Shown piece by piece: positions 1 through 64,000 of a DNA stretch of 64,000 bases. Position 1 is the first letter of the stretch, and each line of letters opens with the position of its first letter. The notes under the pieces were generated by a model. The model made no database searches. It worked only from the letters and a program-made list of their open reading frames with translations, and was not told the origin of the DNA. The position numbers and the translations under genes were made by a program. Source of the DNA: Cupriavidus sp. WGlv3 (lineage in GTDB: Bacteria; Pseudomonadota; Gammaproteobacteria; Burkholderiales; Burkholderiaceae); NCBI RefSeq assembly GCF_023952475.1, contig NZ_JALHRX010000001.1:558001-622000 (forward strand). Direction: 5' to 3'.

Positions 1-2256
1 CTCGTCGGCCTCGTTCAGGAAGATGTCGAGCAGCTCGGCATCGATGGCGGCGTGGTCGCCGGCCGCGGGCATGGACGGCGTGGACGGCGTGGTCGCACCG
101 GCCGGCACCGGCGCGGGCTCCGCGGGGATCGCGGCGAGCGCCATCACCATGCGCGCGCCGGCGTCGTCGCTGCCGGCAAGCCAGGCGTTGCACTGCGTGA
201 CGGCATCGGCGGCCTGGCGGCGCAGCGCGGCGTCGTCGTCGATGGCGGCCTGATCGGCCAGCGCCTGCAGCGCGGCCCGCAGCCGCTGCACCGCCGGCGC
301 GTCGGCAACGGCGCCGGCACGCAGCGCTTCGTCGGCGGCGGCGCGCGCCGCGTCGAGCGGATCCTGCGGCGCGTGCGCATCACCCGCGGCAGCAGCCTCC
401 GGCAAGGCCTCGGCGTGGCGCGCACGGCCGAACTCGAGCGCATCGGCGAACGCATGGACCACGCCAAGTTCCGCCGCCACCGTGCGCAGCAGCGCCGCGC
501 GCGCGCCGGCGTCGGCAAGCTCGCCCTCATCGGCAAGGCGGGCCTTGACGGCCTCGACGGCAGCGCCGGCCTGCACGGCCTCGCCGGCCAGCGCGCCCGG
601 CAGCGCCGGCGACGCCTGCAGCTGCGCCAGCGTCCCCGCCAGCGCGGCGAAGGCCTGGCGCGCGTCGCGCAGATGCGCGGCGCCGTCGGGGCGCGCCGCA
701 TTGCGGTCATAGCTGTCGAGCCAGGATTCGCCACTGTCGAGTTGCGCGCGCAGTTGCGCCACGGCCTCGCTGCGCTGCGCCTGGGCGCGCGCCTCGTCGA
801 CCATGCGCGCCAGCCAGGCCGGCGCGGCAGCGGCGCGGTCCGCCAGGCAGGCGGCCAGCGCGTCGCACTGCGCGGCAAAGTGCGCCGCGGCCGGATGGGC
901 GGACTGTCCGTGCACGCGCCACGGCAGCGCCAGCGCACGCGACAGGAACAGCGCGATGCCGGCGGCGCCCAGCGCATCGCCCGCATCGCGCGCGCGCCCC
1001 GGCATCGCGGCCTGCGCCAGGCAACGCTGCAGCCCCGGCTGCGCCAGCGGCTGCGCGGCCTCGGCCAGTGCGGCCAGCGCGATCTCCCACGCGGCCTGGT
1101 CGGCGGCGGCGGCGCGTTCCAGCCCGGCCGCGGCCTGCTGCAGGTTGCGCGTGTCGATCGGGTCGAGCCAGCCGTAGTAGCGCAGCCGGAAATCGGCTTT
1201 TGCCTGCGCGTGGGCGGCATCGAGGCGGAACGCCGCCAGCGTGCGCGCGATGTCGGCGCGCAGTGCCGCCGCGTCGTCATTGGCGCCCTCGGCCAGCCCG
1301 GTGCATACCAGCAGGAACACCGCGTCGTTCAGCAGCGCCTGCGGCACGCGCACATGGCCCTGCTGGTACTGGCGCAGCAGCAGGTTGGCGCGGCCGGCAA
1401 AGCGCTTGGCGAGCAGGTCCGACGGCAGCAGGCCCAGCCCCAGCGCGCGGCACACCAGCCCGAGCACGTGCCAGACGCCGCGGTCGGGATGGTCGGCGGC
1501 ACGGCGTGCTTCCTGCTCGTTGGCACGCAGCGCTTCCAGCGCCGCGTGCAGCGGCAGCCAGGCTTCGCGCAGCAGCGCCGCGTCGGCGCACGGCGTGGGC
1601 AGGCGCAGCGCCTTGAGCAAGGCCGACTCAAACTGCTGGCGCGCGCGCGTGACCGGAGCCGGCCCCTGCGCCGGCAGCAGCATGCCGGGCAGCATCTGCA
1701 GCTCGTCGAGCCACAGGTCGGCCGGATGCACACGCTCCTCCCCCAGCCTGGCGAGCACCGCGGCATAGGGCTGGAACAGGCGCAGCGGAGCCTCGTCGTC
1801 GCCGGCCATCAGGTCGTCGACATACTCGGCCAGCGCCTGCACGCCGGCGCGGAATACCGCCAGCGCCTCGGGGCCGGCGGCAACGGTGCCGGCGTCGATG
1901 GCGTCGAGCAGGCGGCGCAGCGCCTGGCAATACGGATCGGTCCCGCGCAGCCCGACGATATGCACCGCGCCGGCGGCCTGGTGCAGATGCTGGCCGGCCA
2001 GCCGCAGCGAGGTGGTATCGCGCGCGCCCAGCGCCTCGGGCGCCTGGCGCACTTCATCGACATAGTGGCCCAGCTCCGCGGCGGCGTCTTCGAGGGCGCT
2101 GCGCAGGCTGGGCGCCAGCCAGGCCAGGCCGGACAGGTCGCGCGCGGCGCCGCCGTCGGGCGACGGCTGCGCGCTGGCGGGCAACGGTGCGGGTTCGGGT
2201 TCAGGCACGGCGCCGGGGCCTGCCGGCTCGCGCGGGATCGGGGAATTCAGGGACAT
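1..2256 (-). CDS. pilL: PilL/ChpA-type chemotaxis histidine kinase, N-terminal part (cut by window edge)
   Basis: This is the N-terminal 752 residues of a CheA-like hybrid kinase that drives the type IV pilus (twitching) chemotaxis pathway. The frame is open from ATG at 2256 to base 1 without a stop. The visible part is an Ala/Leu/Arg-rich helical region like the FimL-like N-terminus of ChpA/PilL. A segment starting at an acidic DAELLDIFLNEADE motif near the window edge is probably the first canonical Hpt domain. The kinase, CheW-like and receiver domains would lie outside the window. It starts 13 bp after the pilJ stop, so it is the last gene of the pilGHIJL operon. The family is clear from operon context; the Hpt boundaries are inference. 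Confidence 0.88.
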   Translation of the reverse strand, partial: MSLNSPIPREPAGPGAVPEPEPAPLPASAQPSPDGGAARDLSGLAWLAPSLRSALEDAAAELGHYVDEVRQAPEALGARDTTSLRLAGQHLHQAAGAVHIVGLRGTDPYCQALRRLLDAIDAGTVAAGPEALAVFRAGVQALAEYVDDLMAGDDEAPLRLFQPYAAVLARLGEERVHPADLWLDELQMLPGMLLPAQGPAPVTRARQQFESALLKALRLPTPCADAALLREAWLPLHAALEALRANEQEARRAADHPDRGVWHVLGLVCRALGLGLLPSDLLAKRFAGRANLLLRQYQQGHVRVPQALLNDAVFLLVCTGLAEGANDDAAALRADIARTLAAFRLDAAHAQAKADFRLRYYGWLDPIDTRNLQQAAAGLERAAAADQAAWEIALAALAEAAQPLAQPGLQRCLAQAAMPGRARDAGDALGAAGIALFLSRALALPWRVHGQSAHPAAAHFAAQCDALAACLADRAAAAPAWLARMVDEARAQAQRSEAVAQLRAQLDSGESWLDSYDRNAARPDGAAHLRDARQAFAALAGTLAQLQASPALPGALAGEAVQAGAAVEAVKARLADEGELADAGARAALLRTVAAELGVVHAFADALEFGRARHAEALPEAAAAGDAHAPQDPLDAARAAADEALRAGAVADAPAVQRLRAALQALADQAAIDDDAALRRQAADAVTQCNAWLAGSDDAGARMVMALAAIPAEPAPVPAGATTPSTPSMPAAGDHAAIDAELLDIFLNEADE

Positions 2257-2269
2257 GACGGCTTCCCAC

Positions 2270-4492
2270 TCAGGCGATCTTGAAGCGCGACACCGAGTTG
2301 CGCAGCTCCTCGCTCAGCAGCGTCAGCTGGCGCACCGACTGCGCGGTCTGGCGCGTGCCGGTGGTGGTCTGCTCGGTGACCTGCAGGATGCGTTCGATAT
2401 GGCGCGCCACGGTGGTGGCCAGGTCGGCCTCGTGCGAGGTCGACTGCGAGATCTGCTCGATCAGCTCGGCGAGCTGGCGCGACACGCGCCCGATCTCGAC
2501 CAGCGCGGCACCGGCGTGGTCCGACAGCCGCGCGCCTTCGACCACGCCCTGGGTGCTGCGCTCCATCGCGTGCACCGCGTCCTGGGTATCGGTCTGGATG
2601 GTGCGGATCAGCGCGCCGATCTGCTTGGTGGCCTCGCCGGAGCGTTCGGCCAGCCGCTGCACTTCTTCGGCCACCACCGAGAAGCCGCGCCCGGCCTCGC
2701 CCGCCGAGGCCGCCTGGATGGCGGCGTTGAGCGCCAGCACGTTGGTCTGCTCGGTAATGTCCGAGATCAGCTCGACGATCTCGCCGATCTCCTGCGACGA
2801 CTCGCCCAGCCGCTTGATGCGCTTGGAGGTTTCCTGGATCTGCTCGCGGATGTCGTTCATGCCGGCAATCGCGTTCTGCACCGCGTGCTGGCCCTGTTCC
2901 GCGGCGGACAGCGAGGCACGCGCCACGTTGGCGGATTCGGCCGCGCCGCGCGACACCTGCGTGATGCGGTCGGCCATCTCCACCACCGACTCGCCGGTCT
3001 GGCGGATCTGGCGCGACTGCTCTTCGGTGGTCGACACCAGCTGGGTCGAGGTGGCCTGCACCTGCCCCGAGGCGTGCGTCACCTCGCCCGCGGTCTGCTG
3101 CACCCGGCCGACCAGCTCGCGCAGTTCTTCCACGGTGTAGTTGACCGAGTCGGCAATCGCGCCGGTGATGTCCTCGGTCACGGTGGCCTGGCGCGTCAGG
3201 TCGCCGTCGGCGATGTCCTGCAGCTCGTTCATCAGCTGCAGAATCGCCTTCTGGGTGTTGTCGTTGTTGCGCTTTTCGTCGAGCCGGCGGGCCTCGGCCT
3301 CGCGCTCGCGCGCCTCCGCTTCGAGCGCGCGCACGCGCGAATCGCGCAGGTACAGCGCCGCCAGGCCGACCAGGCACAGCAGCGTCAGCGCCGCCGACAC
3401 CACGGTCGCGCCCAGCGTCAGCGGGCGGCTGCGCGCCGACTCCGCGTAGGCGCGCTGCAGCGCCGACAGTTCGGCGCGCAGCGCCTCGTTGTCGTTGAAG
3501 ATCTGCTGCTGCGCGCGCTTGGCGGCGATCAGCCCGGGCAGGTTCTGCAGGATGGTCTGGGTGGTCTTCTGCACCGCCTCGAAGCGCTGCGACAGCTGCT
3601 GCAGGTAGCCGCGCGTCTCCTCGTCCGCGGCGGCGGACAGCCGCAGCGCCTCGCTGCCGTTGAGCAGGCCGTCCAGGGTCTCGCGGAAGGTATTGGTGTC
3701 CTTGCCCAGCAGGAACGCGGTCTCCGGGTTGACGCCTTCGCCGGCCAGGAACTCGTTCAGGTTCTTGCCCAGGCGCTGGGTCAGCATCACCAGCTGCGCC
3801 GAGGCCGCCACCTCGCGCGCATTGGCGCCGGACTGCAGCTTGATCGCGGCCACCTGTTCGGCGGACTCGAGCAGCTCGGGGTTGGAGGCGTTGAAGATCT
3901 GCAGGGTCTGGCCGATGGTGGTCAGCACCGGCTGCTGCGCCAGCACGTCGGCGGCGCTTTTCTCGGAGCGCTGCCAGGACTGCATCGCGGCCTGCAGCAG
4001 CGGCTCGGCCGCGCCGGTAGTGGCGCGCACGCGCTTTTCGTCGCTGCCCTGCTGCAGCGCCTTCAGGTCGCCCGACAGCGCATCCCGGGACTGGCGCAGC
4101 TGGGTGAAGGCCTGCGCATTGCCCAGCAGCGCGACCGGCACCGCCTTGCCCAGGCGCTGCGAGTGCATCAGCATGTCGCCGGCCACTTCGATCTGCGCGG
4201 CGGCATTGTTGGCGATGCGGTTATCCAGGTACACCGAGCCCAGCAGCGCCACCAGCGACACCACCACGCCCACGGTCAGCAGGCGCTGCTGCGAGGCGAA
4301 CGGCATGCGCCCGAGCCAGCGGCCGAGGTGCTCCAGCGGGGTCGCGCCCAGCCCCGCGGCGACGGGCGGCACGGGCGCGGGTTCGGGGCCTCCGGCATAG
4401 GCCACGTCGGACCCGTCCGGAGCACCGGCGAGGCTGGTGGCAGCGTCGGCTGCCGGCGTGCGCCGGCCCAGGCTGAAATTCTTGAAACCCAT
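2270..4492 (-). CDS. pilJ: PilJ, methyl-accepting chemotaxis protein of twitching motility
   Basis: A 740-residue membrane receptor that feeds the PilI/PilL complex. It has an N-terminal transmembrane segment (about residues 66-90) and a periplasmic helical region with two repeated PilJ-type sensor modules. A second transmembrane segment (about 350-375) is followed by a HAMP-like linker and a long coiled-coil signalling domain containing the conserved hairpin tip ([17 protein letters not shown]). ATG at 4492 ([11 protein letters not shown]) is chosen because residues upstream are Arg/Pro-rich and overlap the end of pilI. The length fits PilJ of other beta-proteobacteria, which is longer than ordinary MCPs. 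Confidence 0.93.
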
Positions 4493-4604
4493 GGCACCCT
4501 CTTCCGTTTTATCGTTGTCATTCCCCGGCGGCTCGTGCCGGGTGCGGCAGGCGATGGCCTGCGCGCCGTCATTGTCTGTGCCTGGCGTGACCGGCCCGCG
4601 CGCG

Positions 4605-5168
4605 TCAGGCGGCGACCTTGCCCGCCTGCAGGAAGGCTGGCGCGTCCAGCAGCGCGCGCACGTCCAGCACCTGCCAGTCGCGCCCCTCGCGGTCGGCATA
4701 GCGCTGCCCCTCCCAGGCCGGCGCCGGGTCGGGTCCGGCGGCAGCGGCGTCGCCGTGCGGCAAACCCAGGTCGGCGGCATGGCGCAGGCCGGCCACGCGC
4801 GTGGCCACGATCGCGCAGGCGCGCTCGGCGTCGCGCGACAGCACCACGATCTTGCTGCCCGGCTGCAGCGGCGTCGGCGCGCCGCCGCAGAACAGGCTGA
4901 AGTCGATCACCCCCATCAGGCTGCCGCGCGCGTTGACCAGGCCGCTGTACCACGGCTGGGTCAGCGGCACCGGGCTCGGCTGGCGCATATCCAGCACCTC
5001 GCCGGCATCGGCCAGCGGCAGCAGCCAGTGGCGCGCGCCCACCTGCAGCGCCAGGTAGCTGTCGGCGGCCGGCAGGCTGCGCGCCTCGCGCAGGCGCCGG
5101 GCCAGCATGGCCTGGTAATCCTGCAGGCGGGTGTGGCGGGCGCGGAGGTCTTGGCGTGGCGCGTTCAT
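4605..5168 (-). CDS. pilI: PilI, CheW-like coupling protein
   Basis: A 187-residue CheW-domain protein expected to couple the PilJ receptor to the PilL kinase in the cytoplasm. The CheW fold is recognisable from the segment around [15 protein letters not shown], followed by [23 protein letters not shown] at 5168 (MNAPRQDL) is preferred over an upstream in-frame ATG because the extra residues are low-complexity and run into pilH. It lies between pilH and pilJ in the standard Pil-Chp order. Confidence 0.9.
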
Positions 5169-5232
5169 GTGCGGTCCCCGGAACAGGTGGCAGTGGCTTG
5201 CCGTGCGGCGGGCGCGGCCGGCGCAGGCGGGC

Positions 5233-5604
5233 TTAGTGCGCCAGCGCGGCGATCTTGCCCAGCAGCTCTTCGCCATCGACGGGCTTGACGATGTAGTCCG
5301 ACGCGCCCTGGCGCATGCCCCAGATGCGGTCGGTATCCAGGCCCTTGCTGGTGCACATGATCACGGGGATGTCCTTGAAGCGGTCGTCGCGCTTGATCGC
5401 GCGGGTGGCCTGGTAGCCGTTCTGGCCGGGCATCACCACGTCCATCAGGATCAGGTCGAAGGCTTCGGCCTGCAGGCGGGCGAAGGCCTGCTCGCTGTTG
5501 CTGGCGACCGCGACCTTGAAGCCGCGCTTGCCGAGCAGGTCGGACATGAACAGCGCTTCGGTCGGGGAGTCGTCGACGATCAGGATCTTGTGAATGGCGG
5601 TCAT
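5233..5604 (-). CDS. pilH: PilH, single-domain response regulator
   Basis: A 123-residue stand-alone receiver domain with no output domain, as expected for the CheY-like PilH. The acidic pair D11/D12, the phospho-acceptor D55 (LILMD), a Thr/Ser pair at 85-86 and the conserved K107 (IVKP) are all present. It is expected to accept phosphate from PilL and tune retraction or extension of type IV pili. ATG at 5604 puts the first beta-strand 5 residues from the start, which is normal for the family. Confidence 0.93.
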   Translation of the reverse strand: MTAIHKILIVDDSPTEALFMSDLLGKRGFKVAVASNSEQAFARLQAEAFDLILMDVVMPGQNGYQATRAIKRDDRFKDIPVIMCTSKGLDTDRIWGMRQGASDYIVKPVDGEELLGKIAALAH

Positions 5605-5642
5605 GAGGTTTTCCTTCGATTCGTACACGGCGTGCCTGCGGT

Positions 5643-6170
5643 TCAGGCGGGCAACGCCTCGCCCGCGGGCTGGCATGGCAGGCAGGCCTGCACGGCCTGC
5701 AGCAACGCGTCGCGGGTAAATGGCTTGGCCAGGTGGTCATGCGCGCCGACCAGGCAGCCGCGCGAGCGGTCGAACACGCCGTCGCGCGAGGACAGCATGA
5801 TCACGGGGATGGCGTGGAAACGCGGACTCTTCTTGATCAGCGAACAGGTCTGGTAGCCGTCCAGCCGGGGCATCAGGATGTCGCAGAAGACCAGGTCGGG
5901 ATGCAGCTCGCCCACCTTGGCCAGCGCCTCGAAGCCGTCCTCGGCCAGCATCACCTGGTAGCCGGCCTGCGCCAGGAAGATTTCCGCGGTACGGCGGATG
6001 GTGCTCGAATCGTCGATGACCAGAACCTTGCGGCGCGGCGGTGGAGCGATCCCGGGCTTGAGGTCCGGATTGATGTCCGGCGCGGCGCCCGGAACAGGAA
6101 CGCCAGGCGCCACACCGTGGGCGCCGGCGGTATTGACCCGCTGGTTTTCTTCTAAATGAGCGACCCGCAT
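5643..6170 (-). CDS. pilG: PilG, response regulator of twitching motility with N-terminal extension
   Basis: A receiver-domain protein of 175 residues from ATG 6170. The acidic pair D53/D54, phospho-acceptor D97 (VFCD) and K149 (AKPF) define a complete CheY-like domain. It is preceded by a 45-residue Pro/Gly-rich extension that most PilG proteins lack. The ribosome binding site at 6170 is weak (GGGAACAAC), so the true start could be internal and the extension partly artefactual. It is the first gene of the pilGHIJL operon, so the promoter should lie in 6171-6508. Confidence 0.88.
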   Translation of the reverse strand: MRVAHLEENQRVNTAGAHGVAPGVPVPGAAPDINPDLKPGIAPPPRRKVLVIDDSSTIRRTAEIFLAQAGYQVMLAEDGFEALAKVGELHPDLVFCDILMPRLDGYQTCSLIKKSPRFHAIPVIMLSSRDGVFDRSRGCLVGAHDHLAKPFTRDALLQAVQACLPCQPAGEALPA

Positions 6171-6508
6171 GTTGTTCCCGCGACCAGCGGCCCCTGGCGG
6201 AGCGCCGGCAAGCACCAGAGAACACCCGTGCGGAGCAGCGCGACCCATGCGCGCCCCGACGGACCCCCGAAATTCTTTTTATTTCCCTTCCAAGGCCGGG
6301 CTGAGCCCGGCAGTGGCGATGCGTGATCCCCGCATCTGCCCGCCGTCCTCCCCGCCGCGGGCGGAGGGACAGCCAGTCATTTTTGCAACAGAGTGTGACA
6401 AGACGCCGGGGGGCCGTCAATCCGGTGGGGCCAGCCCCCGGCGGCGTTCTGTCGCATCGGCGCGACGGGCGCGCCTGCCGTGTCGTTGTTCTTCTGGTTA
6501 GTGGCCGC
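6171..6508. other. Intergenic region upstream of pilG
   Basis: About 340 bases between the pilG start and the rubredoxin stop. It should contain the promoter of the minus-strand pilGHIJL operon. An AT-richer patch around 6270-6290 stands out from the GC-rich surroundings, but I see no clean -35/-10 pair. No convincing gene is visible on either strand. Confidence 0.6.
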
Positions 6509-6679
6509 TCAGATCGCGACCATCTCGAAATCTTCCTTGCGCGCGCCGCATTCCGGGCAGGTCCAGTTGATCGGCACGTCTTCCCAGCGGGTGCCGGGGG
6601 CGATGCCGTCTTCCGGCGCGCCGGCGGCTTCGTCGTAGATCCAGCCGCAGATCAGGCACATCCAAGTCTTGTATTCCAT
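6509..6679 (-). CDS. Rubredoxin
   Basis: A 56-residue iron protein with the two CxxC knuckles that hold one Fe(SCys)4 centre: CLIC near residues 8-11 and CPEC near 41-44. The typical aromatic and acidic core (Trp, Tyr and the [12 protein letters not shown] loop) is present. It acts as a cytoplasmic one-electron carrier. ATG at 6679 gives the usual rubredoxin length; an upstream in-frame ATG would add 37 atypical residues. Rubredoxin between hemL and pilG is, as far as I recall, a common arrangement in Ralstonia and Cupriavidus. Confidence 0.95.
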
Positions 6680-6920
6680 AACAGGCTCTGGCCACTCTCC
6701 ATTAAAATCCAGCGCAGATGGTACCGAAACCGTGCCGCCGGCGCCAGCCGCGCGAGGGCCGGAATCGGGCCAGTTCCGCCGTGTTCGCACCCGTTAGCGC
6801 CTTGTTAGCGCACGATTGGCGGGCAATTGCAGCGAACTTCCGCTGTTTTTGCCGCATGTCAACGCTCGGGCCCAGGCCCGCCGAGCACGATCCCTGCAGT
6901 CCTGTCCTCACCTCAACGCC

Positions 6921-8213
6921 ATGTCCCGTAATCAGCAGCTTTTCGACCGCGCCCAGCAGACCATTCCCGGGGGCGTCAATTCGCCCGTGCGCGCCTTCCG
7001 TTCGGTAGGGGGCACGCCGCGCTTCATCACGCGCGCCGAGGGCGCGTACATGTGGGACGCGGACGGCCAGCGCTATATCGACTACATCGGCTCCTGGGGC
7101 CCGATGATCGTCGGCCATGCCCATCCGGAGGTGGTGCGCGCGGTCCAGGAAACCGCCGCGCACAGCTTCTCGTTCGGCGCCCCGACCGAGGCCGAGATCA
7201 CCATGGCCGAGGAAATCTGCAAGCTGGTGCCGTCGATCGAGCAGGTGCGCCTGGTCTCTTCCGGCACCGAAGCCACCATGAGCGCGCTGCGCCTGGCGCG
7301 CGGCTTTACCGGCCGCGACCTGATCATCAAGTTCGAAGGCTGCTACCACGGCCACGCCGACAGCCTGCTGGTCAAGGCCGGTTCCGGCCTGCTGACCTTT
7401 GCCGACACCACCCGCAACGCGCCGTCGTCGGCCGGCGTGCCGGCCGACGTGACGCGCCACACCATGGTGCTGGAGTACAACAACGTCGAGCAGCTGGAAC
7501 AGGCCTTCGCCAAGCATGCGGGCGAGATCGCCGCGGTGATCGTCGAGCCGGTGGCCGGCAACATGAACCTGGTGCGCGCCAGCGATGCCTTCCTGCAGGC
7601 CATGCGGGAGCTGTGCAGCCGCGATGGCGCGGTGCTGATCTTCGACGAAGTCATGACCGGCTTCCGCGTGGCGCTGGGCGGCGCGCAGGCGCACTACGGC
7701 ATCCGCCCCGACATGACCTGCCTGGGCAAGGTCATTGGCGGCGGCATGCCGGCGGCGGCGTTCGGCGGACGGCGCGACATCATGGCCAGCCTGGCGCCGC
7801 TGGGCGGCGTGTACCAGGCCGGCACGCTGTCGGGCAACCCCCTGGCGGTGGCGGCAGGCCTGACCACGCTCAAGCTGATCCAGGCGCCCGGCTTCTATGA
7901 CCGCCTGGCCGCGCAGACGCGCAAGCTGGCCGACGGCCTGGCCGAAGCCGCCCGGGACGCGGGCGTGCCGTTCGCCGCGGATGCAGTCGGCGGCATGTTC
8001 GGGCTGTATTTCCGCGACGGCGTGCCCGGCAGCTTCGCCGAAGTCACACAGAGCGACACCGCCCGCTTCAACCGCTTCTTCCATGCCATGCTGGACCATG
8101 GCGTCTACCTGGCGCCGTCGGCGTTCGAAGCCGGCTTTGTCTCCGCGCAGCACGACGACGCCATCCTGGACGCCACCTTCGAGGCCGCGCGCAAGGCCTT
8201 CTCGGCGGCCTGA
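6921..8213 (+). CDS. hemL: Glutamate-1-semialdehyde 2,1-aminomutase
   Basis: A PLP-dependent enzyme of 430 residues that converts glutamate-1-semialdehyde to 5-aminolevulinate, the last step of the C5 route into tetrapyrrole (haem) synthesis. The PLP lysine is K270 in the conserved [10 protein letters not shown] motif. The [10 protein letters not shown] and [12 protein letters not shown] signatures are also present. Length is normal for HemL. ATG at 6921 ([11 protein letters not shown]) matches the family N-terminus; an upstream in-frame ATG is not credible. It is transcribed divergently from the rubredoxin gene. Confidence 0.97.
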
Positions 8214-8314
8214 GCCGGCGCCTGCCGCCGGGCGCCACGTTGCGCCGGCGGCCCAGGCGTGACGACAAGGGCGGTGCGCTACACTTGGAGTTCGTCCAAT
8301 CGCCGGAGCCTCCG

Positions 8315-8941
8315 ATGCGCGCATCCTCGTCCCCTTCGCTGTCCACCCGCTCGCCGCTGTCCGTGTTGCGCTGGCTGGTGCTGGCGGTCATGGCCAGCCT
8401 GCTGTCGGCCTGCGGCTACAACGACTTCCAGGCCAAGGACGAGGCGGTCAAGGCGGCCTGGGGCGAAGTCATCAACCAGTACCAGCGCCGCGCCGACCTG
8501 ATCCCCAACCTGGTCAACACCGTCAAGGGCTACGCCTCGCACGAGCGCGAAACGCTGGAAGCCGTGACCAAAGCGCGCGCCGCCGCCACCAGCATCCAGG
8601 TCTCGCCCGAGACCCTGAACGACCCCGAAGCCTTCAAGCGCTTCCAGCAGGCGCAGGGCGAACTGTCCGGCGCGCTGTCGCGCCTGCTGGCGGTGTCCGA
8701 GAACTACCCGCAGCTCAAGGCCGATGCCTCGTTCCGCGACCTGCAATCGCAGCTCGAGGGCACCGAGAACCGCATCACCGTGGCACGCCAGCGCTATATC
8801 GCCGCGGTGCAGCAGTACAACGTGCTGGCGCGCAGCTTCCCCACCAACCTGACGGCGATGATCTTCAAGTACCCGGTCAAGCCTTCGTTCACCGTGGAAA
8901 ACGAGAAGGCCATCTCCACGCCGCCCGCGGTCAAGTTCTGA
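8315..8941 (+). CDS. lemA: LemA family lipoprotein
   Basis: A 208-residue LemA-family protein with an N-terminal lipoprotein signal peptide; the lipobox is LLSAC with the lipidated Cys at residue 33. The body carries the family's helical core, including NQYQRRADLIPNLVNTVKG and the C-terminal FPTNLTA region. A GGAG sequence 7 bp upstream supports ATG at 8315. The molecular function of LemA is not settled. Here it forms an operon with two TPM-domain genes, an arrangement seen widely in proteobacteria. Confidence 0.93.
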   Translation: MRASSSPSLSTRSPLSVLRWLVLAVMASLLSACGYNDFQAKDEAVKAAWGEVINQYQRRADLIPNLVNTVKGYASHERETLEAVTKARAAATSIQVSPETLNDPEAFKRFQQAQGELSGALSRLLAVSENYPQLKADASFRDLQSQLEGTENRITVARQRYIAAVQQYNVLARSFPTNLTAMIFKYPVKPSFTVENEKAISTPPAVKF

Positions 8942-8954
8942 CGGGATCGCAGCG

Positions 8955-9818
8955 ATGCGCCACCCCCGGCGTTGGTTCCACCTGCACGGCTGGCTGGCCG
9001 CCGCCCTGCTGTGGCTGGCGGCCCTGCTGGGCGGCCCGGCGCTGGCGGCCGACGGCTTCGTCGCGGTCCCGCCGCTGAGCCAGCGCGTCACCGACCTGAC
9101 CGGCACGCTGACGCCGCAGCAGCGCGGCGCGCTGGAAAACGTGCTGGCCGAGTATGAACAGCAGCGCGGCAGCCAGATCTTCGTGCTGATGGTACCCACC
9201 ACCGATCCGGAGCCGATCGACGCCTACAGCATACGCGTGGCCGACGCCTGGCGCGCCGGGCGCCAGGGCATCGACGACGGCGTGATCGTGCTGATCGCCA
9301 AGGACAACCCGCCCGGCCTGCGCAAGATGCGGCTGGAGGTGGGCCGGGGGGTGCAGGGCTCGCTGACCGACGCCATGTCCAAGCGCATCCTGCAGGACGT
9401 CATGGCGCCCCACTTCCGCCAGAACGACTTCTACGGCGGGCTGGCGGCCGGCATCTCGGCGATCCAGGCCACCATCGACAAGGAAGGCCTGGCGGCGCCG
9501 CAGCGCAAGGCGCAGCAGGTATCGGCGGTGGACCAATGGCTGCCGGCGCTGCTGCCGCTGGCGATCATCGTGTTCTTCTTCCTGAGCGCCATCCTGCGCC
9601 GGCGCGGGCCGCAGATCGTCACCACCCGGCGCGGCCGCGACGTGATCGCCGGCGGCCTCGGCGGCCTGGGCGGCTACACCATCGGGCACGACTGGGGCCG
9701 GCGCAGCGGCGGCTGGGGTGGCGGCTTCGGCGGAGGTGACAGCGGCGGCTTTGGCGGTGGCTTTGGCGGCGGAGGCGGCGGCGGCTTCGACGGCGGCGGC
9801 GCGTCCGGCAACTGGTGA
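8955..9818 (+). CDS. TPM-domain membrane-anchored protein with Gly-rich tail (YgcG-like)
   Basis: A 287-residue protein with a signal peptide (cleavage near ALAAD, about residue 32), a periplasmic TPM domain (about 40-180), one transmembrane helix (about 195-213) and a C-terminal tail of Gly-rich repeats (about 245-285). This is the classic YgcG/TPM_phosphatase layout. It starts 13 bp after lemA and is followed closely by a second TPM protein, so the three form one operon. Family members are linked to envelope stress or cytochrome assembly, but the function here is unknown. Confidence 0.9.
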   Translation: MRHPRRWFHLHGWLAAALLWLAALLGGPALAADGFVAVPPLSQRVTDLTGTLTPQQRGALENVLAEYEQQRGSQIFVLMVPTTDPEPIDAYSIRVADAWRAGRQGIDDGVIVLIAKDNPPGLRKMRLEVGRGVQGSLTDAMSKRILQDVMAPHFRQNDFYGGLAAGISAIQATIDKEGLAAPQRKAQQVSAVDQWLPALLPLAIIVFFFLSAILRRRGPQIVTTRRGRDVIAGGLGGLGGYTIGHDWGRRSGGWGGGFGGGDSGGFGGGFGGGGGGGFDGGGASGNW

Positions 9819-9838
9819 CAGTACGAGGAACGACAACC

Positions 9839-10342
9839 ATGCCGCATCTCAAACGCGCCCTGCACCATATCGCCACCACCGCCGGCACCGCGCGCAGGCA
9901 CTTTCCGCCGGAAGCGCAGCAGCAACTGCACCACGCCGTGCACGCCGGCGAATCCAGCCACCGCGGCGAGATCCGCGTAGTGATCGAAGCCAGCCTGCCG
10001 GTCGGCGACGCCTGGGCCGGGGTCACGCCGCGCGAGCGCGCGCGCTTCCTGTTCGGCGCGCTCGAGGTCTGGAACACCGCGGACAAGACCGGCGTGCTGC
10101 TCTACATCAACCTGGCCGACCACGCCGTCGAACTGCTGGCCGACCGCGGCATCGACGCCAGCGTGGGGCCTGCCACCTGGCGCGAACTGTGCGATGAACT
10201 GGCGCAAGGGCTCAGGCAAGACCTGTCGGTACGGCCGGTGCTGGTCACGGTGGCGCGCGTCCACGGCTTGCTGGCCACGCACTTCCCGTCGGACGGCGGG
10301 CATAACCCTAACGAGCTGGACGATCGGCCGGTGTTTTTGTAG
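9839..10342 (+). CDS. Soluble TPM-domain protein
   Basis: A 167-residue protein with a TPM-like domain (RGEIRVVIEASLPVG through LLYINLADHAVELLADRGI) and no signal peptide or membrane helix. It probably works on the cytoplasmic side as partner of the membrane-bound TPM protein. A GAGG sequence upstream supports ATG at 9839 rather than a GTG at 9815 that would overlap the previous stop. It is the third gene of the lemA operon. Confidence 0.88.
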   Translation: MPHLKRALHHIATTAGTARRHFPPEAQQQLHHAVHAGESSHRGEIRVVIEASLPVGDAWAGVTPRERARFLFGALEVWNTADKTGVLLYINLADHAVELLADRGIDASVGPATWRELCDELAQGLRQDLSVRPVLVTVARVHGLLATHFPSDGGHNPNELDDRPVFL

Positions 10343-10357
10343 CTCCCCTGCCCCGGC

Positions 10358-11668
10358 TCAGCGGGCGGCAGCCGCCTCGCGACGCGCGCGCCGCCCACCC
10401 ACCGCATACCACACCGCCGCCAGCACCTGCAGCACCACCAGCCCGGCCCATGCCGCCAGGTGCGCCGCCTTCGGGTAATGGCCGCCGCTGGCCGGCCACA
10501 GGTCGAGTACGAAGCCGACGCCCACCTGGCAGGCAAAGGTCGACAGGAACACGGTCAGCGTCAGCGCCGTGGTGGCGCGGCCGATCAGTGCGTCGGGAAA
10601 GCTGCGCGCAAGCACCGCATAGGTCAGGATGCCGCTCGAGCCGAACACGCCATAGGCGGCCCACAGCAGCACCGCCGGCAATGGCACCTGCGCCATCAGC
10701 AGCAGCTGGATCACGATAAAGCCGGTCATGCCGGTGCCGGCAAACGCATAGAGGCTCACGCCCAGGCGCTCCAGGTGGCGCGCGGCCCAGCCCGAGCCGA
10801 CGCAGCCGGCCATCATGGCAAAGCCGATCACCGACACCAGCCGCGCGCTGGTGCCCGCGCCGTAGCCGGACACATCGCGCAGGAAGGCGCCCACCCACAG
10901 CGTCTGCACCGCCAGGAATACGCCCTGGTTGAGCAGCGTCAGCGGCACCACGCGCCAGAAGCGCTCGCTGCCCAGGATCTGGCGCGTGCCGCGCAGCTGC
11001 TCGCGCAGGCTTTCCTTGCCGACGCGGGGCTTGTCGGGCGCGCTGAACCACAGCAGCGCCGCCATCGCCAGCGACACGCCGGCCAGGCCGATGCTGACGG
11101 TGCGCCAGTCGGTCAGCGACAGCAGCCACGACAGGGGCGTGCCGACCAGCACCGCGCCCAGACCGCCGATCGCCATCACCACGCCGTTGAGCAAGGGCAT
11201 GCGCGACAGCGGGAACCACATCGACAGCGCCTGGATGGCGGCGCCCAGGCACACCGACACGCCCACGCCGATCAGCAGCCGGCCGGCGGCCAGCCCGGCC
11301 ATGCCCGGCGCGAGCGCGAACACCAGCGAGCCGGCCACCGCCACCAGCAGCATCGCCGCCTCGGTGCGGCGCGGGCCGTAGCGGTCCAGCAGGATGCCCG
11401 CCGGCAGCTGGGCGCAGGCAAAGCCAAGGAAATAGAAGCTGGTAAGCAGGCCGAGGTCGCCGGCATTGAGGCCAAGCTCGCGCGTCAAGTGCGGCGCGAA
11501 GCCCAGGTTGACGCCGCGGAACACATAGGACACCAGGAAGCCCAGCGAAAACACCGCGAGCACGCGCCAGCGCGCGCTGGCGGCCGCACCGGCGGCCGGT
11601 TGCGGGTGCGAGGGCTGCGAGGGTACGGAAGACAAGTTTGAAGTCGAAGTCGTCATGATGGCATGCAT
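10358..11668 (-). CDS. Major facilitator superfamily transporter
   Basis: A 12-helix MFS permease of about 436 residues. The cytoplasmic loop 2-3 signature GILLDRYGPRRTE is present, and charged loops and hydrophobic stretches alternate as expected. The substrate cannot be read from sequence. Start choice is uncertain: ATG 11668 has a GGGGAAG upstream, while ATG 11656 or 11680 are alternatives. It is convergent with the TPM operon and divergent from a LysR-type regulator (11738), which may control it. Confidence 0.88.
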   Translation of the reverse strand: MHAIMTTSTSNLSSVPSQPSHPQPAAGAAASARWRVLAVFSLGFLVSYVFRGVNLGFAPHLTRELGLNAGDLGLLTSFYFLGFACAQLPAGILLDRYGPRRTEAAMLLVAVAGSLVFALAPGMAGLAAGRLLIGVGVSVCLGAAIQALSMWFPLSRMPLLNGVVMAIGGLGAVLVGTPLSWLLSLTDWRTVSIGLAGVSLAMAALLWFSAPDKPRVGKESLREQLRGTRQILGSERFWRVVPLTLLNQGVFLAVQTLWVGAFLRDVSGYGAGTSARLVSVIGFAMMAGCVGSGWAARHLERLGVSLYAFAGTGMTGFIVIQLLLMAQVPLPAVLLWAAYGVFGSSGILTYAVLARSFPDALIGRATTALTLTVFLSTFACQVGVGFVLDLWPASGGHYPKAAHLAAWAGLVVLQVLAAVWYAVGGRRARREAAAAR

Positions 11669-11737
11669 TGTCTTCCCCATCCCGGTGCAAAGCCAACGAA
11701 AGATACCTGCGGCAATTGTGAGTAGAATTTGACGGCC

Positions 11738-12706
11738 ATGGCAAAAACCCCCGCCAGACCCGCCCAACGCCCCGCCCATCTGCCGCCGCTGCAAGCGCTG
11801 CGTGCACTGGAGGCTGCCGCGCGCCACCGCAGTTTCTCCCGCGCGGCCGAGGAGCTGGCCCTGACCCACAGCGCGATTAGCCACCATGTCCGCGCGCTGG
11901 AAACCAGCCTCGGCACCAAGCTGTTCCAGCGCAGCGGCAGCCAGATGGCGCCTACCAGCGTCGGCGCGCGTCTGGCCGAACAGGTGCGCGGCGCGCTCGA
12001 CGACATCGAAAGCGCGCTGCGCGAGGCCGGCAACAGCGCCGCACCGCCGGTGATCCGGCTGCAGGTGAGCGTGATGGCCGACCTCGCCAATGCCTGGCTG
12101 ATCCGCCGCCTGCCCAGCCTGCACGCCCAGGTGCCGTCGCTGGACCTGCACCTGCGGCTGCATGCGGAGATCACGCCGCCGGACCCGTACAGCGTCGATG
12201 TGGGGATCTGGCACCAGCGCATCGACCTGCCCGGCTTCGAGTGCCACAACCTGATCGAAGACCACGTGATCGCGGTGGCCAGCCCGGCGCTGCTGGCGCG
12301 CTACCCGGGCTTTACGCTGGCCGACGTGCCGCGCCTGCCGATGCTGCGCTTTGCCCTGCGCCCCTGGCGCGACTGGCTCGAGGCCGCCGGCCTGCCCGGC
12401 GACGAACCGGAGCGCGGCCCGATCTTCCAGGACGCCGGCCTGATGCTGCAGTCCGCCGTGGCCGGCCTGGGCGTGGCGACCGCGCGCGCACAGCTGGCGC
12501 ACGACTACCTGGCCAGCGGCGAACTGGTGCAGATCGGCCCCACCCGGATCCCGTCGAGCCTGCATTACTGGGTGACCTGGCGCGAAGGCAACCCACGCGA
12601 AAAGGCCATCCAGCAGTTCCATGCCTGGCTGCAGGAACAAGTGCGGCTGGAAGACGCGCCAACGCCCCCGGCCGCCGCCGGCCATGCCGGACAGTTTCAT
12701 CCGTGA
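11738..12706 (+). CDS. LysR-family transcriptional regulator, GcvA-like
   Basis: A 322-residue LTTR. The N-terminal winged helix-turn-helix is clear (LQALRALEAAARHRSFSRAA through HSAISHHVRALE, about residues 15-70). The effector-binding domain follows, with GcvA-type features such as the DVGIW and SAVAGLGVA motifs. It is divergent from the MFS transporter with a 70 bp shared regulatory gap, so it probably controls that gene and itself. The ligand is unknown. Confidence 0.9.
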   Translation: MAKTPARPAQRPAHLPPLQALRALEAAARHRSFSRAAEELALTHSAISHHVRALETSLGTKLFQRSGSQMAPTSVGARLAEQVRGALDDIESALREAGNSAAPPVIRLQVSVMADLANAWLIRRLPSLHAQVPSLDLHLRLHAEITPPDPYSVDVGIWHQRIDLPGFECHNLIEDHVIAVASPALLARYPGFTLADVPRLPMLRFALRPWRDWLEAAGLPGDEPERGPIFQDAGLMLQSAVAGLGVATARAQLAHDYLASGELVQIGPTRIPSSLHYWVTWREGNPREKAIQQFHAWLQEQVRLEDAPTPPAAAGHAGQFHP

Positions 12707-12709
12707 AAT
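12694..12709 (+). promoter_or_regulatory. Dyad GTTTC-N6-GAAAT (site E)
   Basis: GTTTC, six bases, then GAAAT, overlapping the stop codon of the LysR gene. It matches the dyad found upstream of 18192 and of the Flp pilin gene, but it is far from the sigma-54 activator gene it might serve. Confidence 0.3.
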
Positions 12710-12841
12710 TGTTTGGCGCGGCCAAGTTGGCAATACGAATCATTTTCGTCTAGGCCCGCGAAATCAAAGGCTTGGCGCCTGCCGGTACCCTCTCCGTCGC
12801 TTCCATTCCATGGCGCGCTACCTGGTCGCCGCGGTGTCCGA

Positions 12842-12857
12842 GTTTCACGGATGCAAC
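12842..12857 (+). promoter_or_regulatory. Dyad GTTTC-N6-GCAAC (site F)
   Basis: GTTTC, six bases, GCAAC: one mismatch from the perfect dyad. On the opposite strand its spacer is ATCCGT, the same spacer as in site E, which suggests the two copies are related. Confidence 0.3.
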
Positions 12858-13376
12858 CATTCGGCTCCGTGTGCCAGCGGCGCTGAAAAAACTGCACGCC
12901 CCATCCAAACAGATGAGAAGCGGCTGAGGCGCCCGGCCGCGATTCATGCAAAGGCTTGTCAACGTGCCCCTTGTCTCCATCGCGCCGCCGCGGCCGGCAG
13001 CGGCGCGGCACTAAAAGGCTGAGGCCGCAGGTGTCGCGAAAAGTCAGCGGAAGATGTATGCACTTCAAATCCTTGTAACGGATATGAAACTGTTTCGACG
13101 GGCAACGACGTGCAGTATCGGAGCCCTCCGTGGCTACCGTTTCCAATTTTTGCTTCCCTCCTTTGGGCGGGCGTTGCGCCTTAAAAATGCCTAGTCATGC
13201 ACCGCGCTCTCCGGTTCGGTGGCCGATGCATCCCATTCCGGGCGAAAGTTTTTTCGCAGCGCAGCATAAATTGACCGGACGACGTAACAAGAGCGGAACG
13301 TTTTGAATCCGGCATGACCGGCAAGGCATCCCTCCAAATATCGCTTTATCTTTCTTTTCAATGACTTAGCCCGCTC

Positions 13377-13392
13377 TGGCACATTCGTCGCA
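13377..13392 (+). promoter_or_regulatory. Possible sigma-54 promoter upstream of the VpsR-like regulator
   Basis: TGGCAC, five bases, TCGCA, giving the strict GG-N10-GC spacing of sigma-54 promoters; the -24 element is perfect and the -12 element has one mismatch. It would imply a leader of about 440 bases before ATG 13843, so it may be a chance match. Confidence 0.3.
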
Positions 13393-13842
13393 GATATGTC
13401 GGCGCGAACAGAAGCCCGGAACAAAGGGGAAGTCTGAAACGAAAGCGGCAAACACACTGGCACGCGTTCGCCGAGGAGGATCAGTTTCAGGACAACCCCC
13501 GCAACCCAGGGCGGGAATTGGACTGGCGCTGTAAGCGGGGGCCACGCGGCAGGAACTGGCCCGCCTCGGCACCCGCCATGACATGGGTGTCGACAAGATA
13601 AAGCGGAGGTCATTCGGGCGCACGGGCCGCAAGCGCAAGCAAGCGGTCCGTGCCACCTGAATCCCGCGGCATGCCGGCATGCCGGTGCGCCCGGACAAGA
13701 ACGGGGTGGAACAACAGAAATTGGGGAGCGCGCCGCGCCGCATCGCCACGATGCGCCGGCGCAAGCCTTAGAGCCAACGGAACGAGCGGCCGGCCCTGCC
13801 GGCCGCCAGTTCCGCAAAAAACAAGAATCCGGGGAAAATCTC

Positions 13843-15219
13843 ATGAGCGCGTACGCCAACCGCCCGCTGCTGTACCTGTCGCAGCACCATGACGCCACGC
13901 TGTGCCGGCTGTTTGCCCAGCGCGGCTGGAAAATCAGCTTCGCGTCGAACCTGCAGGACCTGCAGGCCCTGCCTGCCGGCAACCAGCCGCTGGCCGCGCT
14001 GCTGGACCTGCAAGGCGGTTTCGGCGATGCCGAACTGGAAGCCTTCGAGCCCTGGCTGGCGCAGCGGCATGTCGGCTGGATCGGCATCGTCGCTGGCCAG
14101 CACGCACTGAGCGAGACCGCGCGCCGGCTGCTCGGCCTGTATTTCGTCGACTACCACACCGCCCCGCTCGAGCATCCGCGCCTGGCGGAAGCCCTGGGCC
14201 ACGCACTCGGCATGGCCCGGCTGCGGCCCGGCGCGCAGCACGAGACCCCGCGTACGGCCCGCCCCGATGGCATGATCGGCAGCTGCCCGGCGATGCAGTC
14301 GCTGTTCCGCGGCATCGAAAAGGTGTCGCGCTGGGATACGCCGGTGCTGATCTCCGGCGAGTCCGGCACCGGCAAGGAACTCGCCGCGCAGGCCATCCAC
14401 CGCGCCTCGGCGCGGGCCTCGCGCCCGTTCATCGCGGTCAACTGCGCGGCGATCCCGCCCACGCTGCTGATGTCGGAGCTGTTCGGCTACGAGCGCGGCG
14501 CCTTCACCGGCGCCACCAAGCGCAAGCCCGGCCGCATCGAGATGGCGCAGGGCGGCACGCTGTTCCTCGATGAAATCGGCGACATGCCGATCGAAAGCCA
14601 GACCAGCCTGCTGCGCTTCCTCGAGACCGGACGCATCGAGCGCCTTGGCGGCACCGAATCGATCGAAGTCGATGTGCGCATCATCTCCGCCACCCACGTC
14701 GACCTGGAAGCCGCGATCGCCGCCGAGCGCTTCCGCGGCGACCTGTACCACCGGCTGTGCGTGCTGCGCGTGCGCCAGCCCCCGCTGCGCGAGCGCGGCA
14801 GCGACATCCTGCTGATCGCCGAACACGTGCTGGACACCGTGCGCAAGCAGTCGCCGGCGCGCATCCGCGGCTTCTCGCCGCTGGCGCTGCGCGCGATCCA
14901 GCTGCACACCTGGCCCGGCAATGTGCGCGAGCTGATCAACCGCATCCGCCACGCCGCCGCCATGTGCGAAGACGGCGTGATCCAGCCCGAAGACCTGGAA
15001 CTGGCCGCGCCCGCCGACGATCGCCCGCTCACGCTGGCCGCGATCCGCGAGGCCGCCGAGCAGAACGCCATCGTCGAAGCGCTGCAGCGGCACCATGAAC
15101 GGCTGATCGACGTGGCCGCCGAGCTCGGGATCTCGCGGGTGACGCTGTTCCGGCTGATGCGCGACTACAAGCTGCAGGTGAAGAAGGGAGACCTGGGATT
15201 GATCTGCGTGCAGGGCTAG
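13843..15219 (+). CDS. VpsR-like sigma-54-dependent transcriptional activator
   Basis: A 458-residue enhancer-binding protein. It has an N-terminal VpsR-like receiver-type domain (1-125), a AAA+ sigma-54 interaction domain with Walker A GESGTGK (172-178), GAFTGA loop (219-224) and Walker B LFLDEIGD (about 240-247), and a C-terminal Fis-type helix-turn-helix (about 415-450). The N-domain has an Asp (D55) near the phospho-acceptor position but lacks the acidic pair of true receivers, so control by phosphorylation is doubtful. VpsR relatives activate exopolysaccharide and surface genes. The intact GAFTGA means it should work with RpoN. It sits directly upstream of glycan-type genes. Confidence 0.92.
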   Translation: MSAYANRPLLYLSQHHDATLCRLFAQRGWKISFASNLQDLQALPAGNQPLAALLDLQGGFGDAELEAFEPWLAQRHVGWIGIVAGQHALSETARRLLGLYFVDYHTAPLEHPRLAEALGHALGMARLRPGAQHETPRTARPDGMIGSCPAMQSLFRGIEKVSRWDTPVLISGESGTGKELAAQAIHRASARASRPFIAVNCAAIPPTLLMSELFGYERGAFTGATKRKPGRIEMAQGGTLFLDEIGDMPIESQTSLLRFLETGRIERLGGTESIEVDVRIISATHVDLEAAIAAERFRGDLYHRLCVLRVRQPPLRERGSDILLIAEHVLDTVRKQSPARIRGFSPLALRAIQLHTWPGNVRELINRIRHAAAMCEDGVIQPEDLELAAPADDRPLTLAAIREAAEQNAIVEALQRHHERLIDVAAELGISRVTLFRLMRDYKLQVKKGDLGLICVQG

Positions 15220-15250
15220 CACCACGACGCTTCCACTGAAGGATCGCCAC

Positions 15251-15985
15251 ATGTCCCCTGACGCCTACCTCGAAATGGCCGACACCGAGGCCAGCCACTG
15301 GTGGTTCCGTGGCCGGCGCGAGATCGTCGCCACCATCCTCTCCGGCCTGGCCTTGCCGCGCCACGCGGCTATCCTCGAGATCGGCGCGGGCACCGGCGGC
15401 AACCTGGCGATGCTGTCGCAGTTCGGCAGGCTCAGCGCGGTGGAAATGGACGACACCGCGCTGCGCCTGGCACGAGAGAAGACCGGCGACGCCTACGACC
15501 TGCGCCACGGCAAGTGCCCCGACCAGATGCCGTTCGCCGAGCGCAGCTTCGACCTGGTCTGCCTGCTCGACTGCCTCGAACACATCGCCGACGATGCCGG
15601 CTCGCTCGACTGCGCGGCCAGGCTGCTGAAGGCGGGCGGCGCGGTCTTCATTACTGTGCCCGCCTACCAGTGGCTATGGAGCGCGCACGACGTCTTCCTG
15701 CATCACCAGCGCCGCTACAGCAAGCGCTCGCTACACGCGCTGGCCAGCCGCTGCGGCCTGCACGTGGAGCGAATGTCTTATTTCAACACGATGCTGTTCC
15801 CGCTGGCCGTCGCCGCGCGCATGGGCGACCGGCTGCGCGGCAGCCGCCGCGCGACCGGCGCCGGCCTGCCGGCCGCGCCGGTCAACCACGTGCTGCACCG
15901 CGTGTTCCGCGCGGAGCGCCACTGGCTCGCGCGCGGCTCGCTGCCGTTCGGCATTTCGCTGATGGCCGTGCTGCGCGCATCGTGA
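15251..15985 (+). CDS. Class I SAM-dependent methyltransferase
   Basis: A 244-residue methyltransferase of the Methyltransf_11/23 type. The SAM-binding motif I is ILEIGAGTGG at residues 41-50, with an acidic motif II (VEMDD) and the DLVCLLDCLEH motif after it. An AAGGA sequence precedes ATG 15251. It overlaps the GtrA gene by 4 bp, so the two are co-translated. The substrate is unknown; with a flippase and glycosyltransferase next door, a lipid-linked sugar or glycan is a reasonable guess. Confidence 0.85.
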   Translation: MSPDAYLEMADTEASHWWFRGRREIVATILSGLALPRHAAILEIGAGTGGNLAMLSQFGRLSAVEMDDTALRLAREKTGDAYDLRHGKCPDQMPFAERSFDLVCLLDCLEHIADDAGSLDCAARLLKAGGAVFITVPAYQWLWSAHDVFLHHQRRYSKRSLHALASRCGLHVERMSYFNTMLFPLAVAARMGDRLRGSRRATGAGLPAAPVNHVLHRVFRAERHWLARGSLPFGISLMAVLRAS

Positions 15986-16371
15986 ACGCCAGCGGCACCG
16001 CGCCGGGACTGCGCCAGTTCACGCGCTTTCTGTTTTCCGGCGCCACCTCGACCGGCGTGCATGTCGCCATCACGGCCACGCTGATCAACGCGCTCGGCGC
16101 CTCGCCCGTGGCGGCCAACTGCGTCGCCTTCGTCTGCGCGACGGCGTGCTCGTACCTGCTCAATACCCTGTGGAGTTTTTCTTCGCGCTTGCGCAACCGC
16201 ACCCTGCGACGCTTTGCCGGCGTCTCGCTGCTGGGCCTGGCATTGACCGTGGGTATCTCGTGGACCGCGCAACGGCTCGGCGCCAGCTATTGGGCCGGGC
16301 TGGCGGGTGTGGTGCTGACCGTTCCGGTGTTCACCTACCTGCTGCACCGGGCCTGGACCTACCGCGATTGA
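15982..16371 (+). CDS. GtrA family membrane protein (putative polyprenyl-phosphate-sugar flippase)
   Basis: A 129-residue protein with four predicted transmembrane helices and the GtrA-family N-terminus (LRQFTRFLFSGATSTGVH) and C-terminus (FLLHR-type end, TYLLHRAWTYRD). It starts at GTG 15982, overlapping the methyltransferase stop. GtrA proteins are thought to flip undecaprenyl-phosphate-linked monosaccharides across the inner membrane. The GtrB-like partner is encoded convergently just downstream (16401-17423). Confidence 0.88.
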   Translation: MNASGTAPGLRQFTRFLFSGATSTGVHVAITATLINALGASPVAANCVAFVCATACSYLLNTLWSFSSRLRNRTLRRFAGVSLLGLALTVGISWTAQRLGASYWAGLAGVVLTVPVFTYLLHRAWTYRD

Positions 16372-16378
16372 TTCGCGG
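16362..16378 (+). terminator. Short GC-rich inverted repeat at the gtrA / glycosyltransferase junction
   Basis: CCGCGA, five-base loop, TCGCGG, overlapping the stop codon of the GtrA gene in the 29 bp gap between two convergent genes. There is no T-tract, so it is at best a weak terminator. Confidence 0.3.
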
Positions 16379-16400
16379 CAGATCCCGCTGGCATTGAGCT

Positions 16401-17423
16401 TCAGCGGCCGTTGCTGACCTGGCCGCGATCGATCCGGATCACCCGCCGGCCCGACGCCACGCCCCTACCTTGCCCGGTCTCCTGGTAGCGCCGCCGCACC
16501 AGGTAGATCGGCCGGCCCTTGGCCTCGTCGTAGATGCGGCCGACATATTCGCCGACCACGCCCAGGCCGATCAGCTGGATGCCACCGAGAAACAGCAGCG
16601 CCGACAGCAGCGACGCATAGCCCGGCACATCGATGCCCAGCACCAGCGTGCGCGCGACGATAAAGGCGCCATAGCCGAACGCCCCCAGCGCGATCGCCAC
16701 GCCGATATAGGTCCACCCGCGCAGCGGCATGGTGCTGAAGCTGGTGATGCCCTCGAGCGCGAAGTTCCACAGGCGCCAGCCCGAGAACTTGGAATGCCCG
16801 GCGCTGCGTGGCTCGCGCTCGTACGGCACGATCACGGTGCGGTAGCCTACCCAGGCGAACAGGCCTTTCATGAAGCGCCGGCGCTCCGGCAGCTGCTTGA
16901 GGGCGTTGACCACGACCCGGTCCATCAGCCGGAAATCGCCTACATTGACCGGCAGCTTCTGGTCCGACAGCCGGTTATGGACGCGGTAGTAGGCACCTGC
17001 CGTCACGCGCTTGAGCCACGAATCGCAGGCTCGGCTGCTGCGCTGCGCCAGCACCACCTCGGCCCCTTCGCGCCAGCGCCTGACCAGTTCGGGAATCAGT
17101 GCGGGCGGGTCCTGCAGGTCGGCGTCGATCGGGATGACCGCATCGCCCAGTGCCTCGTCCAGGCCCGCAGTCAGGGCCGCTTCCTTGCCGAAGTTGCGCG
17201 TCAGGTCCAGCACGCGCACGCGCGGGTCGCGGTGCGAATGGGCGATCAGTTGGTCCAGGGTGTCGTCGGTGCTGCCGTCGTTCACCAGCACGATCTCGAA
17301 GCGGAGGGCGTCGAGGGATTCGAGTACTGGAATGACGCTGGCGAAAAACTTGCTGATGCTTTCTGCTTCGTTGTAGCAGGGCACCACCAGAGACAGCAGC
17401 CTGCTTTCGTATGGACCCGACAT
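16401..17423 (-). CDS. GtrB/DPM1-like family 2 glycosyltransferase
   Basis: A 340-residue membrane-anchored GT2 enzyme expected to transfer a sugar from a nucleotide donor to undecaprenyl phosphate on the cytoplasmic face. GT-A signatures are SLVVPCYNEAESI (11-23), VNDGSTDDT (48-55) and DADLQDPP (100-107). Two C-terminal transmembrane helices (about 235-260 and 270-300) match GtrB/ArnC-type proteins. A GGGAG precedes ATG 17423. It is convergent with gtrA and divergent from the 18192 membrane protein, which together would make a three-component glycosylation system. Confidence 0.9.
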   Translation of the reverse strand: MSGPYESRLLSLVVPCYNEAESISKFFASVIPVLESLDALRFEIVLVNDGSTDDTLDQLIAHSHRDPRVRVLDLTRNFGKEAALTAGLDEALGDAVIPIDADLQDPPALIPELVRRWREGAEVVLAQRSSRACDSWLKRVTAGAYYRVHNRLSDQKLPVNVGDFRLMDRVVVNALKQLPERRRFMKGLFAWVGYRTVIVPYEREPRSAGHSKFSGWRLWNFALEGITSFSTMPLRGWTYIGVAIALGAFGYGAFIVARTLVLGIDVPGYASLLSALLFLGGIQLIGLGVVGEYVGRIYDEAKGRPIYLVRRRYQETGQGRGVASGRRVIRIDRGQVSNGR

Positions 17424-17685
17424 GATGCGCTCCCCGGACGGCGTGGCGCAGGTGGCCGCCGTCGTGCTCGCACGGTCCTGCGCATGGTCTTGTTATCGGC
17501 GCGGCTGGCGGATGGCATTGCGAGTCGTGCGATGCTGTCCTGCCGTGGCCTGCTGTCGGTTGCGTTGCTGCTGGAAATGCAGCGGCAACGCAGCGACGCA
17601 CTGGCTTCATTCTGGTCAGGCCACCAGCGATATACAAGCACCGCCGAGGTTCCTGGCGAAGCGCGCAAATCCGCCTCGCGCAAGC

Positions 17686-17701
17686 GTTTCCAGATTGAAT
17701 C
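17686..17701 (+). promoter_or_regulatory. Dyad GTTTC-N6-GAATC (site A)
   Basis: GTTTC, six bases, GAATC. The surrounding 18 bases are identical but for one base to site B at 20098, upstream of the Flp pilin gene. It lies about 400 bp upstream of the sigma-54 match at 18089. Confidence 0.5.
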
Positions 17702-17788
17702 ACCACCTGCTTCGGCTGCGCGCCCGCCTGGCGTTTAGCTTCGCGTGGGTCTCGAGCGAAGCCTCCCATTGCCTCGCCATTTCCCCGC

Positions 17789-17804
17789 GTTTCTCCACTG
17801 AAAC
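17789..17804 (+). promoter_or_regulatory. Perfect dyad GTTTC-N6-GAAAC (site G)
   Basis: A perfect inverted repeat, extended by C and G on either side (CGTTTC ... GAAACG). It lies 300 bp upstream of the sigma-54 match at 18089 and shares its architecture with site D upstream of the Tad operon. Confidence 0.55.
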
Positions 17805-17986
17805 GTCGTGCGCCCGCCGACCCGAGCCTGGCGAAGCCCGATGCGCATGGTGAAGCCGCATCTTTTCGTGGCCGGATCCACCAAAGGCACGGTGTACGGT
17901 GCGCTCCGGCTCATCCTTTCGGCGCAGAGCCCGCGCCACCTCACCGTCCCCGTTCACCGGCCGTCGCTCAACAGGAAATTAAGCAC

Positions 17987-18002
17987 GATTCGAAGCGGAA
18001 AC
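17987..18002 (+). promoter_or_regulatory. Dyad GATTC-N6-GAAAC (site C)
   Basis: GATTC, six bases, GAAAC. Its flank GCGGAAACGACGCCCC resembles the flank of site D. It is about 100 bp upstream of the sigma-54 match at 18089, a usual distance for an activator site. Confidence 0.5.
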
Positions 18003-18088
18003 GACGCCCCCGATCCATCGCCGTCAAGCGGGGCCAGCCCCGCATGCGAGGGCTGAAAAACCCCGTAAAACCAAGGCATCTCCGGCAA

Positions 18089-18104
18089 TGGCGCACTCCT
18101 TGCA
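18089..18104 (+). promoter_or_regulatory. Candidate sigma-54 promoter of the 18192 gene
   Basis: TGGCGC, five bases, TTGCA: strict GG-N10-GC spacing with a perfect -12 element and one mismatch in -24. It lies 88 bp upstream of ATG 18192, close to where a promoter is expected, and downstream of three dyads that could bind an enhancer-binding protein. Confidence 0.55.
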
Positions 18105-18191
18105 ACCAGGCCACGCGCCCGCGGGCCGCATTGGGGAAGTGCGCGCCGGATTGACGAGAACGGGCCATCACCAGAGCCACAGCGAGACGCC

Positions 18192-19661
18192 ATGAAAACC
18201 AATACCACGTGGGTCGGGGCAACCGGCACGGACGGCCTGCTCCAGCAGTGCGCCAGGCAGCGCTGGTTCTGGCCGGCGCTGTACGGAATCAGCGTGTTCT
18301 CGATCCTCTCGTTTGCCGGCGCCCGCTTGCTGGTGGACGCAGATACGTTCTGGCACATCGCCGCCGGCAAATGGATCCTGTCCAACCGCGCAGTGCCGGC
18401 CACCGATCCGTTCTCCTTCTCGTTCCACGGCGCCAAATGGGTGCCGCATGAATGGCTCGCCGAAGTCATCCTTGCCGCCTCCCATGCCTGGCTCGGCTGG
18501 GCCGGGCCGGTGCTGGTCACCGCGCTGGCGACCGCCATCACGTTGACCGTGCTGTTGCGGTTCCTGCTGCGCTATATCGAACCCCTGCACGCGTTCAGCG
18601 CCACCCTGCTTACGTTCCTGACGCTGGCGCAGCATCTGGTCGCCCGCCCCCATGTCATGGCCTGGCCGCTGATGGTGATCTGGACCGCGCAGCTGGTGCT
18701 GGCGCGCCAGCAAAACAAGCGGCCGAGCCTGTGGCTGCTGGTCGTCATGCTGGCCTGGGCCAACCTGCATGGCAGTTTCCTGCTCGGCATCGGGCTGGCG
18801 GCAGCGCTGGCCGCCGAGGCGGTCCTCACCGAAAAGCAGCCGGTCCGCAGCGCCAGGGCGTGGGCCCCCTTCCTCGCACTGACGGTCGTGGCGGGCCTGC
18901 TCACGCCGCACGGCGTGGATGGCCTGCTCTTTCCTTTCCACGTCTCTGGCATGAGCTATACGCTCAGCGTGATCGGTGAATGGAAACCGCCCGATTTCCG
19001 CCTGGTCCAGCCGGTCGAGCTGTGGCTCGGCATTGTGCTGTTTGGCGCGCTCTACTTCGGCTTCCGGCTGCCGGCGATGCGGATCGTGATGTGCTTCGGG
19101 CTGGTCCACCTTACCCTGACCGCGGCCCGCTATGCCGAATTGCTAGGACTGCTGGCCCCGCTGTTGCTGATGCCAAGCGTCGGGCCCCAGCTGCGCGCGG
19201 CGATCCGTCCGGAGATCAAGCTGCAGCTGTCGCCACCGCTGCTTCGGATCCTGACCTCGTTGTGCCTGGCACTGTTCATGACCAGCATCCTCCTGCTTGC
19301 CAAAGGCATCCCGCACGACCATCGGCGCATACAGCCCCGCGACGCCGTCAATGCGGCCATCGCGGCAGGCGGCGGCGGGCCGGTCTTCAACAGCTACAAC
19401 TTCGGGGGCTACCTGATCTTCTCCGGCATTGCGCCGCTTATCGACGGCCGCGCCGACCTCTACGGCGACGACTTCGTGCGCCGGTATATGAAAGCCCATT
19501 CCGGCGACGCCAAAGCACTGCAGGACATGTTCGAGGAATACAGGATCCGCTGGGCGGTTCTTGAACCCGGGAGTCCTGCATTGAAGTGGATCGATGCCTT
19601 GCCGGGCTGGCGAAAAGTCCACGAGGATGACATTGCCGTCTCCTATGTCCGCGAACGATAG
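18192..19661 (+). CDS. Polytopic membrane protein, GT-C-like (putative GtrC-type glycosyltransferase)
   Basis: A 489-residue inner-membrane protein with about ten transmembrane helices and a C-terminal soluble tail. The first periplasmic loop has an Asp-rich motif, LLVDADTFWHIAAGKWIL (D51), followed by VPATDPFSF. This recurs in poorly characterised GT-C-fold proteins that use polyprenyl-phosphate sugars. The tail contains NSYNFGGYLIF and LIDGRADLYGDDFVRRY, also shared within that group. Placed opposite GtrB and near GtrA, it could be the enzyme that transfers the sugar to its final acceptor. The acceptor is unknown and the enzyme assignment is inference. Confidence 0.7.
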   Translation: MKTNTTWVGATGTDGLLQQCARQRWFWPALYGISVFSILSFAGARLLVDADTFWHIAAGKWILSNRAVPATDPFSFSFHGAKWVPHEWLAEVILAASHAWLGWAGPVLVTALATAITLTVLLRFLLRYIEPLHAFSATLLTFLTLAQHLVARPHVMAWPLMVIWTAQLVLARQQNKRPSLWLLVVMLAWANLHGSFLLGIGLAAALAAEAVLTEKQPVRSARAWAPFLALTVVAGLLTPHGVDGLLFPFHVSGMSYTLSVIGEWKPPDFRLVQPVELWLGIVLFGALYFGFRLPAMRIVMCFGLVHLTLTAARYAELLGLLAPLLLMPSVGPQLRAAIRPEIKLQLSPPLLRILTSLCLALFMTSILLLAKGIPHDHRRIQPRDAVNAAIAAGGGGPVFNSYNFGGYLIFSGIAPLIDGRADLYGDDFVRRYMKAHSGDAKALQDMFEEYRIRWAVLEPGSPALKWIDALPGWRKVHEDDIAVSYVRER

Positions 19662-19677
19662 GGCCGCCAGCACGCTC

Positions 19678-19709
19678 GTGCGCGTATCCGGCTAGCCGGA
19701 TACGCGCAC
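19678..19709 (+). terminator. Perfect 32-bp palindrome downstream of the GT-C-like gene
   Basis: Two 14-base arms (left arm GTGCGCGTATCCGG) around a central CTAG, perfectly self-complementary, 16 bp after the stop of the 18192 gene. It would form a strong hairpin in RNA. There is no following T-run, so it may be a processing or stability hairpin, or a protein site, rather than an intrinsic terminator. Confidence 0.5.
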
Positions 19710-20097
19710 CGCCCGCCGCGTACCGCGCGCCATGCCTGGCCGCGCACGAAGGCATCTCTGCCAGCGACACGCGCACGCATAACAAGCCCCGTGCCATCTG
19801 CACGGTACGTGCGCCGCCATCTGCATCCTGCAGTCCCGACCGCCCTGCGGCGCACCAGCTGTGGCCGCCCGCGCGCCTCTGCGTGTTCCCCGTTTCCCAT
19901 GCTCGCGGACAACCATCGCGAAGCCTGGGTAAAACCCCGCTCCATCGGCTTCTCGCACATCTCTCCAAGGCGCGAAGGCTGCATGAACGCGCGTCTTGCC
20001 GTGCTGCTTTTTCCCCCGCGTTCCCCCCTGCGTGTGATGGCGGCCGCGTGCGTGCAGGCTCGGCATTGCAGCGCAGAAGCGCCGTACCCCGCCCCAT

Positions 20098-20113
20098 GTT
20101 TCCAGACTGAATC
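20098..20113 (+). promoter_or_regulatory. Dyad GTTTC-N6-GAATC (site B)
   Basis: GTTTC, six bases, GAATC. An 18-base stretch here matches site A (17686) at 17 positions. It is about 470 bp upstream of the sigma-54 match at 20571. Confidence 0.5.
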
Positions 20114-20212
20114 ACGCTGTCGCGCAGGGCTGCAAGCCTTGCCACACAAGGGTTTCGAGGACATACCCGGGAACTCCACCAGGTCTCTCGCACCGCGGCT
20201 CCCATTCGCAAC

Positions 20213-20228
20213 GTTTCGATCCGGAAAC
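20213..20228 (+). promoter_or_regulatory. Perfect dyad GTTTC-N6-GAAAC (site D)
   Basis: A perfect inverted repeat with flanking C and G, as in site G (17789). It lies about 360 bp upstream of the sigma-54 match at 20571. Confidence 0.55.
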
Positions 20229-20457
20229 GCGGCCCCGTCAAGAGCCGCCCTCATCCGTCAGTCTGGCAGGCACCGGCGCATGGGGCCAGGCCAGGCGGGA
20301 AGACTACGGCTTGTGATGCATGCCGCCCCCCGGCGCCATCGCCGCCTCATGCTTTTGGATGAAGTTGCCGAGCCGCTCGCATTAGTCCGGCGCACGTGGA
20401 CACGTTGCGCGATCTAGGGCGTTCGTAGCGCCCTCGGGAATGGCTTGCCAGCGCTGC

Positions 20458-20473
20458 GTTTCCACCCAGCAAC
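20458..20473 (+). promoter_or_regulatory. Dyad GTTTC-N6-GCAAC (site H)
   Basis: One mismatch from the perfect dyad, of the same variant type as site F. It is about 110 bp upstream of the sigma-54 match at 20571, mirroring the position of site C before 18089. Confidence 0.4.
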
Positions 20474-20570
20474 GAAGCCCCGCCGAAATGCCGCCGGCAG
20501 GCCTGCCAGCCCCGCGACGACTGCGGGCCGCTACCCGCAAACCCTTGTGGCACAACGGATTGCGCCGGGC

Positions 20571-20586
20571 TGGCCCGCCGCTTGCC
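20571..20586 (+). promoter_or_regulatory. Candidate sigma-54 promoter upstream of the Tad operon
   Basis: TGGCCC, five bases, TTGCC: strict GG-N10-GC spacing with one mismatch in -24. It would leave a leader of about 430 bases before the first Flp pilin gene, which is long. Support comes mainly from the dyads at matching distances upstream. Confidence 0.4.
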
Positions 20587-21011
20587 TATGCCAGGCATGC
20601 GGTACCGCAGTCCTGGTTACCGCAGTGCCGGCGCAACGTTCGCCGGCATCAAACCAGAACGATACGGGGAGCTTCACCATGCCAGTCGTGCGCCAACCTG
20701 CGATGTCACACCGGAATACCGGCCACGCTGCTGCCGCCAGGGGCGCTGGCAGCGCGCCATTCCGTTGCAGGGCTCGCTCGGGCCACGTACAGCACGCCGC
20801 GCGTTGCATGCATGCGTCGGCGCTACGCCGGCTGCAATCACGCAACCCGCGCATCGAGCACGGCGGTCCCGGCCGGTGGCCGTTCCATGCCTGCGCAATC
20901 TGCGCCCCGCCCTGCTGCCGGGTTTCCAGGCGCTGATATCCGGTGCCATCCAGCGCCCTATCGCAGTTCCGTAGTCCTGCAGTGCTTGTTCCCAAACCAA
21001 AGGAGTCTGTC

Positions 21012-21200
21012 ATGCAAAACCTGACCACCATGCTGAAGCAATTCTTCCGTGACGAAGACGGCGTGACCGCCATCGAATACGGCCTGATTGCCGCGCTCAT
21101 CGCCGTTGTCATCATCGTTTCGGTTCGCCTGATCGGCACGAACCTGAACATCATCTTCGACTTCATCGGCGACACGCTGACCAACGCCCTGCCCGCCTGA
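21012..21200 (+). CDS. flp1: Flp-type pilin, first copy
   Basis: A 62-residue type IVb (Flp) prepilin, the main subunit of a Tad pilus. The prepilin peptidase site is G17 | VTAIEY, with the invariant Glu at +5 (E22) and Tyr at +6, followed by a hydrophobic helix (LIAALIAVVIIVSV). The mature pilin would be 45 residues. An AGGAG 8 bp upstream supports ATG 21012. It is the first gene of a 14-gene tad operon. Confidence 0.95.
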   Translation: MQNLTTMLKQFFRDEDGVTAIEYGLIAALIAVVIIVSVRLIGTNLNIIFDFIGDTLTNALPA

Positions 21201-21293
21201 TAGCTGGCGGGCCCGCATGGCTGTCCGGTTCCGGGCGGCCATGCGGCAGACACTTCCAAAGCGAACCAACAACACCGACAACGGAGACGCCAA

Positions 21294-21467
21294 ATGTCGA
21301 AGCTTCTCGCCAGTTCAGCCGGCTTTCTGCGCGACGACCGCGGTGTCACGTCCATCGAATACGCATTGCTTGGCAGCCTGATCGCCATGGCAATCGTCGG
21401 CTCCGTATCCGCGCTCGGCGAAACCGTGCAAGGCATGTACGAGCAGATTGCCGCCAGGATGCCCTGA
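21294..21467 (+). CDS. flp2: Flp-type pilin, second copy
   Basis: A 57-residue Flp prepilin. The processing site is G17 | VTSIEY, with Glu +5 and Tyr +6 conserved, followed by the helix ALLGSLIAMAIVGSV. Mature length would be about 40 residues. A GGAG sits 9 bp upstream of ATG. It differs strongly from Flp1 after the leader and helix, so it is an old duplication and could be a minor or alternative pilin. Confidence 0.92.
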   Translation: MSKLLASSAGFLRDDRGVTSIEYALLGSLIAMAIVGSVSALGETVQGMYEQIAARMP

Positions 21468-21524
21468 GTAGCCGGATCCGATCCGTCCATACCGAACACA
21501 ACCAAGCTGCCAGCACCCATCACC

Positions 21525-22058
21525 ATGCAAGCCGCCACCGCCCTCGCGCCCTTCATCGGCCCCGCCACGATCGGCATCGTGCTCGCCGCCGCGGCGATCG
21601 ACCTGAACCGGCGGCGCATTCCCAACTGGCTGACCTTCGGCGCGTGGATCGCCGCGCTGCCCGTGATGGCAGCCATGCACGGCCTGGGTACCGGCGCGCT
21701 GGCGTGGCTGTCGGGCTGGCTGGTGGGCCTGGTGCTGTTCCTCCCGTTCTACCTGCTGCGCGGCATGGCCGCCGGCGACGTCAAGCTGATGGCTGCGGTA
21801 GGTGCCTGGCTGGGCGCCTGCATGGCGCTGAAGATCGCGCTCGCCACCTTCGTGATTGGCGGACTGTGGGCACTGGTCCAGGTCTTTGCGACCGGACATG
21901 GGCGCACCACCCTCGCCCGCGTGGGACACATGCTGAAAGCCGCCGTGGCGCCTGGCTCGCAGTCCGCGCCACCACAGGCCGGGGAGTCCGCCGGATCCAT
22001 GCCCTACGGCGTAGCGATTGCCGCGGGAACGCTGACCATGCTCTTTGCAGGCACATGA
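21525..22058 (+). CDS. cpaA: Prepilin peptidase of the Tad system (TadV/CpaA)
   Basis: A 177-residue integral membrane aspartic peptidase that cleaves Flp prepilins. The two catalytic aspartates are D26 (AAAIDLNRRRIPN) and D85 (AAGDVKLMAAVG), each in the standard family context. There are about five transmembrane helices and no methylase domain, as expected for the short TadV type. The ribosome binding site is weak, and translation may depend on upstream coupling. Confidence 0.93.
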   Translation: MQAATALAPFIGPATIGIVLAAAAIDLNRRRIPNWLTFGAWIAALPVMAAMHGLGTGALAWLSGWLVGLVLFLPFYLLRGMAAGDVKLMAAVGAWLGACMALKIALATFVIGGLWALVQVFATGHGRTTLARVGHMLKAAVAPGSQSAPPQAGESAGSMPYGVAIAAGTLTMLFAGT

Positions 22059-22135
22059 CGCAAGCGAGGCAGCGCAGCGCGGGCAGCGGCAGCCTTCAGC
22101 AAGAAGACGAACTGACCAGGGAACGGGGGACGGCA

Positions 22136-23554
22136 ATGAACGAGCATCACGACACAGGTCACGCACCACGGCTGCTCGAGCCCGTGGCGACCGGCAGGAA
22201 TCTCCATGCCGAGCCTGCCACGCCGCCGTTGCCGCCGTGGCACGTGCTGCCGCGCACGATTGCCGATACCGGGCTGGAGATCGCGCAGTTGCTCGGGCTG
22301 CTGATGAAGGCCGCCTACCAGCACCGCACCGTCACGCTGGCGGTGCTGACCGACACGCTCAAGCTGCCCGCACTGGTGGTCAATGAAATCGCGGCGGTCG
22401 CGGTGCGCGAGCGCCTGCTGGAAATCGCGCACCGCGGCGCCAGCGACCTCGATGTGCGCTTCCGCCTGACCGATGCCGGTTATGTCCGTGCAGGCGAAGC
22501 CGCGGCGCGCTGCAGCTATGTCGGCACGGCGCCGGTGACGCTGGACGCATACATCGACGCGGTCAAGCACCACTCGGTCAGCCACGCCAGCGTGACCAAG
22601 GCGGATGTCACCGCGGCCTTCCACGACCTGGTGATCCCGGTCCAGCTGCTGGATTCGATCGGCATGGCGCTGAACACCTGCCGCGCGCTGATGATCTACG
22701 GGCCGGCCGGCAGCGGCAAGACCTACCTGGCACAACGGCTGGGTACGCTGTTGCCCGGCGCGGTGCCGGTGCCGCACGCCATCACCGTGGGTGGCGAGAT
22801 CATCCAGGTGTTCGACCCGCTGGTCCATGTCCCGTGCAACGACGGCGAAGCCTCGCTGGCGCACCGCTCGCTGGACCGCCGCTGGACGCTGTGCCACCGC
22901 CCGGTGGTGCTGTCGGGCGGCGAGCTGACGCTGTCCACGCTGGACCTGCGCTATGACCGCACCTCTGGCTTCTACCAGGCCCCGCCGCACATGAAGGCCA
23001 ACAACGGCATCTACATCATCGATGACCTGGGCCGGCAACTGGTGGGGGTGGCCGACCTGCTCAACCGATGGATCGTGCCGCTGGACCGGTCCATCGACAT
23101 GTTCACGCTGCACACCGGCGTGCGCTTCTCGGTGCCGTTCGATGTCTGGCCGGTGTTCTCGACCAATCTCGAGCCGGGGGCGCTGGGCGACGATGCCTTC
23201 CTGCGCCGGCTGGGCAGCAAGCTCTATGTGGGCCCCTTGTCGGTGGACGACTACCGCGAGGTGTATCACCGCACCGCCGCCGACTTCGGGCTGACCAGCA
23301 CCGACGCGGTCTTCGATTTCCTGGTCGACAGCCTGCACTACGCCAGCGATACGCCGCTGCTGGCGTGCATTCCGCGCGACCTGCTGCGTCTGGTGGATTC
23401 CGGCGTGCGCTACCACGGCAAGGCCACGCACGTGACCGAGGCCGGCCTGCTGTCGGCGTGGCAGAACTACTACGGACTGCGCACCTCGGCCGAACCGACG
23501 ACGCATCCGGGCGGCGCCCACCGATGGTCGGACGATCACCGCGCCGCCGGCTGA
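22136..23554 (+). CDS. AAA-type ATPase within the Tad operon
   Basis: A 472-residue soluble protein. An N-terminal winged-helix-like segment (about 50-125, MKAAYQHRTVTLAVLTDTLK through LTDAGYVRAGEAA) precedes a AAA+ core with Walker A GPAGSGKT (189-196) and Walker B IYIIDD (292-297). A C-terminal helical lid follows. It is distinct from TadA and TadZ and is not part of the minimal Tad set. GGGGGA 5 bp before ATG 22136 supports the start. Its place between the prepilin peptidase and cpaB implies a role in assembly or in regulating pilus genes. I recall similar ORFs in some Ralstonia/Burkholderia tad loci, but its function is unknown to me. Confidence 0.85.
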   Translation: MNEHHDTGHAPRLLEPVATGRNLHAEPATPPLPPWHVLPRTIADTGLEIAQLLGLLMKAAYQHRTVTLAVLTDTLKLPALVVNEIAAVAVRERLLEIAHRGASDLDVRFRLTDAGYVRAGEAAARCSYVGTAPVTLDAYIDAVKHHSVSHASVTKADVTAAFHDLVIPVQLLDSIGMALNTCRALMIYGPAGSGKTYLAQRLGTLLPGAVPVPHAITVGGEIIQVFDPLVHVPCNDGEASLAHRSLDRRWTLCHRPVVLSGGELTLSTLDLRYDRTSGFYQAPPHMKANNGIYIIDDLGRQLVGVADLLNRWIVPLDRSIDMFTLHTGVRFSVPFDVWPVFSTNLEPGALGDDAFLRRLGSKLYVGPLSVDDYREVYHRTAADFGLTSTDAVFDFLVDSLHYASDTPLLACIPRDLLRLVDSGVRYHGKATHVTEAGLLSAWQNYYGLRTSAEPTTHPGGAHRWSDDHRAAG

Positions 23555-23598
23555 ACTGCACTACCGAAGATTCGGGACAACTGTAGGGGAGAGTCATC

Positions 23599-24438
23599 AT
23601 GAAAAACACACGTGCAATCCTGATGCTGCTGGTCGCCCTCGTCGCCGGCGCGGCGGCGGTGGTGTCGGCGTCGCGATGGCTGGTCCAGCAGTCGTCCGGC
23701 TCCGTCAAGCAAGTGGTGGTCGCGGCCAACGACCTCAACCTGGGCCAGCCGCTCAACGGCGGCCAGCTGCGCATGGTCAGCTGGCCCGCGGGCAGCGTGC
23801 CGCCCGGCGCCTTCACCGACCTGAAGGCACTCGAAGGGCGCGTGGTCCGCACCAGCCTGCAGCGCGGCGAACCCGTTCTCGACGCCAAGCTGGCGCCGAT
23901 CGGCACCAAGGGCGGGCTGTCCGCGGTGATCAACGACGGCAAGCGCGCCATCACGGTTCGCGTCAACGATGTAGTCGGCGTGGCCGGCTTCGCACTGCCT
24001 GGCAACTACGTCGACGTCATCGTCAACACCAACGAAGAAGCGAAGAGCAACCAGAACAGCAGCATCTCGAAGATCGTGCTCGAGAAGATCCTGGTGCTGG
24101 CGGTCGCGCAGCAGGTCAGCCGTGACGAAACCCAACCCAAGGTGGTCAACGCCGTGACGCTCGAAGTCTCGCCTGACCAGGCCGAGAAGCTCGACGTGGC
24201 GCGCAGCGTGGGCACGCTCTCGCTGGTGCTGCGCAACCAGATGGACGTGGCCGACATCAGCACCGGTGGCGCCACCAAGGGCACGCTGCTGGGCAAGGCA
24301 CCGGAGGCACCGCCCAAGGTCGTGACCAAGACCGAGACCCGCACCGTGGTCAAGACGCGCACCGTGGCGAAAGCCCCCGCGCGCGGCAACTGCATCGGCG
24401 TGCTGGCAGGCATGCAGGGCGGCGTCGAGTGCTTCTGA
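23599..24438 (+). CDS. cpaB: Pilus assembly protein CpaB/RcpC
   Basis: A 279-residue periplasmic protein with one N-terminal membrane anchor or signal (about 5-27), an SAF domain (about 37-100) and the CpaB/RcpC domain (about 110-245). The SAF region reads VVVAANDLNLGQPLNGGQLR. The C-terminus is a basic Thr/Lys stretch ending in a Cys-containing tail (NCIGVLAGMQGGVECF). A strong GGGGAG precedes ATG. It probably supports the secretin encoded next. Confidence 0.93.
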   Translation: MKNTRAILMLLVALVAGAAAVVSASRWLVQQSSGSVKQVVVAANDLNLGQPLNGGQLRMVSWPAGSVPPGAFTDLKALEGRVVRTSLQRGEPVLDAKLAPIGTKGGLSAVINDGKRAITVRVNDVVGVAGFALPGNYVDVIVNTNEEAKSNQNSSISKIVLEKILVLAVAQQVSRDETQPKVVNAVTLEVSPDQAEKLDVARSVGTLSLVLRNQMDVADISTGGATKGTLLGKAPEAPPKVVTKTETRTVVKTRTVAKAPARGNCIGVLAGMQGGVECF

Positions 24439-24504
24439 GCGCCGGCACCACGGCATCCAACGAATCCTGAGCTGCAACACAGCCTCTCCGGGGGGAGATT
24501 CAAA

Positions 24505-26388
24505 ATGAACCAGACACGATCCGACGTCGCAGGCGGCACCCGCATCCTGGTGCTGGCCGCCTTCCTCTGCACGCCTCTGGCCGCCGCGGCGCAGGCCGCC
24601 GTCGAGGCAGGCAACGTTACCCGGGCCACCGCACCGGCAACCGCCAAGGCGCCGCAGGGCCCGATGCAGATGACCATCAGCATGACGCCCGGCGCCGCCG
24701 CGCCGGCCGCGCAGGCCCCGGCCGCGACTTCGGCGGAGGCGCGCGGCCCCAACTGCACCGGCGCCATCCGCAGTGAATCCAGCGTGATTGTGGCGGTCGG
24801 CAAGTCCCAGCTGATCACGCTGCAGGAGCCGGTACGCAACCGTACCCTGGGCAACCCGGGCGTGGTGCAGGCCACCATGGTGTCGCCGCAGACGCTCTAT
24901 GTGCTGGGCCGTACGGTGGGAACCACCAACATGATCGTGCAGGGCCGCAGCGGCAGCTGCAGCATCATCAACGTGGTGGTCAACGCCGATGCCGGCGGGC
25001 TGCAGACCTCGCTCGGCCAGTTGCTGCCCGGCGAGCCCGGCATCCGCGTGACCACCGCCGCGGACAACCTGGTGCTGACCGGCAGTGTCACCAACGCGCA
25101 GGCGGCGCAGCAGGCGATGGAAATTGCCCAGGCTTACGCCAACGCTGCGCACAATGGCGAGGGCAACGGCAACGGCGGCAACAAGAAGGGCAACGTGCTG
25201 AACATGTTGTCGGTCGATACCCCGCAGCAGGTGATGCTGGAAGTGAAGGTGGCCGAGGTGTCCAAGACGCTGCTGAACCAGCTCGGTTCCGCAGTGAACC
25301 TGCAGGGCGGCTTCGGCTCCTGGACCGGTGGCCTGGTGACGTCGCTGCTGACTGGCGCGTCGGCAGCCTTCTTCGGCAGCAAGGCCAACAACCTGCCGTT
25401 CGAGTTCGCCATCGATGCACAGAAGAACGACAGCCTGGTCAAAATCCTGGCCGAGCCGAACCTGGTCACCATCAGCGGGCAGGAAGCCAGCTTCCTGGCG
25501 GGCGGCAAGATCTATATCCCGGTGGCGCAGGCCAACGTGCTGAACGGGGCCGGTACGGTCACGCTTCAGGAAGAAGAGTTCGGCGTGGGCCTGAAGTTCA
25601 CGCCCACGGTGTTGGCCAATGGCCGCATCCACCTGAAGGTCGCGCCGGAAGTATCCGAGCTGTCACCGACCGGCGCCACCATCCGTGGCGGCACCCTGAC
25701 CGGCCAGACCGTGCTGCCGGTGATCACCACCCGCCGCGCCTCCACCACGGTGCAGATGCGCGACGGCGAGAGCTTCGCCATCGGCGGCCTGCTGACCGAC
25801 AGCGCACGCGGCTCGCTCAAGGCGCTGCCGGGTGCCGGCGAAGTGCCGGTGCTGGGCACGCTGTTCCGCAGCACGCAATACCAGCAGGACCTGTCCGAAC
25901 TGGTGTTCATCATCACGCCGCGCCTGGTCAAGCCGATGCAGACCAGCAACTACCCGCTGCCGACCGACAGCTTCTCCACGCCCAACCCGCTGTCGCTGTA
26001 CTTCATGGGCAATATGGAAGGCGACGGCAAGCGTCCGACCCAACCCGCCCCGGCACCGTCGCAGCCCGCCGCGCCGGCCGCAGTCCCCGCCGCACCGCCG
26101 GCAGCACCGCGCAGCGAAGGCGCGCCGGTTACCGCGGTCTCGGCCATGCCGACCGGCAGGCCGCTGGACGAGCCGGCGCCGGCCGCGCCGCAAGCCTTGG
26201 CCGCAGCCAGCCCGCGGCCGGCCCTGCCAGCGCCGGCGGCCCCTGCGCGCAGCAGCGCGGTGGCGCCTGCACCCGCCGAAGACACCGCCGCGCGCATTGC
26301 CCGCATCGAGGCGACCGCCGCCCGGCTGGCGCAAGCCAGGGCCGCGGCCGCGGCCACCACCGGCCGCACGTCATCGGGCGGCAACTGA
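24505..26388 (+). CDS. rcpA: Tad pilus secretin CpaC/RcpA
   Basis: A 627-residue outer-membrane secretin, the exit channel of the Tad pilus. It has a signal peptide, an N0-like domain (about 90-155), a BON/N1-like domain and a C-terminal secretin domain (about 230-490). The secretin domain includes the AEPNLVTISGQEASFLAGG and VPVLGTLFRSTQYQQDLSEL blocks. After the usual secretin end (FIITPRLVKPM) a tail of about 140 residues follows that is rich in Pro and Ala; many relatives lack it. GGGGGGAGA precedes ATG 24505. Confidence 0.94.
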   Translation: MNQTRSDVAGGTRILVLAAFLCTPLAAAAQAAVEAGNVTRATAPATAKAPQGPMQMTISMTPGAAAPAAQAPAATSAEARGPNCTGAIRSESSVIVAVGKSQLITLQEPVRNRTLGNPGVVQATMVSPQTLYVLGRTVGTTNMIVQGRSGSCSIINVVVNADAGGLQTSLGQLLPGEPGIRVTTAADNLVLTGSVTNAQAAQQAMEIAQAYANAAHNGEGNGNGGNKKGNVLNMLSVDTPQQVMLEVKVAEVSKTLLNQLGSAVNLQGGFGSWTGGLVTSLLTGASAAFFGSKANNLPFEFAIDAQKNDSLVKILAEPNLVTISGQEASFLAGGKIYIPVAQANVLNGAGTVTLQEEEFGVGLKFTPTVLANGRIHLKVAPEVSELSPTGATIRGGTLTGQTVLPVITTRRASTTVQMRDGESFAIGGLLTDSARGSLKALPGAGEVPVLGTLFRSTQYQQDLSELVFIITPRLVKPMQTSNYPLPTDSFSTPNPLSLYFMGNMEGDGKRPTQPAPAPSQPAAPAAVPAAPPAAPRSEGAPVTAVSAMPTGRPLDEPAPAAPQALAAASPRPALPAPAAPARSSAVAPAPAEDTAARIARIEATAARLAQARAAAAATTGRTSSGGN

Positions 26389-26422
26389 CCCGCCGCGCCA
26401 ACCGCAGAACCGGAGAACGACC

Positions 26423-26758
26423 ATGAACAAGACTCTGAAGCTTTCGCGCGGCGCCACCGTGGTGGTGCTGGGCGGCCTGGCCTGCCTCGGCCTGTCGGCG
26501 TGCATGACCTCCACGCCGGTATGGGACGGCCAGCGCGGCGTGGCACTGGCCACCGTCACGCAAATGCAGATCATCAATCCCGACGCGCCGGCCGGCCTGC
26601 CTACCGTCACCGGCACCGACGGCAAGACCGCCGTGGCGGCGATGAAGAACTTCGACCGTTCGCTGTCGAAGGGCCAGCAAGGCGGGGCGCCTGCCATGAC
26701 CATCGACTTCGGCGCCGGCGGCTATGGCGGCATTGGCATGGGCGGCGGCGGCCGCTGA
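26423..26758 (+). CDS. Small Tad-locus lipoprotein
   Basis: A 111-residue lipoprotein with lipobox LGLSAC (lipidated C27). The remainder has no recognised domain and ends in a Gly-rich tail (GAGGYGGIGMGGGGR). CGGAGAA precedes ATG. It follows the secretin gene by 34 bp, so it could act as a secretin pilotin or an RcpB/CpaD-like partner; that role is inferred from position only. Confidence 0.8.
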   Translation: MNKTLKLSRGATVVVLGGLACLGLSACMTSTPVWDGQRGVALATVTQMQIINPDAPAGLPTVTGTDGKTAVAAMKNFDRSLSKGQQGGAPAMTIDFGAGGYGGIGMGGGGR

Positions 26759-26783
26759 GCACCGGAACCAGGGGGAGGCGATC

Positions 26784-28040
26784 ATGTCTACATCGCGCTT
26801 CGCACGATCCACGCTGACGCGGCGCAAGCGCCAGCGTGGCGCAGTGGCCATCATCGTAGGGCTGTCGCTGGCCGTGCTGATCGGCTTTGTCGGGCTCGCA
26901 CTCGACCTGGGCAAGCTCTATGTGACCAAGAGCGAGCTGCAGAACAGCGTCGATGCCTGCGCGCTGGCGGCCGCACGCGATGTCACGGGGGCCACGCCGC
27001 TGCTCGTGTCCGAGGCCGCCGGCCTCACCACGGGCACGAGCAACGCCGCCCTGTTCCAGGGCAAGGCCGTGGAAATGTTCGAGAACCTCAACGTCACCTA
27101 CAGCGATACGCCTGACAACAACTTTTACCCCAAGAGCGAGGTTCCCTACTCGCTCGACAAGATCAAGTACGTGAAATGCACGGCCGAGCGCACCGGTATC
27201 GCCCACTGGTTCATCCAGGTACTCAATGCGCTGCCAGGGATGAATATCCAGCCCAGCACGGTCAATGCCATGGCCGTCGCCACCACCACCAGCGCACAAA
27301 CCGCCTGCGCGATCCCGGTCTATATCTGCACGCCGCAAACCGCGAATCCGGTGCGGACCGCCTACAACCGTGGCGACTGGATCAAGTCCAAGGACGAGAA
27401 GGATCCCTACGGCCCCGGTAGCTTCGGCTGGGCTGACCTTACTCCGCCCGGCGGCGGCGCCTCCGAACTGGCGGAACTGCTGGCCGGCTCCGGGCAGTGC
27501 GACCTGTCGGTAGTAGGCTCCAAGGTCGGCCAGCCAGGCAGCATTTCGTCGCTGATACCCGCGTGGAACACCCGCTTCGGCATCTATACCGGCTCCTACA
27601 AGGGACCGGAGCACGGCACACCGGACTTCACGGGCTATTCCTACAGCGTTACAACATGGAATTCGCCCAATGGCGGCAACGCCTACCCGGACTTCATCCA
27701 GAAGCGCGGTGCCAATGAGCCGTACCAGACCGACGCGAACAGCGGACTGTCGACCCATGGCACGGCTTCGACCAAGGCGGTCCATCAGGCTGGCGCAGAC
27801 CGCAGGCTGGTACAGGTGCCCGTGGTGAACTGCAACGACCTGGCCTCGACCAAGCAAGCCACGGTGGACTCCTGGGCCTGCATGCTGATGGTGCAGCCGA
27901 TGCAGGATCCCAGCGTAAAGGACGTGACCTACATCGAGTACCTTGGCGATTCGAAGGATCCCACCAGCCCGTGCGCGACCCAGGGCGTGCCCGGATCCAG
28001 CACGGGTCTTGGTCCGCGCGTGCCGGTGCTGGTGCAATAG
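26784..28040 (+). CDS. tadG: TadG-like pilus protein
   Basis: A 418-residue protein with the TadG N-terminus: short basic leader, GAVAIIVGLSLAVLIGFVGLALDLGKLY, and a long extracytoplasmic region. The helix begins with the G-A-V pattern of TadE/TadG proteins and is followed by SELQNSVDACALAAARD, the standard TadG block. Several Cys pairs in the distal part suggest disulfides. GGGGGAGG before ATG 26784 fixes the start. It is followed at 10 bp by a TadE-like gene. Confidence 0.9.
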   Translation: MSTSRFARSTLTRRKRQRGAVAIIVGLSLAVLIGFVGLALDLGKLYVTKSELQNSVDACALAAARDVTGATPLLVSEAAGLTTGTSNAALFQGKAVEMFENLNVTYSDTPDNNFYPKSEVPYSLDKIKYVKCTAERTGIAHWFIQVLNALPGMNIQPSTVNAMAVATTTSAQTACAIPVYICTPQTANPVRTAYNRGDWIKSKDEKDPYGPGSFGWADLTPPGGGASELAELLAGSGQCDLSVVGSKVGQPGSISSLIPAWNTRFGIYTGSYKGPEHGTPDFTGYSYSVTTWNSPNGGNAYPDFIQKRGANEPYQTDANSGLSTHGTASTKAVHQAGADRRLVQVPVVNCNDLASTKQATVDSWACMLMVQPMQDPSVKDVTYIEYLGDSKDPTSPCATQGVPGSSTGLGPRVPVLVQ

Positions 28041-28049
28041 GAGCCGATC

Positions 28050-28559
28050 ATGAAGCGATGCAGGCAACGCAGGTGCAACCGTCGCGGCGCGGTCGCCGTG
28101 GAGTTCGCGCTGGTACTGGTGCCCTTGCTGATGCTGGTGACCGGGGTGGCGGAGTTCGGGCGGGCCATCTACCAGTACAACGCCCTGGCCAAGGCCACCC
28201 GCGATGCGGCGCGCTTCCTGTCGCAGTACGCGCCCAGCGAACCGAATTATCCGGTGGACCAGGCCAAATGCATCGCCGTCTATGGCAAGACCACCTGCGG
28301 CGGCACGGCGCTGGTGAAAGGCCTCAGCACGTCGATGGTGGTGGTCTGCGACCGCGTCGACTCGACCGGCTGCGCCGGCAAGCAGTTTGCCAACGTCGCC
28401 ATCTACGAAGGCGGCGGCAGTTCCGGCACGCCGGCGGGCACCATCAACCTGGTGGCAGTGAAGATCTCGGGCTTTACCTATTCGCCCATGCAGAGCTATC
28501 TCGAAGTGGGGGCCCTGGCGTTCTCCGATATCACGACGACAATGAGGCAGGTGCTATGA
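28050..28559 (+). CDS. tadE: TadE-like pseudopilin
   Basis: A 169-residue TadE-family minor pilin. The N-terminal segment RRGAVAVEFALVLVPLLMLV carries the pseudopilin processing-like motif (G, then VAVEF with Glu +4/+5). Conserved EFGRAIYQYNALAKATRDAAR follows. The distal region has Cys residues. It overlaps the next gene by 4 bp. Confidence 0.92.
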   Translation: MKRCRQRRCNRRGAVAVEFALVLVPLLMLVTGVAEFGRAIYQYNALAKATRDAARFLSQYAPSEPNYPVDQAKCIAVYGKTTCGGTALVKGLSTSMVVVCDRVDSTGCAGKQFANVAIYEGGGSSGTPAGTINLVAVKISGFTYSPMQSYLEVGALAFSDITTTMRQVL

Positions 28560-29014
28560 CTCCGACCCGCGCTCCGCGCCTGCGTTCGCGCCAGACCGGC
28601 GCGGCCGCCATCGAGTTCGCCCTGGTCGCCAGCATCTTCTTCATGCTGCTGATCGGCATTGCCGAGTTTTCGCGCGTGCTGTTTTACTGGAACACCGCCG
28701 GCGAAGCCACCCGGCTGGGAGCCCGCATCGCCGTGGTGTGCGACGTCACCGACACCGCCATCAAGGACCGGATGACGCATCTGATGCCCTTGCTGAAGGC
28801 CAGCAATATCCAGGTCGCGTTCGAGCCCAGTGGTTGCGACGCCGACGACGACTCAGCGCGCAATTCCTGCCGCTCCGTCACCGTCAGCGTGGCCGACGTT
28901 ACGGTCAAGACCTTTATTCCGGTGGTGCCGATCACGGTGTCGCTGCCCCCGTTCTCGACCACGCTGCCGCGGGAGAGCCTCGACTCTTCCACCGGCGGCA
29001 AGATCTGCAACTAG
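28556..29014 (+). CDS. tadF: TadE/TadF-like pseudopilin
   Basis: A 152-residue second TadE-family protein (QTGAAAIEFALVASIFFMLL, then EFSRVLFYWNTAGEATRLGAR). It starts at ATG 28556 inside the stop region of the previous gene (ATGA overlap). Sequence likeness puts it in TadE rather than a distinctive TadF family; the tadF label comes from position. It probably works with TadE and TadG at the pilus base or tip. Confidence 0.88.
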   Translation: MTPTRAPRLRSRQTGAAAIEFALVASIFFMLLIGIAEFSRVLFYWNTAGEATRLGARIAVVCDVTDTAIKDRMTHLMPLLKASNIQVAFEPSGCDADDDSARNSCRSVTVSVADVTVKTFIPVVPITVSLPPFSTTLPRESLDSSTGGKICN

Positions 29015-29037
29015 CGCGCATGAACCAGGAGCACACC

Positions 29038-30231
29038 ATGCTCAGAATTCTGATTGTTTCCGAAGATGCCGACCGGTTGGCCGAGATCCACCGAATCAGC
29101 GCCACGGTGGGCAATTTCCAGGCCATGACGCTGCAGGATGGCCTGCCACGTCTCCCTCTGCATGCCAGCCGGCTGCGCATGGCGGACCTGCTGGTCCTTG
29201 AATTGCCGGTCATCAGCGCGCAGCAGATGCAGGCGGTCGAGCTGCTGCGCCAGCAGCATCCCGAGCTGCCATGCATCCTGGTCACGCCGGCGCCCAGCTC
29301 GGAGGTGCTGATCAAGGCGATGCGCGCCGGTATCCGCGACGTACTGCCGTGGCCACTGGACAAGGCGCAACTGGCCGAGGCGCTCAGGCGCGTGGAGGCC
29401 GCCCACGTGCCACGCGCCCAGGACAACGGGCAGGTGATTTCCGTGATCTCGTGCAAGGGTGGCGCGGGCACCAGCTTCATCGCGGCCAACCTGGGCGACG
29501 CGCTGGCACGGCACCTGGGCAAGCGCGTGCTGGTGGTCGACCTGAACCGGCACTTCGGTGACCTGACCTATATCGTCAGCGACAAGATCCCGCCCTCCAC
29601 GCTGCCCGAGATCTGCAGCCAGATCGACCGCATGGACAGCGCCTTCCTCGAGGCCTGCCTGGTGCATGTGGACAACGGCTTCGACATGCTGGCGGGCGCG
29701 TCCGACCCGGTCAAGGCCAGCCAGATCCAGAAGGACAAGCTGGAGTGGATCCTCTCGGTGGTGCAGCCGGCCTACGACTTCGTGATCTTCGACCTGGGCC
29801 AGAGCATCGACCCGCTGTCGATCGGCGTGCTCGACCACAGCGACCGCATCTGCGTGGTGGCCGAGCCCGCGATCTCCTTCGGCCGTCCGGGCCGCAGGCT
29901 GCTCGATATCCTGAGCGCCCTGCACTACCCCGCCGACAAGGTCCGCCTGGTGCTGAACCGCACCGGCCGCAAGCACGAGATGCCGCGCGCCACCATGGAA
30001 GAGATCTTCGGCGTCAAAGCCGCCTTTATCCTGCCCGACGACCCGGCTGCGGTGGACGAGGCCATCAGCCATGGCGAGCCCGTGGCCAAGCTGAGCCGGC
30101 GCAGCGCCATGACGCGCGCGCTGCAGGCGATGGCCACGCAGCTCTGCACGCCGGCCGAGGCCGAGCGGCGCAGCCGCACCGAAACCGCATCGCCGCTGCG
30201 CCGGCTGATGTTGCGCGCGAAGAGCACCTGA
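29038..30231 (+). CDS. cpaE: Pilus assembly ATPase-like protein CpaE/TadZ
   Basis: A 397-residue localisation factor of the Tad machine. An atypical receiver domain (about 1-125) is followed by a MinD/ParA-type domain (about 130-370). The deviant Walker A reads KGGAGTSF, so the canonical KT pair is replaced by TS, as is usual for TadZ. DFVIFDLGQS is the Walker B region. AGGA 7 bp upstream supports ATG 29038 over an in-frame ATG at 29020. Confidence 0.92.
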   Translation: MLRILIVSEDADRLAEIHRISATVGNFQAMTLQDGLPRLPLHASRLRMADLLVLELPVISAQQMQAVELLRQQHPELPCILVTPAPSSEVLIKAMRAGIRDVLPWPLDKAQLAEALRRVEAAHVPRAQDNGQVISVISCKGGAGTSFIAANLGDALARHLGKRVLVVDLNRHFGDLTYIVSDKIPPSTLPEICSQIDRMDSAFLEACLVHVDNGFDMLAGASDPVKASQIQKDKLEWILSVVQPAYDFVIFDLGQSIDPLSIGVLDHSDRICVVAEPAISFGRPGRRLLDILSALHYPADKVRLVLNRTGRKHEMPRATMEEIFGVKAAFILPDDPAAVDEAISHGEPVAKLSRRSAMTRALQAMATQLCTPAEAERRSRTETASPLRRLMLRAKST

Positions 30232-30288
30232 TTCATCGATTGCAGCCGACCGGCCACGGTCAACCGCACCGCCAACGAGGAGTCCATC

Positions 30289-31659
30289 ATGTCGATCCGA
30301 GAACAACTGGCCAATGCCGGGCCTGCCTTCACTGCCAATGGCCACGCCGCGATCCAGTTTGCGACCTCTGCCGCCTCTGTCTCGGGCGGCTACCACCAGC
30401 TCAAGCGCGAGGTGCACGAAACCGTGCTCGACCGCGTCGAGCTGGAGCGCCTGGCACGCTATCCGCAGGAACAGGTGCGGCAGGAGATCACTTCGCTGGT
30501 CAACCTGATCGTCGACGAGCAGAAGGTGCTGCTCAACGACAACGAGCGCCGCCAGTTGGCCGTCGAGATCCATGACGAGATGTTCGGCTTCGGCCCGCTC
30601 GAGCCGCTGCTGAAGGACCCGACGGTGTCCGACATCCTGGTCAACACCGCGCGCCAGACCTATGTCGAACGACGCGGCAAGCTGGAGCTGACCGACGTCG
30701 TGTTCTACGACGACGCGCACCTGATGAAGGTGATCGAGAAGATCGTGTCGCGCGTCGGGCGCCGCATCGACGAAACCAGCCCGATGGTCGACGCGCGCCT
30801 GCCCGACGGCTCGCGCGTCAACGCCATCATTCCGCCCTCGGCCATCGACGGGCCGTTGCTGTCGATCCGCCGCTTTGCCGTGAATCCGCTGCAAGTCGCC
30901 GACCTGGTCAACCTGCGCAGCCTGACCCCGCCGATGGCGCAGCTGCTGCAGGCGCTGTCGCAGGCCAAGGTCAACGTGCTGGTGTCGGGCGGCACCGGCA
31001 GCGGCAAGACCACGCTGCTGAATATCCTGTCCGGTTTTATCCCGGAAGACGAGCGCGTGGTCACGATCGAAGACGCCGCGGAACTGCAGCTGCGCCAGCC
31101 CCATGTGCTGCGCCTGGAAACGCGCCCGCCCAATATCGAAGGCAAGGGCGAGATCACGCAGCGCGCGCTGGTGCGCAACGCACTGCGCATGCGTCCGGAC
31201 CGCATCATCCTGGGCGAAGTGCGCGGCGGCGAGGCGCTGGACATGCTCAACGCGATGAACACCGGCCATGAAGGCTCGCTCACCACCATCCACGCCAACA
31301 CTCCGCGCGATGCGCTGACGCGGCTGGAAAACATGGTCAGCATGGCGGGCCTGACCATGCCGGCCAAGGCCATGCGGCAGCAGATCGCCTCGGCCATCAC
31401 GGTGATCGTGCAGGCCGCGCGCATGACCGACGGCCGCCGCAAGATCATCAGCATCCAGGAGATCACCGGCATGGAGGGCGACATCATCAACATGCAGGAG
31501 ATCTTCACGTTCCAGCGCACCGGGGTGGACAAGGACGGCACCGTGCGCGGCAACTTCCGCGCCACCGGGGTCTATCCCAAGTTTGCCGAGCGGCTGCGCG
31601 TGTTCGGCGTGGGACTGCCTGACGATACCTACGACCCCGCCAAGCGCTACGAAGTCTGA
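30289..31659 (+). CDS. tadA: Tad secretion ATPase TadA/CpaF
   Basis: A 456-residue hexameric secretion ATPase that powers Flp pilus assembly. Walker A is GGTGSGKT (234-241), Walker B is in [16 protein letters not shown] (about 300-315), and the His box reads TTIHANTP (about 330). The N-terminal domain [19 protein letters not shown] is standard for CpaF. GAGGAG precedes ATG 30289. Length and motifs are complete, so the enzyme should be active. Confidence 0.96.
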
Positions 31660-31704
31660 CCGGCCAGGGCACATACCAATACGATCCATCCGGGGGAGCT
31701 ACAC

Positions 31705-32682
31705 ATGAGTACGATCTTCTACGCCTTCGGCATCCTGCTGTTCGTTGCCGTGGTGCTCTGCGTCGAGGGCATCTATCTGTGGTGGAACAATGCCCACGGA
31801 CCCGCGGCCAAGCGTATCGAAGCGCGGCTGCGGGCACTGTCGGCCGGCGGACACGTTGGTGCCGAGCGGCTCTCGATCCTGAAGAAGCGCATGCTGGCCG
31901 ACTCGCCGCGCATGCAGCAGTGGCTGATGCGGGTGCCGCGCATCGGCGCGCTCGATCGCTGGCTCGAACAGTCCGGCAGCAGCTGGTCGGTGGCACAGTT
32001 GTTCGGGTACTGCGCGATGGTGGTGCTGTGCACGGTCGCACTGATTCCGCTGTTGCCGGTACCGGCTTCCCTGGTGATGCTCGGCGCGGTGCTGGCCGCC
32101 ATGCTGCCGGTGCTGCACGTGATACGCCTGCGCGGCAAACGGCTCAAGCAACTCGAGGCCCAACTGCCCGACGCGGTCGACATGATCAGCCGCGCCCTGC
32201 GCGCCGGCCATTCGTTCAGCGGGGCGCTCAGCATGGTCGGGCAGGAAATGAAGGCGCCGATCGGGCCGGAGTTCCGCACCACCTTCGAAGAGATCAACTA
32301 TGGCGTGGCGCTGGACGAAGCCATGACCAACCTGGCCATACGCGTGCCGGTGGCCGACCTGCGCTACTTTGTCATCGCGGTGCTGATCCAGCGCGAAAGC
32401 GGCGGCAACCTTGCCGAGATCCTCGACACCATCGGCACCATGGTGCGCGAACGCCTGAAGCTATTCGACAAGATCCGCGTGCTGTCGGCCGAAGGCAAGA
32501 TGTCGGCATGGGTGCTCGGGCTGCTGCCGTTCTGCACCGCCGGCCTGATCCTGGTAGTCAATCCGGGCTTCATGAATGTGCTGTGGGAAGACCCGCTGGG
32601 CTTGCGCATGATCGGCGGAGCGTTGGTGTCGATGAGCTTCGGCGTGCTGTGGATGCGCAAGATCATCCGGATCCGGGTCTGA
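31705..32682 (+). CDS. tadB: TadB, inner-membrane pilus assembly protein
   Basis: A 325-residue polytopic protein of the T2SSF/GspF class. It has an N-terminal transmembrane helix, two central helices (about 95-140), the cytoplasmic F-domain (about 155-285, LPDAVDMISRALRAGHSFSGAL and RESGGNLAEILDTI) and C-terminal helices. GGGGGAG precedes ATG. It is the platform protein expected to bind TadA, paired with TadC. Confidence 0.94.
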   Translation: MSTIFYAFGILLFVAVVLCVEGIYLWWNNAHGPAAKRIEARLRALSAGGHVGAERLSILKKRMLADSPRMQQWLMRVPRIGALDRWLEQSGSSWSVAQLFGYCAMVVLCTVALIPLLPVPASLVMLGAVLAAMLPVLHVIRLRGKRLKQLEAQLPDAVDMISRALRAGHSFSGALSMVGQEMKAPIGPEFRTTFEEINYGVALDEAMTNLAIRVPVADLRYFVIAVLIQRESGGNLAEILDTIGTMVRERLKLFDKIRVLSAEGKMSAWVLGLLPFCTAGLILVVNPGFMNVLWEDPLGLRMIGGALVSMSFGVLWMRKIIRIRV

Positions 32683-32757
32683 GGCGTCGGCGGCGGTTGC
32701 CTCGGGGCAGTGCCAGAAGAAGCAGGGCTTGGACAGCCATACTGACGGGAGTCCATC

Positions 32758-33732
32758 ATGCAAGAGATTTTCCAGGGGTTCCAGGGCGACCAGATGATCG
32801 TGCTCGCGCTGATCTTCGTGGCCGCGTTCGGCACGGTGTTCGGCGTGCTCCATGTGTTATCGCCCCATCGGCTGCGCGGCCGGGCCGAACAGATCGCGGG
32901 CCAGGCGGGGTCGTTCCAGCCCGACCAGGGGCGGCAGCAGGCGCTGATCGAAAGGCTGGTGAAGTGGGCGCAGCCAGTTTCGCGGCTGTCGCTGCCCAAG
33001 GAAGGCTGGGAGAATTCGCAGCTGCGCGTGCGCTTCATGAATGCCGGCTGGCGCAATGCCAGCGCCGCGCCGCTGTACTTCGGCGCCAAGACGGTATTGG
33101 CCGTCGGCCTGCCCATGCTGGGACTGCTGGCGGTCAGCAGCCAGCCCGGACAGCAAAGCCAGCAGCTCATGTTCGCGCTGCTGGCAGTGCTCGGCGCCAT
33201 CGGCTACTACCTCCCCAACGTAGTCCTCGCCCGCAAGGTCTCCCAACGCCAGCGCACCGTCTTCGAAGAATTCCCCGACGTGATCGACCTGCTGACCGTC
33301 TGCGTCGAAGCCGGCCTCGGCCTGGACGCGGCGCTGATGCGCGTGGCGGACGAGCTGGCGCTGCGCTGCCCGGTGCTGGCCGATGAGCTGCAGCTGATGC
33401 TGCTGGAACTGCGCTCGGGCTTCTCGAAGGAAAAGGCGCTGACCAACCTGTCGCTGCGCACCGGCGTCGAAGACGTCGACAAGTTTGCGTCGATGCTGGT
33501 CCAGGCCGACCGCTTCGGCACCAGCCTGGGCGAGTCGCTGCGCGTGCTGTCCGACATGCTGCGCACCAAGCGCCGCATGCGTGCCGAGGAGCAGGCCGCC
33601 AAGATCGCGCTGAAGCTGCTGTTCCCGCTGATCTTCACCATCTTCCCGTCCTTGCTGCTGGTGTTGCTGGGGCCGGCGTTTATCCAGATCTATCGCGTGC
33701 TGCTGCCGACCATGGCGGGACAGGCCGGATAG
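32758..33732 (+). CDS. tadC: TadC, inner-membrane pilus assembly protein
   Basis: A 324-residue second F-domain protein. It has an N-terminal helix, two central helices (about 105-160), an F-domain (about 170-290, FPDVIDLLTVCVEAGLGLDAAL) and a terminal helix. It is the last gene of the tad operon. No TadD-type TPR lipoprotein follows, so that component is missing here or encoded elsewhere. An intrinsic terminator follows at 33801. Confidence 0.94.
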   Translation: MQEIFQGFQGDQMIVLALIFVAAFGTVFGVLHVLSPHRLRGRAEQIAGQAGSFQPDQGRQQALIERLVKWAQPVSRLSLPKEGWENSQLRVRFMNAGWRNASAAPLYFGAKTVLAVGLPMLGLLAVSSQPGQQSQQLMFALLAVLGAIGYYLPNVVLARKVSQRQRTVFEEFPDVIDLLTVCVEAGLGLDAALMRVADELALRCPVLADELQLMLLELRSGFSKEKALTNLSLRTGVEDVDKFASMLVQADRFGTSLGESLRVLSDMLRTKRRMRAEEQAAKIALKLLFPLIFTIFPSLLLVLLGPAFIQIYRVLLPTMAGQAG

Positions 33733-33800
33733 CGCCTCCGGGAAACCGCGATCGTTTCCCCCGGCTGTCTCCCGGTGCAATGCCGGCAAGACAGTCACTT

Positions 33801-33828
33801 GCCCGGAACCCAGGTTCCGGGCTTTTTT
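33801..33828 (+). terminator. Intrinsic terminator of the Tad operon
   Basis: A 10-bp perfect stem (GCCCGGAACC / GGTTCCGGGC) with a tiny loop, followed by six T residues, 68 bp after the tadC stop. It is a textbook rho-independent terminator. Confidence 0.9.
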
Positions 33829-33943
33829 GCTTTGCCGGGCCAATACCGGGGCTTGACCGGACGGGCTGGCTTCTGAAGAATGCAGGCAATCCCCTGCCGG
33901 CGCCGAGGCCACGCAGCGCGCGCCCTACCCGCCTGGAGTCCCG

Positions 33944-34717
33944 ATGAAGCTACGCATCCTGAGCGACCTCCACATCGAACACAACCTGCCGCAGTCCGTA
34001 CCCGCATGCGACGCCGACCTCGTGATCCTGGCCGGCGACATCGCCAACGGCCGCGACGGCATCGACTGGGCCATCGGCACGTTCAGCCAGCCCGTGGTCT
34101 ACGTGCCGGGCAACCACGAGTACTACGAGAGCAATTTCGACACCGTCGACCAGCACATGGCCGAGGCCGCGGCAGCGCATCCGCGGGTGCGCCTGCTCAA
34201 TGGCGAGGTGGCGGAATTCGACGGCGTGCGCGTCATCGGCACGACGTGGTGGACCGACTACACGCTGTTCGGCACCGACCGGCGCGACGAGGCGATGCAG
34301 GCATGCGCCAAGGCTATGTACGACCACCGGCTGATCGAGATCCGCGGCGACGACGGCCACATGCGCCAGTTCACGCCGCAGGACGCACTGGCACGCCACC
34401 GCGCCGCCTCCGATTGGCTTCAGGCGCAACTGGCGCTGCCCTACGCCGGCAAGACCGTCGTGGTCACGCACCACGGCCCGGACCTCGGCAGCCTGGATCC
34501 GCGCTTCTCCCACGACCTGGTCTCCGGCGGCTTCCTGTCCCGCCGGCCCGACCTGGTGGCGCAGGCAGACCTGTGGATCCACGGCCATACCCACACCAGC
34601 TTCGACTACTGCGTCGACAACTCGCGCGTGGTGTGCAACCCGCGCGGCTATGTCAGCCGCCGTACCGGCGAGGTGGAGAACAAAGCCTTTGACTGGTGCT
34701 GCGTGGTCGAGGTCTGA
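33944..34717 (+). CDS. Calcineurin-like metallophosphoesterase
   Basis: A 257-residue cytoplasmic metallophosphoesterase. The dimetal motifs are all visible: D8-x-H10 (SDLH), GD at 31-32, GNHE at 56-59, an HH pair in VVVTHHGPD and GHTHTS near the C-terminus. The substrate cannot be deduced. It stands alone between two terminators and is convergent with groEL. Confidence 0.9.
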   Translation: MKLRILSDLHIEHNLPQSVPACDADLVILAGDIANGRDGIDWAIGTFSQPVVYVPGNHEYYESNFDTVDQHMAEAAAAHPRVRLLNGEVAEFDGVRVIGTTWWTDYTLFGTDRRDEAMQACAKAMYDHRLIEIRGDDGHMRQFTPQDALARHRAASDWLQAQLALPYAGKTVVVTHHGPDLGSLDPRFSHDLVSGGFLSRRPDLVAQADLWIHGHTHTSFDYCVDNSRVVCNPRGYVSRRTGEVENKAFDWCCVVEV

Positions 34718-34757
34718 CGCGACCGGGCCCGCGCACCACCGCGCCGGCCATCCAAAC

Positions 34758-34793
34758 AAAAACCCCCGCGGACTCGCGCCCGCGGGGGTTTTT
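34758..34793. terminator. Bidirectional terminator between metallophosphoesterase and groEL
   Basis: 14-bp perfect arms (AAAAACCCCCGCGG and its complement) with an 8-base loop, flanked by A and T runs on both strands. It can stop transcription from both convergent genes. Confidence 0.9.
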
Positions 34794-34834
34794 TCATCGC
34801 AGCCTGCCCTGACGGGCAGTGGGCTGGGAATGGA

Positions 34835-36511
<1,677 letters not shown>

Positions 36512-36525
36512 CTACAAGTAACGGA

Positions 36526-36816
36526 TTACTTGTTGACCACGGCCATGATGTCTTCTTCGCGCATGACCAGCAGTTCCTGGCCATCCACCTTCACGCCCTG
36601 GCCGGCATACTTGCCGAACAGCACGCGATCGCCGACCTTGACGTCCAGGGCGATGTTGTTGCCCTTGTCATCCTTCTTGCCGGGGCCGATTGCCAGCACT
36701 TCGCCTTGATCGGGCTTCTCGGCAGCGTTGTCGGGAATCACGATACCGGACGCGGTCTTGGTTTCGTTGTCCAGACGCTTCACGATCACGCGGTCGTGCA
36801 GAGGACGCAGATTCAT
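36526..36816 (-). CDS. groES: Co-chaperonin GroES
   Basis: A 96-residue co-chaperonin that caps GroEL. The N-terminus [20 protein letters not shown] and the mobile-loop region ([14 protein letters not shown]) are standard. AGGAG lies 7 bp before ATG 36816. It is first in the groESL operon. Confidence 0.98.
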
Positions 36817-36911
36817 ACGGACTCCTAGATACAAAGTGAGTTTTTGATCACAAATCGGCCGGCTACCGAGGCGACGGCCGTCAGAAATGTTCAGGTGTCG
36901 CAGGAGGGCTG

Positions 36912-36938
36912 TTAGCACTCACCCCTGACGAGTGCTAA
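36912..36938 (-). promoter_or_regulatory. CIRCE operator (HrcA site) of groESL
   Basis: TTAGCACTC, nine bases, GAGTGCTAA: a perfect CIRCE element, the binding site of the heat-shock repressor HrcA. It lies at the transcription start of groES and overlaps the -10 box by one base. Confidence 0.97.
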
Positions 36939-36966
36939 TTATAGGGACGGGGTAGGGGCATTTCAA
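36938..36966 (-). promoter_or_regulatory. Sigma-70 promoter of groESL
   Basis: On the minus strand TTGAAA, a 17-base spacer, then TATAAT. Both boxes are at or near consensus with ideal spacing. Transcription would start inside the CIRCE element, allowing repression by HrcA. Confidence 0.9.
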
Positions 36967-37230
36967 GACAGGCGCTGGATACGGGTTTTCCCGGGGACGG
37001 GCGCAGCGCACATTGAGATCCGGCGCCGAGGATGGCGCCGGAAGCGATGCGGTCGATCATCGCGATAACGTCGACGATGCGGCACGAATCCGACTCGCGC
37101 CGCATTGCCTGCAGAATAATGCCTTGCTGCCTGGCCTTCGGCCAGCGTGGTGCCGGGGGGCGCCGCGCCGCAGCTCGCCGGCTTGCCCGGCGCTGCATTT
37201 GGCGTTTTTTTGCAGATGGCGGGCGTGATG

Positions 37231-37857
37231 CTATTTGCCGCCCTTCACGGTGGTGTACGCCGTAATCAGGTTCCGATAGTCGGGAATATGGTTGGAGAAC
37301 AAGGTCCCCAGCCCCTCGATGTCGTTGCGCCAGTCGCGATGAAGCTCGCAGGCAACGCCGAACCACGTCATCAGTTGGGCGCCGGCCTCGGCCATGCGGT
37401 GCCACGCCGATTCGCGCGTCACCTCATTGAACGTCCCGGATGCATCGGTCACCACGAACACATCGTAGCCTTCTTCGATCGCTGACAAGGCCGGAAATGC
37501 CACGCAGACTTCAGTCACCACCCCGGCGATCAGCAACTGCTTCTTGCCGGTTGCCTTCACCGCCTTGACGAAGTCCTCGTTGTCCCACGCATTGATTTGC
37601 CCGGGACGCGGAATAAACGGCGCATCGGGGAACATCGCCTTGAGCTCCGGCACCAGCGGCCCGTTGGGTCCGTCCTCGAAGCTGGTGGTCAGGATCGTCG
37701 GCAGCTTGAAATACTTGGCCAGATCCGCCATGGCGAGAACGTTGTTCTTGAACTTGTCCGGCTCGATGTCGCGCACCAGCGACAGCAGGCCGGCCTGATG
37801 ATCCACCATCAGTACCGCTGCCTGGCTCTTGTCCAAACGCTTGTAGGTCTTGCTCAT
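37231..37857 (-). CDS. ycaC: YcaC-like isochorismatase-family hydrolase
   Basis: A 208-residue cysteine hydrolase. The nucleophile is C118 (GVVTEVCVAFPAL) and the acid D19 (VLMVDHQAG). R84 in FIPRPGQ is near where many family members have Lys. The sequence closely resembles E. coli YcaC from memory (AWDNEDFVKAVKATGKKQL, CELHRDWRNDIEGL). Its substrate is unknown. It is the last gene of the catabolic operon and may be an accessory rather than a pathway enzyme. Confidence 0.88.
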   Translation of the reverse strand: MSKTYKRLDKSQAAVLMVDHQAGLLSLVRDIEPDKFKNNVLAMADLAKYFKLPTILTTSFEDGPNGPLVPELKAMFPDAPFIPRPGQINAWDNEDFVKAVKATGKKQLLIAGVVTEVCVAFPALSAIEEGYDVFVVTDASGTFNEVTRESAWHRMAEAGAQLMTWFGVACELHRDWRNDIEGLGTLFSNHIPDYRNLITAYTTVKGGK

Positions 37858-37961
37858 CTTCCGCTCCTGTGAATGCGCGTCCGGTTCGGTTGGACACGCG
37901 TGGTGAAATCTTCTGCATGGCGCTGCAATCCATGCACGGCTGCCTGCTCACTCCCGGTGAA

Positions 37962-38267
37962 CTAAAGCGGGCGCTGTGCGCCTGGATGGTTGTCCACCCG
38001 CAGCAGGAACGGATGAATGTGGATCTCTTTCCACACGCCCGCCTGCTGGAAGGGATCGGCCCGGTTGAAGTCGATGACCTGCTGTTTGTCCTGCGCACGC
38101 ACGAGGAACAGGCTGCCGATCATGCGCGCGCCGTCGTCGGACATCAACGGCCCGCACATCACGCACCGGACCTCCGCGGTTGCCAGGTAGGCGCGATGTG
38201 CGTCGTAGCTGTCGAGCCGGCGCTGCAAGGCATCGGCGTGGTCAAGGCAATGAATGATGAAGTCCAT
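37962..38267 (-). CDS. YciI-family protein
   Basis: A 101-residue small protein of the YciI family (MDFIIHCLDHADALQRRLD, RAYLATAEV, MIGSLFLVRAQDKQQVIDF). YciI-like proteins have a ferredoxin-like fold with a His-Asp pair and are often found next to ring-opening or lactone enzymes. It starts 12 bp after the SnoaL-like gene and probably belongs to the same operon. Confidence 0.85.
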   Translation of the reverse strand: MDFIIHCLDHADALQRRLDSYDAHRAYLATAEVRCVMCGPLMSDDGARMIGSLFLVRAQDKQQVIDFNRADPFQQAGVWKEIHIHPFLLRVDNHPGAQRPL

Positions 38268-38278
38268 ATCCCATATAC

Positions 38279-38683
38279 CTATTGAAATGCCGGGCCTGGC
38301 GCCGCAGCAGCCGGCGCGGGGATCGGCGTCGAGGCCCACGCCAGCATCTGCCACGCGCGCTCCCGCCGCTTCCACACGCTGAGGAAGCGGTTGTCGAGCG
38401 TGCGCTCCACGCCGTCGACCACGGCAACCAGCAGGGCCTTGCCCTGCATCACCGCGATGTCGTTGTAGATTTCCTGCCCCACCTCCTGTACCGAGGCCCG
38501 CAGGTAGCGCACCCGCCCGCTGCGCAGCGATGCCAGGTATGCCTGCTTGTCTTCGCGCAACGCCGACGAGTGCGTGTAGCTGAGTTCATCCGCCAGCAGG
38601 TCTTCCAGCCCCGCGATATCGCCGGCGAGCATCGCGCGGTATCGCGCAGCATCTGCCTGCCTGAGCGCAGCGAGATCTTCCAT
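38279..38683 (-). CDS. DUF4440/SnoaL-like (NTF2-fold) protein
   Basis: A 134-residue NTF2-fold protein. The sequence DLAALRQADAARYRAMLAGDIAGLEDLLADELSY is typical for DUF4440. ATG 38683 is preferred because GGAGGA lies just upstream; in-frame ATG 38734 would overlap livF by 8 bp. It could be an isomerase, hydratase or binding protein; sequence alone does not say. It lies in the liv operon between LivF and YciI. Confidence 0.8.
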   Translation of the reverse strand: MEDLAALRQADAARYRAMLAGDIAGLEDLLADELSYTHSSALREDKQAYLASLRSGRVRYLRASVQEVGQEIYNDIAVMQGKALLVAVVDGVERTLDNRFLSVWKRRERAWQMLAWASTPIPAPAAAAPGPAFQ

Positions 38684-38726
38684 ATATCCTCCGGTCTTCG
38701 TGTCCGGTTTGCCCATGTCGCTGTCT

Positions 38727-39446
38727 TCAGCCATGCAGATACGCCTTCACCAGCGTCTTGTCGCTCAGCAGCGCCTGCCACTCTCCGCGCCGCACTTCGT
38801 GGATGACCCGTCCCACCGAAAGCACGTAGGCGCGGTCGGTCATCTCCGCGGCAATCGCCACGCTCTGTTCCACCAGCACGATGCTCAGCCCGCGCTCGCG
38901 CAGCCGGTTGAGCACGGCCAGGATTTCCTTGACAATGCGCGGCGCCAGGCCCGTGGTCAGCTCGTCCATGATCAGCAGGTCGGGCTGCAGCAGCAGCGCG
39001 CGGGCGATCGCCACCATCTGCTGCTGCCCGCCCGAGAGCAGGCCAACCTGGCCGCTGCCGCGCTCGCGCAGCAGCGGGAACAGTTCGCAGACTTCGTCGT
39101 GCGTGAAGCGCATCGCGCCGCCACGCGCGCGCCTGCCGGCTTGCTCGGCAAGCCGCAGGTTGTCGCGCACCGACAGCTCGCCGAACAGGTTGCGGTTCTC
39201 CAGCACGACGGCAATGCCATGCTCGAAGCGGCGATGCCCCGGCACGTGGCCGATTTCCACCCCATCCTTGACGATGCTGCCCGCTATCGGCCGCACCAGC
39301 CCGGACAGCGTGCGCACCAGCGCCGTCTTGCCCGCGCCATTGGCACCTACCACGGCCACCGCCTCGCCCGGCCCGACCTCGATGTTGATGTCATGCAGCA
39401 CTGGCACCGGGCTGTAGCCGGCGTGCAGGCCTTTCACTTTCAGCAT
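38727..39446 (-). CDS. livF: Branched-chain-type ABC transporter ATPase LivF
   Basis: A 239-residue ABC ATPase. Walker A is GANGAGKT, the signature motif LLSGGQQQM, and Walker B LLIMDEL; the Walker B Glu is followed by TTGLAP instead of PSxGL. With LivG it energises an importer for hydrophobic amino acids, or in catabolic clusters aromatic or organic acids. It lies 2 bp downstream of livG. Confidence 0.93.
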   Translation of the reverse strand: MLKVKGLHAGYSPVPVLHDINIEVGPGEAVAVVGANGAGKTALVRTLSGLVRPIAGSIVKDGVEIGHVPGHRRFEHGIAVVLENRNLFGELSVRDNLRLAEQAGRRARGGAMRFTHDEVCELFPLLRERGSGQVGLLSGGQQQMVAIARALLLQPDLLIMDELTTGLAPRIVKEILAVLNRLRERGLSIVLVEQSVAIAAEMTDRAYVLSVGRVIHEVRRGEWQALLSDKTLVKAYLHG

Positions 39447-39448
39447 GG

Positions 39449-40255
39449 TCAGACTCCCATATAGGCTTCGCGCACGCGCGGATCCGCCTGCACGGCTTGC
39501 AGCGTGCCGCTCGCGATGATTTCCCCGTAATACAGCACGTGGGCGCTGCCGCAGATCGTCATCAGCCCCATGTCGTGCGACACCAGCAGGATGGTCATGC
39601 CTTCGCCGTTCAGGCGCAGGATCCATGCGCGCAGCAATTCGATTTCCTCGCTGTTCAGTCCCGAGGACGGTTCATCGAGCAACAGCAGGCTGGGTTCGCC
39701 GATGCAGGCGCGCGCCAGTTCCACGATGCGCCGCTGGCCCGCGGGCAGCGCGCCGGCGCGGTGCTGCAGCAGGCCTTCCAGACCGAACTTCCGTGCGCAT
39801 GCCAGCGCGGCTTCGTGCATCGACTGCAGCTCGCGGCGCGACAGCGGCGAACGCAGCATCGCATGCACCACGCCCGAGCGCGTGGCCTTGTGGCAGCCGG
39901 CCATCAGGTTTTCCAGCACCGTCATGTGCTCGAACACCTGCGGCGTCTGGAACGTGCGCACCAGCCCGGCGCGGCTGCGCTGCTGCACGCTGTCGGCGGT
40001 GATGTCGCGCCCCGCCAGCAGCACCTTGCCGCCCCTGGGCCGCAGAAAGCCGGAGATGATGTTGAAGCAGGTGGTCTTGCCACTGCCGTTGGGGCCGATC
40101 AGGCCGACGATGCCGCCGGCCGGCACATCGAACCCAACATTGCGTAGCACGTCAAGGCCGCCAAAGCTGTGCGCGACCGCTTCGACCCGCAGCAGGGCCT
40201 GTGCGCCTGCCGCGCCCGCGGCACTGGTGCCGAATTCAGCGATAGCGGATTTCAT
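39449..40255 (-). CDS. livG: Branched-chain-type ABC transporter ATPase LivG
   Basis: A 268-residue ABC ATPase with an N-terminal leader of about 20 residues. Walker A is GPNGSGKT (after GLI), Walker B LLLLDEPSSGL, and the C-terminal BCA_ABC_TP region is present (SHDMGLMTICGSAHVLYYGEIIASG). The signature region is atypical (LPAGQRRIVELARA), with AGQ replacing SGGQ. ATG 40255 overlaps livM by 4 bp. Confidence 0.92.
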   Translation of the reverse strand: MKSAIAEFGTSAAGAAGAQALLRVEAVAHSFGGLDVLRNVGFDVPAGGIVGLIGPNGSGKTTCFNIISGFLRPRGGKVLLAGRDITADSVQQRSRAGLVRTFQTPQVFEHMTVLENLMAGCHKATRSGVVHAMLRSPLSRRELQSMHEAALACARKFGLEGLLQHRAGALPAGQRRIVELARACIGEPSLLLLDEPSSGLNSEEIELLRAWILRLNGEGMTILLVSHDMGLMTICGSAHVLYYGEIIASGTLQAVQADPRVREAYMGV

Positions 40256-41241
40256 CGGACCTCCTTCAATGCGGGGTTCTGCGTGCGGCCGAAGGTGCGG
40301 CGATGCATGCGGCCAACCATGCCCGCGAGTCCACCCATGATCCCGCCAGGCATCAACGTGACCACCAGCACCAGCACCGCGCCAAACAACACCTGGTGGA
40401 AATCCCCCAATCCGCTCAGCAGCTCCGGCACCAGCGACACAAACAATGCGCCGATCACCACGCCGCAGGTGGAGCGCGCGCCTGCCACCACCGGCACCAG
40501 CAGGAATACGATCGAGCGCTCCACCGTAAAGCTCTGCACGCTGACGAACGACACGTAGTGCGCAAACAGGCTTCCCGCCAGCGAGCCGAGCATGGCCGAC
40601 AGCACGAACATCGCGGTCTTCAGCCGGTGCATGTCGATGCCGAGCACCTGCGCTGCCGGGGCCGCGTCGCGCATGGCCCGCATGGCCAGGCCGGGGCGGC
40701 CCTTGACCAGGTTGTCCACCAGCCAGAGCAGCAGCGCCACCAGCGGCCAGGCAAAGTAGTAGTAGCGCTCCGGCGTATCCAGCAGGAAGCCGAACAGCGA
40801 CAGCTTGGGGATGCCACCGATGCCCAGCGTGCCGCCGGTCAGCCAGTCCCATTCGAAGAACAGCACATTGGCGATGCTGCCGACCGCCAGCGTCGCCAGC
40901 GCCAGGAAGAAGCCGCCCAGGCGCAGCACCGGCAGGCCGATCGCCGCCGCCAGCGCCGCGCTGGCCAGCAGGCCTGCCGCGGCACCGGCCGGCGCCGGCC
41001 ATCCGAGCACCGTGGTGCTGTAGGCCGAGGCATAGGCGCCGATGCCGTAGAACGAGGCCTGCGCCAGGTTGACGATGCCGCACTGCCCCAGCAGCAGGCC
41101 GACGCCCAGGCCGCCCACGGCCAGGATGGCGGCGAAGTTGAGCAGGTCGATGTGGTGGCGCGACAGCAGTTGCCCGCCCAGCGCCCACACTACCACCGCG
41201 GCCACCACCAGCCAGCGCGTGGCGTTGGATGATGCATTCAT
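40252..41241 (-). CDS. livM: Branched-chain-type ABC permease LivM
   Basis: A 329-residue permease with about 9-10 transmembrane helices and the LivM EAA-like loop (GRPGLAMRAMRDAAPAAQVLGID). It forms the membrane channel with LivH. It overlaps livG by 4 bp and follows livH by 2 bp. Confidence 0.93.
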   Translation of the reverse strand: MNASSNATRWLVVAAVVVWALGGQLLSRHHIDLLNFAAILAVGGLGVGLLLGQCGIVNLAQASFYGIGAYASAYSTTVLGWPAPAGAAAGLLASAALAAAIGLPVLRLGGFFLALATLAVGSIANVLFFEWDWLTGGTLGIGGIPKLSLFGFLLDTPERYYYFAWPLVALLLWLVDNLVKGRPGLAMRAMRDAAPAAQVLGIDMHRLKTAMFVLSAMLGSLAGSLFAHYVSFVSVQSFTVERSIVFLLVPVVAGARSTCGVVIGALFVSLVPELLSGLGDFHQVLFGAVLVLVVTLMPGGIMGGLAGMVGRMHRRTFGRTQNPALKEVR

Positions 41242-41243
41242 GC

Positions 41244-42131
41244 TTATCCTCCCTTGCGCCCCGCGCGGCCCAGCACGCCGTTGGGGAGCAGAATCATGAT
41301 GACGACCAGGATCGACAGCGCGACCACGTCGCGATAACCCGACGGAAACCCCACCACCGCCAGCGATTCGGTCAGGCCCAGCAGCAACCCGCCCACCACC
41401 GCGCCCAGCGGATTGCCCAGCCCGCCGAGGATGGCCGCGGCAAAGCCCTTCAGCGTCAGGCCGATACCCATCTGGTAGTTCATCGACAGCAGCGGTGTCA
41501 CCAGCACCCCCGCTACCGCGCCGAAGCCGCCGCCAAGCAGGAACGTCAGCGTGCGCATGCGGCGCACGTTGATGCCGGTGGTGGTCGCCCCGTCGGGGTC
41601 CAGCGACGCCGCCGTCATGGCCAGGCCCACCAGGGTCTTCGTGTAGAACAGCCGCAACGCCGCCACCAGCAGCACCGCAATGCCCACTAGCGCCAGGGCA
41701 TGCACCGGCGCGGTCGCGCCCAGCAGCTCAACCACGCCCTCGCCGCCGATGGCCGGCAGCAGGTGCGAATCGCGCCCGCCGAAGTACAGCGCCGCGGCCG
41801 ACAGCGCGAACGCCAGGCCGATGGTCAGCAGCAGGAAGCTCTCCTCGCAGGCGCCGCGGCGCATCATCGGGCGCACGAACAACGTGTCGATGGCCAGGCC
41901 GCTGGCGGTGCCGGCGGCAATGCCGCCGGCAATCGCCACCGGATAAGGCAAGCCCAGCGTCTTGAGCGCGAATACCGCAACCAGCGCGCCAATCACCGCA
42001 AACTCTCCCTGCATCGCATTGACGATGCGCGTGCCCTTGAAGATGATCGATATGCCCACGCCGATCAGCGCGTAGACGAAGCCGTTGGTGATCCCGGACA
42101 GGACCGCCTGGATAACTAGGGTGTCAGACAT
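41244..42131 (-). CDS. livH: Branched-chain-type ABC permease LivH
   Basis: A 295-residue permease with about eight transmembrane helices. The LivH signatures are NGFVYALIGVGISIIFKGTR and NAMQGEFAVIGA near the N-terminus. A TTGINVRRMR cytoplasmic loop follows. It lies 39 bp downstream of the substrate-binding protein gene. Confidence 0.93.
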   Translation of the reverse strand: MSDTLVIQAVLSGITNGFVYALIGVGISIIFKGTRIVNAMQGEFAVIGALVAVFALKTLGLPYPVAIAGGIAAGTASGLAIDTLFVRPMMRRGACEESFLLLTIGLAFALSAAALYFGGRDSHLLPAIGGEGVVELLGATAPVHALALVGIAVLLVAALRLFYTKTLVGLAMTAASLDPDGATTTGINVRRMRTLTFLLGGGFGAVAGVLVTPLLSMNYQMGIGLTLKGFAAAILGGLGNPLGAVVGGLLLGLTESLAVVGFPSGYRDVVALSILVVIMILLPNGVLGRAGRKGG

Positions 42132-42170
42132 TGCCGATCCTTTTGCCGATGCGTTTTGCCGCTACACCGG

Positions 42171-43331
42171 CTAGGGCCGGGCCTTGTAGTCCAGCCGCAC
42201 GAACTGGCCCTTCCGCAGCTTCGAGTAAGTAAAGCCGGCCAGCGTCATGCCGCCCATATCGGGCGCAGAAAAGTCATAGCCCATCGTGACGCCCTGGTAA
42301 GGCCGGCGCAGCGCGCTGCAGAGCTTGTCGCCGGCCACATCGGCGCCCGCCGCCTTCAGGCCGCTGGCCAGCGCCATCACCGCATCCCAGCCCACGGCCG
42401 CGAAATGCTTGGGCAGCTTGCCGTACTCCTTGCGGTAAGCCTCGACAAACTCCTTCTGCCCCGGCAGCGGATCTTCGGAAACGATGAACTCGGGATGGAT
42501 GATGTTGTCGGCGGCCTCGCCCATGCCCTTGACGGTCTCGTAGGTGGCGGTGCCGTGCACGGAGATGATCGGTGCGCCGACCTTCAGCTGGCGCACATTG
42601 CGGAACGGCGCGGGCGAGGTAGAGATGACGACGATCGCGTCCGGCGTGGCGGCCTTGAGCTTGGCAGCCTGGGTGGTGACGTCGGTGGCGGCGATCTCGA
42701 ATTTCTCGACCTGCACGAAGGTGACGCCGTATTGGCGGTCCAGCGTCTTCATGCTGCTCCACACCACCTGCCCGTAGCCCGAATCGTGCAGCACGCCGAT
42801 GCGCTTGAGCCCGTTGTCGCGCGCATAGGACAGCACCGCGCGCGCATTCAGTTCCTGCGAGGGCGTCAGGTGGAAGACGCAGGTACGCTCGCGTTCCACC
42901 GCCGGCCCGAGTCCGGAGAACGCAAACAGCGGCACCTTCTGCGCCTGCGTGATGCCGCCGATTGCCACCGTCTGCGCGATGCCGGACGGGCCGACGATGG
43001 CGCGCACCTTGTGCGTGTGCAGCAGTGCGTTGGCCTTGGCCACGGCGGTATCGGGGCTGGAGCCGTCGTCCTCGACGACCAGCTCCAGCGGCCGCCCGCC
43101 GATGCCACCGCGGGCATTGATGACTTTCTGCGCCAGCAGCGCGCCTTCGCGCTCGGCCAGCCCCACGGCGGCAAGGCCGCCGGTCGTTGAAAACAGGCCG
43201 CCGATGCGCACCGGCTCCGCGCCCGGCCGGGCCTGGGCCAGCGCCGGCTGCTGCGCCAGCCCGAACATCACTGCGGCGACAGCCGCGCACAGGTCGCCGT
43301 GCGGCGTCCGGATGATTTGCTTGAGGTTCAT
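42171..43331 (-). CDS. LivK-type periplasmic substrate-binding protein
   Basis: A 386-residue type I periplasmic binding protein with a signal peptide (cleavage near ALAQA). The mature part begins PVRIGGLFSTTGGLAAVGL, the usual start of Leu/Ile/Val or aromatic acid binding proteins. It delivers an unknown ligand to LivHMGF. GGAG lies 2-5 bp before ATG 43331; an in-frame ATG lies 27 bases upstream. Confidence 0.9.
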   Translation of the reverse strand: MNLKQIIRTPHGDLCAAVAAVMFGLAQQPALAQARPGAEPVRIGGLFSTTGGLAAVGLAEREGALLAQKVINARGGIGGRPLELVVEDDGSSPDTAVAKANALLHTHKVRAIVGPSGIAQTVAIGGITQAQKVPLFAFSGLGPAVERERTCVFHLTPSQELNARAVLSYARDNGLKRIGVLHDSGYGQVVWSSMKTLDRQYGVTFVQVEKFEIAATDVTTQAAKLKAATPDAIVVISTSPAPFRNVRQLKVGAPIISVHGTATYETVKGMGEAADNIIHPEFIVSEDPLPGQKEFVEAYRKEYGKLPKHFAAVGWDAVMALASGLKAAGADVAGDKLCSALRRPYQGVTMGYDFSAPDMGGMTLAGFTYSKLRKGQFVRLDYKARP

Positions 43332-43401
43332 GTCTCCATCCCTTTTGTCATGATTCATGGGTTCTGGGCGCGCTCTCGTGGCGCGCCTCAGTTGACGGCG
43401 G

Positions 43402-44325
43402 CTAGCGCGCCTCCCCGTCCGGCGCACTACTCCAGGCCGGCACATCGGCCAGCGCGGCAATGTCGAGATGGTTCAGGTCGCGCTGCTGCATCATCGCCAG
43501 GTACTGCCGCACCAGCGACGAGATCGGCAGCGCCACGGCGTTGTCGCGCGCCACGGCAAGTGCCAGGTCCAGGTCCTTCACCACCAGCGAGATCGGGCCC
43601 GCTGCGCCGTATTCGCGCTGCTTGAGCTTGTCAGCCTTGGTGCGGTAGTGCGCGCTGCCGACGATGCTGTCATTGATCGCATCGACCATCAGCGTGCGGT
43701 CCAGCCCTGCGCGTTCGCCGAAGGCCAGCCCTTCGCCGATCACCGCGGTGCTCATGAACACCATCATGTTGATCATCAGCTTGATCACGCGCGCCTCGTC
43801 GCCGCCGCCGACATAAGACTGGCGCGCGGTCAGGCAGGCCAGCAGCGGCTGCACCGCAGCGAACGCCTCGCGTGGCCCGGACACAAAGCAGCTCAGCTGC
43901 GCGCTCGCGGCCAGCGACACCGTGCCGGACACCGGCGCGCGCAGCCAGCTGGCCTCGCGCTGCGCCAGTGCCCCGGCAACCTCAGCCGAGGCTTCTGGCG
44001 ATACCGTGCTCATGTCGACAAAGACCTGGCCCGCGGCCGCCGCGGCGGCAATGCCGCCGTCGGACAGGAACAGCGCGCGCAAGCTGCTGTCATCGAAGAT
44101 GGTAGAGAACACCACATCGGATTGCGCTGCGGCATCCTGCGCGGACAGCGCGGCATTGGCACCCGCTGCAACGACCGGCTCGCACTGGGTGGGCACCTTG
44201 TCGAACACCGTCAGCGCGTGGCCGGCCTTCAGCAGGTTCAGGCACATCGGCCTGCCCATGGCGCCGATGCCGATCCAGCCGATGCGCGGCGATGACGAGG
44301 TGCGTTCGTGATTCACGTCTTTCAT
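43402..44325 (-). CDS. NAD(P)-dependent beta-hydroxyacid dehydrogenase (3-hydroxyisobutyrate dehydrogenase family)
   Basis: A 307-residue oxidoreductase. The Rossmann motif is GWIGIGAMGRPM (16-27), the substrate motif DMSTVSP/APVSGT (104-110, 130-135), and the catalytic Lys K182 (ARVIKLMINMM). The family oxidises 3-hydroxyisobutyrate, tartronate semialdehyde, 2-hydroxymethylglutarate and related acids. The substrate here is open. It lies between a Bug receptor and the Liv transporter, implying a role in the same catabolic route. Confidence 0.88.
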   Translation of the reverse strand: MKDVNHERTSSSPRIGWIGIGAMGRPMCLNLLKAGHALTVFDKVPTQCEPVVAAGANAALSAQDAAAQSDVVFSTIFDDSSLRALFLSDGGIAAAAAAGQVFVDMSTVSPEASAEVAGALAQREASWLRAPVSGTVSLAASAQLSCFVSGPREAFAAVQPLLACLTARQSYVGGGDEARVIKLMINMMVFMSTAVIGEGLAFGERAGLDRTLMVDAINDSIVGSAHYRTKADKLKQREYGAAGPISLVVKDLDLALAVARDNAVALPISSLVRQYLAMMQQRDLNHLDIAALADVPAWSSAPDGEAR

Positions 44326-44341
44326 GTCCTTGCCTTCCGGC

Positions 44342-45337
44342 CTACTCGACCTTGACGCCCGACAGCGCAACGACCTTGCGCGTCTGCTGCGTCTGCGTTT
44401 CGATGTAGCGCGCAAACTGTTCCGGCGTCAGCTTCATCGGCACCATCCCCTGCGCCGCAAAGTGCTTCTCGACAAAGTCCTGTTCGTCGAGGATTTCGCG
44501 GATGGTGGCATTGAGCTTGTCGACCACCGCGCGCGGCACCTTGGCCGGCGCCAGCACGCCGTAGACCGCGGAGATGTTCATCTCCTTGTAGCCGGCCTCT
44601 TCGAAGGTGGGGACCTGCGGCAAGGCGCGCGTGCGCTTGTCGCCGCTGACCGCCAGCACCTTGAGTTTCTTCGCCGCGACGAAGCTCTGGATCGTCGGCA
44701 GCGCCGGGAACGTCATCAGGATCTGTCCGCCGACGACATCGGCCACCGCGGGCGCCGAGCCCTTGTACGGCACGTGCACAAGGTCCGTGCCGGCCAGCTT
44801 GTTGAACAGCGCGCCCATCAGGTGCGGCTGGCTGCCGGCCCCGAACGAGCCGTAGCTGAGCGCCTGTGGGCGGGCCTTGGCATAGGCCGCCAGCTCCTTC
44901 ACGCTGTCCACCGGCAGGCTGCCCGATACCGCCATCACCAGCGGCACATAGCCGATCGCCGCCACCGGCGCAAAATCGCGCGCGACGTTGTAGGACACCG
45001 ATGGCAGTACCACCGGATTGAGCACGAAGGTGGCGTCGTTGGTCAGCAGCAGCGTGTAGCCGTCGGGCTGCGCCTTGGCGACCGCGTCGGCCCCGATCAC
45101 GGTGTTGGCACCGCTCTTGTTCTCCACCACTACCGGCTGGCGTAGCTTCTCGGACATGCGCTGGGCCAGTTGCCTGGCGATGATGTCGGTCGTGCCGCCG
45201 GGTGCGTAGGGCACCACCATGCGGATCGGCTGTGCGGGATAGGCCTGTGCCAGGGCGGAACTTGCGCCGGCGAAGCAGGCCAGGCCGAGCACGGCGGCGC
45301 ACAGCGCGCGAGGGGTGTGAGTGTTCCGATCCATCAT
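44342..45337 (-). CDS. Bug-family (tripartite tricarboxylate) periplasmic binding protein
   Basis: A 331-residue TctC/Bug-type receptor with a signal peptide (cleavage near ALAQA). The mature N-terminus YPAQPIRMVVPYAPGG is the family hallmark. Bug proteins bind small carboxylates and many lack a dedicated transporter. No TctAB permease is encoded here, so it may be an orphan sensor or scavenger alongside the Liv system. Confidence 0.92.
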   Translation of the reverse strand: MMDRNTHTPRALCAAVLGLACFAGASSALAQAYPAQPIRMVVPYAPGGTTDIIARQLAQRMSEKLRQPVVVENKSGANTVIGADAVAKAQPDGYTLLLTNDATFVLNPVVLPSVSYNVARDFAPVAAIGYVPLVMAVSGSLPVDSVKELAAYAKARPQALSYGSFGAGSQPHLMGALFNKLAGTDLVHVPYKGSAPAVADVVGGQILMTFPALPTIQSFVAAKKLKVLAVSGDKRTRALPQVPTFEEAGYKEMNISAVYGVLAPAKVPRAVVDKLNATIREILDEQDFVEKHFAAQGMVPMKLTPEQFARYIETQTQQTRKVVALSGVKVE

Positions 45338-45388
45338 GTCTCCATCTATCGTTGTGAGGTTTCCCGGCTCGGGCGGCCGGATCTCCGT

Positions 45389-46027
45389 TCAGTTGAACAA
45401 CCAGGGTTCGCGCTGCCGCCGCACCTGCTCGTACGCGTCGATCTGCGCAGCGTGGCGCAGCGCGAGCGCGATATCGTCCAGCCCGTTGAGCAGGCAATGC
45501 CGCTTGAACGGGTCGAGCGTGAAAGCGATCACCTCCCCGGCCGGCGTGACCACCTGCTGCGCGGCCAGGTCCACCTGCAGCCGGTAGCCCGGCGTGGCGG
45601 CCACTTCGGCAAACAGGCGGTCGACCACCTCCGGCGCCGCCACGATCGGCAGCAGGCCGTTCTTCAGGCAGTTGTTGTAGAAGATGTCGGCAAAACTTGG
45701 CGCGATCAGCGCGCGCAGGCCGAAGTCTTCCAGCGCCCACGGCGCATGCTCGCGCGAGGAGCCGCAGCCGAAGTTTTCGCGCGCCAGCAGGATCGACGCG
45801 CCGCGGTAGCGCGGCTGGTTCAGCACGAAGTCCGGGTTCAGCGGCCGCGTGCTGCAGTCCTGCCCAGGCTCGCCATGATCGAGGTAGCGCCACTCGTCGA
45901 ACAGGTAGGGGCCGAAGCCGCTGCGCCGGATGGATTTCAGGAACTGCTTGGGCAGGATGGCATCGGTATCGACATTGGCGCGGTCCAGCGGCGCTACCAG
46001 GCCATCCAATGTGGTAAAGGCTTTCAT
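45389..46027 (-). CDS. leuD: LeuD-type isomerase/hydratase small subunit
   Basis: A 212-residue small subunit of the isopropylmalate isomerase class. Family blocks are [15 protein letters not shown] (about 18-32) and [15 protein letters not shown] (about 88-103). With the LeuC-like partner it should interconvert or hydrate a dicarboxylate. Its place in a catabolic operon with transporter genes, away from leuAB, argues that it is a paralogue with another substrate; that is inference. Confidence 0.88.
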
Positions 46028-46048
46028 TTGCTCGGCTTCCTCTGTGTG

Positions 46049-47464
46049 TTACAGCGCGCGGACATCGATGAAGTGGCCCGCGACGGCGGCCGCGGCCGCC
46101 ATCTGCGGGCTCACCAGGTGGGTGCGCCCGCCCGGCCCCTGCCTGCCTTCGAAATTGCGGTTTGACGTCGATGCGCAGCGTTCGCCCGCCGCAAGGCGGT
46201 CGTCGTTCATGCCCAGGCACATCGAGCAGCCCGGCTCGCGCCATTCGAAGCCAGCGGCGATAAAGACCTGATCGAGCCCCTCGGCCTCGGCCTGGGACTT
46301 GACCAGCCCCGAGCCCGGCACCACCAGTGCCTGCCGGATGCGCGGCGACACGTGCCGGCCGCGCACGACCTGCGCCGCGGCGCGCAGGTCTTCAATGCGC
46401 GCGTTGGTGCATGACCCGATAAAGACCTTGTCCACCGCGACCGCTTCGATGGGCGTATTCGGCAGCAGGCCCATGTAGCGCAGCGCCGCCTCGATGCTCT
46501 TGCGCCGCACCGGGTCGCGCTCGTCGCGCGGGTCGGGAATGCGTTCGCCGACGGGCACCACCATTTCGGGCGATGTCCCCCAGGTCACGTGCGGGCGGAT
46601 GGTGGCGGCGTCCAGATCGACCACGGCGTCGAAGGTCGCGCCCGGGTCGCTGCGCAGCGTGCGCCAGTATTCGACGGCCGCGTCCCACATCCGGCCCTGC
46701 GGGGCCTGCGGCCGTCCGTGCAGGTAGTCCAGCGTGGTCTCGTCCACGGCCACCATGCCGGTGCGCGCGCCGGCCTCGATCGCCATGTTGCACACCGTCA
46801 TGCGCGCTTCCATGCTCAGGCCGCGGATGGTGCTGCCGGCGAACTCGATCACATGCCCGGTCGCGCCGGCCGTGCCGATGCGACCGATCAGCGCGAGCGC
46901 GATGTCCTTGGCGGCAATGCCCTTGCCCAGCCCGCCCTCTACGCGCACCAGCATCGACTTGGGCTTCTTCATCCACAGGCATTGCGCAGCCAGCACCTGC
47001 TCGACTTCCGAGGTGCCGATGCCGAACGCGAACGCCGCGAACGCGCCATGCGTGGAGGTATGCGAATCCCCGCAGGCTATGGTCATGCCGGGCAAGGTCG
47101 CGCCGCGTTCCGGCCCCACCACATGCAGGATGCCCTGGCGCAGGTCGTCCATGCCGAAGTTGACGATGCCGTGCTCTTCGCAGTTGCGGTCGAGCGCGTC
47201 GACCTGCGCGCGGCTCACCGGATCGGCGATGCCCTGGCTGCGCGCGGTGGTGGGCACGTTGTGGTCGGCGGTGGCCAGCACCGAGGCGGCGCGCCACACC
47301 TTGCGCCGGGTCAGGCGCAACCCTTCGAAGGCCTGCGGGCTGGTCACCTCGTTGACGAGGTGGCGGTCGATATAGATCAGCGCGGGGCCACCGGCCTCCT
47401 GGTGGATCACGTGGCTGGCCCAGAGCTTGTCGAGCAGGCTCGCGGGGCGGTTGGGGTCGGTCAT
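46049..47464 (-). CDS. leuC: LeuC-type isomerase/hydratase large subunit (4Fe-4S)
   Basis: A 471-residue aconitase-superfamily large subunit. The three cluster Cys are visible in [13 protein letters not shown] and [22 protein letters not shown] and DGTWG-type regions are also standard. The operon starts here: the divergent IclR-family regulator begins at 47588, and an 11-bp-arm inverted repeat lies between them. Substrates of catabolic relatives include methylmalates and dimethylmaleate. Confidence 0.9.
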
Positions 47465-47508
47465 GATGTCTCCTTGCTGGTCCTCAATTCAGTACTGCGG
47501 CACGCCCT

Positions 47509-47541
47509 CCCATTCCGGCACCAGTCGGGCGCCGGAATGGG
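47509..47541. promoter_or_regulatory. Inverted repeat in the leuC-iclR divergent promoter region
   Basis: Arms CCCATTCCGGC and GCCGGAATGGG (11 bp, perfect) separated by 11 bases, so the half-sites are two helical turns apart. The position, midway between two divergent starts, suits an operator for the IclR-family regulator. Confidence 0.6.
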
Positions 47542-47587
47542 GAGCTGCCTTTTGTTCCGGCCTGGACGTTGCGGATAGAATGCGTGC

Positions 47588-48442
47588 ATGACTTCCGCCG
47601 CCAAACCCACCGCCCCCGTCGACCACGACACCCCGCGCAAGCTCGAAGAAGGCCACCGCGACTACGTCGCGGCGCTGGCGCGCGGCTTGGCGGTGATCCA
47701 GGCGTTTACCGAAACCACGCCGGAAATGACGCTCAGCGAAGTCGCCCAGGCCACCGGCATGACGCCCGCCAGCGCGCGCCGTGCCTTGCTGACGCTGCAG
47801 GCGCTGGGCTACATCGGCGCCAACGGGCGGCGCTTCGTGCTGCTGCCCAAGGTCCTGTCGCTGGGTGCCGCCTTCCTCAGCTCGATGAACCTGCGCGACA
47901 TCGTCCAGCCCTTCCTGCAGGAAGTGGCCGAGCGCTTCCGCGACTCGGTCTCGCTCGCCATCCTCGACGGCGACAGCGTGGTCTACCTGGCGCATGTGCC
48001 CAGCCAACGGCGCATCGCGTTCCGCGCCTCGGTCGGCTACCGGCTGCCGGTGCATTGCACCTCGCTCGGCCTCGCCTTGCTGGCCCATGCGCCCAAGGCC
48101 CAGCAGAACAAGGTCCTGGACCAGGCACCGTTCCAGAAATTCACGCCGAAGACGCTCAGCGATGCGGATGCGCTGCGCGCGGCGCTGGCACGCACGCTCG
48201 AACAGGGCTATGCGGTCCAGGAAGGCCAGCTCGAACTCAACGTCCTGTCGATCGCCGTGCCCGTGCGCGATCCGCAGCAGCGCGTGATCGCCGCCATCAA
48301 CTGCTCCACCGAGACCGAGCGCACCAGCCCCGAAGAGCTGGTCGCGACACGGCTGCCGGCACTGCGCGAAGCAGCCGCGATGATCGAGGCCGCGATCCGG
48401 CGGGCACCCACGCTGGCGCATTCGATCCTGGCGGCTTCCTGA
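47588..48442 (+). CDS. IclR-family transcriptional regulator (PcaR/PcaU-like)
   Basis: A 284-residue IclR-type regulator with an N-terminal winged HTH (about 25-85, MTLSEVAQATGMTPASARRALLTLQALG) and a C-terminal effector domain (about 100-275). The central region reads RDIVQPFLQEVAERFRDSVSLA. Close relatives (PcaR, PcaU, PobR) sense aromatic acids or ring-cleavage products. It sits between the two arms of the catabolic island and probably controls both. Confidence 0.92.
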   Translation: MTSAAKPTAPVDHDTPRKLEEGHRDYVAALARGLAVIQAFTETTPEMTLSEVAQATGMTPASARRALLTLQALGYIGANGRRFVLLPKVLSLGAAFLSSMNLRDIVQPFLQEVAERFRDSVSLAILDGDSVVYLAHVPSQRRIAFRASVGYRLPVHCTSLGLALLAHAPKAQQNKVLDQAPFQKFTPKTLSDADALRAALARTLEQGYAVQEGQLELNVLSIAVPVRDPQQRVIAAINCSTETERTSPEELVATRLPALREAAAMIEAAIRRAPTLAHSILAAS

Positions 48443-48467
48443 GCGACGCACGCCTTAGCCCACCACC

Positions 48468-49307
48468 TCAGGCCGCCACCTCTGGCTCGATCGCCACATC
48501 CAGCGTCAGCAACTGGTAGCCGTCACGCTGCGGATTGGGCCCCACCTCGACGATATGGTCATTAATGGTCGAGAAGATGCAGTCGACCGGGTTGGCGGGG
48601 TCGCCCTTGAAATAGATCTGCGACGTCAGCGTGCGGTATCCCGGCTGCACCACCCGGTAATGGATATGCGGTGCGCGCTGGCGGTTGCGGCCCAGGCGCC
48701 GCATCAGCACGCCGACCTCGGTGTCCTCGCGCCCGATGATGTAGCCGCCCGGCCGCACCGTGAAGATCTGGAAGCCGCCTTCCGCATCGCAGCGCAGCTT
48801 GCCGCGCAGGTTGTCTTCGGACTGGGCGTCGTCTTCGTTCTCGTAGCGCCCGAACTGGTTGGGCTGCCACACGATCAGCGTCGCGCCCGGCACCGGCTGG
48901 CCCGTGCGCGCATCCAGCACGCGCCCGCGCACCTCGAGCCGCTGCCCGGGCTCGTCCGCCGTCGCCAGGTGGCAGGGGTTGCTGCCTTCGGCGACCTGGT
49001 CCTTGGGGAACGGGCCGGTCACGTTCTGCGGCGTTGCTTGGTCGCCGGTGCGCGCCAGGTCCAGCGCGCGCATGGTCAGGCCCATCATGTCGCACAGCAT
49101 GATCAGCTCGTCCTGCGCGGACACCCGGCCCAGCCAGGCGGCAATGCGATAGAGCTGCGCGTCGGTCAGCTGCAGCTCGTCGAGCATGGCGTGGAAATGC
49201 CGTAGCGCCACGCCGAATTGTGCTTGCAGGGTAGCGTCCGAGCCGGGCGCGCCGGGGCACATGGCGTCCAGCGCGCGCTGCAGCGTGTAGTTGTCCTGGG
49301 TGCTCAT
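48468..49307 (-). CDS. Intradiol ring-cleavage dioxygenase (catechol/hydroxyquinol 1,2-dioxygenase family)
   Basis: A 279-residue non-haem Fe(III) dioxygenase. An N-terminal helical dimerisation domain (about 1-95) precedes the catalytic beta-sandwich. The expected Fe ligands are Y155 (GRYENE), Y189 (RPGGYI), H214 and H216 (APHIHY). It should cleave a catechol-like ring between the hydroxyls to a muconate. Residues near the first Tyr (QPNQFGRYENEDD) differ from typical catechol and hydroxyquinol enzymes as I recall them. GGAGACAAGG precedes ATG 49307. Confidence 0.9.
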   Translation of the reverse strand: MSTQDNYTLQRALDAMCPGAPGSDATLQAQFGVALRHFHAMLDELQLTDAQLYRIAAWLGRVSAQDELIMLCDMMGLTMRALDLARTGDQATPQNVTGPFPKDQVAEGSNPCHLATADEPGQRLEVRGRVLDARTGQPVPGATLIVWQPNQFGRYENEDDAQSEDNLRGKLRCDAEGGFQIFTVRPGGYIIGREDTEVGVLMRRLGRNRQRAPHIHYRVVQPGYRTLTSQIYFKGDPANPVDCIFSTINDHIVEVGPNPQRDGYQLLTLDVAIEPEVAA

Positions 49308-49327
49308 CCTTGTCTCCATAATTCTGA

Positions 49328-50974
49328 TTATTGGCTGGCGCCCGACAGGTCGATCGCGCGCGCCAGCAAGGTCCGGTCGGCCTTCAGCTTGTGCTTGGCG
49401 GGCTTGTGCGTCGGCGTGTGAGGAATCGCCTCGACGGTGGCGATATAACGCGGCAGCTTGTGCACGGCCAGGCGGGCGCGCGCCCACGCGAGCAGCTCCG
49501 CCGCATCGGCCGACTGGCCCGGGCGGAACTGCACCGCCAGCAGGATTTCTTCCTCGCCTAGCTCCGCCGGCACGCCGATGGCCGCCGCTTCTTCCACTGC
49601 CGGGTGTTCGCCGAAGATGCGGTCGAGCTCGGCACCCGACACGTTCTCGCCCTTGCGCCGGATCACATCCTTCTTGCGTGCGACAAAGACGTAGTAGCCG
49701 TCCTCGTCCTGGCGCACCAGGTCGCCGGTGGCGAACCAGCCGTCGCGGAACGCCGCCTCGGTCTGCACCGGGTCGCGGTAGTAGCCTTGCATCAGCGTGG
49801 GCGTGCGGATCAGCAATTCGCCCTCGCCGCCAGGAACCACTTCGCCGCCCTCGTCATCGACGATGCGGGCCTGCGGCAGCGGCACCGCCGGATCCGGATG
49901 CGGCGAGATCAGGCCCATGGTGCCGAGCTTGTGCGGGCCGTCGAACGGATTGGCGATCACGCCCGGGATTTCCGTCATGCCATAGCATTCGATCAGGCGC
50001 GGCACGTGGAACTCGTGCTTCATCACGCGCACCATTTCCCCGGTCTGCGGCGCGATAAACATCTTGGTGATGCGGTGGCCGGGCACGAACTCGGCCCGCG
50101 GGCGCCGGGCCAGGATGCTGCCCGCCGCCGCCACCAGGTTCACCTCCGTCGCGCCGGTCTCGGCGGCAAAGCGCCAGAACGACGACGCCGAGAACCTGCG
50201 CATCAGCACCAGGCAGCCGCCGCATGCCAGCGCCCCGCCCACCGAATACATCAGCGCATTGATATGGAACAGCGGCATCACGCACATCACGCGCTCGTCG
50301 GGCTGCAACTGCAACCGGCCGACGAAGGCTTCGGCGGTCAGCACGTAGCCGCGGTGGCTGTGCATCGCACCCTTGGGGAAGCCCGTCGTGCCGGAGGTGT
50401 AGATGATCAGCGCGGTGTCCCGGTCGCTGCCGTGGGCGGCAAGTTCATCGGCAAATTCATTGGTGTCCGCCGCCATCGACTGCTCCAGCGTCGGCACGCC
50501 ATGGTCGCCGGACTCGTTGGCGCGCAGCCAGACTTCGCCGCCGAGCGCGCGGACGATGGCCGCGCCGGTTTCCAGCGTGGCCGGCGCGCATACCAGCCCG
50601 CACACCTGCGCATGCTCGAACACGTACAGCGCCTCGTCCAGACGGTATTCCGGGTTGGCCGGCACCATGGTCGCGCCCAGGCGCGCCAGCGCGAACATCA
50701 GCACGACCGTGGACGGATGGTTGGGGGACAGCACACCGACGCGGTCGCCGCGGCGCACGTGCATGGCCTGCGCCAGCCATTGTGCGGCCTGCGCGATCCG
50801 GGCCTCGAGTTCGCGATAGCTCCAGGTCTCGCCCTCGAACAGCAATGCCGGCTTGTCCGGATGCGCCGCCACGCGGGCCGCAAGGAAACCGGTCAGCGTG
50901 AAGTCGTGCGCCGGGTACTGCCTGAGCACGTCGAGCGGCGCCATCGTGCCGATGTGGGTGGCGGGCGCGTTCAT
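49328..50974 (-). CDS. AMP-forming acyl-CoA synthetase
   Basis: A 548-residue ANL-superfamily ligase that activates a carboxylate as acyl-CoA. The P-loop is IIYTSGTTGFPKGAM, followed by the ECYGMTEI and WFATGDLV motifs and the C-terminal Lys region (HTPTHKPAKHKLK). Substrate is unknown. It overlaps the citryl-CoA-lyase-like gene by 4 bp, so the product of one probably feeds the other. Confidence 0.92.
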   Translation of the reverse strand: MNAPATHIGTMAPLDVLRQYPAHDFTLTGFLAARVAAHPDKPALLFEGETWSYRELEARIAQAAQWLAQAMHVRRGDRVGVLSPNHPSTVVLMFALARLGATMVPANPEYRLDEALYVFEHAQVCGLVCAPATLETGAAIVRALGGEVWLRANESGDHGVPTLEQSMAADTNEFADELAAHGSDRDTALIIYTSGTTGFPKGAMHSHRGYVLTAEAFVGRLQLQPDERVMCVMPLFHINALMYSVGGALACGGCLVLMRRFSASSFWRFAAETGATEVNLVAAAGSILARRPRAEFVPGHRITKMFIAPQTGEMVRVMKHEFHVPRLIECYGMTEIPGVIANPFDGPHKLGTMGLISPHPDPAVPLPQARIVDDEGGEVVPGGEGELLIRTPTLMQGYYRDPVQTEAAFRDGWFATGDLVRQDEDGYYVFVARKKDVIRRKGENVSGAELDRIFGEHPAVEEAAAIGVPAELGEEEILLAVQFRPGQSADAAELLAWARARLAVHKLPRYIATVEAIPHTPTHKPAKHKLKADRTLLARAIDLSGASQ

Positions 50975-51768
50975 GATGCTTGCGCCGGCGCGGCGCTGTA
51001 GGCGATGGCGTGTTCGGCGGCATCGGCCAGGATGAAGCCGATCGGCTGGCGGCGTTCCTCCTGCAAGTGGGCGATCAGGCTGGCCACGCGCGCCAGCAGC
51101 GGCACGCCCTTGAGCGCGGTGGCGGGATAGCCTGCGTCCAGCAGGACAGCGGGGATCGCGCCCGAAACATTGAGCGGGAGGGGCTTGCTGTAGTGCTCGG
51201 GCACGGCGGCGGCGACCGCTTCCAGCGCGGCCACGTGATCACCGGCGATGTCCAGTTCACGCGCAACGGCCAGCAGCCGGTGCGCGCGCGGATCCCCCAG
51301 CTTGTGCGTCGGATGGCCAAAGCCGGGCAGCGGCTTGCGCGCCTGGCGCACCGCCCGGACTACGGAGTTCGCGCTCTCGGCCAGCGTGCCGTGTTCTCGC
51401 CCGGCGAGCACTTCCGCCAGCAAGTGGCCCGCGCTTTCCGATGCGCCCAGGATCACCGAGCCGCAACCCAGCACGCCAGCCGCCACCGCGCCCTGCAACG
51501 CATCCGGCGCGGCGGCCAGCGTCATGCGCGCGGCCTGCACCGAGGGGACCAGGCCATGCTCCGCGATCGCGACGAGGCAGGCATCGGTGATCGCCACCAG
51601 CTTTGCGTCAGGCTCGCGGCCGATCAGCAGGAACAGGAAGTAGGCAGTGAAGCCGGTCTTGCCGATCAAAGCCTCGCTCAGGTCTTTCCCATGTACCGAC
51701 ACGCCGTGGATGTCCACCTGCGCGATGCTGGTCTGCCCGGCTGCCCGGGGGTGTATCGTCTCCGCCAC
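50971..51768 (-). CDS. Citrate-synthase-fold lyase (citryl-CoA lyase-like)
   Basis: A 265-residue short member of the citrate synthase superfamily. The catalytic block GFGHPTHKLGDPRA (149-162) corresponds to GFGHRVYK-DPRA of citrate synthase, with a catalytic-type His at 152. Short stand-alone members cleave citryl-CoA-like thioesters to acetyl-CoA and a keto acid. It starts at GTG 51768 with GGAG 5 bp upstream. It heads the operon with the acyl-CoA ligase and dioxygenase. Confidence 0.85.
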   Translation of the reverse strand: MAETIHPRAAGQTSIAQVDIHGVSVHGKDLSEALIGKTGFTAYFLFLLIGREPDAKLVAITDACLVAIAEHGLVPSVQAARMTLAAAPDALQGAVAAGVLGCGSVILGASESAGHLLAEVLAGREHGTLAESANSVVRAVRQARKPLPGFGHPTHKLGDPRAHRLLAVARELDIAGDHVAALEAVAAAVPEHYSKPLPLNVSGAIPAVLLDAGYPATALKGVPLLARVASLIAHLQEERRQPIGFILADAAEHAIAYSAAPAQAS

Positions 51769-51781
51769 GTCGTCTCCATTT

Positions 51782-51796
51782 TTGCGCTGTGCGCAA
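51782..51796. promoter_or_regulatory. Palindrome TTGCGC-TGT-GCGCAA near the lyase-ligase-dioxygenase promoter
   Basis: A perfect 6-3-6 inverted repeat placed at about +13 to +27 from the predicted start and 14 bp before GTG 51768. A regulator binding here would block transcription. It differs from the leuC-iclR repeat, so a different protein may be involved. Confidence 0.5.
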
Positions 51797-51816
51797 TATA
51801 ATGCGATATACGAATT

Positions 51817-51845
51817 ATTTTAGGTGGAGGTGCGGAGCTCCGCAA
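51817..51845 (-). promoter_or_regulatory. Sigma-70 promoter for the lyase-ligase-dioxygenase operon
   Basis: On the minus strand TTGCGG, 17 bases, TAAAAT, about 50-75 bp upstream of GTG 51768. The -10 is one base from consensus and the -35 is weak. Confidence 0.5.
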
Positions 51846-51919
51846 GAACGGTAAACCCGCACCCGCCCTCATCATGTGCGGCCGGCACTGCCCTTCGGCG
51901 TGCAGGACCGGCATGCCGT

Positions 51920-52225
51920 TCAGGCGCCATCCGTGAACAGGTCCGCATTGCCAATCTTTGCGAGGGCGCCGTCGGTAAACAGACCCACCTGGCGCACCGC
52001 GCCGTCGGTGAACGGATCCATTTGCCGCGCGCCATCCGTGAACGGATCGGCCTTGCGCACGGCAATCCGGCGAAACTGCTCGTCAGCCAGGCGGCCCGAC
52101 TGCGAACGCTGCAGTGCCTCGGCGACATGCCCACCGTTTGTGTAGACCTCGGGGGCGCGCACCGCGGCTTGCGCCCCGGCCGCCATCACTACCGTCAGCG
52201 CTGCGCCAATCGATGCTTTTTTCAT
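51920..52225 (-). CDS. Small secreted protein with FTDGA repeats
   Basis: A 101-residue protein with a signal peptide (MKKASIGAALTVVMAAGAQA). Its second half holds four FTDGA repeats in units of 11-16 residues: DPFTDGA, DPFTDGA, GLFTDGA and a final DLFTDGA that ends the protein. No known domain is visible; I recall similar repeats in uncharacterised Burkholderiales proteins. AGGAG lies 9 bp upstream of ATG 52225. The mature protein is basic-acidic mixed and probably periplasmic or secreted. Confidence 0.82.
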   Translation of the reverse strand: MKKASIGAALTVVMAAGAQAAVRAPEVYTNGGHVAEALQRSQSGRLADEQFRRIAVRKADPFTDGARQMDPFTDGAVRQVGLFTDGALAKIGNADLFTDGA

Positions 52226-52454
52226 CACATGCTCCTTTTCCATTGAGAAGAACCTCGTGTCCGGCGGGGCCCATGCCGCGCGCCTCTCACGATCCAACTA
52301 TAGTTAAACCGTACCGTATGGTACTAGAATTGTTAGAGTGTGTTTATCAAATTCTTTGAAGAAATGGCCGTCGGCCTGGCGGCCGCTTGGAGCGCGCATG
52401 CATTTGGTAGACTGCGCGGGGCGACAGCGCCCCCTTGTCATTCCCGGCTACCCG

Positions 52455-53141
52455 ATGGCATCACCCGCAAGCAATACCGACACCCCTTCGCACCGCCCGC
52501 CCCAGCGCATGACGCGCCGTGGCGAAGAGAAGCGCGCCCTGATCCTGAGCACCGCCGCCGACATGTTTCTCGAGCATGGCTACGACGGCGTCAGCCTCGA
52601 CGACATCGTCAAGGCGTGCGGGGGCTCCAAGACCAACGTCTACAGCTATTTCGGCGGCAAGGACGGTTTGTTCGTGGCGGTGGTGGAACGGCTGTGCGAC
52701 CGCTTCCTGGAAAAGACCGAGAAGGGCGTGGATGTGTCGCACTGCGATGCGGCGCAGGGGCTCGGCAAGATCGCGCACAGCTTCCTGCAGTCGTTGCTGG
52801 AGGAACGCCACCTGGCGTTCCTGCGGCTGATCTTCGCGGAATCGCGGCGCTTTCCCGCGTTGGGTAACGCCTGGTATACGCGCGGTCCGGCGGCGACCTG
52901 CGCCTATGTGGCGGCGTTCCTTGGCAGCCAGCAGGCCAAAGGCACGCGGCTCTCGGCCAGTCCCGAGGTCAGCGCCAGGCTGTTCCATGGCATGGTGCTG
53001 GCCAGCGTGCTGCACCGTACGCTGGCCACCGGCATCCGTCCGGACGATGCAGAGATCGATGCGCTGGTGCGTGACGCCATTGCGGTGATCGTGCCGGCGG
53101 TCGATGCCGCCACGCCATCGACTGAACGGCGCAAGCGATAG
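52455..53141 (+). CDS. TetR-family transcriptional regulator
   Basis: A 228-residue regulator. The N-terminal TetR HTH is GYDGVSLDDIVKACGGSKTNVYSYFG (as two parts) following MTRRGEEKRALILSTAADMFLEHG. The C-terminal ligand domain resembles AcrR/TetR_C group members (EERHLAFLRLIFAESRRFPAL). ATG 52455 is chosen; ATG at 52510-region MTRRGEE would give a shorter protein. It is divergent from the FTDGA gene and faces the barrel gene. Confidence 0.88.
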   Translation: MASPASNTDTPSHRPPQRMTRRGEEKRALILSTAADMFLEHGYDGVSLDDIVKACGGSKTNVYSYFGGKDGLFVAVVERLCDRFLEKTEKGVDVSHCDAAQGLGKIAHSFLQSLLEERHLAFLRLIFAESRRFPALGNAWYTRGPAATCAYVAAFLGSQQAKGTRLSASPEVSARLFHGMVLASVLHRTLATGIRPDDAEIDALVRDAIAVIVPAVDAATPSTERRKR

Positions 53142-53193
53142 CGCCAGCCGCAGAGGGTAGCCAGGGACTGACTCGGCTCGCGTGCAGGGAACG

Positions 53194-54153
53194 CTAGAAA
53201 CTCGCGGCGAGCCCGAACGACACCCCCGAGACGCCATTCCCGAAGACGTAGCGCACCACCGCGCGGATCCGGGTCACGAACACTTCGTGGGCGCTGGTGT
53301 CGAGTTCCAGGCCGGTGCCCAGCGTGGTGAGGTAGTTGAACCCCAGCGCCCCGGCCTGGTTGCCGAGGTAATGCGAGTGCGACAGCTCCAGCACGTAGCG
53401 CACCGGCCGGTCGAGCGCGCGCAGTCCGGTTGGCGCGCGCCAGCGCGCGTACAGGCTGGCGGTCTGCGCGACGGACGAGGCCTCCAGGCCGGACGAGTCG
53501 CCGAAGCTGCGCAGGTAGATGTTGGTATAGCGCAGTTCCACGTCGATATCGCGGTTGTCGCGGTGGCTTTCCCAGTCGAGCATCACCGATCCGCCCAGGC
53601 CATAGGCATTCATGACGCCGTCGTCGAGGAAGGCGATGTCGCGCTCGGTCTTGTGCTCGACCGCGAACTGGGCGATGGACAGGTCGCTGGCGACGCGGCC
53701 GAGCGAAGCGTTGAAGATGGGGCGGAACACCAGCTCCTTGCTGGGGATCAGCGGAAAATCCCAGCCGACGCCAACGGTGCCGGCGAAGGTGTTCCACTTG
53801 GCCGGCAGCTTGCGGGATTCCACCCCGTTGGAGGCGACAAAGGCGGGGTCGTAGCGGTTGTAGGCGATCGACCCTTCCAGATAGAGCGGAAACGACTGGC
53901 TCAGCGTAAAGCCCCCGCCGAGCTGCCACAGGGTCAGGTCGGGGTTGTCGGTGCTGGCACTGCTGATCGAAAGCGAGCTGGACGCCAGGTCCGGTACCAC
54001 CGCAAACGACATCAGCGTCAGCACCGCACTGGCGTGCTTCTGCACATTGGTGCCGACCACGCGAAACGCCGGCTCCGTCTGCGCCAGCGCGGGCTCCGGC
54101 GCGGCCGCAAGGCCGGCCAGCAACATCAACACCAGGGGGCCTTGCGCTCGCAT
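53194..54153 (-). CDS. Outer-membrane beta-barrel protein
   Basis: A 319-residue exported protein with a signal peptide (LVLMLLAGLAAAPEPALAQ). Alternating hydrophobic and polar strands run through the sequence, and it ends in Phe (SFGLAASF), the C-terminal beta-signal for the BAM machine. It resembles autotransporter-like solitary barrels, but no family is certain. AGGGA 5 bp before ATG 54153 supports this start over two upstream in-frame ATGs. Confidence 0.8.
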   Translation of the reverse strand: MRAQGPLVLMLLAGLAAAPEPALAQTEPAFRVVGTNVQKHASAVLTLMSFAVVPDLASSSLSISSASTDNPDLTLWQLGGGFTLSQSFPLYLEGSIAYNRYDPAFVASNGVESRKLPAKWNTFAGTVGVGWDFPLIPSKELVFRPIFNASLGRVASDLSIAQFAVEHKTERDIAFLDDGVMNAYGLGGSVMLDWESHRDNRDIDVELRYTNIYLRSFGDSSGLEASSVAQTASLYARWRAPTGLRALDRPVRYVLELSHSHYLGNQAGALGFNYLTTLGTGLELDTSAHEVFVTRIRAVVRYVFGNGVSGVSFGLAASF

Positions 54154-54536
54154 CGATTCCCTCATCCGGTCCTGGGCCATTCCACGCTACGACAGCATCG
54201 TGACAACAGCGTCATCGGCAGCTGGTCCAGGCTGGCGGACCGCGGCGTCACGCTTCCTGCGGGCCATGGTGGCGGAAGTGCCGCGTCCGCAGAAGTGAAT
54301 CTTCTTGCCGCGGAATTAAAGGAAATGAAAGATGCCTTAAACCGGTGTGCGCGGCCGCGACTGCGCGCTTGTAGGAGCAATTCCGGCGTCTCATCGGCGC
54401 CTGCCCGACAGCGCCACGCCGGGCTGCTGCCTAGACTGGCCTTGTCGCCGCAGGCCCGCCAGGCGGGCATGTGCGGCATACGGCGCGCCGGGCCCCGACC
54501 GGCCGGCGCTTCCGACCCTAACCCTGGAGGTATTCC

Positions 54537-54932
54537 ATGGATCCGAAACAAGCCGCTCGCCATACCCGAATCGCCAGCGTGATTGCGGCAGGCCTGGCAG
54601 GCCTCAGCTGCGCCGCGTCCATCGCACAGACCGCCACGCCTGCCACCCCCGCCACGCCGGCAACCCCTGCAACGCCTGCCGTGCCGGCCACCGCGGCCAG
54701 CCCCGCCGGCCCCGGCGCCGCGCCCGGCGTGACCCAGATCCAGCCGCCGAAGGACCCGCTGGTCGAGCGCCGCGAGGCACGCCGCGAGGCCGCCGCCGAA
54801 TACAAGGCGAAGAAAAAGGCCGCCAAGGGCGAATACAAGGACGAAGTCGGCGCTGCCAAGCAGGAACGCAAGGTCGAGAACAAGGCGGCGGACGCAGCGG
54901 CCCGCCAGGAAATGACCGCGCCCAAGCAGTGA
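54537..54932 (+). CDS. Low-complexity secreted protein with TPA repeats and charged tail
   Basis: A 131-residue protein. A signal-like segment (SVIAAGLAGLSCAASIAQ) is followed by five TPA repeats and a highly charged Lys/Glu/Arg/Ala helical tail (about 75-131). GGAGG precedes ATG 54537. No domain is recognised. The composition suggests an extended, periplasmic or cell-surface protein. Confidence 0.75.
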   Translation: MDPKQAARHTRIASVIAAGLAGLSCAASIAQTATPATPATPATPATPAVPATAASPAGPGAAPGVTQIQPPKDPLVERREARREAAAEYKAKKKAAKGEYKDEVGAAKQERKVENKAADAAARQEMTAPKQ

Positions 54933-54967
54933 CGCAGCGGTCGCGGCGCTCACCGCCGCACCAATGC

Positions 54968-54991
54968 AAACGGGCCCCGCGGGGCCCGTTT
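54968..54991. terminator. Bidirectional terminator between the TPA-repeat gene and arsR
   Basis: A perfect 24-bp palindrome (arm AAACGGGCCCCG) with A and T ends on both strands, in the 66-bp gap between two convergent genes. It would terminate from both sides. Confidence 0.8.
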
Positions 54992-54998
54992 AGCCGTG

Positions 54999-55286
54999 TC
55001 AGTCGGCCAGTCCGCTGGCGTCGATATAGCCCAGCGCTTCGGTGACCGCGCGCCGCGCCTTCAGCACGTAGCAGACCCGCCGCTCCTGGATCGACAGCGC
55101 CAGGACGTCGGCCTGCACCAGCTCCGAGAACACATGGCCGGCGCGCCCCAGGCTCAGTCGCGCCACCTGCGCCAGGTCGGTGGCCGGCAGCCCGGCCTCG
55201 CCGGCTTCGAGCAGCGCGCGGCAGATGCGGATGCGTGCAGGTTCGGTCATCAGCGCCAGCGTCAGGGTACTTTCCTGGGTCTCCAT
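54999..55286 (-). CDS. ArsR-family transcriptional regulator
   Basis: A 95-residue winged-helix protein of the ArsR/SmtB type (ALMTEPARIRICRALLEAGEAGLPATDLAQ, then a recognition helix and wing). It has Cys residues (ICR, VCYVL) but no classical CxC metal motif, so the inducer is unclear. GAGG precedes ATG 55286. No target gene is obvious; the molybdenum hydroxylase follows downstream on the same strand. Confidence 0.82.
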   Translation of the reverse strand: METQESTLTLALMTEPARIRICRALLEAGEAGLPATDLAQVARLSLGRAGHVFSELVQADVLALSIQERRVCYVLKARRAVTEALGYIDASGLAD

Positions 55287-55493
55287 GATCACACCTCGGT
55301 CTCCGGGCACGGCACCCGGGCCGGGCGATACGCGGCGGCGGGGGCGATGCGGGGGTCACTCTTTGCCGCGCAGCGTGGCGCGCGCGGTTTTCCCCGTTCT
55401 ACGCGGCTCGCCCCGCAAAGGCAATAGGTGCTGCCACGGCCGGGCGGACACTGGCGCGATTACAACAGCGCCATGCTGCCCGGCCGGCCGCGC

Positions 55494-57752
55494 TCAGGCC
55501 ATCACAAACGGCAATTGCCGCTGGCGCTTGCCGGTCAGCGTGAACAGCGCATTGGCCACCGCCGGCGCGATCGGCGGCACGCCGGGTTCGCCCAGCCCGG
55601 TGGGGTTGTCCTGCGACGGCACGAAGAACACGTCCACCACCGGCGCGTCGGTGATGCGCGGCGGCGGATAGTCGGGGAAGTTGCTGTTCTTCACCGCGCC
55701 GTTGTCGATCTCGATGGCAAACCCGGGCCGGGTCATGGCCAGCCCGAACACGCACGCACCCTGGATCTGGGCTTCGGCCGACAACGGATTGACCACGCGG
55801 TTGGCATGCACGCCGGCGGTGACGCGATGCACGCGCGGCTCGCCCTTCACCACCGAGACATCGACCACATAGGCCACCACGGTGCTGAACGACTCGTGCA
55901 CGGCGACGCCCCAGGCATGTCCCTTGGGCAGCTTGCGCTTGCCGTAGCCGGACTTGTCCACCGCCAACTGCAGCGCGGCGCGATGGCGCGCGTGCTTCTT
56001 TTCGTCGAGCCGCGCCAGGCGGAACGCCACCGGGTCCTGCTTGGCGGCGGCGGCCATCTCGTCGGCCAGCGTTTCCTTGACGAAGGCGGTATGCGTATTG
56101 CCGACCGAGCGCCACCACAGCACCGGCACGTCCACCTGCGGATGGTGCACCGACATCTGCAGCGGCAGGTCGTAGTCGTTCTCGACGATGCCCTCGGTCA
56201 TGGTGGCATCGACGCCGTTCTTGACCATGAACGGCTCGAACGGCGTGCCCTTCAGGATCGACTGGCCGACGATGGTGTGCTGCCAGCCCACCACCTTGCC
56301 CTGCGCGTCCAGGCCGATGCGGGCGCGGTGCAGGTGCAGCGGGCGGTAGTAGCCGCCGCGGATATCGTCCTCGCGGCTCCACACCACCTTGAGCGGCTCG
56401 GTGTGGCCCGCGGCGACCCAGGCCTTGAGCACGTTGGCCGCTTCGACGATGTAGTCCGAGGTCGGCACCGCGCGCCGGCCGAAGCCGCCGCCGGCCATCA
56501 TGGTGTTGAGCACCACCTTGTCCGGCGCCAGCCCGAGCGTGCGGGCCACCGCGGCCTGGTCGACGGTCTGGAACTGCGAGCCCACCCAGACCTTGACCGA
56601 CTGCACCTTGCCGCCGGCCACCTCGGGCTGCAGCGTGCAGTTCAGCGGCTCCATCGGCGCGTGCGCCAGGTACGGGAAGCGGAAGTCGGCCTCGATCTTG
56701 CGCGGCGCGCGCTGGATCGCCGCGGCGATATCGCCCTCGCCGGCGCGCGCGACCGTGCCGGGCTGGCCGGCCAGCTTCGCGTATTCATCGAACAAGGCCT
56801 GCGACGAGACTTTCGAGCCGGCGTCCTCCCACTGGACCTCGAGCGCATCGCGGCCCATCTTGGCGGGCCAGTAGCCGCTGGCGACCACGGCCACGCCGCT
56901 GCCGCCGCGGTCGACCGGCACCTGGAGCACGCCGCGCACGCCCGGCACCGCACGGGCCTTGTCGGCGCTGAGGCTTTTCACCTTGCCGCCGAAGCGCGGC
57001 GGCCGCGCCACCACCGCCACCACCATGCCCTTGAGCTGGGTGTCGATGCCGAACGGCGTGGTCGCTTCCATCTTGCCGCGCGCATCGAGCCGCGGCGTGG
57101 GCTTGCCGACGATGCGGAACTGCGCCGGGTCCTTCAGCGTGACCTGCTGCGGCACCGGCAGCTCCATCGCCGCCGGCGCCAGTTCACCGAAGGTGGCGCG
57201 CTGGCTGCCGGACGTGACCACGCCCTGCTCCACCTTGCAGCTGACCGGATCGACCTTCCAGCGCTGCGCCGCGGCCGCGACCAGCATCGCGCGGGCGCGC
57301 GCGCCGAGTTCGCGGTACTGCTGGAACGAGTGGTTCAGCGCGGTGGAGCCGCCGGTCATCTGCATGCCGAAGCCGGGATCCTTGTACGGGTCGCCCGCCG
57401 GGGCCAGCGCCGCGCGCACGTTGCGCCAGTCGGCATCCAGCTCTTCGGCCAGCGCCATCGGCAGCGCGGTATGCACGCCCTGGCCGAATTCGAGCCGGTT
57501 CACCGCCACGGTCACGGTGTTGTCCGGCGCGATGATCAGGAACGCCTGCGGCGCCGCCGGCGGCGCCTTGGGCTTGGCGCCTTCCTGCGCCTGCGCCAGC
57601 GGTGCCACGCCCAGCGCCAGCCCGCCGCCGGCCAGGCCGGTCAGCTTCAAGAAACTGCGGCGGTCGAGCGTCGCCACGCCGGCGTCGCCACGCGCTTCGC
57701 CGCTATTGCCTGCCTGGCCGCCAGCCAGGGCTTCGATGCCTCGGATACGCAT
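55494..57752 (-). CDS. Molybdenum hydroxylase large subunit, isoquinoline 1-oxidoreductase-type
   Basis: A 752-residue xanthine oxidase-family molybdopterin subunit with a Tat signal (RRSFLKLTGLAGG, R31-R32), so it acts in the periplasm. The family's tandem domains are present, with GGGFGRRAVPTSDYIVEAA and the C-terminal GLGEPGVPPIAPAVANAL motif. The substrate is probably an N-heterocycle or aldehyde. It follows the 2Fe-2S subunit by 16 bp and lacks an FAD subunit, so electrons may go to the cytochrome c at 59653-60540. Confidence 0.9.
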   Translation of the reverse strand: MRIRGIEALAGGQAGNSGEARGDAGVATLDRRSFLKLTGLAGGGLALGVAPLAQAQEGAKPKAPPAAPQAFLIIAPDNTVTVAVNRLEFGQGVHTALPMALAEELDADWRNVRAALAPAGDPYKDPGFGMQMTGGSTALNHSFQQYRELGARARAMLVAAAAQRWKVDPVSCKVEQGVVTSGSQRATFGELAPAAMELPVPQQVTLKDPAQFRIVGKPTPRLDARGKMEATTPFGIDTQLKGMVVAVVARPPRFGGKVKSLSADKARAVPGVRGVLQVPVDRGGSGVAVVASGYWPAKMGRDALEVQWEDAGSKVSSQALFDEYAKLAGQPGTVARAGEGDIAAAIQRAPRKIEADFRFPYLAHAPMEPLNCTLQPEVAGGKVQSVKVWVGSQFQTVDQAAVARTLGLAPDKVVLNTMMAGGGFGRRAVPTSDYIVEAANVLKAWVAAGHTEPLKVVWSREDDIRGGYYRPLHLHRARIGLDAQGKVVGWQHTIVGQSILKGTPFEPFMVKNGVDATMTEGIVENDYDLPLQMSVHHPQVDVPVLWWRSVGNTHTAFVKETLADEMAAAAKQDPVAFRLARLDEKKHARHRAALQLAVDKSGYGKRKLPKGHAWGVAVHESFSTVVAYVVDVSVVKGEPRVHRVTAGVHANRVVNPLSAEAQIQGACVFGLAMTRPGFAIEIDNGAVKNSNFPDYPPPRITDAPVVDVFFVPSQDNPTGLGEPGVPPIAPAVANALFTLTGKRQRQLPFVMA

Positions 57753-57768
57753 ATCGGTTCGCTCCCGC

Positions 57769-58233
57769 TCAGGCCAGCGCACGGGCGGCGTCTTTGATCG
57801 CCGCGCGGATACGCTGGTACGTGCCGCAGCGGCACAGGTTGCCGGCCATGGCCTGGTCGATGTCGGCATCGGTGGGCCGCGGCTTGCTGCGCAGCAGGCC
57901 GACGGCGCTCATCACCTGGCCGTTCTGGCAATAGCCGCACTGGGCGACATCGTGCTTGAGCCACGCGTCCATCACGGCGCGCCCGACGCGGTCGGTGCCG
58001 ATGCCTTCGATGGTGGTGATGCGCGCACCGGCGACCGCGGAGGCCGGCGTCACGCAGCTGCGCGTGGCCTGGCCGTTGACGTGCACGGTGCAGGCACCGC
58101 ACGCGGCCATGCCGCAGCCGAACTTGGTGCCGGTCATTTCGAGGTTGTCGCGCAGCGCCCACAGCAGCGGCGTGGACGGGTCCACGTCGACTTCACGGGT
58201 CTTGCCGTTGACGTTGATGGAGAGGGTGGTCAT
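57769..58233 (-). CDS. 2Fe-2S subunit of the molybdenum hydroxylase
   Basis: A 154-residue IorA-type protein. The plant-type 2Fe-2S centre uses Cys of KFGCGMAACGACTVHVNG, and the second cluster those of QCGYCQNGQ and NLCRCGTYQRI. It passes electrons from the molybdenum centre to an outside acceptor. ATG 58233 gives the usual start (MTTLSINVNGK). It leads the two-gene operon. Confidence 0.94.
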   Translation of the reverse strand: MTTLSINVNGKTREVDVDPSTPLLWALRDNLEMTGTKFGCGMAACGACTVHVNGQATRSCVTPASAVAGARITTIEGIGTDRVGRAVMDAWLKHDVAQCGYCQNGQVMSAVGLLRSKPRPTDADIDQAMAGNLCRCGTYQRIRAAIKDAARALA

Positions 58234-58465
58234 TTGGGGGACACTCCTTGGGTACGTTGCCCGCTGGTCATTGCCTGTGCGCCGCAGCCTGGCGCAACGG
58301 ACAAGTGAGGATAGTGCAATTTGCGGCACCTTGCCGGACGCTGTGCGCACTAACGTGCCCGTGAGCGCCGGTTGCACGAACTTTGTGCAAGGAACGGCTG
58401 TCCCTCATGGATTGCCTTTCCATCCGGCGGGATTCCGGTGTGATCCGATCCCTGCCGCTGAAACA

Positions 58466-59656
58466 GTGCCATCGACTATTCCAGAAAACTCGTTGACCGC
58501 AGCCGGTACCGCCCCGGCCCGCAGCGCCGCTGCCCCGCCCGGCACGGCCGTCTCCTCCGAAGCCCGCGTCCGCGCCGCTTCGTCACCCTCGTTAGCGCGG
58601 CTCGACAGCATCCAGGCCCTGCGCGGACTGGCTGCGGCGCTGGTGGTGCTCTACCACTCCGGGCTCACGCTGGGCGGCGCCAACGCGCCAGTGCTGAACT
58701 GGCTGACCCACAACGTGATCAAGCGCGGCCATGTCGGCGTCGATGTGTTCTTCGTCATCAGCGGCTTCATCATCGCCTGGGTCGGGGTGCTGGCCCGGCC
58801 CCGGCCGGAGCGTCCGCTCGGCTTCATGATCCGGCGCCTGTGCCGGCTGGCGCCGCCGTACTGGACCATGTCGGCACTCCACGCGCTGCTGCTCAACCCG
58901 GTCACGCCGGCCGCGTTCGCCGCGTCGCTGGCGTTCCTGCCGACTTCCACCGGCCATGCGCCCTACTACGGCTATCCGGCGCTGTACGTGGGCTGGTCGC
59001 TCAACTACGAGCTGGCGTTCTACGCGGTGTTTGCGCTCGGGCTGCTGCTGGCCGGGCGGCGCGCGCTGCTGGTGGTGCTGGGGGTGTTCGCGCTGTTCAC
59101 GCTGGTGCTGCCGTGGTGGCGCTTCGGCGCGCTGGTGGCCGATCCCACGCAGGGCTATCCGTTCGCGGCGCCGTGGCTCGCCATGGTCAGCAATCCGCTG
59201 GTGCTCGAGTTCCTGCTGGGCTGCGGGCTGGCGTGGTCCTATGCGCGCTGGCGCCACTTGCTGACGCCGGCGTCAGCGCTCGCGCTGCTGGCGCTCGGCA
59301 GCGCGGCGTTCGCGCTGTCGCTGCCGATGGTCGGGCCGGATTTCAGCCTGGCGGGACGCGGCTTGCCGGCGGCGCTGCTGGTGGCCGGCGTGGTCGCCGC
59401 CGAGCACGCCGGCATGCTGCGCGTGCCGCGCGCGCTGATCTGGCTGGGCGAACTGTCCTACGCCCTCTACCTGACCCATCCCACCGTGATCGAAGCGGTC
59501 AAGCGCCTGATGCCCGAGCTGGGCGCGCACCAGACCGCCATGCAGCTGCTGCGCTTTGCCATCGACGCCGGCCTGGCGCTGGCGCTGGCCTGGCTGCTGC
59601 ACCGCTGGGTCGAGCTGCCCGGCATCGCGGCCGGGCGCCGGCTGGCACGCGGCTAG
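58466..59656 (+). CDS. Acyltransferase family 3 (OafA-like) membrane protein
   Basis: A 10-helix acyltransferase that adds acyl groups to sugars or peptides at the membrane. The family start is LDSIQALRGLAAALVVLYHSGL, with GHVGVDVFFVISGFIIAW and LYLTHPTVIE later. No in-frame ATG precedes the domain; GTG 58466 or TTG 58493 are the plausible starts, and neither has a good ribosome site. Length is about 396 residues from the GTG. It is convergent with the cytochrome gene, overlapping by 4 bp. Confidence 0.85.
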   Translation: MPSTIPENSLTAAGTAPARSAAAPPGTAVSSEARVRAASSPSLARLDSIQALRGLAAALVVLYHSGLTLGGANAPVLNWLTHNVIKRGHVGVDVFFVISGFIIAWVGVLARPRPERPLGFMIRRLCRLAPPYWTMSALHALLLNPVTPAAFAASLAFLPTSTGHAPYYGYPALYVGWSLNYELAFYAVFALGLLLAGRRALLVVLGVFALFTLVLPWWRFGALVADPTQGYPFAAPWLAMVSNPLVLEFLLGCGLAWSYARWRHLLTPASALALLALGSAAFALSLPMVGPDFSLAGRGLPAALLVAGVVAAEHAGMLRVPRALIWLGELSYALYLTHPTVIEAVKRLMPELGAHQTAMQLLRFAIDAGLALALAWLLHRWVELPGIAAGRRLARG

Positions 59657-60540
59657 CGCTGCGGCAGGCCGGCCAGGAACAGGTACAGGGCCGTCAGTTC
59701 GGTATCGTTCATGCGCCCGAACGAATCGAACGGCATCACGCGGCTGAGCGCGCTGCCGTCGGGCCGCTTGCCGCTGCGCATCATCTCGATGAACGCGGCG
59801 GGCTCGCCGTAGCGGGCCATGGCGCCGCCTGGCGCGGGGCGCAGGTCGGCGGCCGGCGGCCAGTCGGGCGGCGCGCCCGGGATCTTGCCGCCCCGAAACT
59901 CCGGGCCGTGGCATCCCAGGCAGACATTGGCCACGTAGGCGCCATAGCGCGGCGTCGGCTCGGGCACTATCGCCGCCTGCGCCGGCAGGCTATGGTCGAT
60001 CTTGGAAGCCGCGTCCTGCACCACCCCCACGCCATACAGGGCGCGCACCAGCCACGGCATGGTGATCTCGGCGGGCGCGCCCATCGCCGCGGGCAGGCTG
60101 CGCAGGTAGCCGATCAGCGCACCGAGGTCCTCGTCGCTGAGCCGGTTGTAGTCTTCGCTCGGCATGACCAGCAGCGGACGCAGCGAGGGCGCCACGCCAT
60201 GGCGGATGCTGCGCACCCAGTCCACTGGCTCGTAAGCGGCAATGGCCGGGTTGGCGCGGGTCAGGTCCGGCGCGCGCACGCGCAGGCCGCCGGGGTCGTC
60301 GATTACCTGCTTGCCGCCCCCGCCGGCGCCATGGCATTCCATGCAGCCGCGCGATTCATACAGGTACTTGCCGTGGGCGATGGCGCTGGGATCGTCGCGG
60401 ATGGCAACGGGGGCGACCGGGACTTCCACCACGCGCTGTGCCTTGCGCTCCCCTACCCAAGCCGCGCCGTACGCCGCCGCGGCCACCACGACGGCCGTGC
60501 CGGCAAGCCCCCATGCCGCCATCCGCAGAACCCGCGCCAT
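59653..60540 (-). CDS. Dihaem cytochrome c
   Basis: A 295-residue membrane-anchored cytochrome with an N-terminal signal anchor (VLRMAAWGLAGTAVVVAAAAYG). Two haem sites: CMECH (66-70) and CLGCH (207-211), with candidate axial Met M126 (LVMPSEDY) and a Met in VMPFDSF. Such proteins accept electrons from periplasmic molybdenum hydroxylases or alcohol dehydrogenases. GGAAGG precedes ATG 60540. It likely partners the IorAB-like pair upstream, although an acyltransferase gene intervenes. Confidence 0.9.
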   Translation of the reverse strand: MARVLRMAAWGLAGTAVVVAAAAYGAAWVGERKAQRVVEVPVAPVAIRDDPSAIAHGKYLYESRGCMECHGAGGGGKQVIDDPGGLRVRAPDLTRANPAIAAYEPVDWVRSIRHGVAPSLRPLLVMPSEDYNRLSDEDLGALIGYLRSLPAAMGAPAEITMPWLVRALYGVGVVQDAASKIDHSLPAQAAIVPEPTPRYGAYVANVCLGCHGPEFRGGKIPGAPPDWPPAADLRPAPGGAMARYGEPAAFIEMMRSGKRPDGSALSRVMPFDSFGRMNDTELTALYLFLAGLPQR

Positions 60541-60638
60541 TTGCCTTCCCCTGTCCGCCGCACTGGATGCCGCAGCTTGCGGCCAGTGCCCCGGGGGCTG
60601 TCGGTGGGAAAGGCAACATAGTGCAGCGCCGGCGGCAC

Positions 60639-61037
60639 TCAGGCCAGCCCGGCCGGGGCGCGGTCGATGAAGCCGGTCATGCGCGCCAGCCGGCCATCGG
60701 CCGACACCGTGGCAAAGTCGGTGCCGACCACGAGCGCGGCTTCGCCGGCGGGGCCCAGCTCCCAGGTAAAGCGCAGGTGCTCCCCGTGCGCATCGACCGG
60801 GCTCACGCGGGTGAAGCGGAAACCGGGAAACTTCGCCTGCACCGCGGCGATCATCGCGTCGATGCCGGCATGGCCGTCGCCCCGCATCAGCGGATCCACA
60901 TAGCAAGCCGTTTCCGTCCACGCCGCCGCGATCAGCTCGCGCCGGCGCGCGGCATCGGTCTCGTTCCAGGCGGCGAGGTAGCGGTCAGCAAGGGTGGCGG
61001 CGTGGTCGACCTGGGGGGACTGGGTGGCAGCGGACAT
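60639..61037 (-). CDS. SnoaL-like NTF2-fold protein
   Basis: A 132-residue NTF2-fold protein (LADRYLAAWNETDAARRRELIAAAWTE, FRFTRVSPVDAHGEHLRFTWELG). AAGGAG precedes ATG 61037. Family members act as isomerases or binding proteins, and the role here is unknown. It lies 98 bp upstream of the cytochrome gene in the same direction. Confidence 0.82.
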   Translation of the reverse strand: MSAATQSPQVDHAATLADRYLAAWNETDAARRRELIAAAWTETACYVDPLMRGDGHAGIDAMIAAVQAKFPGFRFTRVSPVDAHGEHLRFTWELGPAGEAALVVGTDFATVSADGRLARMTGFIDRAPAGLA

Positions 61038-61387
61038 GGCGTTCTCCTTGGGTTGGGTGGTCAGGGACTCGGGCCTGGCGTCAGGCCATGGCTGCATGAT
61101 CGGCGCGGGGGCGCGGCGGCGCGATTACCGGGGAGGTTATCGGCGCGGATACCGGCATCGCGGACCCCGGCTGTTGCCGCCCTACCAAAAAATCGCCCCC
61201 GACACCAGCGGCAAGTAACCCCCCAACCTGCCCCCTGTCCTGCCGATGGCCACGCGCTTATCCTCGCTACATTGCCCCTACGCTGGGCGGCAGTCTGTCC
61301 GGGCGTTTCGGGGGCGTGCCGCCGGGCGCGCCGGTCACGCCGCCTCCTTCCCACCCGCATCGCACCGCCTTTGCCTCGCTCTCGTCC
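61038..61387. other. Divergent intergenic region before the GGDEF gene
   Basis: 350 bases between two divergent genes. It should hold promoters for both, but I see no convincing -35/-10 pair or repeat and no gene. Confidence 0.6.
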
Positions 61388-64000
61388 ATGACGCCCGACA
61401 CGGCCCCGCCGAGCCTTCCGGCCGCCCCAGCCCCTTCCGCCGCGCCGCGCCGCTGGCTGCCCTTGCTGCTGGCCGGCGCCTGCTACTTTGTGCTGGCGGC
61501 GGCGGCGCTGTGGCTGGCGCGGCTGCCCGGCACCGTGGCCTCGGTGTGGCTGCCCAATGCGTTCGGGCTGGGCCTGCTGCTGCAGCGGCCGCGCGCGGAG
61601 GCGCCGTGGCTGCTGGCCGGCATGCTGGTGGCCAGCGTGCTGGCCAACCACGGTGCCGGCGACAGCGTCGGCACGGCGCTGATGCTGACCGGCGCCAACC
61701 TGGCGGAGATGCTGTCCGCGCTGCTGCTGTTGCGCCTGCTGGACCGGCATGGCGTGACCGGACGCCACGGCCCGCTGGCCGCGTTCGCGGTGATGCTGGC
61801 GGTCGGCGGCATCCTGGCGCCGATGGTCGGGGCCAGCGCCGGCGCGGCGGCCATCGCCGCGGTCGCGGGCAGCCGCTTCGCGCCGGTGTGGTGGACCTGG
61901 TGGCAGGCCAGCGCGCTGGGCATGGCGCTGCTGCTGCCGCTGATGCTGTCGATGACCGCGGTGCGCGTGCGCGCCGCCGCCGCGCGGCCGATGCTGGCGC
62001 CGCAGGCGGGCGCGCTGGCGCTGAGCCTGGCCATCGGCGCGTTCGCGCAGTGGCAGGGCCACGACCCGTTCGCGGCAATGTCGCTGCCGCTGGTGCTGCT
62101 GGCGCTGGCCGGCAATCCGTTTGCCACCGCGCTGCTGGCGCTGGTGGCCACGCTGTGCCTGCAGGCGCTGATGCTGCTGTCGCACCGCCATGAAGCGGTG
62201 CCGCTGTCGGCCGCGGTGATCATGGTGCTGCCGGTCTGCATTGCCTACCTGACCGAACAGAACCGGCACGGCCGCGCCAGCCTGCGCAGCAGCGACAAGC
62301 GCTTTCGCCAGGCCATGGAGCATTCGGCCATCGGCATGGCGCTGGTCGACATGGACGGCCGCTGGCAGACCGTCAACCGCGCCATGACCGAGCTGCTCGG
62401 CTACAGCGCGGCCGAACTGCGCGAGCTGAGCTACCAGCAACTGACCCACCCCGACGACCTGACCGGCGACCTGCGCCAGGTGGCCAACCTGTTGTCGGGC
62501 AAGGTCGAGGCCTATCGCCTGGAAAAGCGCTACCGCCACAAGGACGGCCACTACCGCTGGGTGCTACTGGCGGTTTCGCTCGTGCGCGATGAACAAACCG
62601 GCGAGCCCCAGCACTTCATCACGCAGGTGGAAGACATCCACGCGCGCAAGCTGGCGCAGCAAGAGCTGGAACGGCTGTCGCGACGCATCCAGCTGGCGGT
62701 CGAAGCCGGCGGCGTGGGCATCTGGGAATGGGACCTGGCCGGCGCTGGCATCACCTGGGATGCGCGCATGCATGCGCTGCACGGCACCGACCCCATCGGC
62801 GGCGCGCCGCTGTCGGAGCAATGGATAGCGCTGCTGCATCCCGACGATGTCAGCCGCGTGCGCGGCGAGATGCGCCGCGCCATCCGCGGCGAGGCCGCGT
62901 TCGACACCGAATACCGCATCGTGCGCCCGGGCGGCGAGGTGCGCCACGTGCGCGCCATGGCGATGGCAACCCGCGGCGCCGACGGCACGGCCCAGGCGCT
63001 GGTCGGCACCAACTGGGACACCACCGAGCAGCGCCGGCTGACCGAGGCGCTGTTCGAGGAGAAGGAGCGCCTGCACATCACGCTGCGTTCGATCGGCGAT
63101 GCGGTGATCTGCACCGACGCCACCATGCACGTGACCTTCATGAACCCGATCGCGGAACAGCTGACTGGCTGGACCATGGCCGCCGCCACCGGGCTGCCGC
63201 TGGAACGGGTCTTCCGCATCGTCGACGAGAGCAGCGGCGAGCCCATCCCGAGCCCGGTCGAGGCCTGCCTGCGCACCCTGACGCCGGCCTACCTGCAGGA
63301 AGGCGCGGTGCTGCAGAGCCTGACCGGCGAGCGCCACGACGTGCAGGACTCGGCCGCGCCGGTGCTGACCGCGCGCGGCGAGGTGCTGGGCGCGGTGCTG
63401 GTGTTCCAGGACATCACCGCCGCGCGCGCGATGCAGCGCGAGCTGGCGCGCTCGGCCATGCACGATGCGCTGACCGGCCTGCCCAACCGCACCTGGTTCG
63501 AGAAGCGGCTGCGCGAGTCGTGCGACGCGGCGCGGATGCACGGCCATCGCGCGGCGCTGTGCTTTATCGACCTGGACCGCTTCAAGATCGTCAACGACAC
63601 CGCCGGCCACGGCGCCGGCGACGTGCTGCTGCGCGAGCTCGGCTACCTGATCCGCAACCATGTGCGCCCGGACGACGTGCTGGCGCGCCTGGGCGGCGAC
63701 GAGTTCGCGCTGCTGCTCAAGGACTGCACCGTGGACCAGGCCGAGCAGGTGTGCCAGGGCGTGATCGATGCCATCCGTGGGCGCCGCTTCCCGTGGGAAG
63801 GGCGCGTGTACGACGTCGGCGCCAGCATCGGCATCGCCGCCATCGACCTGGACGTGCCGCCGGTCAGCGAGCTGATGAGCCGTGCCGACGTGGCCTGCTA
63901 TGCGGCCAAGGCCGCGGGCCGCAGCCGGGTCTCGGTGTACCGCCGCGACGAAAGCGACGCGCGCCGCCACCACCGCGAGCTGGAAGTGGCCGCCGGCATC
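61388..64000 (+). CDS. MASE1-PAS-GGDEF signalling protein (cut by window edge)
   Basis: The first 871 residues of a large membrane regulator of cyclic di-GMP. An eight-helix MASE1 sensor (about 20-295) is followed by three PAS domains (about 305-430, 435-560, 560-695) and a GGDEF domain. The catalytic site is LARLGGDEFALLL at about 765-778, with the RxxD-type inhibitory site not evident just upstream. The frame is open at the end, and an EAL domain may follow outside the window. It should make c-di-GMP, which commonly controls pili and surface glycans. Confidence 0.93.
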   Translation, partial: MTPDTAPPSLPAAPAPSAAPRRWLPLLLAGACYFVLAAAALWLARLPGTVASVWLPNAFGLGLLLQRPRAEAPWLLAGMLVASVLANHGAGDSVGTALMLTGANLAEMLSALLLLRLLDRHGVTGRHGPLAAFAVMLAVGGILAPMVGASAGAAAIAAVAGSRFAPVWWTWWQASALGMALLLPLMLSMTAVRVRAAAARPMLAPQAGALALSLAIGAFAQWQGHDPFAAMSLPLVLLALAGNPFATALLALVATLCLQALMLLSHRHEAVPLSAAVIMVLPVCIAYLTEQNRHGRASLRSSDKRFRQAMEHSAIGMALVDMDGRWQTVNRAMTELLGYSAAELRELSYQQLTHPDDLTGDLRQVANLLSGKVEAYRLEKRYRHKDGHYRWVLLAVSLVRDEQTGEPQHFITQVEDIHARKLAQQELERLSRRIQLAVEAGGVGIWEWDLAGAGITWDARMHALHGTDPIGGAPLSEQWIALLHPDDVSRVRGEMRRAIRGEAAFDTEYRIVRPGGEVRHVRAMAMATRGADGTAQALVGTNWDTTEQRRLTEALFEEKERLHITLRSIGDAVICTDATMHVTFMNPIAEQLTGWTMAAATGLPLERVFRIVDESSGEPIPSPVEACLRTLTPAYLQEGAVLQSLTGERHDVQDSAAPVLTARGEVLGAVLVFQDITAARAMQRELARSAMHDALTGLPNRTWFEKRLRESCDAARMHGHRAALCFIDLDRFKIVNDTAGHGAGDVLLRELGYLIRNHVRPDDVLARLGGDEFALLLKDCTVDQAEQVCQGVIDAIRGRRFPWEGRVYDVGASIGIAAIDLDVPPVSELMSRADVACYAAKAAGRSRVSVYRRDESDARRHHRELEVAAGI

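What the first reader, a model, noticed from the sequence alone, without database searches (positions are those of the whole stretch)
17686..20586. A repeated dyad GTTTC-N6-GAAAC upstream of the glycan and Tad pilus genes
Seen in sequence: perfect copies at 17789 and 20213, near-perfect copies at 17686, 17987, 20098 and 20458, plus weaker ones at 12694 and 12842. All have the same six-base spacer length. Sites at 17686 and 20098 share 17 of 18 bases. In both main regions the copies lie about 470-400, 360-300 and 110-100 bp upstream of a GG-N10-GC sigma-54-like element. Known: enhancer-binding proteins use upstream dyads. Inference: these are operators of the VpsR-like activator (13843-15219), tying a glycosylation locus and the Tad pilus into one regulon.
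Basis: partly seen in the sequence, partly recalled or inferred. Interest (0 to 1): 0.85.

Follow-up and report, generated by a model that had tools for sequence, protein, structure and literature searches.

The report
VpsR-type switch sites before Tad pili
In a likely Cupriavidus bacterium, rows of regularly spaced DNA palindromes, conserved across related species, sit in front of predicted sigma-54 start sites for Tad pili, a likely sugar-transferring enzyme and a VpsR-type activator, and are likely the docking sites through which VpsR-type activators would switch these surface genes on together.

Summary
All eight named dyads are present; GTTTC-N6-GAAAC (up to 1 mismatch) has 98 places in the 6.75-Mb genome, 8 of them here (about 0.9 expected in 64 kb). 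In the window, 36 genus relatives and 9 loci of a second genus, dyad classes and their distances to TGGC-N7-TTGC recur while most spacer positions vary. Spacings change in steps of about 11 bp (pooled p about 0.0005; each series alone 0.01-0.06). VpsR-family ownership has independent support: a published V. cholerae VpsR site is TTTC-N6-GAGA, and dyad+sigma-54 composites elsewhere lie beside other VpsR-family genes (7 of 12). Best reading: VpsR-family enhancer arrays; the local VpsR likely acts here, untested.

The parts
12694..12709 (+). dyad GTTTC-N6-GAAAT, -683 from the vpsR sigma-54 element (overlaps the 3' end of the LysR gene)
12842..12857 (+). dyad GTTTC-N6-GCAAC, -535 from the vpsR sigma-54 element
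13075..13090 (+). dyad GTAAC-N6-GAAAC (2 mismatches), -302; one mismatch in some relatives
13284..13299 (+). proximal dyad GTAAC-N6-GGAAC (3 mismatches), -93; position kept in many relatives
13377..13391 (+). predicted sigma-54 element TGGCACATTCGTCGC before the vpsR-like gene
   Evidence: pattern found in 36 of 41 genus vpsR+ loci (not in L151-L155) and 8 of 9 second-genus loci
13843..15219 (+). VpsR-like sigma-54 activator (PF20161 VpsR, Sigma54_activat, AAA_lid_14, HTH_8; GAFTGA)
17686..17701 (+). distal dyad GTTTC-N6-GAATC of the 18192 promoter, -403
17789..17804 (+). middle perfect dyad, -300
17987..18002 (+). proximal dyad GATTC-N6-GAAAC, -102
18089..18103 (+). predicted sigma-54 element TGGCGCACTCCTTGC
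18192..19661 (+). 489-aa, hydrophobic, likely membrane glycosyltransferase; a source names an 89%-identical relative 'Glycosyltransferase RgtA/B/C/D-like'
   Evidence: no Pfam or NCBIfam match
20098..20113 (+). distal dyad GTTTC-N6-GAATC of the flp-tad promoter, -473
20213..20228 (+). middle perfect dyad, -358
20458..20473 (+). proximal dyad GTTTC-N6-GCAAC, -113
20543..20557 (+). second palindrome CCTTGTGGCACAACG, 28 bp before the sigma-54 element; owner unknown
20571..20585 (+). predicted sigma-54 element TGGCCCGCCGCTTGC
21012..21202 (+). flp, Flp/Fap pilin (PF04964)
21525..33732 (+). tad genes: prepilin peptidase, RcpC/CpaB, secretin, TadE/G-like, TadZ-like ATPase, TadA-like ATPase, two T2SSF proteins
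   Evidence: the Tad names of the ATPases are mine, from the Pfam domains

Best explanation
The GTTTC-N6-GAAAC dyads are likely the operators of VpsR-family sigma-54 activators, arranged as likely enhancer arrays before predicted sigma-54 promoters: three dyads each before the likely glycosyltransferase gene (18192) and the flp-tad genes (21012), and four, two of them weak, before the vpsR-like gene itself (13843). Inferred mechanism: activator dimers bind the dyads, presumably best at the perfect middle site, assemble on the enhancer and loop to sigma-54 polymerase; the proximal dyad sits at about -90 to -93, -102 or -113, close to one helical turn apart, so that it would stay on the same face. 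The signal is probably c-di-GMP, as reported for VpsR and BerB, but this is untested here. The local VpsR likely drives all three units, including its own gene; the VpsR paralogue on another contig could share the sites. Shown: sites, distances, conservation, domain make-up and gene proximity. Inferred: binding, activation, signal, shared regulon.
For: 1) Conservation: arrays in 53 promoters (44 from 37 genus loci, window included; 9 from a second genus). Of 30 half-site columns 27 hold 1.4 bits or more, of 18 spacer columns 13 hold under 0.8; rows were chosen for having dyads, so half-site values are partly built in, while class-specific departures (distal GAATC/GAAGC, middle GAAAC, proximal GCAAC or GATTC) and distances are not. 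2) Spacing states differ by about 11 bp; pooled best period 11.2, R 0.87, p about 0.0005 under a uniform null. 3) Composite sigma-54+proximal dyad: 55 places in 42 of 60 genus genomes, 0 for the backwards pattern; 44 of 55 within 10 kb of a local-type vpsR. 4) Other VpsR-family genes: a GCGA-type composite search gave 12 places in 60 genomes (1 backwards-control place), 7 within 10 kb of the VpsR paralogue, 6 of these in genomes whose paralogue region I had not taken when I set the pattern; beside the paralogue a TGGCA[CT]-N5-TCGC element has a dyad (up to 2 mismatches) at -101, -103 or -91 in all 8 loci where it was found, of 11 examined; in the order scan 4 of 6 same-family places lie under 1 kb from a VpsR-family gene, though 2 of the 4 are in G069, from which the -90 design was read. 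5) V. cholerae VpsR site at craA TTTCACAATTGAGA = TTTC-N6-GAGA (PMC6890996, passage). 6) Recognition helices SRVTLFRLM (local) and SRVTLYRLM (paralogue). 7) BerB precedent: RpoN-dependent, c-di-GMP-binding, target promoter TGGCACGTAAATCGC (PMC5552954, passages).
Against: No binding or expression data. The local activator is not required for dyads to exist: all 14 readable tad loci without it keep dyads of up to 2 mismatches. Array, vpsR and tad follow one RcpC lineage in both genera (8 vpsR+ and 20 vpsR- rows), so their co-occurrence is close to one event. G024 has no VpsR-domain protein yet keeps the sigma-54 element and 2-mismatch dyads; G021, which has a paralogue, is similar. Five of 41 vpsR+ loci lack the vpsR sigma-54 pattern, and the window's vpsR proximal dyad has 3 mismatches and lies at -93, not the -90 used in the phasing test. 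Single spacing series reach only p 0.013, 0.042, 0.051 and 0.061. Four of 19 vpsR-less genus genomes also have a TTGC composite, one of them, G005, before flp. The berA promoter has no N6 dyad at -90. A V. fischeri study found no V. cholerae-like VpsR sites upstream of the genes in its data set (PMC10804989, passage). Outside the family the -90 composite gave 7 places against 2 controls. 11 of 55 and 4 of 12 composite places lie near no VpsR gene, though G020's and G005's are before flp.
Confidence: 0.77

Rival explanations
1. The dyads are operators of the VpsR paralogue encoded elsewhere (G000:C83:25107-26417), and the local VpsR uses other sites or only modulates.
For: A close relative of the paralogue was listed for 58 of 60 genomes, vpsR-less ones whose flp promoter keeps dyads among them; its own neighbourhood carries dyads with a sigma-54 element.
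Against: The three-dyad array ending at about -102 or -113 from a TTGC-type element was found at 46 flp-side promoters with local vpsR and not in the 14 readable genus or 5 second-genus tad loci without it (L239 has a different TTGC composite with a dyad at -94). Paralogue-side proximal dyads are GTTGC-type in 4 of 8 loci and GTTTC-type in 1.
Confidence: 0.15
2. The dyads belong to a different, unlinked regulator that also acts on these surface loci, and nearness to VpsR-family genes is incidental.
For: No binding data; G024 has 2-mismatch dyads and no VpsR-domain protein.
Against: 7 of 12 and 4 of 6 composite places beside VpsR-family genes; match to the geometry of the one published V. cholerae VpsR site I could read.
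Confidence: 0.06
3. Chance palindromes in intergenic DNA.
For: The backwards pattern also has 52 places genome-wide.
Against: Kept classes and spacings across 53 promoters; 0 control composites in 60 genomes.
Confidence: 0.02

Closest known systems
VpsR binding sites of Vibrio cholerae
   Same: TTTC-N6-GAGA at craA (PMC6890996, passage); regulator for which the VpsR domain is named
   Different: V. cholerae VpsR acts without RpoN (stated in PMC5552954, passage); here GAFTGA is present and sigma-54 elements follow
BerB / berA of Burkholderia cenocepacia
   Same: RpoN-dependent, c-di-GMP-binding enhancer-binding protein; TGGCACG-N4-TCGC target promoter; biofilm surface target
   Different: No N6 dyad at -90 of the berA promoter in the two related loci read; target is an exopolysaccharide regulator, not Tad pili; BerB's own VpsR domain not tested
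SypG-sigma-54 control of the syp operons of Vibrio fischeri
   Same: four operons, each with a sigma-54 promoter and activator sites (PMC10804989, passage)
   Different: a response regulator; site sequence not compared here
TyrR boxes (recalled, not tested)
   Same: bEBP-type HTH with N6-spaced dyads
   Different: half-sites and targets differ

Membership tests
VpsR-family bacterial enhancer-binding protein (13843-15219) | N-terminal VpsR domain PF20161 above the curated cut-off | tested here: met
   55.1 bits, cut-off 23.7
VpsR-family bacterial enhancer-binding protein (13843-15219) | AAA+ sigma-54 interaction domain with GAFTGA | tested here: met
   PF00158 231 bits; GAFTGA in the sequence
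VpsR-family bacterial enhancer-binding protein (13843-15219) | c-di-GMP binding | not testable with these tools
   needs a binding assay
VpsR operator (VpsR box) | dyad of TTTC/GA[GA]A halves with 6-bp spacer | tested here: met
   TTTC-N6-GAAA in 17789 and 20213 against the published craA site; only one published site could be read
VpsR operator (VpsR box) | bound by a VpsR-family protein | not testable with these tools
   no binding data
sigma-54 promoter | GG-N10-GC with TGGC..T[TC]GC context at a conserved position | tested here: met
   transcription starts not mapped
upstream enhancer array | sites at fixed, helically phased distances | tested here: met
   pooled; single series are borderline and states are not fully independent
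IHF site (20543-20557 element) | WATCAANNNNTTR clearly above shuffles | tested here: inconclusive
   36 of 53 promoters score 6 of 9, shuffled 30 of 53

The most novel reading that the evidence does not exclude
A LysR gene followed by a VpsR-dyad/sigma-54 promoter is a fixed docking chassis behind which whole Tad-pilus cassettes are exchanged: in one lineage the old promoter drives flp directly, in the other a vpsR-glycan block has captured it and carries a fresh three-dyad array for its own tad operon, wiring the incoming pilus and its sugars into the resident VpsR-family network.
Probability: 0.33. Interest if true: 0.7.

Novelty: new member of a known kind. Interest (0 to 1): 0.57.

Why it matters
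VpsR-family activators are known from polysaccharide and adhesin control. My literature searches (open-licence papers only, listings and a few passages) showed no VpsR-family operator at Tad genes in this family. A defined dyad with fixed distances makes the regulon predictable in at least two genera, links pilus, likely sugar transfer and the regulator's own gene, and gives a phasing rule that can be tested directly.

Tried and rejected
IHF identity of the 20543 palindrome: scores near shuffled. Rfam search of 12500-21500 at E up to 1: one sub-threshold snoRNA match, no use. Genome-contig scan with the activator returned mostly distant activators through generic motifs (80 of 591 kept), with the dyad pattern in 3 of 80 loci, L018, L059 and L084; not used further. 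Order-level -90 composite: 7 places outside the family against 2 controls. berA as a proven example: its promoter lacks an N6 dyad at -90, so it is precedent only. The co-occurrence of array and vpsR in the second genus (9 of 9 with, 0 of 5 tad loci without; Fisher p 0.0005, counts typed in) was demoted after the RcpC tree showed block inheritance. Rows dropped: L138, L158, L159 and L165 of 41 genus loci from the spacing statistics; for three of these genomes (G029, G050, G020) the composite was found before flp in other loci, G048 (L165) lacks it. L234 (contig end) from the vpsR-less set; L172; 13 of 44 LysR rows under 100 residues from the LysR tree. The distal class holds 56 rows for 53 promoters, so a few chance 2-mismatch sites are in it. 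Papers not held: PMC4352665 and PMC9071405. Of the papers cited by identifier only passages were seen; all others only as search listings.
Full report
Observation. In the whole 6.75-Mb genome the palindrome GTTTC-N6-GAAAC with up to one mismatch has 98 places, against 52 for the backwards pattern; 8 of the 98 are in this window and 6 within 2.8 kb. A single dyad is therefore weak evidence, the clustered set is not. The distances to the two sigma-54 elements are -403/-300/-102 (18089) and -473/-358/-113 (20571).

Conservation. A search with the activator in 60 genomes (the window's own and 59 of the genus) gave a close orthologue (69% identity or more; partial in G048 and G053) in 40 of the 59. 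I took all 40 loci. In 36 of them and the window, dyads stand in one order upstream of a TGGC-N7-TTGC element on the flp side (in L137 and L142 flp lies past the end of the stretch), and in all 7 loci with the 18192 gene, window included, a second array stands before it. Of the four other loci, three genomes have the composite before flp in other stretches, and G048 does not. Nine loci of a second genus (g24, unnamed; possibly Ralstonia) show the same array. Over these 53 promoters 27 of 30 half-site columns hold 1.4 bits or more and 13 of 18 spacer columns under 0.8. The rows were picked because they hold dyads, so the half-site values are partly built in. What is not built in is that departures from perfection are mostly kept by class: distal GAATC (GAAGC in 8 of 9 g24 loci), middle perfect in nearly all, proximal GCAAC or, in the shorter design, GATTC on the other half. 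This looks like a weak-strong-weak series kept by selection; affinity itself is inferred.

Spacing. Middle-to-proximal distances cluster at 190, 200, 220, 234, 244; distal-to-middle at 92, 101, 115, 159, 171; proximal-to-promoter at 102 and 113, with 90 in the vpsR-less flp promoters and second-genus vpsR promoters. Taken as states they fit a period of 11.2 bp (R 0.87, p about 0.0005 under a uniform null; single series p 0.013 to 0.061). States in related genomes are not fully independent.

A third array. The vpsR-like gene has its own predicted sigma-54 element, TGGCACATTCGTCGC at 13377, with dyads at -93, -302, -535 and -683 (13284 with 3 mismatches, 13075 with 2, 12842, 12694). The element's pattern was found in 36 of 41 vpsR+ loci of the genus (absent in L151-L155) and 8 of 9 in the second genus.

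Who binds. The protein at 13843 has the VpsR domain, the sigma-54 ATPase domain and an HTH_8, with GAFTGA. A second VpsR-domain protein is encoded at G000:C83 with nearly the same recognition helix. Three lines tie the dyad to the family. First, the published V. cholerae VpsR site at craA is TTTCACAATTGAGA, that is TTTC-N6-GAGA (PMC6890996, passage). Second, beside the paralogue a TGGCA[CT]-N5-TCGC element is preceded by a dyad (up to 2 mismatches) at -101, -103 or -91 in 8 of 11 loci examined; in the other three no such element was found. A genome-wide GCGA-type composite search gave 12 places and 1 control place, 7 of the 12 within 10 kb of the paralogue, 6 of these in genomes whose paralogue region I had not taken. 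Third, in an order-wide scan of 399 genomes with the -90 design, 6 of 13 places were in this family, and 4 of those 6 lie under 1 kb from a VpsR-family gene; 2 of the 4 are in G069, where I had read the design, so only 2 are fresh. The 7 places outside the family stand against 2 controls.

Against an exclusive link with the local gene. Nineteen of the 59 relatives lack the orthologue; 15 of them have a tad RcpC at 59-65% identity. In the 14 readable loci (the contig of L234 is too short) flp is preceded by dyads, in 13 with at most one mismatch, and by a TGGCA-type sigma-54 element; the same LysR gene was found in 10 of the 15 stretches. The dyads therefore outlive the local activator. In the second genus 5 of 7 genomes without vpsR have tad of the other type, each with a perfect dyad at -493 to -496 and 2 of 5 with a 2-mismatch dyad at -90. 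An RcpC tree of 28 rows puts vpsR+ (8) and vpsR- (20) tad genes on two sides of a supported branch, each side with both genera, so array, vpsR and tad moved as a block. A LysR tree of 31 rows, many of them fragments, mixes the two states (7 changes; 67 of 500 shuffles as low; few supported branches). That hints at exchange of tad cassettes behind a resident promoter. It is the novel case and is not shown.

Second element. A palindrome, CCTTGTGGCACAACG in the window (20543), has its best match exactly 28 bp before the sigma-54 element in 45 of 53 promoters; at that offset 10 of 53 match without mismatch and 34 with two or fewer, and it is poor at the 18192 promoters. Its exact form occurs once in the window's genome, but over 60 genomes it is found in 21 and the backwards control is about as common, so only the fixed position speaks for it. 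An IHF site is not supported.

Glycan label. The 18192 protein has no Pfam or NCBIfam match; a source calls an 89%-identical Cupriavidus taiwanensis protein 'Glycosyltransferase RgtA/B/C/D-like', which is also why I call the organism Cupriavidus-like. A GT2 glycosyltransferase, a GtrA-type protein and a methyltransferase lie nearby. A pilin-sugar role is inference. The tad genes were confirmed by Pfam domains.

Literature. BerB of B. cenocepacia is an RpoN-dependent, c-di-GMP-binding activator acting at TGGCACGTAAATCGC before berA (PMC5552954, passages). Two related loci carry that promoter, but no N6 dyad at -90. A V. fischeri paper says V. cholerae-type VpsR sites were not found upstream of genes in its data set (PMC10804989, passage). 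None of my listings showed a VpsR-family operator at Tad genes in this family; subscription papers are mostly not held.

Verdict. A real, conserved regulatory design, most likely VpsR-family enhancer arrays. New as a member, known as a kind. After re-checking, the odds of the novel case were lowered slightly (0.35 to 0.33) because the LysR tree is not better than shuffled labels.

Noticed in passing
window 20543-20557: Palindrome CCTTGTGGCACAACG whose best match lies a fixed 28 bp before the sigma-54 element in 45 of 53 promoters; 34 of 53 with two mismatches or fewer; owner unknown.
   Followed up: partly
window 13392-13842: A leader of about 450 bp between the vpsR sigma-54 element and the ATG; no useful Rfam match.
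   Followed up: partly
L166 (G000:C83), about 6480-7535 in the orientation of the paralogue: Beside the VpsR paralogue, a sigma-54-like element with dyads at -101 and -226 points to a small, possibly exported protein of unknown function (139 aa ORF).
   Followed up: partly
L003 position 1501 (G000:C24:60974-60989): A single perfect GTTTC-N6-GAAAC dyad upstream of what looks like pilM of the type IV pilus (gene name by eye, not tested).
   Followed up: no
G000:C13:23478-24074: A second, distant RcpC/CpaB-like gene (32% identity), suggesting another tad cluster in the same genome.
   Followed up: no
L228-L242 and L126-L165: Two tad lineages are found in the slot after the same LysR gene, as if cassettes were exchanged behind one promoter.
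   Followed up: partly
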